Below, in pieces: positions 1-33,021 of a stretch of 33,021 nucleotides of DNA. The stretch covers positions 1 to 33,021 of the forward strand of contig JALOPX010000010.1 in NCBI GenBank assembly GCA_025453655.1. Reading direction: 5' to 3'. This DNA comes from Candidatus Krumholzibacteriia bacterium. Its GTDB lineage: Bacteria; Krumholzibacteriota; Krumholzibacteriia; Krumholzibacteriales; Krumholzibacteriaceae. The notes under the pieces are model-generated. The model made no database searches. It saw only the letters and a program-made list of their open reading frames with translations, and was not told where the DNA came from. A program made the position numbers and the translations under genes. How positions within the stretch are numbered: the stretch's first letter is position 1; the number at the start of each line of letters is the position of its first letter.

Positions 1-2
1 GG

Positions 3-770
3 AAAATGGCCGCCGGCGGCGCGGATTCCGAAGCGCTGGACGCGCGCAGGCTGGATATGATGAAGGAATTCTACCGCGTGCTCGTTCTCCACATGGGGTG
101 GCCGGTGGAGGAATTCACGTGGCGCGTCAAGGACAGGGACGGAGCGATCCACGAGAAGAGCTACACGCCGAAGTCCTTTTACGAGGAGGCGGTCGGCATC
201 GACCTCAGGGACTACGTGGCCGTAGTCGACTATCCCGCTTTCCCGTACAACGCCTATTACGAGGTCAGTTATTGCCGCGGGATGTACGACCGGCCCGACA
301 TGGGATTCATCAACCTCGAGACCGCGGAGCTTAAGAAATACGCGATGAGGGCCATTCAGGAGAACGAGCCCGTCTGGTTCTCCGCCGACATAGGCAAGGA
401 AAACGACGGCGACAACGGCATCCTCGCACCCGGGATGTACGACTACGAGAACCTGCTCGGGACCGGACACGACCTGACCAAGGCCGATTTCATCAGATAT
501 AGGGAAGGGTCGCCGAACCACGCGATGGTCTTCGTCGGCGTAGACGTAAAGGACGGCAGGCCGGTGAAGTGGCGCGTCGAGAACTCCTGGGGGACCGACC
601 GCGGCAACAAGGGGTACTGGACGATGTACGACGAATGGTTCTCGGATTACGTCTTCAACGTGATCGTCCACAAGAAACATATTCCCGAGAAGATCGTGAA
701 GCTTCTGGACACCGAGCCCGTGCGGATACCCGCATGGGACCCGATGCGTTCGGCCTTCGACCGGCGGTGA
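3..770 (+). CDS. C1-family cysteine aminopeptidase (bleomycin hydrolase/PepC type), 5' end outside window
   Basis: The reading frame is open to the left edge, so this is the C-terminal ~255 residues of a protein that is usually about 450 residues long. The catalytic histidine lies in NHAMVFVGVD (about nt 518-547) and the catalytic asparagine in ENSWGTDRGNKGYW (about nt 580-621), both in the papain-fold order of bleomycin hydrolase. The tail PAWDPM near the C-terminus also matches that family, whose C-terminal arm enters the active site and gives aminopeptidase behaviour. The active-site cysteine should be off the window. The family cleaves N-terminal residues from peptides and is usually a hexamer. 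The next gene starts 15 nt after the stop, so the two are probably co-transcribed. The ATG at position 6 is unlikely to be the true start because the family needs the missing N-terminal half. Confidence 0.9.
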   Translation, partial: KMAAGGADSEALDARRLDMMKEFYRVLVLHMGWPVEEFTWRVKDRDGAIHEKSYTPKSFYEEAVGIDLRDYVAVVDYPAFPYNAYYEVSYCRGMYDRPDMGFINLETAELKKYAMRAIQENEPVWFSADIGKENDGDNGILAPGMYDYENLLGTGHDLTKADFIRYREGSPNHAMVFVGVDVKDGRPVKWRVENSWGTDRGNKGYWTMYDEWFSDYVFNVIVHKKHIPEKIVKLLDTEPVRIPAWDPMRSAFDRR

Positions 771-785
771 AAGGGGACGGTTGAA

Positions 786-1610
786 ATGAGATCTGCGGTC
801 AACATCATGGTCCTGGCGCTATGTCTCTGCGGCATGGCGGCGCCGGGCGCGGGGGCGCAGGGCGGGATCGTCATAAAGGTCATATACAACAACATCGTCC
901 ATGACGACAACCTGAAGGGCAGGTGGGGATTCGCCTGCCTCGTCGAGGGCGCGGAAAAAACGATCCTCTTCGACACCGGCGGAGTCGGAGACCTCCTTCT
1001 GGACAACATGAAGAAGATGGGGATCGATCCATCCGCGATCGATATGGTGGTCCTGTCGCACGAGCACAACGACCACACCGGGGGCCTCGAGGCTTTCCTG
1101 AAGAAGAACGACAAGGCGATCGTTTTCGCGCCCGCTTCATTTTCCGAAAAATTCCAGTCCTTCGCGAAGGATGAAAAGATCAAAAAGGTAGACGTCAAGG
1201 GGCCGATGAGCATCTGCGGCAACGTCTACACGACCGGCGAGATGGGGGATAAGATAATCGAACAGTCCCTCATCATTACCACGGACAGGGGGCCGGTGCT
1301 GATCACCGGGTGCGCCCACCCGGGGATCGTCAGGATAATCGAGGAAACGCTCGACCTTGCCGCAAAACAGCCTCTTCTCGTGATGGGCGGATTCCACCTG
1401 CCGGACCTGAAGGACGATGAAGTGAGGAAGATCGCCGGTTCGATGCGGGAACTCGGCGTGGTCTATTGCGGCCCGAGCCATTGCACCGGCGACAGCGCGA
1501 TCGGGATCTTCAGGGAGGCGTTCGGCAAGTACTTCGTGGAAACGGGGGCGGGCGCCGTAATCGAGATCGACAGGCTCGAGTGGACCCCCTCGGTGCCGGA
1601 CAACCGGTGA
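786..1610 (+). CDS. Exported MBL-fold metallo-hydrolase
   Basis: This is a 274-residue metallo-beta-lactamase-fold protein. An N-terminal hydrophobic signal peptide (about residues 1-24, ending in alanine/glycine-rich residues before QGG) suggests export to the periplasm. The metal-binding motif HEHNDH is at residues 92-97, followed by TGGL, and a second metal-site segment TGCAHPG lies near residue 175. Later histidines (GGFHL, GPSHCTG) complete the usual ligand set. The layout resembles COG1237-type hydrolases, a group that includes enzymes annotated as ribofuranosylaminobenzene phosphate synthase-like. The substrate cannot be read from the sequence. It starts 15 nt after the peptidase gene with a G-rich stretch upstream and is probably in the same operon. 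Confidence 0.85.
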   Translation: MRSAVNIMVLALCLCGMAAPGAGAQGGIVIKVIYNNIVHDDNLKGRWGFACLVEGAEKTILFDTGGVGDLLLDNMKKMGIDPSAIDMVVLSHEHNDHTGGLEAFLKKNDKAIVFAPASFSEKFQSFAKDEKIKKVDVKGPMSICGNVYTTGEMGDKIIEQSLIITTDRGPVLITGCAHPGIVRIIEETLDLAAKQPLLVMGGFHLPDLKDDEVRKIAGSMRELGVVYCGPSHCTGDSAIGIFREAFGKYFVETGAGAVIEIDRLEWTPSVPDNR

Positions 1611-1783
1611 GACGGCCGGCCGCATCCGTAAAACAGTTTCGCCGAACCGTCCCGTTCAGTGATGATCGCTGTTCCGCAGCGCCAGCATTGAATTTTATCT
1701 TCACCAGCCGGATCCCCCGGATTCCACTGCGCGAGTCTGACTGCTGTCGCCCCGACATTTGTAGCAATTCCATTACAAACCCT

Positions 1784-1812
1784 TTGACACTACTAACATC
1801 ATGTGATAAAGT
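1784..1812 (+). promoter_or_regulatory. Sigma70-type promoter for the propeller-kinase operon
   Basis: A perfect -35 TTGACA (1784-1789) is followed after 17 nt by TAAAGT (1807-1812), which matches the -10 consensus at four of six positions. Transcription would begin near 1819. A GTG at 1803 could extend the downstream reading frame but falls inside this promoter, which supports the ATG at 1866 as the real start. The rest of 1611-1783 shows no gene or clear terminator. Confidence 0.55.
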
Positions 1813-1865
1813 CTTTTCCAGTGGAACAGCAACCTGGGGACCTTAGCCTGTCTATCAGAAAACGG

Positions 1866-4800
1866 ATGAGATCAGCTCGAAATAAGACGCGCAGTCTCCT
1901 TCTTTTCATGTGCCTCGCGGCAATCCTTTCGTCATTGTCCGGATGTCGGTCTGAAAGGAAGGTCCTGGGCGAACCCGGAACGAATGAACAAGGCTCCGGA
2001 CCGTCGGACACAACCTGCCTATGGATCGACTTCGAGCAGGATACCTGCTGGAAATGGTGTGCTCTTGCCGGCTACAGCGGGATTTTCGATTTCAGCATGG
2101 TCTCAGGGGATGAATACAACCTGAGCAAGGGGTATCTTCAGTTGAGCGTCCCCCCGGGGGAGGAAGCGGCAGGGATATGTTTCGACCTCGGTGAAAACAA
2201 CTTGCAAACCATACCGATAACCATGTCGACCATGGTCGCGTGGAGCTGGTATGTGAACGAGCATCGCGAGGACACGAACGGTCTGTGGATGGTCCTGCGA
2301 TTCAGGGATCTCAGAACCGGCCAGAGGGATGTCGTCAGGACGGTCAGCCTGTGCAACTCCTCGTTCGAGGTTTGTAGCGTTTACTTCGATCCGGACAGGA
2401 CATGGATATACCATAAGGAGTCGGTCTCATCATGCATACACGACCGGTTCAAGCCATTTTCGGCGGGCGACCTGGTCATCGAATCGATCGGGTTCGGAGC
2501 GTCCAGGGCGCCCGGGATGCTGGCGCGAATCGACAATGTCTGGATAGGCGAAGGATATCCGCCTCCGGAAATCAACACTATCGACATCAAGGAGCAGAAT
2601 TCAACGGGCGGTGATCCGCGGCTTGAGGGGTTCTCGTTCGGCCATATCGACGGGGACGAATTTCCGGACCGCGTGGAGATATTCGGAAACAGGCTGGAGA
2701 TCGTCCCGGGCTCGTCCTGCAGGTTGAACGGGGCTTCGGGGAACTCCGCCACGAACGGGCGCGCGGGCGGAGTGGAGAAGGTGATACTGGACCTGAAGAG
2801 ATGGGGAAGCGAACGGGTTCCCGTTTCCGCTTCGATAGTCGATCTCGACGGTGACGGTCAGGACGACATGCTTGTTCATTTCGACGATAAAGGCGGAAAC
2901 AGGTTCTACCGGAACGACATGAGGAGGGGAAAGCTCGAGGATCTCAGCGGTCTCGACGGAGTCCTCGAATACAAGGGGGAGAAATTCTACGGGACGGCTG
3001 AGGCCGACATGGACGGCGACGGAGATATCGATCTTTTCATGATCAATCATATCGATAACAGGGGCCGGTCCGGCGGCGTACGGTTTGTCAGGAACGAAGG
3101 ACGTTCGGGGTGGGCCGACTGGACGGACAGTTCCGGCGTCCTGATGAAAAACGCCTTCGGAGGAACCTTCTCCGACTTCGACTTCGACGGCGACCAGGAT
3201 CTGTTCGTCCCCTACAGGGCCTACGACCTGAACGAATGGCCCGGGGGCCGGCCGTATCTGAACATGAACGACGGCAGCGGCCGGTTCACCTTCGATCCCG
3301 CGAGGATTTCGCTCGGTGACAGTATTCATATCGAAGGAGCGGCGGCGGCCGATTTCGACAACGACGGCGACATGGACATTTACGTCGTTGTGAGGCAGGA
3401 AGGCCTGACGGGCAAAAGTCAGGTTCCCGGGTCCAATGTCATGCTTCTCAACGACGGCAGTGGATTTTTCGCCGAATCGCCGGGGAGCGAGGGCTTCGGA
3501 GAGCCGAGGATGAGCCAGTCAGCCCTCGCGGCGGACTTCGACCAGGACGGCGACGTCGACATCTACGAGATAAACGACCGTAACCATTGTTTCTTTTTCC
3601 GGAACAACGGCGGCGTGTTTGCCGCGGGCGATTCCCTGCACGCCGATTTCATATACAGGGGAAGAGCCGCCGGAGGTCTCGCCGTAGACTACGATTCCGA
3701 CGGCGACATCGATATCATCATTAACGACAAGGATAAGATGGAACCGCAGATTCTCTCGAACGGTTCGGCGAGGGGCGGCTTTCTACAGGTCCGGCTGCGC
3801 GGGATCGAGGGGAACAGAGCGGGGATCGGCGCGAAGGTTTGCGTATATGAAGCCGGTTCGCTCGAGCAGCCCGGGAAGCTCGTTGGATTCAGGGAGATCC
3901 ACTCGGGACAGGGCTTCGGCATGCACGGGCCGCCCGTGGCGCACTTCGGCCTCGGCTCAAGGAGCCATGTCGACCTGCTCGTTGTTTTCCCGGCGGTGAA
4001 TGGAAAGGAGCCGGTGCGGGTCGTGAAACGCGACGTTCCCGCGAATAGTTTCCTGTATATCCCGGGAACGAACAACGCGGCGGCCCGCCTCTGGCATTCA
4101 TGGAAAGCCGCAAGGGCGAGGTATCTTCTGTCGAGCCTGATATTTTCCGTCCCCGGATGGCTGGCCTCGCTGATTCTTTTCGGCGTTCTCTGGTTTACGG
4201 GGATCAACGTGAGGAAAAGATTCGACGGGGCGATCCCGCGGGGCGGCGACATGCGGGGTTCTCTGATGCCGGTCTATTCCATCGCAGCCCCTGCCTCCGC
4301 GGCTCTTCTGATTCTTGCGGCGGCGCTCTTCAGATCGTGGGCCTGGTCCGCGCCCGCCGTCCTCGCGGCGGCGGTGATGGTTGGAGGAAATCATGAAATA
4401 GTCGCAACGACGGCGAGGATCCTCGGTTTCAAACGAGACCGCGAGATGGAGGAGACGCATCTCGTGAAGATGCTCTCGAGGATACTTCATCCGGAGGGAG
4501 AGTTCAGTTTCCTGGAGGAATTCAAGACTGTCGACGCCCCAATAATAAGGAAATACAAGAACGGCATAGGACCCTCGCTAAAGGCGATCGAGAGTTGTAT
4601 TGAAATGCTTTGCAGGGTGGCGGGCGAAGGCAGGAATGCGAGCGAAGCGGAGGAAGCTTTCTCTGATATAAAGGAAACAATCGCGGAGCTTCTTTCCCCG
4701 CCAGGCGAAGGGGAGGACGGGTCATTAAAGGAAATCGGGGCAAGGTTCAAGAAACAAAAAGATCGACTGGACAAGGTTCTCGGAGAGAGCAGGGAAAACC

Positions 4801-5267
4801 TGAGATCCAGATATTTCATCGACTTCAAGAGCGAGTGGGAGAAACTTGCGGGCAGGAGGGACAGGGAACTGGACGAAGCGGGAATTGAATTTTCCTGTGA
4901 TTTCACGGGAGCGGACAATGTAAAGCTGTATCTTTCCTCTGGCGAGTTTCAGGACATCTTCAGCAACCTGCTCACGAATTCGATCTGGGCCGTGTCGGAT
5001 CTTGACGACAAAAGGATAAGGATCGAAGCCCGCACCGACCGCCGTCATCTCAGGCTGAGATGGCTCGATTCGGGATGCGGGATCGCCGCGGAGTATCGGG
5101 AGAGTTTGTTCAAGAATGAGGTAAGCTCCGGTCGGCCTGGCGGAAAAGGCGAGGGATGCGCGATAACCGGCAGGATACTGAACGACAAACAGGGCGAAGC
5201 GTATGTAGACGATGCGCCACAGGGGTGGAGCACATTGATAGTCATTAGGATCGTCAGAACGGGGTGA
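1866..5267 (+). CDS. Predicted lipoprotein-anchored FG-GAP/UnbV propeller sensor fused to a histidine-kinase-type ATPase
   Basis: From the ATG at 1866 this encodes 1133 residues. The N-terminus is basic, then hydrophobic, ending in LSGC, a lipobox-like site. Seven acidic DxDxDG-type calcium-binding motifs begin near residues 262, 326, 381, 437, 496, 557 and 608; their 50-65 residue spacing fits a seven-bladed FG-GAP/VCBS propeller. An ASPIC/UnbV-like module follows (about 640-710), then two or three membrane helices (about 754-780 and 803-843). The cytoplasmic part ends in a GHKL ATPase domain with an N-box (NLLTN, N1034 and N1038), DSGCGI (D1068) and a glycine-rich G2 loop. No HExxNP/HELRTP-type H-box is visible between the membrane and the ATPase domain. 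The next gene encodes a response regulator and overlaps or nearly touches this one. An extracellular ligand-sensing role is inferred; the ligand is unknown. Confidence 0.85.
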   Translation: MRSARNKTRSLLLFMCLAAILSSLSGCRSERKVLGEPGTNEQGSGPSDTTCLWIDFEQDTCWKWCALAGYSGIFDFSMVSGDEYNLSKGYLQLSVPPGEEAAGICFDLGENNLQTIPITMSTMVAWSWYVNEHREDTNGLWMVLRFRDLRTGQRDVVRTVSLCNSSFEVCSVYFDPDRTWIYHKESVSSCIHDRFKPFSAGDLVIESIGFGASRAPGMLARIDNVWIGEGYPPPEINTIDIKEQNSTGGDPRLEGFSFGHIDGDEFPDRVEIFGNRLEIVPGSSCRLNGASGNSATNGRAGGVEKVILDLKRWGSERVPVSASIVDLDGDGQDDMLVHFDDKGGNRFYRNDMRRGKLEDLSGLDGVLEYKGEKFYGTAEADMDGDGDIDLFMINHIDNRGRSGGVRFVRNEGRSGWADWTDSSGVLMKNAFGGTFSDFDFDGDQDLFVPYRAYDLNEWPGGRPYLNMNDGSGRFTFDPARISLGDSIHIEGAAAADFDNDGDMDIYVVVRQEGLTGKSQVPGSNVMLLNDGSGFFAESPGSEGFGEPRMSQSALAADFDQDGDVDIYEINDRNHCFFFRNNGGVFAAGDSLHADFIYRGRAAGGLAVDYDSDGDIDIIINDKDKMEPQILSNGSARGGFLQVRLRGIEGNRAGIGAKVCVYEAGSLEQPGKLVGFREIHSGQGFGMHGPPVAHFGLGSRSHVDLLVVFPAVNGKEPVRVVKRDVPANSFLYIPGTNNAAARLWHSWKAARARYLLSSLIFSVPGWLASLILFGVLWFTGINVRKRFDGAIPRGGDMRGSLMPVYSIAAPASAALLILAAALFRSWAWSAPAVLAAAVMVGGNHEIVATTARILGFKRDREMEETHLVKMLSRILHPEGEFSFLEEFKTVDAPIIRKYKNGIGPSLKAIESCIEMLCRVAGEGRNASEAEEAFSDIKETIAELLSPPGEGEDGSLKEIGARFKKQKDRLDKVLGESRENLRSRYFIDFKSEWEKLAGRRDRELDEAGIEFSCDFTGADNVKLYLSSGEFQDIFSNLLTNSIWAVSDLDDKRIRIEARTDRRHLRLRWLDSGCGIAAEYRESLFKNEVSSGRPGGKGEGCAITGRILNDKQGEAYVDDAPQGWSTLIVIRIVRTG

Positions 5268-5275
5268 GAAGCTGT

Positions 5276-6703
5276 ATGAATAAATACACAGGCGGCGCGA
5301 ATTCAGGGAAACCGGTCGTTCTTGTAGTGGACGACGAGCTGTCCTTCATCCAGCGCGCGACGAGGTTGCTCGGCGAAGAATATCATCTGGAAGCGGCAAA
5401 CAGCTGGCCGAAGGCATTGGAGCTTCTGGGGAATCGGCCCGTTTCCGTTCTGCTTCTCGACTATCAGATGAGGGATGGGAAGGACGGCATAGAGATTATC
5501 GGCGAGATAAGGAAAACGGGATCGCAGGCCCTGGCGATAATCCTGATTTCAAAGTACATGGACGACAGCCTCGCCCTCACCGGGCTGGAGGCGGGCGCCG
5601 ATCACTGCATGGCAAAGTCCACCGACGACGACCTGATGAGACGCGAGATATCGGGAGCGATAAGGCGAAATTACGAGAAGAGAAAATTGCTCGTGCAGGG
5701 CATGGAAGAGCATAATTTGGTCATGCCGTCATTCAGATCGAAGAACATGGGCATTCTGTTGGAGCAGATCGCGCGATTCATCAATACGAACGAAAATATT
5801 CTCATCACGGGAGAACGCGGGAGCGGCAAGGGGGTGCTGGCGAGGTGGATTCATTACAAAAGCGCGAGGTCGGGAGAGATCCTCGCCGACATAAATATTC
5901 CTGCTCTTAACGAGGGCACGTTTACCGGAGAGATGTTCGGTTGGGAGAAGGATGCGCATAACCACGCGGACGAAATGAAACCGGGGCTTCTGGAACTGGC
6001 CGACAAGGGAACGCTTATCCTCGACGAGATCGGCGACTTGAGGATGGATCTTCAAGCGAAACTGCTCGGTATTCTCGAAAAGAAACCGTACATGCGGATG
6101 GGCGGCCAGAAGTCGATTCCTTTCGACGTTCGGTTTATCGCGGTGACGAACAAACAGTGCCTCGAGGAGCAGGCGCGGCAGGGGCGTTTTCGCGCGGACC
6201 TATTCGACAGGCTCAAGACATGCCATATCCACGTGCCGTCTCTGAGGGAGAGGAAAGAGGATATACCGTTTATTGCGGAAGAAATGCTCAAAAAATTCAG
6301 GCAGGAATACAACAGGCCTGAGCTGGAAGGATTAGATGATTCGCTGACCGAGAGGATGATGGAATATTCCTGGCCCGGAAACATCAGGGACCTCGAAATC
6401 TGGATCAAATCCGGAGTGATGCATGCCCATGGCGATAAGGTCACCCTGACCGATGTGCAAAAACAGGTGAGAACGGAGGAGGGAGAGCCGAACCGGTTTC
6501 CGTTCGAAAAGGACTGGTACTCGCTGCCGCTTGCCGAAGCGACCGACCGGGCGCAAAAACTTCTCGTAGAGCGGGCGCTGGTGGATTCGCGCGGAAAGGT
6601 GGCCGAAGCGGCGAAAAGGCTGGGTGTGCATCGCGTCAACCTTTACAGGGTGTGCGAGAGGCTGGGAATCGACATTGATCAATTCAAGATAAGCGAAAAA
6701 TAA
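5276..6703 (+). CDS. NtrC-like response regulator with degenerate GAFTGA loop
   Basis: This 475-residue protein has three domains. The receiver (about 12-130) has the acidic pair D19-D20, phospho-acceptor D62 in LLLDYQM, and the conserved lysine in MAKS. The AAA+ domain has a Walker A GERGSGKG (179-186), Walker B LILDEIGD (about 247-254) and the arginine-finger segment RFRADLFDRL (about 304-313). A Fis-type helix-turn-helix occupies the last ~45 residues (AEAAKRLGVHRVNLYR). The sigma54-contacting GAFTGA loop is replaced by DAHNHA at 226-231 while the flanking MFGWEK is kept. Regulators lacking this motif, such as TyrR or Rhodobacter capsulatus NtrC, do not use sigma54, so the same is inferred here. 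ATG 5276 is preferred; an alternative GTG at 5264 overlaps the kinase stop. It is presumably the partner of the upstream kinase. Confidence 0.9.
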   Translation: MNKYTGGANSGKPVVLVVDDELSFIQRATRLLGEEYHLEAANSWPKALELLGNRPVSVLLLDYQMRDGKDGIEIIGEIRKTGSQALAIILISKYMDDSLALTGLEAGADHCMAKSTDDDLMRREISGAIRRNYEKRKLLVQGMEEHNLVMPSFRSKNMGILLEQIARFINTNENILITGERGSGKGVLARWIHYKSARSGEILADINIPALNEGTFTGEMFGWEKDAHNHADEMKPGLLELADKGTLILDEIGDLRMDLQAKLLGILEKKPYMRMGGQKSIPFDVRFIAVTNKQCLEEQARQGRFRADLFDRLKTCHIHVPSLRERKEDIPFIAEEMLKKFRQEYNRPELEGLDDSLTERMMEYSWPGNIRDLEIWIKSGVMHAHGDKVTLTDVQKQVRTEEGEPNRFPFEKDWYSLPLAEATDRAQKLLVERALVDSRGKVAEAAKRLGVHRVNLYRVCERLGIDIDQFKISEK

Positions 6704-6870
6704 AGATTTCTTTTACGCTGGCTCAGGCTGTAGAAATCAAAAAAGATGTAGCCCTAATACTACATCGCAGTCGCTTTGTTACAAGCGATCACATTGTTTA
6801 TCAAAGAGTTACCAGATCCCCCCCACACTAGTAGCGATCAAGCTGCAAACCCCGCCTCAGACATCATAAT

Positions 6871-6888
6871 CTGGGTAATAATACCCAG
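6871..6888. promoter_or_regulatory. Perfect dyad, possible operator
   Basis: CTGGGTA (6871-6877) and TACCCAG (6882-6888) form a perfect inverted repeat around ATAA in an AT-rich stretch between the response regulator and the hairpin-rich block. It could be a protein-binding site or a small hairpin. No U-run follows, so it is not a terminator. The bound factor is unknown. Confidence 0.3.
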
Positions 6889-7006
6889 GCATTCAAATCA
6901 CTTAACTTGTTTTTTGACAATTTGTTAAACTGCTTTTCCCCGTGCAGACTCGCTCCCGACAACCTGGAATATTGGCTGCTTATGTGATAGCCGGATTCTG
7001 AGCAGC

Positions 7007-7264
7007 AGGATCGGTGGATCGAGGAGGGGGCTTAAACTCGCCAATCCACCGCTTCCGGTCGGACCGGGCGATCCTGGAGGGCCAGCCCCCGCGGTAGGAA
7101 CGGGGGCTGCCCGGCCGCTCACTATTCGCACGACATCTTGGGGCAAATACACCACCAGCGTTAAGAGAAGTTTCCGACGGAGGGGATGCCGTTTGGGGAC
7201 TCGCCATTCACACCCGAAAGGGTGGTGGGGTCCCTGTAGCGCCCCCCGGGCAACCGGGGGGCGC
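7007..7264 (+). ncRNA. Hairpin-dense block, candidate structured RNA of unknown class
   Basis: The 6704-7523 gap has no convincing gene, but this part is unusually rich in perfect stems. AGGATCG (7007-7013) can pair with CGATCCT (7069-7075), enclosing CGGTGGAT (7012-7019) with ATCCACCG (7044-7051). CAGCCCCCG (7083-7091) pairs with CGGGGGCTG (7101-7109). GGGAC (7196-7200) and GTCCC (7230-7234) enclose CACCC-GAAA-GGGTG (7211-7224). GCGCCCCCCGG-GCAA-CCGGGGGGCGC fills 7239-7264 with an 11-bp stem. The two GNRA tetraloops exist only in the plus-strand reading, which favours a plus-strand RNA. I could not match it to RNase P, tmRNA, SRP, 6S or a known riboswitch by eye. No convincing promoter or terminator defines its ends. 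Confidence 0.35.
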
Positions 7265-7430
7265 GGGAATTTATGCGACAGATCAGGAGGCGAATTGATT
7301 GAAGCGCATACTCATCGCCGGGAGGCCGGGGGCACCCTGACAGACTGATGTCTATATCAGAACCCCGGGTTGGCCGCGCGAGCCGGCGCCGGATAATATT
7401 TCCTTCACGGGCCGGACCGCAATTGTTAGA

Positions 7431-7470
7431 ATTAACACAAACCTGACGAATTCCTTATAATAGCCTGACA
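7431..7470 (+). promoter_or_regulatory. Pho-box array upstream of phoB
   Basis: Four heptamers sit at exact 11-bp spacing: ATTAACA (7431), CCTGACG (7442), CCTTATA (7453) and CCTGACA (7464). This matches the known PhoB site design of 7-bp half-sites separated by 4 bp. A weak -10 (TAACAT, 7480-7485) follows 9 nt later, as expected where PhoB replaces the -35 element. It implies autoregulation of phoB-phoR. Confidence 0.7.
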
Positions 7471-7523
7471 CGCGGCGCATAACATCCTGTTGATATCATC
7501 GAGGCGGAAAGGAAAGGCGAGCC

Positions 7524-8213
7524 ATGGCCCACGAACATATAATGGTCGTCGACGACGAGGAGGACATCCTCGAGCTTGTCGGCTACAACCTGGAACGAAT
7601 CGGGTACAAGGTGACGAGGGTCGACTCGGGGGAGGACGCCGTCAGGATCGCGAGGGACAAGGAGCCGGACCTGATCCTCCTCGATCTTATGCTCCCCGGC
7701 ATAGACGGCCTCGAGGTGTGCAGGCTGCTCAAGCAGGATAACAGGACCTCCTCGATACCGATAATAATGCTCACCGCCAGGGGGGACGAAGCCGACGTCG
7801 TCGCGGGTCTCGAGGTAGGGGCGGACGACTATGTCACCAAGCCCTTCAGCCCCAGGGTGATGCTGGCGAGGGTGAAAACGGTGCTGAGAAGGGCCGGGGA
7901 CGCCCAGCCGAAGAAGGACGACGTGATTTCCATCAAGGGTCTCGTGATCCATCCGGGGAGGCACGAGGTCTCGATCAAGGGAAAGCCGGTAAATCTCACC
8001 TCCACCGAGTTCCTACTTCTCCACCAGCTCGCGAGAAGGGCCGGATGGGTATTCACCAGGCAGCAGCTGATCGACGCGGCTCGGGGCGAGGATTACCCCG
8101 TGACGGACCGCTCGGTCGACGTCCACATCGTCGGACTGAGGAAGAAACTCGGCGCCTTCGGCGAGATGATCGAAACGGTGCGCGGCGTGGGTTACAGGTT
8201 CAGGGAGAAATGA
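7524..8213 (+). CDS. phoB: Phosphate-regulon response regulator PhoB
   Basis: This 229-residue OmpR/PhoB-class regulator has a receiver domain with D10-D11, phospho-acceptor D54 in LLLDLMLPG, a threonine in MLTARG and the lysine of VTKPF. The C-terminal winged helix includes LTSTEFLLL and the recognition-helix segment TDRSVDVHIVGLRKKL, ending in VRGVGYRF, all typical of PhoB. An AGGAAAGGCGAG stretch just upstream supplies the ribosome site. It lies behind its own Pho-box array, 4 nt ahead of phoR, and upstream of porin and pst genes with the same boxes. PhoB activates these genes under phosphate limitation. Confidence 0.95.
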   Translation: MAHEHIMVVDDEEDILELVGYNLERIGYKVTRVDSGEDAVRIARDKEPDLILLDLMLPGIDGLEVCRLLKQDNRTSSIPIIMLTARGDEADVVAGLEVGADDYVTKPFSPRVMLARVKTVLRRAGDAQPKKDDVISIKGLVIHPGRHEVSIKGKPVNLTSTEFLLLHQLARRAGWVFTRQQLIDAARGEDYPVTDRSVDVHIVGLRKKLGAFGEMIETVRGVGYRFREK

Positions 8214-8217
8214 CGCG

Positions 8218-10026
8218 ATGAAGAAACTGCGCATAATATGGCATCTTTTTCCATGGTACATTCTCATCATATTCGCATCGCTTTTCGCGGTTTCGTGGTT
8301 CGTTTCCAGGTATACGCGCGATTTTCACAGGGAAAATATCGGCAGGAATCTCGAGAGCATGGCGAGGCTCGTCGATTTCGACCTCGAATCGGGACTGCGC
8401 GGCATATCCAATTCGAGGATGGACTCGATCTGCGTCGAACTCCACGCGCGGTCCGGGATCAGGGTGACCGTAGTCGGAAAGGACGGCAGGGTGGCCGGCG
8501 ATTCGCTGGAAGAATCGGCGGAGATGGAAAACCACGGCGACCGCCCCGAAATCATCAAGGCTCTCTCCGGCGGCACGGGAGTCTCCGAGAGGGTCAGCGG
8601 CACGTTGAAAAGGCCGTTCCTCTACGTCGCCGTTCCCCTGTATGATCAGGACGGCCTCGCGGGAGCCGTGAGAACCTCGATTTCAATGGCGGACCTGAAC
8701 GCGGAGCTGCGCAGGATACAGACGCGCATCATAATGACGGGCGCCGCTGTGGCAATTCTGTCGGTGCTCGTGAGCATCCTGATATCGCGCAGGATAAGCG
8801 CCCCGCTCAACGAGATGAAGAAGGGGATCAGCCATTTCGCCGGGGACGACCTCGAATATCGAATTCCGGTCTACGGCCTGGCCGAAGTCGGGGACCTCGC
8901 CGGAGTCATAAATGAAATGGCCTCGCGCCTCCAGGACAGGATCGATACCGTCGAGCTTCAGCGAAGCGAACAGGAGGCTGTTTTCGCGGCGATGCCCGGA
9001 GGGATCCTCGTCGTGGACGACGAGGAGAGGATCGTAAGGATGAATCCCGGCGCCTCGGGCCTTATCGGGCTTTCCGGCGCTGAAGCGGCGGGGAAAATGA
9101 TCCAGGAGGCCGTTCGAAACCTGCAACTCCAGAAATTCGTCGCCCGGACCCTCCGTTCGGAGGAACCCATTGAGGCGGATTTGACGCTGAGGTCGGAATC
9201 CGGGGACGTGTTCATTCAGGCTCACGGCGTGAAGCTTCGGAGCGACAACGGCAACAGGGGAAAAGGCGCCGTGATCGTCCTCAACGACGTCACCAGGATA
9301 AAAAGGCTGGAGAACGTCAGGCGCGAATTTGTCGCCAACGTCTCGCACGAGCTCAGGACCCCCATAACGGCGATAAAGGGATTCGTCGAGACGCTGATGG
9401 ACGGCGGGATCGACAGCCCCGGAGAGGCGAAGAAATTTCTCGGCATCATCGACCGTCAGGCCGACAGGATGAACGGGATCGTGCGCGACCTTCTCATCCT
9501 CGCCCAGGTGGAAAGGGAAGGGGAGGCCGGCGACATCCGGTTCGAGAAGGGGAATATCAGGAAGATACTCGAAGAAGCAAGGCTGATAACCTCCCCGCAG
9601 GCCGCGGAGAGAAGGATAATCGTAAGCGTCGACTGCGACGAAAAGCTCGAGGCGAGGGTCAATTCCGCCCTCCTAGAACAGGCCGTGATCAATCTCGTGG
9701 AGAACGCGATCAAGTACAGCGACGAGGGGGGCCTGGTAAGGATTAACGCCTCCGTCGAAAACGGATTCCTCGAAGTGGACGTGATCGACCAGGGATGCGG
9801 CATCGCCCCCGAGAACCTTCCGAGGATCTTCGAAAGATTTTTCAGGATCGACAAGGCACGAAGCCGGAAACTGGGCGGGACTGGGCTCGGCCTGTCAATC
9901 GTAAAACACATCGCGGCCGTTCACGGAGGTTCCGTCCACGCGGAGAGCGAACCGGGCAGGGGAAGCGCCTTCAGGCTGCGCATCCCTGTTGATTCGCAAG
10001 GGTTAAGCGCCCAAACGAAAAACTAA
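8218..10026 (+). CDS. phoR: Phosphate-regulon sensor histidine kinase PhoR
   Basis: The 602-residue protein has a first membrane helix at about 11-32, an extracytoplasmic domain of about 140 residues, a second helix near 173-193, a HAMP linker, a PAS domain (about 245-360), HisKA with H377 in VSHELRTPITAIKGF, and an HATPase domain with NLVENAIKYS, DQGCGI and GTGLGLSIVKH. The large extracytoplasmic domain is unlike E. coli PhoR, which has almost none, but is common in PhoR/PhoPR-type kinases of other phyla. It begins 4 nt after phoB, so the two are cotranscribed. Its stop codon lies inside the Pho-box array of the next gene. Signal input through PhoU and the Pst transporter is inferred from family knowledge. 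Confidence 0.93.
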   Translation: MKKLRIIWHLFPWYILIIFASLFAVSWFVSRYTRDFHRENIGRNLESMARLVDFDLESGLRGISNSRMDSICVELHARSGIRVTVVGKDGRVAGDSLEESAEMENHGDRPEIIKALSGGTGVSERVSGTLKRPFLYVAVPLYDQDGLAGAVRTSISMADLNAELRRIQTRIIMTGAAVAILSVLVSILISRRISAPLNEMKKGISHFAGDDLEYRIPVYGLAEVGDLAGVINEMASRLQDRIDTVELQRSEQEAVFAAMPGGILVVDDEERIVRMNPGASGLIGLSGAEAAGKMIQEAVRNLQLQKFVARTLRSEEPIEADLTLRSESGDVFIQAHGVKLRSDNGNRGKGAVIVLNDVTRIKRLENVRREFVANVSHELRTPITAIKGFVETLMDGGIDSPGEAKKFLGIIDRQADRMNGIVRDLLILAQVEREGEAGDIRFEKGNIRKILEEARLITSPQAAERRIIVSVDCDEKLEARVNSALLEQAVINLVENAIKYSDEGGLVRINASVENGFLEVDVIDQGCGIAPENLPRIFERFFRIDKARSRKLGGTGLGLSIVKHIAAVHGGSVHAESEPGRGSAFRLRIPVDSQGLSAQTKN

Positions 10027-10078
10027 CTTTACCCTCATAATCCCCTCATCGCAAATCCCTATACTTTTCTTCGATAAT
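10022..10078 (+). promoter_or_regulatory. Pho-box array and -10 for the porin gene
   Basis: Heptamers at 11-bp spacing are ACTAACT (10022), CCTCATA (10033), CCTCATC (10044) and ATCCCTA (10055); the two middle ones are strongest. A good -10, GATAAT (10073-10078), lies 11 nt beyond. The array starts at the phoR stop codon. It indicates PhoB-dependent transcription of the porin gene. Confidence 0.6.
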
Positions 10079-10201
10079 CGAAGTCTGTCTTGACGCGGCC
10101 TGCCGTTCGGGAGGTGAAAGTAACGGACCGCCAGGCAAAAAGAGCCGGATTGCATCAAGGGATTCTGTTGAAGTGAACACAAGCGTGAAAGGATGAAAGA
10201 A

Positions 10202-11290
10202 ATGAAAAGAAGCATGGTAATAGCGGTCGTACTGACCTCGCTCCTGCCCGGAATGGCCAGGGCCGGGAACTGGTACGACAAGGTCAAGATAAGCGGGGAT
10301 TTCAGGCATCGCCACGAGCTGATACAGGACGAATCGAAGGACGCCGACAGGACCCGCTGGCGCATTCGCGCGAGGCTCGGCATAGCCGCCGATATAAGCG
10401 AGGAGATGTCAGTTTCGTTTCGCCTGGTTTCAGGCTCGGACGATCCGGTATCCACGAACCAGACCCTGACCGACGGGTTCACGACGAAGGGGATAGGGAT
10501 CGACCTCGCCTGCTTCGACTACCATCCGTCGGCGGTCAAGGGGATGCACCTGATCGGCGGCAAGATGAATCTGCCCTTCGCAACCGTTCAGGGCACCGAA
10601 CTTATCTGGGACGGCGATCTCTCGCCGGAGGGAGTCGCCGCGACGTTGTCCAGGGAGATCAACGACAAGGTCGGGGTATCCCTCGGATCGGGCGTATTCT
10701 ATGTTCAGGAAAGATCCTCGGAGGACGATTCGTGGATGGCGGGATTCCAGGGCGTAGTCACTGTAAAGCCCGGCGAGAAGACCCATGTGATCGCCGGCGG
10801 CGGATACTACGACTACCAGAACACTGAAAACTTCCCGACCTTCTACGACGATGAGGATCCCTTCGGCAACTCCGTCAATGTCGACGGAGAGTACGCGACC
10901 GACTACAACCAGTTCGAGATTCTCGGAGAGATAGGGATGAAGGCCGAGAAGATCTCGGCCGCCGTTTACGGGAATTTCGTGAAAAACACCGCAGCCGACA
11001 GTCTCGATACGGGCTATCTCTTCGGCGGGATGATCCGCCACGGCAAGGGTAAAAAGTCGGTAAAGGTCAACGTCAACTACCGCGAGGTGGAGAATGACGC
11101 GGTCGTCGGGGCGTTCACCGACTCCGATTTCCGCAACGGCGGCACGGACGGCAAAGGGCTGGAACTCGGTTTGTCGTACGGGCTTGCGGAAAAGGTCGAC
11201 CTTGCGGTCAGTTATTTCCTCAACCAGAAGGGGATCGAGGAAGAGGTCGATTTCAAGAGACTGCAGATCGATCTTGCGGTAAAATTCTAG
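10202..11290 (+). CDS. Putative porin of the Pho regulon
   Basis: The 362-residue product has a signal peptide (about 1-21, ending ARA before GNWYD) and then alternating polar/hydrophobic beta strands ending in a terminal phenylalanine (LAVKF), the classic outer-membrane barrel signature. The segment RTRWRIRARLGIAADI and the following VSTNQTLTDGF resemble the 'putative porin' family (Porin_5-like). The start at 10202 is chosen because GAAAGGA (10187-10193) is 8 nt upstream; the ATG at 10193 would overlap that site. Its position between phoR and pstS behind a Pho box suggests phosphate or polyphosphate uptake, by analogy with OprP or PhoE. Specificity cannot be read from the sequence. Confidence 0.85.
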   Translation: MKRSMVIAVVLTSLLPGMARAGNWYDKVKISGDFRHRHELIQDESKDADRTRWRIRARLGIAADISEEMSVSFRLVSGSDDPVSTNQTLTDGFTTKGIGIDLACFDYHPSAVKGMHLIGGKMNLPFATVQGTELIWDGDLSPEGVAATLSREINDKVGVSLGSGVFYVQERSSEDDSWMAGFQGVVTVKPGEKTHVIAGGGYYDYQNTENFPTFYDDEDPFGNSVNVDGEYATDYNQFEILGEIGMKAEKISAAVYGNFVKNTAADSLDTGYLFGGMIRHGKGKKSVKVNVNYREVENDAVVGAFTDSDFRNGGTDGKGLELGLSYGLAEKVDLAVSYFLNQKGIEEEVDFKRLQIDLAVKF

Positions 11291-11310
11291 ACGCGTAAAG
11301 CGGGAAGAGC

Positions 11311-11350
11311 CCTAACGAAATCCTAACAATTTCCTGATAAAAACCTCACA
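11311..11350 (+). promoter_or_regulatory. Four-unit Pho-box array upstream of pstS
   Basis: This is the clearest array of the window: CCTAACG (11311), CCTAACA (11322), CCTGATA (11333) and CCTCACA (11344), with AT-only 4-nt spacers aaat, attt and aaaa. The 11-bp spacing is exact. No clear -10 follows. It should drive the pst operon under phosphate limitation. Confidence 0.8.
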
Positions 11351-11425
11351 TTCGGGAGGGAAATTGAAGGAAAGGTCGAGGGCCAGGAAAGCCGGAGAAA
11401 ACCGGCGATAAAAGGAGAAAACAAA

Positions 11426-12283
11426 ATGAAATCATTACTGAAATCACTGTTCAGGTTTTCGTTCCTCATGACGGCGCTAGCGATGTCGGCCGCGATAATG
11501 GCGGGGCCGGCAATCACGGCGGAGACGATAGTAATCGACGGCTCGACGACGGTGGGCCCGATCGCAAAGGCCTTTGCCGAGTATTACATGTCCCTTCACA
11601 AGGACGTCAATATCACGGTGAGCGAATCGGGCAGCGGAAACGGCGCGAAAAGCATCGTCAACGGGACATGCGACATCGCAGATATGTCCCGTTTCATGAA
11701 GCCGACTGAATTCGCCGCCGCAGTGGAAAAGGGACGCATGCCGGTTGCCCATGTGGTGGCGGTGGACGGAATCGCGATGATAGTGAACCCGGCCAACCCG
11801 GTCAAGGCGCTCACCGTCGAACAGGTTCGCGGCATCTACACCGGCGCGATAAGGAACTGGAAGGAAATCGGCGGGCCGGACGTTGCGATCGTCAGGATAA
11901 GCCGCGACACAAACAGCGGGACATACGAGACGTTCGAGAGTCTCGTAATGAACAAGGAAAAGATCCATGAAGGCGTCGAGTATGTCGGTAGCAACGGCGC
12001 GATCCGCCAGAGGGTGCAGAGCACGCCGGCGGCCATAGGGTACGTGGGGCTCGGTTTCGTCGATCGCAGCGTGAAGGCGCTCGATATAAACGGCGTCATG
12101 CCGGAACGCAACACGGTGGCTTCGGGCAAGTATCCGATCGCGCGGCCTCTTTTCATGTTCACGAACGGATACCCGGAGCTCGGCTCGCACCTTCACGCCT
12201 TCGTCACGCTCTACCTGACGGAGCGCGGGCAGGAAATCGTCGAGGAGATAGGTTTCATTCCGGTGACGAATTACCGGAAGTAA
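11426..12283 (+). CDS. pstS: Phosphate ABC transporter substrate-binding protein PstS
   Basis: The 285-residue protein has a signal peptide (about 1-31) and then the phosphate-binding fold. Visible ligand segments are DGSTTVGPI near the start of the mature protein, SGSGNGAKSIVNGTCDIADMSR, and SRDTNSGTYETF, which correspond to the loops that hold phosphate in PstS. AAGGAG lies 7 nt upstream of the ATG. It is the first gene of the pst operon, preceded by a four-unit Pho box and followed by a hairpin. It captures periplasmic phosphate and delivers it to PstCA. Confidence 0.95.
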   Translation: MKSLLKSLFRFSFLMTALAMSAAIMAGPAITAETIVIDGSTTVGPIAKAFAEYYMSLHKDVNITVSESGSGNGAKSIVNGTCDIADMSRFMKPTEFAAAVEKGRMPVAHVVAVDGIAMIVNPANPVKALTVEQVRGIYTGAIRNWKEIGGPDVAIVRISRDTNSGTYETFESLVMNKEKIHEGVEYVGSNGAIRQRVQSTPAAIGYVGLGFVDRSVKALDINGVMPERNTVASGKYPIARPLFMFTNGYPELGSHLHAFVTLYLTERGQEIVEEIGFIPVTNYRK

Positions 12284-12285
12284 TC

Positions 12286-12306
12286 GCTCCGGGGCCGGCC
12301 CGGAGC
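12286..12306 (+). other. Stem-loop in the pstS-pstC gap
   Basis: GCTCCGGG (12286-12293) and CCCGGAGC (12299-12306) form a perfect 8-bp stem with a 5-nt loop, 3 nt after the pstS stop and with no U-run. Hairpins at this place are known to protect mRNA of binding-protein genes so that more of it is made than of the permeases. That role is inferred here. Confidence 0.5.
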
Positions 12307-12335
12307 CGGGCGCCGCGGGCCGGCGGAAAGTGTTT

Positions 12336-13493
12336 ATGGCCGAAAGCAACGACAGGATTGAAAGCGGGAATATCGGGAGCCGGCTTCTCATGGGCGCCAG
12401 GGAGAGGCGCATGAGGTTGATCGGCTCCCGGATCGGCCATTCCGTGCTCATGGCAATCGCCTCGAGTTCGCTCATAGCTTTGCTCTTCATCTTCTACTTC
12501 ATCATCCGGGACGCCGTGCCCTTTTTCAGGATCGAGGGGTTCAGGGAGTTCTTTTTCAGCGCCTCCTGGTACCCTTCAAGGGAGAATCCCGAGTTCGGCG
12601 CCATGGCCATATTCATGGGAAGCGCACTGGTGACGCTCGGAGCTGTCGCTTTTTCCGTTCCCGTAGGCATCATGGCCTCGCTCTGCCTCAGCGACATCCT
12701 GCCCTTTTCGATCAGGCAGGTGGCAAAGCCGGTGATTGAGATGCTCGCGGCGATCCCGTCCGTCGTCTACGGATTCTTCGCCCTGATCGTTTTCGCACCG
12801 GCGCTTCAGCGGAGCGGAGGATCGATCCTCGCCGCCGGCGCGATGATAATACTCGTCCCGATTGCCGCTATCGCAGTCGTCGTGGGCGGGGATCTTCTGG
12901 GAAATCGTCTCGCGAAAAGGGGCGGCAAAGCCGCCCGCCCTCTCGTGACCGCATCCCTGGGGCTGATCGCGTTTTTCCTTCTTTACAGGATTTACGGCGT
13001 CATCGGCGGCCTTGTGATCGAGAGCGGAACGAACGCCCTCAACGCCTCGATCATTCTCGGCATCATGGCCCTGCCCACGATCGTGAGCGTGTCGGAGGAC
13101 GCCCTGAACTCGGCAGGCAGGGAGCTGCGCGAGGGAAGTTACGCTCTCGGGGCGACAAGGGCCGAAACACTGCTCAAGGTCGTCATGCCGGCGGCGAAAA
13201 GCGGGATTACGGCGGCCGTCATCCTCGGCGTGATGAGGGCGATCGGGGAGACGATGGTCGTGTGGATGGCATCCGGAAACGCCGCGAGGATACCGTCGCC
13301 CTGGTTCGACCTGCTCGAGCCGGTCAGGACCCTGACCGCCACGATCGCGGGGGACATGGGCGAGGCGGATCACGTCACCGGATCGGCGAGATATCATGTT
13401 CTGTTCGCGATGGCGGCGAGCCTTCTGGCGATCGCCTTCGTATCGAATCTGATAAGCGAGATAATGGTCAGAAGATCCAGAAAGGGGGCCTGA
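12336..13493 (+). CDS. pstC: Phosphate ABC transporter permease PstC
   Basis: The 385-residue inner-membrane protein has multiple hydrophobic helices and the ABC-permease EAA loop EGSYALGATRAETLLKVVMPAAKSG near residue 265, which contacts PstB. The AIPSVVYGFFALIVFAP segment is typical of PstC. It is longer than the usual ~310 residues because of extra hydrophobic segments at about residues 165-225. ATG 12336 is chosen because GGAAAG (12325-12330) lies 5 nt before it; the GTG at 12330 would overlap this site. It ends 5 nt before pstA. Confidence 0.93.
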   Translation: MAESNDRIESGNIGSRLLMGARERRMRLIGSRIGHSVLMAIASSSLIALLFIFYFIIRDAVPFFRIEGFREFFFSASWYPSRENPEFGAMAIFMGSALVTLGAVAFSVPVGIMASLCLSDILPFSIRQVAKPVIEMLAAIPSVVYGFFALIVFAPALQRSGGSILAAGAMIILVPIAAIAVVVGGDLLGNRLAKRGGKAARPLVTASLGLIAFFLLYRIYGVIGGLVIESGTNALNASIILGIMALPTIVSVSEDALNSAGRELREGSYALGATRAETLLKVVMPAAKSGITAAVILGVMRAIGETMVVWMASGNAARIPSPWFDLLEPVRTLTATIAGDMGEADHVTGSARYHVLFAMAASLLAIAFVSNLISEIMVRRSRKGA

Positions 13494-13498
13494 GGGGG

Positions 13499-14845
13499 AT
13501 GGAAGTCGGGACGCGCAGGATCATGGACAAATCGTTCTCCTCGGTGGGGATCTTCGCGATCGTCCTCATGGCGGTCTCTCTCGTCATCCTTCTCCAGCCC
13601 GTCATCATGAGGGGAATCGGGGCTTTCGCGTTCAGGGGGACGGTCGAATTCAGGGAGATGATGCTTCATCAATTCGGGCGCGGCGACGAAGACAAAATAC
13701 TCATCGAGACGGAAGCGGCGGAGGCCGCGCGGAGACCGGTCTACGAACTTGTCGAAGCCTTCGAAATCGAGTTGCAGGAAGCCGATTCCGAATTCAGGTC
13801 GAAATACCGCTCCCAATTCAGGGAGTTGAAGGGCAGGATTGAAGATCTGCTCGGTCCCGCCGGCGCCGACCCGGGCGGGATTCTCCCCAGGAAAAGGTAC
13901 GGGCAGACCCGCTGGGACCGCGCGGAGAAGAAGCTTCACGACATATTGTTCGTCGAAGGGTACGACCATTCCGATCCATCCAGGATGGGCGTCAGGATAT
14001 TCACTCCCCGCGTCGATGATTTCCGGGGGACCTCGCTCGAGCCTCTTTTCGGCATTCTGGAAAGGGACGCCGAAAAGATGCTGAAACCGAAGCCGACCCT
14101 GTACTGGCGGTTTTTCTTCGACGAATCAATCGACTCCCATTTCTTCGGCGGAATATGGCCCGAGATGCTGGGGACCTTTTATCTTTCCCTCGGGGCGATG
14201 CTCTTCGCCATACCGTTCGGGATAATCACGGCGATATATCTTGCCGAGTACTCGGGAACGGGAAGGTTCGTCAGCCTGCTGAGGACCTGCATAAGCTCTC
14301 TCGCGGGGGTGCCGAGCATAGTCTTCGGGCTGTTCGGCCTCGCTTTTTTCATAAACACAGTCCACGTTTCCGATTCGAAGAGCGTTCTGGCGGGATCGCT
14401 CACGCTCGCGCTTTTGATATTGCCGACGATCATCAGGGCGTCCGAGGAGGCCATACTGGCGGTTCCAGGGGGGTACAAGGAGGCGTCGATGAGCGTCGGG
14501 GCGAGCAAATGGCGCACGATCACCACGGTAATTCTTCCCGCCGCGATGCCCGGCATCCTTACGAGCATGATAATAAGCCTCGGAAGGGCGGCCGGGGAGA
14601 CGGCCCCGATAATATTCACCGCGGCGGTGAGCGTCGGGAAACCGCTCGGGCTCATGCAGGTCTTCAATCAGCCGACGCCGGCCCTGCCCTGGAACATATA
14701 CAATCTCGCGACGGAGCACGAAGCCGTCGACGAGATCCGACACGTGCAGTACGGAATGGTATTCACCCTCGTCCTGATGGTGCTGATGCTGAATCTCGCC
14801 GCCATCCTGATAAGAGCGAGGATAACGAAGAGATTGAGAGGTTGA
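13499..14845 (+). CDS. pstA: Phosphate ABC transporter permease PstA with a large N-terminal insert
   Basis: This 448-residue protein is much longer than common PstA (about 280-300). The first helix is at about 14-35. The core then starts near residue 218 ([18 protein letters not shown]) and includes the EAA-type loop [29 protein letters not shown] and the conserved [10 protein letters not shown]. Between them lie about 175 mostly charged, helical residues rich in Glu, Arg and Lys, expected on the periplasmic side. The ATG follows GGGG, 5 nt after pstC. A reading frame extends further upstream into pstC, but it has no ribosome site. It pairs with PstC to form the phosphate channel. Confidence 0.92.
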
Positions 14846-14849
14846 TTCG

Positions 14850-15623
14850 ATGGTGGAATATCCCGGTAAAAAGGACCTGATCGCCGCCGAGGGCTTCTCA
14901 GTATTTTACGGATCGAACGAAGCCGTGAAGAAGGTCACGCTCGAGATTCCCGAGGGGCTGGTGACCTCGATCATCGGCCCGAGCGGATGCGGCAAGAGCA
15001 CCTTCCTGAGGGCGGTGAACAGGATGAACGACCTGATACCGCGATGCAGGACGGAAGGTGCGCTGAGGCTCGACGGACAGGACCTCAACGCGCAGGGAGT
15101 CGACGTGGTGATGCTCAGGAAGAGCGTCGGAATGGTATTTCAGAAGCCGAACCCTTTTCCCAAGAGCATCTTCGACAACATCGCGTTCGGGCCGAGAATC
15201 CACGGCGTGAGGGACCGTTCGAAGCTCGCCGTGATTGTGGAAAAGAGCCTGACCCAGGCCGCCCTCTGGGACGAGGTGAAGGACAGGCTCGGGGACAACG
15301 CCCTCGGGCTCTCGGGGGGGCAGCAGCAGAGGCTTTGCATTGCCCGGGCCATCGCCGTGAAACCGAGCGTCCTTCTGATGGACGAGCCGGCGTCGGCCCT
15401 CGATCCCGCTTCGACGTCGAGAATCGAGGATCTCATTGCGGAACTTCGCGGGAAATACACGATATTGATCGTCACGCACAACATGCAGCAGGCGGCGAGG
15501 GTATCGGACCTGACTGCTTTCTTCTACGAGGGGAACCTGATAGAATTCGGCGAGACGGGCGGAATATTCACGAAGCCGCGCGAAAAACGCACGGAAGATT
15601 ACATTACTGGACGATTCGGATGA
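14850..15623 (+). CDS. pstB: Phosphate ABC transporter ATP-binding protein PstB
   Basis: The 257-residue ATPase has Walker [10 protein letters not shown] (43-51), Q-loop in [16 protein letters not shown], the signature [16 protein letters not shown], Walker [14 protein letters not shown] and the H-loop IVTHNMQQA. The PNPFP motif and the FNPR-like C-terminus are diagnostic of PstB. The start is 4 nt after pstA with GAGAGG just upstream. It powers phosphate import through PstCA and, by family knowledge, works with PhoU to signal phosphate status to PhoR. Confidence 0.96.
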
Positions 15624-15639
15624 GAAGGGACGGTTGGAA

Positions 15640-16323
15640 ATGGCGCTTCATATCCGCAGGGAGATAGAGCATCTGAAGAAGGATATCCTCTCGGTGGGGA
15701 CCGTCGTCGAGGAAAGCCTCTTCAAGGCTGTGAAATCCCTGGAGACGAGGGACGCGGCCCTCGCAAGGGAGGTCATCGACAGCGACGAGGTCATTGACCA
15801 CATGGAGGTGGAACTGGAGGAGGAGTGCCTCAAGGCGCTCGCCCTGCATCAGCCCGTGGCGATAGACCTCAGGCTCATCATCACGATAATGAAGATCAAC
15901 AACGATCTCGAGAGGGTCGGGGATCTCTCGGTCAATATAGCCGAGCGGGCGCTTTTCCTTTCGCAAAACGGAAAGGCGAAGGACCTGTTGAACTTTTCCC
16001 AGATGGCCGAGAAGACGAGAAAGATGCTGGGGAAAAGCCTCGATGCGCTGGTGAACGAGAACACCGCACTCGCGTACGAGGTAATACAGGCCGATTCCGA
16101 GGTGGACAGGATGAACCGCGAGATATTCCTGCAGGTCCATGAGATGATCAAGGCGGATCCGGGGAACGTCGAGAGCCTGATACACCTGCTCTCGGTTTCG
16201 CGCCACATGGAAAGGGTCGCCGATCACGCGACGAACATAGCCGAAGACGTGATCTACATGATCGAAGGGGAGATCGTCCGACACAAGGCGGAAAATTTCC
16301 GCTCGCCGGACGAGCAGTTGTGA
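15640..16323 (+). CDS. phoU: Phosphate signalling regulator PhoU
   Basis: The 227-residue all-helical protein contains two PhoU repeats. The metal-binding motifs are seen around NNDLERVGDLSVNIAE and RHMERVADHATNIAEDVIYM, which match the E/DxxxD signatures of PhoU. The ATG at 15640 follows AAGGGA by about 9 nt; TTG at 15634 is an alternative. It closes the pst operon, 16 nt after pstB. PhoU is known to repress Pho signalling when phosphate is plentiful by acting on PstB and PhoR. Confidence 0.94.
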   Translation: MALHIRREIEHLKKDILSVGTVVEESLFKAVKSLETRDAALAREVIDSDEVIDHMEVELEEECLKALALHQPVAIDLRLIITIMKINNDLERVGDLSVNIAERALFLSQNGKAKDLLNFSQMAEKTRKMLGKSLDALVNENTALAYEVIQADSEVDRMNREIFLQVHEMIKADPGNVESLIHLLSVSRHMERVADHATNIAEDVIYMIEGEIVRHKAENFRSPDEQL

Positions 16324-16334
16324 CATTTCAGTGC

Positions 16335-16360
16335 TTTATTTTCCCCTTGGGGAGAATAAA
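16335..16360. terminator. Bidirectional terminator between phoU and the propeller gene
   Basis: TTTATTTTCCCC (16335-16346) pairs with GGGGAGAATAAA (16349-16360), a 12-bp stem with one G-U pair and T-rich or A-rich arms. It lies between two convergent genes and would serve both strands. Confidence 0.6.
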
Positions 16361-16381
16361 TATCCGGCGCCGTCCCCGTTC

Positions 16382-17770
16382 TCACCTGAGAAGAACGAGT
16401 TTCCCTGAGCTCGCGGCATCTTCCGACGAGAAACGCAGGAAATACACTCCGGAACCCGAGGGGCTTCCCCAGTCATTCGCGCCGTCCCATGACGCCCTGT
16501 AATTTCCCGGGCCGTGAGGCCCGTCGATCAGGGTTCTGATCTTCCGGCCCGCCGCGTCGTATATCTCCAGGCGAACCCTTCCCGCCGACGCCACCGAGTA
16601 TTCTATCGTCGTGGAGGGATTGAACGGGTTCGGGAATATCGCGCCGATCCCCGCGAAAGCGGGGACCTCGGAATCCGTGACACCGGGGACGCTGAAGCAG
16701 ATGTGGTAGGGGGGAAGGCCTGTGTCGACCGGCCCTTCGGTGATCTCCGAGTCGTCGGAGGTGTCGTAGATCCTGATGCCCGGGTCGAGGACGGTCTGGT
16801 CGGCGAGAAAGAGCTCTCCCGACGGCGCTATTCCGATATCGTTGATCACCCATGCGCCCGGCGCGTAAATCGTCGCGATCTTCATCCCGGAAGCCCGATC
16901 GAAGCTGACGAGCTCGGTGAAGAAACTCGAATTGGCGACCACCGCGTATCCTTTCCCGCCGCCGCTTAAATCGAAGTCGAATATGTCGCCTCCCGCGGCG
17001 GCTTCGGTGAGAAGGAACCCCTCGGAAGCGAGCGTGGCCGGATTTACGATCTCCACCCCCCCGTCATTGACGGCCCACCAGCCGACGCACGAAACGAAGA
17101 GCCGCTCCGAGGCCTCGTCGTACAGGATGTCGGAGTACGGGTTGGCTCCCTGAAGGCGTATCGCCTGAATTCCCGGGGTCGAGGGGTCGGCGTCGACGAG
17201 CGAGTCCGTTTCGCAATCGACCACCGCCACGTAGCTGTCCCCCACCGGCCCCCACCAGTAATTCCTGTCGACCCGCTGTATCGTGACGAAAAGATGATCG
17301 TCGACAACGCGCAGCCTGCTGTTCTCGCAGAGCCCGTCGCCGTCCGCGAAAGCTGAAAGATCGATCGTGCCGAGCTGCGCTCCTGTGACCGTGTTCATGA
17401 TCAGAAGATGGTTGGCGTCGTAAAGCGTGATGTAAGCCTTCGCCTCGTCGACGAAGGCGATGTCCTGCGGGTTGGTGCCGTTTCCGGTCGAGAACTGCCG
17501 GAGGGTGGAGAATCCGGCCGCGGGATCGAGTATCTGGATGTTGTCGCCGTTCTCCCTGTTCACGACGTAGACGAGGCCGGCGTGCCACCGGGAGATCGCG
17601 TCGCTGTGGATCGAAGCGGCGTCGATCTGCGTCGTCCACGAGCCGTCGAACCTTATGACGGCGGAGGAGCCGGTTTCGTAGTCCGTGGTCGTCACGAAGG
17701 CGAACTCGGCGGCCCCCGACGCCGCCGGGACGAACAGGGCCGCCAGCAACATTCTCTTTAGATTCGACAT
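16382..17770 (-). CDS. Secreted beta-propeller with FlgD-type C-terminal domain, BtuG-like candidate
   Basis: The product is 462 residues. A signal peptide (about 1-19, ending SGA) precedes a region of about 350 residues with repeated short strands typical of YVTN/YncE-type beta-propellers (for example VVNRENGDNIQILDP, DILYDEASERLFVS). The last ~85 residues start at IFPNPFNPSTTIEYSV and end in GVYFLRFSSED...KLVLLR, a FlgD-type domain often linked to surface sorting in FCB bacteria. AGGAGGA lies 7 nt before the ATG at 17770; an upstream ATG at 17791 has no better site. The gene begins 17 nt after the BtuB-like gene and shares its riboswitch. In Bacteroides, BtuG is a propeller that binds B12 and caps BtuB, so a similar job is inferred from position and fold class, not sequence identity. 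Confidence 0.75.
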   Translation of the reverse strand: MSNLKRMLLAALFVPAASGAAEFAFVTTTDYETGSSAVIRFDGSWTTQIDAASIHSDAISRWHAGLVYVVNRENGDNIQILDPAAGFSTLRQFSTGNGTNPQDIAFVDEAKAYITLYDANHLLIMNTVTGAQLGTIDLSAFADGDGLCENSRLRVVDDHLFVTIQRVDRNYWWGPVGDSYVAVVDCETDSLVDADPSTPGIQAIRLQGANPYSDILYDEASERLFVSCVGWWAVNDGGVEIVNPATLASEGFLLTEAAAGGDIFDFDLSGGGKGYAVVANSSFFTELVSFDRASGMKIATIYAPGAWVINDIGIAPSGELFLADQTVLDPGIRIYDTSDDSEITEGPVDTGLPPYHICFSVPGVTDSEVPAFAGIGAIFPNPFNPSTTIEYSVASAGRVRLEIYDAAGRKIRTLIDGPHGPGNYRASWDGANDWGSPSGSGVYFLRFSSEDAASSGKLVLLR

Positions 17771-17787
17771 CTGCCATTCCTCCTGTT

Positions 17788-19878
17788 TCATATTTCAACC
17801 CTCATCGATGCCGAGAAGCTTCTTCCGGGAAGCGGGAATCCGCTCACGTCGCTCGCCCTTTCATCGCCGAGATTGTATCCTTCGATGGTCAGGGACAATC
17901 CCTCCGCGAACGGTTTCAGCACGAGACTCAGATTATGAATCGCCCGGGCTTCGACCGTTTTTTGATTCGCCCTGTCGAGATGGTTGGAGCCGATGAAGCA
18001 AAGCTCGTATCCGGCGCGCCAGCGGCGCGCCCCGTAATCGATGGACATCGAGGCCTGATGCTCCGGCCTTCCGGGGAGCGCGTTCCCGTTGTAGTATGGG
18101 ATCGGGCCGGTGTCGCGGCTGTCGAGCCGGCAGTAATTCCCCGAGAATGTGAGCGCGCGGCGGAGCGTCCCGGACCATGACAGCTCGATCCCCCTGATCA
18201 CCGACGCTCCGATGTTCGACGGCTTCACCGTCGACTGGGAGTTGGGAAAGAAAAGAATCAGATCCTCGACCTCGTTGTGAATATAGACCGCCTCCAGAAA
18301 GATCGAGGAGAGCGCCCCGGCCTCGCGGATCGCGACCACAGCTCCGATGTCCCGGTTTTCCCCCGACTCCGGCTCAAGCGAACTGTCGCCGGTCACCGAG
18401 CCGAGATTCCCGAACATCTCGAAAAAGGTCGGCATCCTGTAGTAAAGCCCCCAGTTGCCCTTTATCGTGACGAAGGGGGAGGGTTGGATCCGGAATCCGG
18501 CGCCGGGAGTGTGCATCTCCCCTGTCCTGAGCCCCTGGGGAGCGGGGGGGAGCCACGGCAGGACAGGCGGGTCGTAGAATTCGCTGGCGTACCATTCCGA
18601 CCTGTGGTTCGCCGACAATACGACCTTGTCTCCGATTGTGAAAATGTCTGCGCCAGCCGCCAGCGTGGTGGAATTTCTTTTCCTGTCTGGACCGCTGCTG
18701 TACGACGGCAGCCGGGACACAGGGCTGAACAATTCCCTCCGGTGTTCCAGAAAAATTTCCATGGAAATGGGCAGCCGGGGCGGATACAGCTTCAATCTGA
18801 CGTTCCCTCCGTCGGAGATGATCCTGTTGTCCGTCATCTGGCGCGCGAGGTTTATGTCCCCTCCCGGATCCTCGAACTTTTCGGCGGTCCACGAGTGAAA
18901 AAGGGTGATGTCCGCGTGGGCCGTTCCCTTCAGGATGGGGACCGGTTTCGCCTTGAGGTAGGTGATCCGCCTCCGCCGTTCGAGCCTTGCGCGGGTCGAC
19001 TGGTTCGCCCCGATACCGGGCACCCCGCCTTCGCGAGAGAAACCGTCGTGATCGATCGAGAAGGCGCTGAACCCGGGCACGTCGATCCCGAGCCTGCCGG
19101 TGAAATTCCACTTTGAATAATCGTTGTTCTCCCTTGCGGCCGTTTCGTCGTCGAGGCTGTTTTCCGGCGTCGCGTTGTCGTCGAGGAAGTTGAAATCGCC
19201 CGACGACCTGTCGTATCCTCCGAAGCCGTTGAACCTGAAGGCGCCCGCCCCGGCGCGCGCCCAAAGCGAGCATCCCCGCGTGCCGAACGAGCCCGCCGAA
19301 GCTCCGGCGCCGAGCCCCGCGAATTTACCGCCCTCGCCTGCCCCCGGGGCATTTTTGGAAACGAGATTCACGGTGCCTCCGATCGAAGACGCTCCGAACC
19401 CGGTCGGGCTGAAACCGCGGTAAATCTCTATCCTGCGGATATCGCCGAGGGATATGTCGGCGAGATTCGTCATCCCCGACCAGGCGTCGTTCAGCGGGAC
19501 GCCGTCCAGGTAGAACTGGACCTGCGTCGACGAAGAGCCTCTTATCGACATCGTCGCGAAACCGCCGAGGCCGCCGTACTGCCTCACCGAGACCCCGGTC
19601 GATCTCGAAAGAATCGAGGCGGCGTCCCGCCCGGCGTCCCTCTCCCCGTCGATTTCGATGAGCCCTACGAATCCGGAACGGTTGTAGATTTCGACATCCG
19701 GCGTGGGGCGAATCCCTTCGACGACGATCTCGGGGCCGATGAACAGGGTGTCGAGAATGGCGGTCTTCCCTTCGGTTTTTCCTGCGTTTTTCGTCTCTTC
19801 CGCGGCGGGAAGAACGGCGGCGAAAGTCGATGTCGCCGCAAGAGCCGCCGCGAAAATGACGGCGTTCGCGAAACGCAT
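17788..19878 (-). CDS. btuB: TonB-dependent cobalamin receptor, BtuB-like
   Basis: This is a 696-residue outer-membrane receptor. A signal peptide (about 1-26) is followed by a plug domain with DAASILSRSTGVSVRQYGG, MSIRGSSSTQVQFYLDGVPLND and RRIEIYRGFSPTGFGASSIGGTVNL, then a barrel of about 530 residues with TonB-receptor features such as PEHQASMSIDYG. A TonB box candidate, EIVVEG, lies just before the plug. ATG 19878 is preferred because GGAG sits 8 nt upstream of it; ATG 19890 is an alternative. A cobalamin riboswitch and terminator precede it, which identifies the likely substrate as cobalamin or a precursor. The downstream propeller gene is in the same unit. No btuCDF genes are in the window. 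Confidence 0.9.
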   Translation of the reverse strand: MRFANAVIFAAALAATSTFAAVLPAAEETKNAGKTEGKTAILDTLFIGPEIVVEGIRPTPDVEIYNRSGFVGLIEIDGERDAGRDAASILSRSTGVSVRQYGGLGGFATMSIRGSSSTQVQFYLDGVPLNDAWSGMTNLADISLGDIRRIEIYRGFSPTGFGASSIGGTVNLVSKNAPGAGEGGKFAGLGAGASAGSFGTRGCSLWARAGAGAFRFNGFGGYDRSSGDFNFLDDNATPENSLDDETAARENNDYSKWNFTGRLGIDVPGFSAFSIDHDGFSREGGVPGIGANQSTRARLERRRRITYLKAKPVPILKGTAHADITLFHSWTAEKFEDPGGDINLARQMTDNRIISDGGNVRLKLYPPRLPISMEIFLEHRRELFSPVSRLPSYSSGPDRKRNSTTLAAGADIFTIGDKVVLSANHRSEWYASEFYDPPVLPWLPPAPQGLRTGEMHTPGAGFRIQPSPFVTIKGNWGLYYRMPTFFEMFGNLGSVTGDSSLEPESGENRDIGAVVAIREAGALSSIFLEAVYIHNEVEDLILFFPNSQSTVKPSNIGASVIRGIELSWSGTLRRALTFSGNYCRLDSRDTGPIPYYNGNALPGRPEHQASMSIDYGARRWRAGYELCFIGSNHLDRANQKTVEARAIHNLSLVLKPFAEGLSLTIEGYNLGDERASDVSGFPLPGRSFSASMRVEI

Positions 19879-19980
19879 CTTTATCTCCATTCCCGGGGCT
19901 TGCGCGCCGCGGGCCGGCCGATGTTGGAGGACCCCCTGTCATCGTTCGGGAAAAGAGACTGAAATCGCGCGGAGGGGCAT

Positions 19981-20018
19981 AAAAAACCCTCCGGGCCTTT
20001 CGGGAAAATGGCGGAGGG
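19981..20018 (-). terminator. Intrinsic terminator of the cobalamin riboswitch
   Basis: On the minus strand CCCTCCG (20018-20012) pairs with CGGAGGG (19993-19987), and a run of six T residues (19986-19981) follows directly. It lies between the riboswitch aptamer and the btuB start about 100 nt further on. This supports control by transcription termination when cobalamin is bound. Confidence 0.7.
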
Positions 20019-20074
20019 AAATCACCTCTCCCCATCCTCTCATTCCTCGAAGAGGTCCAGGGAAATAAACATCC

Positions 20075-20220
20075 AGGCAGGTATCCTGACTTATGGCCGC
20101 ATCCCCGAGCCTTCGCGCCGCCGTGTTCTCCGGCGATTCCATGCCCGGGCCCGGCCAATCACAGTGGCGGGTCCGTGAGGGATTCTCACCCTCTTCCCCT
20201 CGCGCTCCGTCGGAGCGCCT
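20075..20220 (-). ncRNA. Cobalamin riboswitch
   Basis: Read on the minus strand, the block contains GTGAGAATCCC, CACGGACCCGCCACTGTGA and the B12 box GTCAGGATACCTGCC (20090-20076), all hallmarks of the AdoCbl-type aptamer, in the right order. The 5' end is inferred near 20220-20235 from the promoter. It controls the BtuB-like receptor and propeller downstream. The aptamer family is known to bind adenosylcobalamin or other cobalamins; which form is not readable here. Confidence 0.93.
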
Positions 20221-20241
20221 GGATTATTTAATTCAAATGCG

Positions 20242-20270
20242 ATGCTATACCCTGACCCGGGAGGAGTCAA
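20242..20270 (-). promoter_or_regulatory. Promoter of the cobalamin-uptake unit
   Basis: On the minus strand TTGACT (20270-20265) is followed after 17 nt by TAGCAT (20247-20242); TATAGC (20249-20244) with a 15-nt spacer is an alternative -10. Transcription would start just ahead of the riboswitch. Confidence 0.5.
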
Positions 20271-20292
20271 GCGGGAAATGCGGCCGCCTGAT

Positions 20293-22530
20293 TTATTTGA
20301 TCTGCCAGGTCTCGAAGATGACGTCGGCTATCGAATCGACCTGTGCCCTGTTGAAGAACCACAGGGGAAAGCCGAAATGAACGCTCGGCGCCGCGATGGC
20401 CCCTTCGACGGGGCCGGCGACATGCGCGTACTTCGTCGTCCAGAATGCAACCACCTGGTTGTCGAGCACCGACCTGTTTATCCTCGCCCTCATCCTGTAG
20501 ATCGGGTGGAAGCATGACTGCTCCGTCTCGCCGACGTAGTTCATCCAGTACGACGGGTTGAAAACCTCGGCGTAATGAAATCCGCGGACGGAGGGATCGA
20601 AAAACATGCCCGGCTCGGTTACCTTGCTCCATAATTCCAGTTTTTCGGGGAATCCGGGACGAAGGCCGGTAACCGGGTCATTATGATCGAGAACGCAGTA
20701 CGATATGGCGTCCATCTCCTTGCTTCTCGCGAAAGGAATCCAGGTTTTGAGGACACCCTCGATCTTGTCGAGGACGGATACGCAGTAATCCCTGTAAGTC
20801 AGCGTATTCATGCCGGTCGTATTGTTGCAGGAAAGATCGGAGGTGAAGAGGTTGCATTTGATGTGATTGGGGAACTGCCGGCCTCCTGACGGAGCTCCGG
20901 GAATCACCGCCGCCAGTCCGCCCGTTCTCTCCGATTGCCCCAGGGTCCACAGGTGGCCTCCGAAGGCCATGTAATAAGGCAGGAAATTCAGGAATTCAGT
21001 GTTGCCGTATCTTACAAGCCTCGTCCATACCGCCCCGTCCTGGTAATCTACGGCCGCGTTGAAGGTCCAGATGATGTTCTTGTACTGAAACACCCGGGAC
21101 ATCGGCGGGGGGGAGAAAACGTTGGCCGCGCAATCGAATATATCCCTCTGGGGGACAAAATCCGGGACCCTCATACATATGTTTGTCCAGAACTCGTCGT
21201 GCTCCTTCTCCGTCGGCTGGGCGTATATCGTCTGTATGAAATCGTCGGTGCTACGATAGTCGTCGACCCACATCAGGTCCCTTTCGAGCACGACGGGGAT
21301 CACCGTCACCTCTATGCATCCGAAGGTGGAAACGCCCAGGTTGTCAACCGATTCTATGTACAGCATGTGCGTTCCGGAGTAGAACGTTTTCGCGTCGGCG
21401 CTTTTCACCTCCGGGTTCGGCAGGGTCGCCCATTGGGCCGGATCGTTGAAATCGGATATGTCCCAGCCGTACCTGAAGGTGGAAACCAGGGCGCCGTAAG
21501 AGCTGGCGTCGGCCGTCCATCTGAAATTCATCTCGAATCCGGGCGGGACCTCCACCATGCGCGGATCCAGGTCGTAGCCGAGGAACGAATATTGCCCGAG
21601 AAAAGGCTCGTAGACGTCCAGGCGGGGCCCCGTCGGCGGCCTGACCATGAACGCCCTGACGTTGGTTCTCACGTCGAAAACCGACGATATCGCGCCCGCG
21701 TCGTCCTTCGCCTGCACTGCGAATATGTACGACCTGCCGGTGGGTATCAATTCGTCGTCGCCGATGACCGTCGTCACTCCTGAATCCCCCGGGGCGTCGA
21801 TCGCGAACCAGTTCGACCAGAGATGCTCGAAGTTCTCGGGCCACATGTTGAGGTCCCGTACGATCGTCGAGCTGTAATTCGTGTAAAGGTACCTCGTCGA
21901 ATCGACGTTCTGATAATTCCACGGGCTGTCGATCGGGTCCTTGCCGTACCATCTGAAACGGACCACCGGGGAGAGGTTCTGGGGGCTGCCGTCGGGGTTG
22001 ACGTTGGCGGGTTCCGTGATGATCGCGTGCGGCGCGAGAGTCCAGGCGGTGAAGGAGCGATACGCCGGCTCCGAAACCGCGCCCCTGTCGTCGACCGCCC
22101 TGATGAAGAGGGTGTGTGTCCTCCTGTAGACGGCGTAAAGGCTCGAATTGATCGTGGTCGTGTTGCTGAATTCATCCGCTGTTGCGACAATCACCGAATC
22201 GGTGGCCAGGGTGCGCGTCCATTTATCAGCGCCGGTAGTGTCTTCCGGATCGAATCCCACCGGCCGACCCGAGACGAGGGCGATCTGGTAGTGGTCGACG
22301 GTTCCGTCCTCGTCGTCGCCGATCCAGTAGAAGTGGACCCGGTACTCGATCGAATCGCCATCCACGGGGCCGTTCGTCAGTTCGACCACGGGAGGCGTGT
22401 TTTCGGGCAACTGCCCGGTGAACGGCGAATCCCCGGAGCATCCGGCGGCAACAGCGAAAGCCAAAGCCAGGGCGGGGATCGATAACCGCCGTCCGCACTT
22501 GTAAATTTTCCCGCTGTCGTTGATTCTCAT
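20293..22530 (-). CDS. Large lipoprotein of unknown function
   Basis: The 745-residue product starts with a basic and hydrophobic leader ending AAGC, a lipobox with C31. The first part (about 45-330) contains strands that look like Ig/FN3-type domains (for example TPPVVELTNGPVDGDSIEYRVHFYWIGDDEDG, and RAVDDRGAVSEPAYRSF). The second half has no family I recognise; it is tryptophan-rich and includes DLMWVDDYRSTDDFIQ. GAGGAG precedes the ATG. It begins 8 nt after the stop of the next upstream gene (22539-25043), so the two form an operon. The layout fits a surface-anchored partner of that secreted protein. Function is unknown. Confidence 0.8.
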   Translation of the reverse strand: MRINDSGKIYKCGRRLSIPALALAFAVAAGCSGDSPFTGQLPENTPPVVELTNGPVDGDSIEYRVHFYWIGDDEDGTVDHYQIALVSGRPVGFDPEDTTGADKWTRTLATDSVIVATADEFSNTTTINSSLYAVYRRTHTLFIRAVDDRGAVSEPAYRSFTAWTLAPHAIITEPANVNPDGSPQNLSPVVRFRWYGKDPIDSPWNYQNVDSTRYLYTNYSSTIVRDLNMWPENFEHLWSNWFAIDAPGDSGVTTVIGDDELIPTGRSYIFAVQAKDDAGAISSVFDVRTNVRAFMVRPPTGPRLDVYEPFLGQYSFLGYDLDPRMVEVPPGFEMNFRWTADASSYGALVSTFRYGWDISDFNDPAQWATLPNPEVKSADAKTFYSGTHMLYIESVDNLGVSTFGCIEVTVIPVVLERDLMWVDDYRSTDDFIQTIYAQPTEKEHDEFWTNICMRVPDFVPQRDIFDCAANVFSPPPMSRVFQYKNIIWTFNAAVDYQDGAVWTRLVRYGNTEFLNFLPYYMAFGGHLWTLGQSERTGGLAAVIPGAPSGGRQFPNHIKCNLFTSDLSCNNTTGMNTLTYRDYCVSVLDKIEGVLKTWIPFARSKEMDAISYCVLDHNDPVTGLRPGFPEKLELWSKVTEPGMFFDPSVRGFHYAEVFNPSYWMNYVGETEQSCFHPIYRMRARINRSVLDNQVVAFWTTKYAHVAGPVEGAIAAPSVHFGFPLWFFNRAQVDSIADVIFETWQIK

Positions 22531-22538
22531 CGCGCTCC

Positions 22539-25043
22539 TCAGCGTATAACTACGAATTTCCCTACAGTTCTCTCGAAACGGCCGTCATCAGGTTCCACCG
22601 CGAAGATATACACGCCGCTGCACACATCCTGCCCGTTGCGCGATACCAGGTTCCAGGCCGCCGTGCCGTTTCCGTCGCTCCCGTCATGGTTGATCGTCGC
22701 GACCAGGTCGCCGGCGATCGTGAAGATCCTGACCGTGGATTTGCATTTCGGAAGATTTCTCAACTCGACCTTCAGCCCCGACGCGTCGTCGTTCGTCGGC
22801 CCCAGCGTCCACGGCGCCATGCTTTCGACCGTGACCGGATTGGGAACGGCATAGACCATCTCTTTTTTGAAAGATCCGGATTCCTGCGCATTCGAAACGG
22901 CCATCGCGTAGCTGAAATTTGCGGAGGGGGAGTTGCCACGCCCGATGTGCGAGGGGGTCGATCCCGAGTATTCGTGGTCGTACGCCACCACCGAATAGAA
23001 GTACGGAAGGCCGTTCTTGGCGCTGTCGTCGATGAATTTATAGTATCGTTTCCCGCCCTCGAACCCGAGGTTGAACCTGGCCATGGCCTCGAGGGTGTCG
23101 CAGATTTCCCGGGTCAGCCCGGGCGGGCAGGGAACGTTTTCCATCGGGGAATAATAGAGCGCCTGTTCGAAGGACGTGATGAAGGCCTCGCGGTCCTGCA
23201 TATTTTCAAGTGGCGAATAAATCCAGCCTCCGGACTCGAAGGGTTGCTGAAAATCCACGTCGGGGTTGATGCCGTTGACGAGATCCCTGATCGCGAGCAT
23301 CGACCAGAGGTCGGCGCTCGGGCCGTTGTCGATGCTGCTCCCGAGCGGTCTGTGCCAGTCGTCCGCGCGGTAAACCTGATATCCTTCGAAATCAACCACG
23401 CCTGTAAGGATGTCCGCCGTCGTTTCGCTGAGGTTGTCCCATAAAACGGCAACCGATTCGTTGCCCGCCACGACCCGCATGTTCGGGGGCGGAGACGCGC
23501 CTCCGGTGACCCAGTGAAGGTTATGCTCCCGGCCGTCGAGGCCCGTCGCGTAATAATCGAGCGTCACTCCGAGCGGCTTATAGCACTGAGTATCCCGGAA
23601 ACGCGCGGATTCCTGCCAGCAATCCACATTGGCCCATATCGTGTCGCCCTTGACGACATCGATCTTTTCCTGAAGATCGTCGCACGGGTCGGGGTCGAAA
23701 TCCTCGATCGGACCCGGAAAAGGCGTTTCCCGGCGCCTTATGCCGGTCTCGGGGTCTCCGTCGAGATCGTACCAGGTGCCGTCGTAAATCAACTGCGCGA
23801 CAGCCGCATGGTCGAGCATATCCTCGAAATTATCGCCGGCGACGAAGGCCCAGCTTACCTCTACCGACTTGCCGTGCGAAAGGGTGCGGAATGGGCCGGT
23901 GGTCAGAAGGACCCTGTGATCGCCGGGGGTTTCCGCGTCGGCGTCGCGTTCATAAGAGGACATTACATCGTAGCGCTCGAAATCGTTCGTCGCGTCTCCG
24001 CCATTCATGAAGGGCTGCAGTCCCCTGAAAACCTTGAATGATACAAGACTGGTAAGTGGAAAGGCTGGGGCGTCCAATCCGCCTAGCGACTGGGTATGGC
24101 CGAGAAGCGCGATTCCGAAGAAACCGGATGTCATCCCGTCGTCGCCGTCGGCGTCGTGCACATATGCCAGCCTGATGTTGACGGGATATAGCGCGTTCCC
24201 CCTGGGGGCGCACCATTTTCCCTCCCAGAAGCCGACCAGGTCGTCCATGTGGTAGGTGCCGCGGCTCCTCGGCCCGGCGTCGAGATCGGCGTAGATGCCG
24301 ATATACACATCGGAGAGATAATCTATGCCCGTATTGGTCACCGTGTATCTGACGCCGACAAAATCGTTCATCACGTCCTCGCCCCACTGGTAGCTTTCCT
24401 GGCGGATATCGAGATACATCGGGGTATGCTCCGGCCATAGCAGCCTGGATGTCGCATGATGGTCGCTGTAAACGCAGGAGAACATCTGGTTACCGGTGGC
24501 GGCGAAATCCTCATCGATCTTCCCGTCTCCATCGTCGTCGTACCCGTTGAGCGGATCCTCGTCGATCGACCCGTCCAGATCGTCGTCGGCGGGGCGCGGG
24601 AGGTGCCCGCCCCTGAGGTCGCCTTCGTACGATCTGTAGATCGTGTTGAGGTCGTCCATCAGCGGGCGAAATTCATCCTCGGGGTACCCCGTCGAGACGC
24701 ACGGTATGCCGTTTCTGAGGGCGCCGACCCACACTCCGGCCGCGTAAAGGAACTCCATATCGGTTCCCGCGGGATATTGGGCGGAGGGGTAATCCCCCAT
24801 CGGATAGAGACTCATCGGCATCGAGCCCATGATGCCCCAGTTCGTGACGTTCATCTGCAGCTCGCCCACGTTGTGCACGAACTCGCCGTTCACGATCGGT
24901 ATCAAATCGACCGGCCGGGGTTTTTCAAGAATCGGATTGTCGCGTGTTTGGGATTCGATGCGGGAAAAGGACGAGGCAAGCAGTAATAATGCACAAACAG
25001 AAACGCAGCCTGGGCCACGCAGCCGGTTTCGGATTCGTCCCAT
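22539..25043 (-). CDS. Large secreted protein with calcium-type acidic repeats and FlgD-like C-terminus
   Basis: The 834-residue product has a signal peptide (about 1-31). An acidic stretch DDDLDGSIDEDP and DDDGDGKIDEDF near residues 150-178 resembles EF-hand/dockerin-like calcium sites. The middle contains blocks with aromatic and glycine-rich strands and an FN3-like part (ENLSETTADILTGVVDFEGYQVYRAD). The C-terminal ~100 residues (YAVPNPVTVES to FVVIR, with FTIAGDLVATI and GQDVCSGVYIFAVE) match a FlgD-type sorting domain. GGAG lies about 10 nt before the start. A promoter is visible about 75 nt upstream. It is first in a two-gene operon with the lipoprotein downstream. No enzymatic motif was recognised. 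Confidence 0.8.
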   Translation of the reverse strand: MGRIRNRLRGPGCVSVCALLLLASSFSRIESQTRDNPILEKPRPVDLIPIVNGEFVHNVGELQMNVTNWGIMGSMPMSLYPMGDYPSAQYPAGTDMEFLYAAGVWVGALRNGIPCVSTGYPEDEFRPLMDDLNTIYRSYEGDLRGGHLPRPADDDLDGSIDEDPLNGYDDDGDGKIDEDFAATGNQMFSCVYSDHHATSRLLWPEHTPMYLDIRQESYQWGEDVMNDFVGVRYTVTNTGIDYLSDVYIGIYADLDAGPRSRGTYHMDDLVGFWEGKWCAPRGNALYPVNIRLAYVHDADGDDGMTSGFFGIALLGHTQSLGGLDAPAFPLTSLVSFKVFRGLQPFMNGGDATNDFERYDVMSSYERDADAETPGDHRVLLTTGPFRTLSHGKSVEVSWAFVAGDNFEDMLDHAAVAQLIYDGTWYDLDGDPETGIRRRETPFPGPIEDFDPDPCDDLQEKIDVVKGDTIWANVDCWQESARFRDTQCYKPLGVTLDYYATGLDGREHNLHWVTGGASPPPNMRVVAGNESVAVLWDNLSETTADILTGVVDFEGYQVYRADDWHRPLGSSIDNGPSADLWSMLAIRDLVNGINPDVDFQQPFESGGWIYSPLENMQDREAFITSFEQALYYSPMENVPCPPGLTREICDTLEAMARFNLGFEGGKRYYKFIDDSAKNGLPYFYSVVAYDHEYSGSTPSHIGRGNSPSANFSYAMAVSNAQESGSFKKEMVYAVPNPVTVESMAPWTLGPTNDDASGLKVELRNLPKCKSTVRIFTIAGDLVATINHDGSDGNGTAAWNLVSRNGQDVCSGVYIFAVEPDDGRFERTVGKFVVIR

Positions 25044-25120
25044 TGAATTTTCTCCATTTGCCCGCGATCACACGAGTTCTCCCGCGCGACCCGGGGCCAC
25101 GCGTTTAACTCCTTAACTAG

Positions 25121-25150
25121 ATTATAATACATCGTCTGGAAAAAGTTCAA
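25121..25150 (-). promoter_or_regulatory. Promoter of the secreted-protein operon
   Basis: On the minus strand TTGAAC (25150-25145) and a perfect TATAAT (25126-25121) are separated by 18 nt. It lies about 75 nt upstream of the 25043 start, in the divergent region shared with the pentapeptide gene. Confidence 0.6.
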
Positions 25151-25221
25151 TATTTCTGGCTGTAAAATGAAAAATCGGGCCCTTCGGGAAAGGGATATTC
25201 CGAGCGGCCTTCATGGGATTA

Positions 25222-25250
25222 TTGCATTATATCCGCCGACGGGGCATTAT
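25222..25250 (+). promoter_or_regulatory. Promoter of the pentapeptide-repeat operon
   Basis: TTGCAT (25222-25227) is followed after 17 nt by CATTAT (25245-25250). Transcription would begin near 25258, giving a leader of about 70 nt. Confidence 0.45.
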
Positions 25251-25327
25251 ATGGTAACATGCCGGGGGAAAATGACGTAGTTCCCGGGAGGGGCGCGCGG
25301 AAACCGGGGAGGGAAGGAGCCGGAGCG

Positions 25328-26011
25328 ATGGCTGATCAGGAACATAAGGCGATTCTCGGGAGGGGGGCGGCCGCCTGGAACAAATGGCGGCAGGAGAATC
25401 CCGGGATCCGGCCCGATCTGTCGCATTCGAACATCAGGATCAAGCGGCTGGAGGGGGTCAATTTCAGGGGGGCGTGCCTCCGCGGGGCGATGATGCCCGG
25501 CGCCGACCTCAAGGGGGCCAACCTCGAGAACGCCGATCTCGCCGGGGCGGACCTGATGGAGGCGGATCTTCGGGGGGCGTGGATGGGAGGAGCCGACCTT
25601 CGGGGCGCCAACATGATGGGCGCCGACCTCAGGAAGGCCGACCTGACGGGGGTGAACCTCGACGACGCGATTCTTTACAGGGCGGACCTGGAGGGCTCTG
25701 AGTGCGCGGCGAACGCGCTGTGGCTACAGACCCTTCTTAATTTCGCAAACGGGCTGATATCGATCGATTGCGCCGAGGAGGATTTCGATTTCGACGACCT
25801 CGAAGGGGCTATGATCCGCAGCTCGCATGTTTCGACCAGGACGAGCAGGCTGCAGATCGATCTTGCCGATCCGGTCTCGGTCAAGGCGAGTCAGGAGATT
25901 CTCGGCGCACTGAACAGGCTCTACGGCGTTGTTTCAGACAGGGATCTCCCGGGGCCGATCATACAGATCGGGGTTCCGGACCTTCCCGGCTCGGGAAACG
26001 CGGAGGAGTGA
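25328..26011 (+). CDS. Pentapeptide-repeat protein
   Basis: From ATG 25328 the protein is 227 residues. The N-terminus (ILGRGAAAWNKWRQENPGIRPDLS) is the cap seen before many pentapeptide helices. Residues ~35-125 contain about sixteen A(D/N)LXX repeats (GADLKGANLENADLAGADL and similar), expected to form a right-handed quadrilateral beta helix. The C-terminal ~100 residues lack the repeat and look like an alpha/beta tail. GGGAAGGAG lies about 9 nt upstream; an ATG at 25259 is in frame but has no ribosome site and would start right at the predicted transcription start. No signal peptide is seen, so it is cytoplasmic. It overlaps nothing and is followed after 6 nt by a small gene. Function is unknown. 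Confidence 0.85.
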   Translation: MADQEHKAILGRGAAAWNKWRQENPGIRPDLSHSNIRIKRLEGVNFRGACLRGAMMPGADLKGANLENADLAGADLMEADLRGAWMGGADLRGANMMGADLRKADLTGVNLDDAILYRADLEGSECAANALWLQTLLNFANGLISIDCAEEDFDFDDLEGAMIRSSHVSTRTSRLQIDLADPVSVKASQEILGALNRLYGVVSDRDLPGPIIQIGVPDLPGSGNAEE

Positions 26012-26017
26012 CGGCGG

Positions 26018-26359
26018 ATGAACAGGATTTCCTTCAGCGGTTCGAGCGAGGTCATAAGGGATTTCGTCGATCGTTTCCTCGAGTCCGCGGGGATGAGGTT
26101 CGAACCCCTCGAGGAGACTCTGGAACGATACAGGGAGAACCTTCAGGAGATAGCGGCGGAAAAAAGGATCGATCTGAGGCATCTCGAGAAGGTCATCGAC
26201 TTCATGGTCGCCTGCGACGTGCCTGAAGAGGAGATCGAGCGGCTTTTCAGCATCGGTGACGGAAGGCTCGAGAGTCTGGCGCGCGATGCCGGGATACTCG
26301 AATCGTATATCGAGGACGGCACGATAGAGAACTTCAGCATCCACGAAGAATCCGGGTGA
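26018..26359 (+). CDS. Small acidic helical protein, partner of the pentapeptide protein
   Basis: The 113-residue product is rich in Glu, Asp, Arg and Leu and appears largely helical, with heptad-like stretches such as FEPLEETLERYRENLQEIAAEKRIDLRHLEKVIDFM. It has no membrane helix, signal peptide or motif I recognise. It begins 6 nt after the pentapeptide gene with GGCGG just upstream of the ATG, so translation is probably coupled. The close pairing suggests the two act together. No function is assigned. Confidence 0.75.
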   Translation: MNRISFSGSSEVIRDFVDRFLESAGMRFEPLEETLERYRENLQEIAAEKRIDLRHLEKVIDFMVACDVPEEEIERLFSIGDGRLESLARDAGILESYIEDGTIENFSIHEESG

Positions 26360-26418
26360 TCATTCCTGATAATCGCGGTGAACCTCTGCACGCGATGGTT
26401 CCCGGAATCGGCCGGGAT

Positions 26419-27105
26419 CTACCTGTTTATCGTCTTTACGCCGCCCCAGCTCGAGGATTCCGTCGGGACGACCATATCGTGCGAATAGGCGGTGAAGCAT
26501 TCCCCGCCGTCCATCACTCCGTTATAGTTCTCGTCTGAGAAGGCCCAGATGTGGACCCCGTAGCACCCTCTCCAGTTGATGTCGAACGATTCGGTATCCG
26601 AATAGTTCTTTCCGTTGGGTGTCGGCGTGGAAACGACCAGGTCACCCATGGGGAATGTCATCCCCGAAAGAAGCGATCCGTCGACATAGATCGTCGGCGG
26701 GCAGCCGGCAGGCACCACCTTGTCGAAGACTACGAGCACGTTCACAAATGTCGCCGGAATGTTTGAAAATCCGTCTACTATCAGCTCGAAGTCGGTCCCG
26801 ACGAAGATATACCCTTCGTTCCCGTCGATAGATTCCTCGAACCCCTGCAGGCCCGGGGCCTGATAGATGCTTCCATCTATTTCGTTCGAAGCCAGCTCGA
26901 GAAGGACCTTGCCGCCCCTGTCATATTCGGCGTCGTAATAAGGTTCGCCCGGTCCGACCGTGTAGTATTCGTTCACGTCGTACCTGTAAACGCACGGGCC
27001 TCCCGGATAAACCACGAGACAGGGATCCGCCATGATCGACGAGGACGCAAGGACGAACAGGGCGGCGATCAAAAATGATGCAGAGAACCGTTTGCAATGA
27101 CTCAT
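26419..27105 (-). CDS. Secreted hypothetical protein
   Basis: The 228-residue product has a signal peptide (about 1-26, ending SIMA before DPCLV) and a mature part rich in Gly, Tyr, Val and acidic residues with no domain I recognise. It contains an acidic DENYNGVMDGGE segment that might bind calcium. Start ATG 27105 is chosen because GGAGGGG lies 6 nt upstream; a longer frame to 27180 lacks such a site. It is convergent with the pentapeptide operon. The promoter is not clear. Confidence 0.75.
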   Translation of the reverse strand: MSHCKRFSASFLIAALFVLASSSIMADPCLVVYPGGPCVYRYDVNEYYTVGPGEPYYDAEYDRGGKVLLELASNEIDGSIYQAPGLQGFEESIDGNEGYIFVGTDFELIVDGFSNIPATFVNVLVVFDKVVPAGCPPTIYVDGSLLSGMTFPMGDLVVSTPTPNGKNYSDTESFDINWRGCYGVHIWAFSDENYNGVMDGGECFTAYSHDMVVPTESSSWGGVKTINR

Positions 27106-27210
27106 AATTTTCCCCTCCGATAACATATGTGAAGGTGTATTGACGATGAGGATTATACCCCAGACACTGTAAAATTTCAATACAAATCTGTCGTCTCAAA
27201 GCATAACCGA

Positions 27211-27466
27211 CATTAAAAACAGGGGCTTGCAATTTTGCAAGCCCCTCCAGGAGCGGATTTATCTGATGCTTTGCGCCTGAAGGATCAACCCTTTCATCCG
27301 CAATTATTGATACCGGGCGCAGTGTTCCGAAAAACGGACACTGGATGAATACGATACGTTACTATCTCTCACATCCTGCCATTAGCCGGATCCCGCTACG
27401 CCCTGTATCGTAACTCCTTATAAATCAGGACTGTTGCGAGCTTTATCACATTCCTCTAAACTGACC
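27211..27466 (-). ncRNA. Candidate independent structured RNA
   Basis: A promoter (27501-27473) and a U-tailed terminator (27246-27214) bound about 255 nt on the minus strand with no convincing reading frame. Inside are stacked stems: GTATCGT/ACGATAC (27405-27411 with 27351-27357), CAGTGTCCG/CGGAACACTG around a 5-nt loop (27343-27320), and GCGGAT/ATCCGC (27301-27296 with 27258-27253). The region lies between the GT4 gene and a secreted protein gene. I could not match it to a known RNA class. Confidence 0.5.
27214..27246 (-). terminator. Strong intrinsic terminator
   Basis: AGGGGCTTGCAA (27246-27235) and TTGCAAGCCCCT (27232-27221) form a 12-bp inverted repeat, and a T-run (27218-27214) follows on the minus strand. 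It would end the RNA candidate upstream of it and also readthrough from the glycosyltransferase operon. Confidence 0.75.
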
Positions 27467-27472
27467 ATAAAT

Positions 27473-27501
27473 ATTATAATCAAAGAATCATTTTAATGCA
27501 A
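27473..27501 (-). promoter_or_regulatory. Promoter of the minus-strand RNA candidate
   Basis: On the minus strand TTGCAT (27501-27496) is followed after exactly 17 nt by a perfect TATAAT (27478-27473). It lies in AT-rich DNA immediately downstream of the glycosyltransferase stop codon. Confidence 0.55.
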
Positions 27502-27523
27502 TAATAATTATTGTTTTTGGGGA

Positions 27524-28636
27524 TTATTTTGAGGCTTGAGGCGACGTGGAATCGAGCCATCTTTCGAGGCTAAGAACGGCTTTCCCGATGGAGAAAAGGG
27601 ATTCGGCCCTGCGCCTGCCGTTCCCGCCGTGCCGCTCCCGAAGTGCCCGATCGTGTGATAGCTCCATCACTTTGTCGGCCATCGACTCGACGTCGAATCC
27701 CCCGGCGAGCGATCCGGTTACGCCGTCGGCGATGATCTCGGGATTGGAACTGTGGTTGAAGGCGACGACCGGCTTGCCCGATGCCATGGCCTCCACCAGC
27801 ACATAACCGAATCCTTCCCAGAGGGAGGGCAGGACGAAGATATCGATGCTCTTCATGAAACGCCTCATATCGGGGACGAACCCGGTGAATATGACCCTGC
27901 CGCCGAGCCCCCGCCTGGAAGCTTCCTTCGCCAGGCTTTTCTTCAATGGGCCTTCGCCCGCGATGAGGATCGTGAAGGTCAGGCCACGGCGCGACAGTAT
28001 CTCCGCGAGGTCGAGAAGGTATCTCTGCCCCTTCTGCTTTACGAGGCGCCCGGCATTGCCTATGACGATCTCGCCGGGCCGCGGCTGATAGATCCCGGTC
28101 CCCGCGCTTTCATCCCAGACGGCAAGGTCGATCCCGTTGTAGATCACCTCGATCCTCTCCGGATCGATGAGCCGAGGGTTGTTTTTCAGGATCGTTCTTT
28201 TCGTCTCGGCCGAGTTTGCGATGATTCCGGTGAGGACTCGCCCGAAAAGGCGACGGTTGAGAAGGGTGTCGCGCACCGGGATGGCGCTGCCGCGGCGGTA
28301 GACGATATTTCCAACGCCCGCCTTTTTTGCGGCCGGCCCGGCAGTTTTAAGGTCGGAGGGAAGGTTCATGATGACCGTGTCGACCTTCTCGCCGGCGAAA
28401 AAATCGGCGATCCTCCTTCTCATGAATGGATCGAGGAAACTGACGCCGGACACCTTCACGCCGAAAAGCGGGATGTCCGAGCCCGAAAGCCTGGAGAAGA
28501 GCTCGCCGTCGGGCCGGGCCGCGACGATAGGCCGCCACCGCCGCCTGTCGAGGCGCGTCGCCATGTCGAAGTGCCATTTCTCGCCCCCGCCCCAGGTCTT
28601 CGAGCTGTTGAAGAAACAAATAGTTCTCTCAGCCAT
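27524..28636 (-). CDS. GT4-type glycosyltransferase
   Basis: The 370-residue product has the GT-B fold of family 4 glycosyltransferases. The N-terminal half includes SKTWGGGEKWH, the acceptor-side glycine loop. The C-terminal half carries IGNAGRLVKQKGQRYLL, GEGPLKKSL, and the EX7E motif in LWEGFGYVLVEAMASG, which binds the nucleotide-sugar. No signal peptide or membrane helix is seen, so it acts at the cytoplasmic face, probably in lipopolysaccharide or surface glycan synthesis. It starts 34 nt after the methyltransferase stop and is in the same operon. Donor and acceptor cannot be read. Confidence 0.9.
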   Translation of the reverse strand: MAERTICFFNSSKTWGGGEKWHFDMATRLDRRRWRPIVAARPDGELFSRLSGSDIPLFGVKVSGVSFLDPFMRRRIADFFAGEKVDTVIMNLPSDLKTAGPAAKKAGVGNIVYRRGSAIPVRDTLLNRRLFGRVLTGIIANSAETKRTILKNNPRLIDPERIEVIYNGIDLAVWDESAGTGIYQPRPGEIVIGNAGRLVKQKGQRYLLDLAEILSRRGLTFTILIAGEGPLKKSLAKEASRRGLGGRVIFTGFVPDMRRFMKSIDIFVLPSLWEGFGYVLVEAMASGKPVVAFNHSSNPEIIADGVTGSLAGGFDVESMADKVMELSHDRALRERHGGNGRRRAESLFSIGKAVLSLERWLDSTSPQASK

Positions 28637-28670
28637 CGATTCCGACTTTCCGCCTGTCTGCCGGCCTTTT

Positions 28671-29444
28671 TCATCCTGTCTTTTCGGCCGCGATTATCAG
28701 GGTTTCGCCGAAGAGGACCGCGCGGGAACAGGCTCCGCAGAGAATCTCGCGGTTTCGTTTCTTCTTCGCCGGGTCCTTTTCGTTTCTCTCGTACGATATC
28801 GCCGTCGCCATCCAGGCAAAGGGCGCGAGGGGCGCGTAGACCAGCGCGGCCGGCTTGATCCTGTTCGCCGCGACGCGCGTTATCCTGAATCCTCTGCTGT
28901 GCAGCATATACCTCAGTTCCGGGAAGGAGATCATCGAGATGTGGTGCAGAGGGCCCGGATTTATCTCGTCGAGCGGCGTCTTGCATTTGTTGTGATGACC
29001 GGTGAGGAACCATCTCGCCCTCGAACGAAGCGAGCTGATATTCGGCGTGGAGAGCACAAGGCGGCCTCCGGTTTTTAGCACGCGGCGGCATTCCCCGACG
29101 AAGTCGAAGGGCCTTTCGATGTGCTCTATCCCGTCGATGCAGGCGACGGCGTCGAAGAAGTTGTTGTCGAAGGGGAGCTTTTCGTTCATGTCGGCAGCGA
29201 TGAACCGTTCGGATTCGGCCTGCAGGATATTCCGTATGTCGGCCGGCCAGACCTCGATCCCCTGGAGCGAAAGCCTTTCAGTCAACGCGCCCGCGCCGCA
29301 CGGGATGTCGAGGATCCTTGACGGCCGGCCACTGTTGCCGCCGGACGGTGCCCGCCCCTCGACGGGGCGGCACCCCGTGCATTCAAGGAGCAGGCGCGCG
29401 GCGACATTGTGAGTGTTTTTCGAGGTATTCTCCGGGATCGTCAA
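28671..29444 (-). CDS. Class I SAM-dependent methyltransferase
   Basis: From TTG 29444 the protein is 257 residues. The SAM-binding motif I is ILDIPCGAGALTERL, followed by the acidic tip of VWPADI, FDAVACIDGIEHIERP and LKTGGRLVLSTPN, matching the Methyltransf_11/23 pattern. The TTG start is chosen because GGAGGAAGG lies about 5 nt upstream; an ATG further up at 29519 has no such site. A C-terminal CGACSRAVLFGETLII segment is present but not a standard metal site. With the GT4 gene downstream it probably modifies a sugar or lipid; the substrate is unknown. Confidence 0.85.
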   Translation of the reverse strand: MTIPENTSKNTHNVAARLLLECTGCRPVEGRAPSGGNSGRPSRILDIPCGAGALTERLSLQGIEVWPADIRNILQAESERFIAADMNEKLPFDNNFFDAVACIDGIEHIERPFDFVGECRRVLKTGGRLVLSTPNISSLRSRARWFLTGHHNKCKTPLDEINPGPLHHISMISFPELRYMLHSRGFRITRVAANRIKPAALVYAPLAPFAWMATAISYERNEKDPAKKKRNREILCGACSRAVLFGETLIIAAEKTG

Positions 29445-29619
29445 ATCGTCCTTCCTCCGCCTCTTCGCGTACGACACGAGCCGGCCTCGGCCGGCCGCGG
29501 GTGCCGGATCATCATACAACCCGGCCCGCCGGGCTTCAATTCAATAGATGCCCCCCCCGGAGCCCCCGAGACCCGTCCGCTGTGCCGTAGGACAACATTA
29601 GTATTAATGAAAAGTTAAC

Positions 29620-29649
29620 TTGACCCGCCCCGATCCCTGCGGATAGAAT
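29620..29649 (+). promoter_or_regulatory. Promoter of the small RNA candidate
   Basis: TTGACC (29620-29625) and TAGAAT (29644-29649) are 18 nt apart. A perfect AAGTTAACTT palindrome (29612-29621) overlaps the -35 and could be an operator. Confidence 0.6.
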
Positions 29650-29655
29650 GCGCGC

Positions 29656-29735
29656 CAGGCACTGGAAGCAGTACTCTCTTTCATGCCTGTGTTTGGAAGC
29701 CCGTCGCGGCGCCGAAAGACGTGACGGGCTTTTTT
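29656..29735 (+). ncRNA. Candidate ~80-nt small RNA
   Basis: The interval runs from a promoter to a terminator with no reading frame. CAGGCA (29656-29661) pairs with TGCCTG (29684-29689) in a 5' hairpin; the segment GGAAGC recurs at about 29664 and 29695. The terminator hairpin forms its 3' end. It lies upstream of tRNA-Arg but is separated from it by a terminator. I see no known class. Confidence 0.5.
29699..29735 (+). terminator. Intrinsic terminator
   Basis: GCCCGTC (29699-29705) and GACGGGC (29723-29729) form a 7-bp stem followed by six T residues (29730-29735). It ends the small RNA candidate. Confidence 0.8.
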
Positions 29736-29751
29736 ATGGAATGATTTTCTA

Positions 29752-29780
29752 TTGCCCGCGGGGCGCGCTCCTGCTAACTT
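29752..29780 (+). promoter_or_regulatory. Promoter of tRNA-Arg
   Basis: TTGCCC (29752-29757) and TAACTT (29775-29780) are 17 nt apart, and the tRNA begins 40 nt further on. A CGGCAGC/GCTGCCG hairpin lies in the 5' leader. Confidence 0.4.
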
Positions 29781-29820
29781 TGGGTCTGTCCGCGGCAGCC
29801 GTTGGCGCTGCCGACAGGGT

Positions 29821-29897
29821 GACCCCGTAGCTCAATTGGATAGAGCACTAGCCTTCTAAGCTGGGGGTTGTAGGTTCGAGCCCTACCGGGGTCGCCA
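29821..29897 (+). tRNA. tRNA-Arg (anticodon TCT)
   Basis: The 77-nt gene folds as a cloverleaf: acceptor GACCCCG/CGGGGTC, D-arm GCTC...GAGC, anticodon stem CTAGC/GCTGG with loop CTTCTAA, T-arm GTAGG/CCTAC with TTCGAGC. The discriminator is G and CCA is encoded. The TCT anticodon reads AGA and AGG, the latter being the dominant Arg codon here. The ABC operon starts 54 nt downstream with no terminator between. Confidence 0.97.
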
Positions 29898-29951
29898 TCC
29901 TTGATTTCCAGACCTTCCCCGAAAGACTCCCCGTCCATGGAGCGAGGAAAA

Positions 29952-30953
29952 ATGATCGTCGTATCGAACGTTTCAAAATCGTTCAAGGATGTAAGGGCCG
30001 TTCAGGACGTAAGTCTCAGCGTGGCCCCCGGGGAGTATGTCGCCCTTCTCGGGCCGAACGGCGCGGGGAAAACGACGCTCGTCGAGATGATAGAGGGCCT
30101 CAGGAGCCCCGACTCGGGGAGCATATCGATACTGGGCAGGGACTGGAAGCACGACGAAAGGCACCTCAGGGGGATCATGGGGATCTCCCTTCAGGAGACG
30201 AAATTCATAGACAAGCTGACGGTCCGCGAGATCATGGATCTCTTCGCCGGGTTCTACGGCCGCTCCACCGATGAGATGCCGGGCATCCTGGAGCACATCG
30301 GCCTTCTCGAAAAAAGCGCAAGCTACACGATGAACCTCTCGCACGGCCAGCGCCAGAAGCTCGCCCTCGGCATAGCTCTTATCAACCATCCGCAAATCCT
30401 TATCCTCGACGAGCCGACGACGGGCCTCGATCCCAACGCGAGGCGCGAGCTCTGGGAGATACTCGGCGACCTCAAATCGAAGGGGACCGCCCTCATCCTC
30501 ACGACCCACTACATGGAAGAGGCGGAATATCTCTGCGAGCGGATTATCATAATGAACCAGGGGAGGATACTCGCAGAGGGAACCCTCGAGGAGCTTCTCG
30601 CGGCTCACGGCGCGATGGAGATCATTTCCTTCGCCCTGGAGGGGTGCGGGAAGGCGCCGGTCGATGGTGCCGCCGCCGGCTCAACGATAGCGGGTGCGTC
30701 GCCGCCTCCCGGGAAGGCGGTCCCAGTCTGCGAAATCCCCGACTCGGTGGCGCGGATCGCCGGCGCATTCGAGCTCGTCAGGGGCGAGGAGCCGGGATCG
30801 GGGCAGCTCTACGTCAGCGATATCGTGGCGGCGCTCCCTCTCTTCCTTGCGGCGGTGGAGCGCGAGAAGCTGAGGCTCAAAAGGCTCGAGTGCAGGAAGA
30901 TGAACCTCGACGACCTCTTCGTCTCTCTCACGGGGAGGCGGCTCGATGCTTAG
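29952..30953 (+). CDS. ABC-2 type exporter ATP-binding protein
   Basis: From ATG 29952 the protein is 333 residues. Walker A is GPNGAGKTT (34-42), followed by a Q-loop in SLQETKF, signature LSHGQRQKLALG, Walker B ILILDEPTTGLDP and H-loop TTHYMEEAEYL, all typical of DrrA/CcmA-like exporters. About 110 residues after the ABC domain form an extra C-terminal domain. AGGA lies 4 nt before the ATG. The next gene overlaps by 8 nt and encodes the membrane partner. The transported substrate is not readable; families of this type export drugs, lipids or polysaccharides. Confidence 0.93.
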   Translation: MIVVSNVSKSFKDVRAVQDVSLSVAPGEYVALLGPNGAGKTTLVEMIEGLRSPDSGSISILGRDWKHDERHLRGIMGISLQETKFIDKLTVREIMDLFAGFYGRSTDEMPGILEHIGLLEKSASYTMNLSHGQRQKLALGIALINHPQILILDEPTTGLDPNARRELWEILGDLKSKGTALILTTHYMEEAEYLCERIIIMNQGRILAEGTLEELLAAHGAMEIISFALEGCGKAPVDGAAAGSTIAGASPPPGKAVPVCEIPDSVARIAGAFELVRGEEPGSGQLYVSDIVAALPLFLAAVEREKLRLKRLECRKMNLDDLFVSLTGRRLDA

Positions 30954-32067
30954 GAACCTTCGCAACCTCGTCTCGATCCAATTCAAGGAGTTCCTGCGCG
31001 AGCCGGAGATCCTTTTCTGGTCCCTGGTTTTCCCGATAGTCCTTTCCTGGCTTCTCGGGATAGCGATCGGTTCGGGCGGGAGGCAGATGCATAACGCCGC
31101 ACTCGTCGGGCCCGCCGGCGCCCCCGCAGATTCGGATCTCGTGTGGATGGAATCGAAGACCGGGGGGATTGCCGCGAGGGTCGATCCGGACGGCCGGCCG
31201 GGGGTGGCCGAAAAGGCCGGGGATGGGAGCGAAGCGGAGAAGCTCCAGCGGGTGAGACTGCATCCCCTATCGAAGGAAGAGGCGCTCCTTGCCCTGAAGA
31301 AGGGGAAGGTCTCGCTGATAATGGAACGCTCGCCGGACGGGACGCTGAAATACAGCTTCGATCCGCGAAGCGGCGAAGCCGAGATGACCTGGATGATCCT
31401 CGATCGCGCCATGGCCGGGCTCGAAATCGAATCGGAGAATACAGCCATCGACGTCCTCGAGACGCCGGGGACCCGTTACATAGATTTCCTCGTGCCGGGG
31501 CTTCTCGCGATGAACATCATGAATTCGGCGATGTGGGGGGTTGGCTGGTCGATGATCGAGATCAGGATGAAGAAACTTCTTCGCCGGATGGCGGCGACGC
31601 CGATGAACAAGCTCTTATTCCTGGGCTCACATTTCATCACGAGGGTCCTCGTCAATATCATCGAGTTCGCCGCCCTGTACGTCTTCGTCTTTTTCTATTT
31701 CGGCGTGCGGATTCAGGGGAGCGTCCCGGCGCTTCTGGCAGTCTTCATCGCCGGCAACCTCGCCTTCACAGGGATAGCGGTGATGATCTCCTCGCGCACG
31801 GCAAATTCGCGCGTCGGCAACGGCCTTATCAACGCGGTGAACATGCCGATGATGCTCGTGTCGGGGGTATTTTTCAGCTACCACAATTTTCCCGAATGGG
31901 CCGTGCCGATAGTCCGCAAGCTGCCGCTGACCATGCTGGCCGACTCGATGAGGAGCATCTTCAACGAGGGAGCCGGGTTCGCCCAGGTATGGCTTCCCGT
32001 GGCGGTTCTGACCGCGATGGGCATGGTCCTGTTCTACGCGGGATCCAGGGTCTTCAAGTGGTACTGA
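30946..32067 (+). CDS. ABC-2 type exporter permease
   Basis: The 373-residue protein has an N-terminal helix (about 22-45, FWSLVFPIVLSWLLGIAIG), a large soluble loop of about 135 residues, and five further hydrophobic segments in the C-terminal half (for example LLAMNIMNSAMWGVGW, ILVNIIEFAALYVFVFFYF-like stretch, and VAVLTAMGMVLFYAG). This is the ABC2_membrane architecture. Its ATG lies inside the last codons of the ATPase gene, so the two are translationally coupled. A tRNA-His follows about 90 nt later. Confidence 0.9.
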   Translation: MLRNLRNLVSIQFKEFLREPEILFWSLVFPIVLSWLLGIAIGSGGRQMHNAALVGPAGAPADSDLVWMESKTGGIAARVDPDGRPGVAEKAGDGSEAEKLQRVRLHPLSKEEALLALKKGKVSLIMERSPDGTLKYSFDPRSGEAEMTWMILDRAMAGLEIESENTAIDVLETPGTRYIDFLVPGLLAMNIMNSAMWGVGWSMIEIRMKKLLRRMAATPMNKLLFLGSHFITRVLVNIIEFAALYVFVFFYFGVRIQGSVPALLAVFIAGNLAFTGIAVMISSRTANSRVGNGLINAVNMPMMLVSGVFFSYHNFPEWAVPIVRKLPLTMLADSMRSIFNEGAGFAQVWLPVAVLTAMGMVLFYAGSRVFKWY

Positions 32068-32155
32068 CACCCGGCGCGGAGAGGCCGCGGGGTTATTTTG
32101 CTTGCGGCGGCACGGCGGGCGGGATTACATTATAGGTTCGAATTTCAAAAATGTG

Positions 32156-32231
32156 GTGGATATAGCTCAGTTGGTAGAGCCCTGGATTGTGGTTCCAGCT
32201 GTCGCGGGTTCGAATCCCGTTATCCACCCCA
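32156..32231 (+). tRNA. tRNA-His (anticodon GTG)
   Basis: The acceptor stem is GTGGATA/TATCCAC, with the anticodon loop TTGTGGT giving GTG. A G at -1 (32155) faces discriminator C (32228), the His identity pair, and CCA is encoded (32229-32231). D and T arms are normal (T-arm GCGGG/CCCGT). Confidence 0.97.
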
Positions 32232-32240
32232 GTTTATTAC

Positions 32241-32286
32241 AAGCTCATCTCCTTTGGTAACAACAAATTATGGGGGATGAGCTTTT
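32241..32286 (+). terminator. Probable terminator after tRNA-His
   Basis: AAGCTCATCTCC (32241-32252) pairs with GGGGATGAGCTT (32273-32284), a 12-bp stem with one G-U pair and a 20-nt loop, followed by TT. The tail is short. Confidence 0.5.
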
Positions 32287-32299
32287 CTATAAGCATTCA

Positions 32300-32446
32300 T
32301 TAATTCGCCGCCAGGTACAGTTTCTGGCAGTGTAATAGCGACAAGTTACAGATTCTCTCCGTAACGTCTTTCACCGAATAACCGTGCTCGGTCACCTGAC
32401 GCACGGCTTCTTCCTTGAACTCAGGGGAAAATCTCTTGCAACCCAT
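32300..32446 (-). pseudogene. Remnant of an IS3-type transposase OrfA
   Basis: The 48-codon frame starts with RFSPEFKEEAVRQVTEHGYSV, the conserved N-terminal helix-turn-helix of IS3-family OrfA. The homology then breaks after about 31 residues (ERICNLSL...) and ends at a stop; OrfA is usually about 90-100 residues and the OrfB part is absent. GGAGGAG is a strong ribosome site upstream. A terminal-repeat-like end, TGGTTCTCCAGACACCTC, is read on the minus strand from 32495. The remnant sits between a tRNA-His and a lower-GC gene, consistent with past insertion and deletion. It cannot transpose by itself. Confidence 0.75.
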
Positions 32447-32578
32447 AGACTCCTCCTTTAGGCTACATTAAACCTAAGAGGTGTCTGGAGAACCAGGGGA
32501 AGCCCAATACGAAAAAAATAATTTTACTTCGATAGTCCGGAACTTTTTAGAATGCATTATCAGGGAAAGGAAATGCAG

Positions 32579-33021
32579 ATGTATCGAAGGTCAATCCTGA
32601 ACGGTTTGGCGCCACTCGTTACTCTTTGTATCGTCGTCATGTTCTCTTCGTGTGGAGACGACAAGGGTACGAATCCGGTGGACAACGGTGATTTTTCGAT
32701 GATACTGGTCCCTGCCACATCCGGTTATCCGATGGGGTATGCAGGGATAGCCGGCGATGAAGAACCGGTCCATACGGTATCGCTGGATGATTTTCAGATA
32801 TCTAATTTTCAGATATCTAGATACGAAACTACTTATCAATTGTGGCGGGAGGTCAGGGATTGGGCTGTATCGAATGGCTATGCCTTTGAGCATTCGGGCA
32901 CGATGGGTTCAACTGGAGACGCAACCGCATACAATCACCCCGTAACGAACATTTGTTGGTATGATTGTATAGCCTGGTGCAACGCGTATTCCGAAAAAGA
33001 AGATCTCGCACCTGTGTATTA
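32579..33021 (+). CDS. SUMF1/FGE-fold lipoprotein, 3' end outside window
   Basis: The open frame runs to the right edge with 147 codons visible. The leader ends FSSC, a lipobox with C25. The mature part begins MILVPATSGYPMGY and continues to NHPVTNICWYDCIAWCNAYSE, a pattern typical of formylglycine-generating-enzyme/SUMF1-fold proteins. The AAGG site suits ATG 32579 better than ATG 32573. Many such lipoproteins in this phylum group have no sulfatase partner, and the catalytic cysteines of true FGE would lie beyond the edge. Its GC content is visibly lower than the rest of the window, which suggests different origin. Confidence 0.8.
   Translation, partial: MYRRSILNGLAPLVTLCIVVMFSSCGDDKGTNPVDNGDFSMILVPATSGYPMGYAGIAGDEEPVHTVSLDDFQISNFQISRYETTYQLWREVRDWAVSNGYAFEHSGTMGSTGDATAYNHPVTNICWYDCIAWCNAYSEKEDLAPVY
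32790..32819 (+). repeat. Perfect 15-bp tandem duplication
   Basis: ATTTTCAGATATCTA occurs at 32790-32804 and again at 32805-32819 with no mismatch. Being a multiple of three, it repeats five residues (FQIS plus one) in the lipoprotein frame without breaking it. Confidence 0.9.

Follow-up and report, generated by a model that had tools for sequence, protein, structure and literature searches.

The stretch of DNA analysed here, which we call the window, spans 33,021 nucleotides of a Candidatus Krumholzibacteriia contig and encodes a membrane protein in which a propeller-type ectodomain precedes a kinase-like ATPase domain. The locus raises the question of whether this protein could act as a two-component sensor kinase and, if so, which residue would accept the phosphate. 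An earlier note on this DNA had placed a UnbV/ASPIC module, membrane helices, and a GHKL ATPase in a single protein next to a response regulator. This arrangement is borne out by Pfam, hydropathy, and AlphaFold2 (AF2) models for the kinase and by Pfam for the regulator (Table 1). The kinase reading frame matches FG-GAP_3 (E 1.5e-22), UnbV_ASPIC, and HATPase_c (E 3.7e-9, residues 1028–1126). The scan that returned the promoter candidate upstream of the gene is weak, with 4 sites in the region and 2.7 expected from shuffles.

Table 1. Coordinates of the kinase gene, its predicted parts, and the adjoining regulator in the window
Feature	Position	Strand	Basis and details
Sigma-70-like promoter candidate, extended -10	1784..1812	+	Consensus scan, 10/12; TTGACA-17-TAAAGT
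Propeller-UnbV sensor kinase gene	1866..5267	+	ORF and Pfam; ATG 1866, 1,133 aa
Lipoprotein-type signal peptide	1866..1946	+	Sequence; lipobox LSGC with Cys27
N-terminal beta-rich domain, residues about 50–250	2013..2615	+	Kept in orthologs; AF2 strands
FG-GAP/integrin-type beta-propeller, seven repeats	2628..3800	+	Pfam, motif positions, Foldseek
UnbV/ASPIC domain, residues 653–708	3822..3989	+	Pfam E 1e-6; found in 7/9 ortholog-alignment rows
Transmembrane region, three predicted helices (about 746–788, 801–821, 825–841)	4101..4388	+	Hydropathy, AF2 at low confidence
Extended helical phosphotransfer (DHp-like) region, residues 844–981	4395..4808	+	AF2
H875 codon, proposed phospho-acceptor	4488..4490	+	Invariance; LSxxxH875xE877xx[FY]xFL
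HATPase_c (CA) domain	4947..5243	+	Pfam; N-box N1034/N1038, D1068xG1070xG1072, G1093xG1095xG1097
Response regulator, REC + sigma-54 AAA + Fis HTH	5264..6703	+	Pfam; directly downstream of kinase

The signal peptide and the N-terminal domain are absent from the earlier note. A cysteine closes the hydrophobic stretch in all five rows with an intact N-terminus, of which only four also satisfy the strict lipobox pattern. The strands of the N-terminal domain were predicted with an AF2 pLDDT of about 70–85 over most of its length, and the window sequence of this domain matches no Pfam family and has nothing in the PDB below E 0.2. The propeller had been described as seven DxDxDG motifs at near-regular spacing. 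The seven repeats stand, with a spacing of 51–64 residues, but only six motifs are strict (residues 326, 381, 437, 496, 557, and 608), and the repeat at about residue 262 contains only the degenerate form DGDEFPD. CRTAC1, an extracellular protein of animals, has no kinase. In a Foldseek search with the full-length AF2 model, which is weak (pLDDT 59, with low confidence in the propeller and membrane region), it was the best PDB match (9etn, E 1e-12), followed by kinase cores. As in CRTAC1 and other ASPIC-UnbV proteins, the FG-GAP propeller is followed directly by UnbV according to Pfam and to Foldseek on the low-confidence propeller model, whereas the window protein adds membrane helices and a kinase.

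The kinase part is placed in the cytoplasm because basic residues, in the loop 780–799 and in a stretch beyond the third membrane helix, lie on the expected side of the three predicted membrane helices. Modelled from a 22-row alignment, the cytoplasmic part reached a mean AF2 pLDDT of 88. A long helix (residues 845–874) runs on from the membrane region and has H875 at its end; it is followed by short helices 882–888 and 891–897, by helices 902–919, 923–943, and 951–981, and then by the CA domain. The claim that the ATP-binding residues are kept holds, since N1038, D1068, G1070, G1072, G1093, G1095, and G1097 are invariant columns and the ATP-binding motifs are intact. HATPase_c was also found in every ortholog row that covers its region.

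Three histidines, H843, H865, and H875, lie between the membrane and the ATPase domain. The observation that none of them has a canonical H-box context was correct, but it overlooked the invariance of H875 in the orthologs and the wider family. H875 is present in 7/7 orthologs covering the site, within the motif L866xxxxS871xxxH875xE877xx[FY]xF882L883. H843 and H865 were rejected as phospho-sites, as they are not kept by the orthologs. Alignments of diverse members, first with 22 and then with 26 rows, leave no invariant position in the phosphotransfer region other than H875; the remaining invariant positions are N, D, and G in the CA domain. Across Krumholzibacteriia the column is histidine in 51/51 distinct rows (the runner-up column reaches 95%), including 28/28 rows that the profile had not seen, and in a second phylum it is histidine in all 23 distinct sequences covering the site. 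The motif of the wider family is LLxxLxxxxH, mostly ending in HG, and that of the window subfamily is LSxxxHxExx[FY]xFL. Because an alignment could force such invariance, the gap-free pattern [LMIV]xxx[LMIVF]xxxxH was also run; without alignment, it finds the same histidine 253–306 residues from the C-terminus in 25/26 sequences. H875 is thus a conserved candidate phospho-histidine in all members examined. By itself, the invariance could also be compatible with a structural or metal-binding role.

Whether the region around H875 is an ordinary phosphotransfer domain was addressed by comparison with canonical kinases. A clear HisKA match had been set beforehand as the result that would overturn the claim of a missing H-box, and none was obtained. 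Pfam detected no HisKA in the orthologs, also when the threshold for the cytoplasmic part was relaxed to E<=10, and no HisKA-type family among 22 scanned members at thresholds from E<=0.1 to 10. The phosphotransfer region gave no HisKA or kinase match against Pfam, NCBIfam, and PDB sequence profiles, and the proposed domain has no Pfam model. The same Pfam library identified HisKA with an E of 1.8e-21 in a PhoR-like kinase of the window, and the negative result therefore does not reflect poor sensitivity to ordinary kinases. The distance from the histidine to the N-box asparagine is 158–168 residues in the window family and 174–190 in a second tier of more distant relatives, compared with 110–120 in the controls, which were ten canonical kinases and two further ORFs from searches of the same genomes. 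Set against a HisKA-type kinase, the protein shares the N-box and G boxes of the HATPase_c domain and lacks the HisKA/DHp match and the canonical H-box context and spacing. A phosphate-accepting histidine is nevertheless probably present, in an unusual and strictly conserved motif, and the suggestion of an unrecognised phosphotransfer site survives as a candidate: a single invariant histidine in a non-canonical motif with no HisKA-type Pfam model.

These comparisons also bear on the possibility that H875 is a normal H-box histidine, too diverged for Pfam, in a HisKA kinase with approximately 50 extra residues inserted in the DHp hairpin. Foldseek groups the cytoplasmic model with HK853, CpxA, and ZraS (E 2e-10, TM about 0.45 for the monomer model), and a profile–profile comparison with the canonical kinase set shows that the CA domain is clearly homologous to that of canonical kinases (E 6e-34). 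The absence of a match in the 22 scanned members, with a library that recognises the PhoR-like kinase, and the long distance to the N-box argue against such drift, as does a tree of the CA domain only, in which the propeller kinases split from canonical kinases with support of 100/98. We consider this explanation unlikely, although it deserves to be kept in view; it overlaps with the preferred one in assigning the same function and differs from it on the novelty of the domain. In the profile comparison, the canonical HEIRNP is aligned near residue 927, a position without histidine in the family, and the alignment does not reach H875. Because the canonical H-box aligns there and not at H875, the geometry of the kinase may differ from that of known kinases. 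A still more tentative proposal is that the helix carrying H875 is outside the DHp hairpin, that the hairpin adjoining the CA domain has lost its histidine, and that a separate helical segment close to the membrane is the site of phosphotransfer. If true, a family dedicated to integrin-like propeller sensors would use a phosphotransfer geometry that no solved kinase shows.

The regulator starts either at GTG 5264, overlapping the stop codon of the kinase, or at ATG 5276. A survey of genomes for the same domain order and a paired regulator, as the earlier note had proposed, found an adjacent response regulator at 7/7 subfamily loci, six of which are ortholog loci with a downstream flank where a regulator of the same type comes directly after the kinase. 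The phospho-acceptor aspartate (codon 5459–5461) and the lysine are invariant in the paired regulators. In the window regulator the GAFTGA loop has degenerated to DAHNHA, and it varies among those of the orthologs (GSHTQA, GIHDHA, GAYTGA, GSFTGA, GAFTSA, and GAADGA), which makes the promoter type of the regulator uncertain; judging from this loop, the sigma-54 contact may be altered in the genome of the window. No sigma-54 -24/-12 site was found within the window with one mismatch allowed. Most Krumholzibacteriia relatives beyond the window subfamily have no adjacent response regulator, and His–Asp transfer in them is therefore only putative. A link of the regulator to defence was rejected, since its PADLOC matches, to RtcR models, cover the AAA/HTH part only.

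The missing canonical H-box, the many family members that have no adjacent response regulator, and the degenerate GAFTGA loop would suit a GHKL-ATPase sensor that does not phosphorylate itself, in which H875 has a structural role and control of the regulator comes from direct contact or a different kinase. We regard this as improbable given the invariant histidine, the intact ATP boxes, and the REC aspartate and lysine that are invariant in the paired regulators. The same features, together with the adjacency of the regulator, point to ordinary His–Asp phosphotransfer and speak against the idea, raised previously, that the kinase acts by another route.

Other genes of the window surround the pair. 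Upstream of the kinase, positions 3–1610 encode a C1-type peptidase, which runs off the end of the contig, and a secreted protein with a metallo-beta-lactamase fold; both also adjoin the kinase in loci L049 and L050, and the peptidase in L054 and L055. Positions 7524–15623 encode a PhoB/PhoR-like pair with a canonical HisKA, a putative porin, and an ABC transporter (two permease genes and an ATPase gene), which together look like a phosphate-uptake (Pho/Pst) cluster. At 16382–19890, a TonB-dependent receptor adjoins a protein that combines FlgD-Ig with a C-terminal sorting tail of the Por type. Two large proteins, of 745 and 834 aa, are encoded at 20293–25043, and neither has a Pfam match at E<=1e-4.

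The orthologs comprise five other complete or near-complete and three partial sequences with identities of 32–48%, and 24% for one fragment. They share the domain order of the window protein and come from two families of its taxonomic order. The draft genome that contains the window is broken into 199 contigs, a circumstance under which a chance fusion, an assembly artefact, or a decaying gene in one metagenome-assembled genome might be suspected. The architecture and gene order are repeated in orthologs of the two families, on independent contigs and with intact reading frames, and this reading, to which we give practically no weight, is already refuted by them. A profile built from the cytoplasmic part identified the second tier, kinases of approximately 800 residues from the same phylum; a Pfam scan of 15 of them found both the FG-GAP propeller and HATPase_c in every one and HisKA in none. 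The profile of the helical region alone gave 51 matches in 33 of 80 genomes of this phylum. In one genome outside the class (G288), two tandem family members adjoin a sigma-54 regulator; the family is present in 18/20 genomes of that second phylum, and DxDxDG repeats occur in all its near-full-length members. Propeller kinases also come in pairs (L141, L142, L176; L184, L188, L191), either in tandem or, in the second phylum, next to each other on opposite strands. Two samples of genomes from outside the two phyla, one of about 300 and one of 366, gave no family match with ten candidates scored per genome, and because of this scoring and a possible overlap of the two samples the family may be wider. 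The results support the view that the propeller kinases are a family across two phyla and not one odd protein. The split in the CA-only tree is consistent with a single origin of the family, short of proof.

We therefore favour, with a probability of about 0.72 and on the strength of sequence comparisons and predicted structure, a two-component sensor histidine kinase in which H875 would be phosphorylated, within a divergent and extended membrane-proximal domain, and would pass its phosphate to the adjacent response regulator. The periplasmic part, probably lipid-anchored and consisting of the N-terminal beta domain, the calcium-type FG-GAP propeller, and UnbV, would bind an extracellular ligand or partner; calcium binding by DxDxDG-type motifs of this kind is known (PMC3123361). 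The signal would pass through the three membrane helices into the long predicted helix that ends at H875. The CA domain, which has the motifs for binding ATP, would phosphorylate H875, as its invariance suggests. Gene pairing and the invariant Asp and Lys suggest that the phosphate would then move to the aspartate of the REC domain of the sigma-54-type activator, which, once phosphorylated, would switch transcription.

Canonical HisKA/HATPase_c kinases with NtrC-type regulators, such as ZraS/ZraR and AtoS/AtoC, share with the window pair the membrane sensor, the GHKL N, G1, and G2 boxes, and the adjacent sigma-54 AAA response regulator. They differ in having a HisKA match, an HExxxP-type H-box, and the shorter distance to the N-box, whereas the histidine of the window kinase is near the membrane, at the end of a helix linked to the transmembrane region. 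Bacteroidetes hybrid two-component systems, in which Reg_prop propellers and a YYY domain precede a canonical kinase (PMC3243724), resemble it in the succession of a large periplasmic beta-propeller, a small membrane-side domain, a membrane helix, and a kinase. In the window protein, however, the propeller is of the FG-GAP/VCBS type, UnbV takes the place of YYY, HisKA is absent, and the regulator is a separate gene of the sigma-54 type; a Pfam scan at E<=1 found no Reg_prop, YYY, fused receiver, or AraC HTH. The window kinase would work like the hybrid systems and is not a member of them. Bacterial integrin-type propellers surveyed previously have seven repeats with the calcium motif Dx[DN]xDG and no transmembrane helix, and kinases are not mentioned (PMC3192720); the window protein is similar in its repeats and motif and differs in its membrane helices and kinase. 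A search for FG-GAP, histidine kinase, and beta-propeller returned no paper in the open-access literature covered, and within this scope the proposal of an undescribed sensor class stands. From its sequences, we rate as new a putative sensor histidine kinase family that combines an unmodelled phosphotransfer domain with an integrin/CRTAC1-like sensor.

The analysis defines a sensor-kinase family that domain libraries now record only as 'FG-GAP + HATPase_c', and supplies a candidate phospho-site for which a single mutation would suffice as a test. It also reveals a blind spot, as censuses based on HisKA would miss such kinases or label them 'H-less'. In this family, propellers of the integrin/CRTAC1 type would serve as bacterial membrane receptors.
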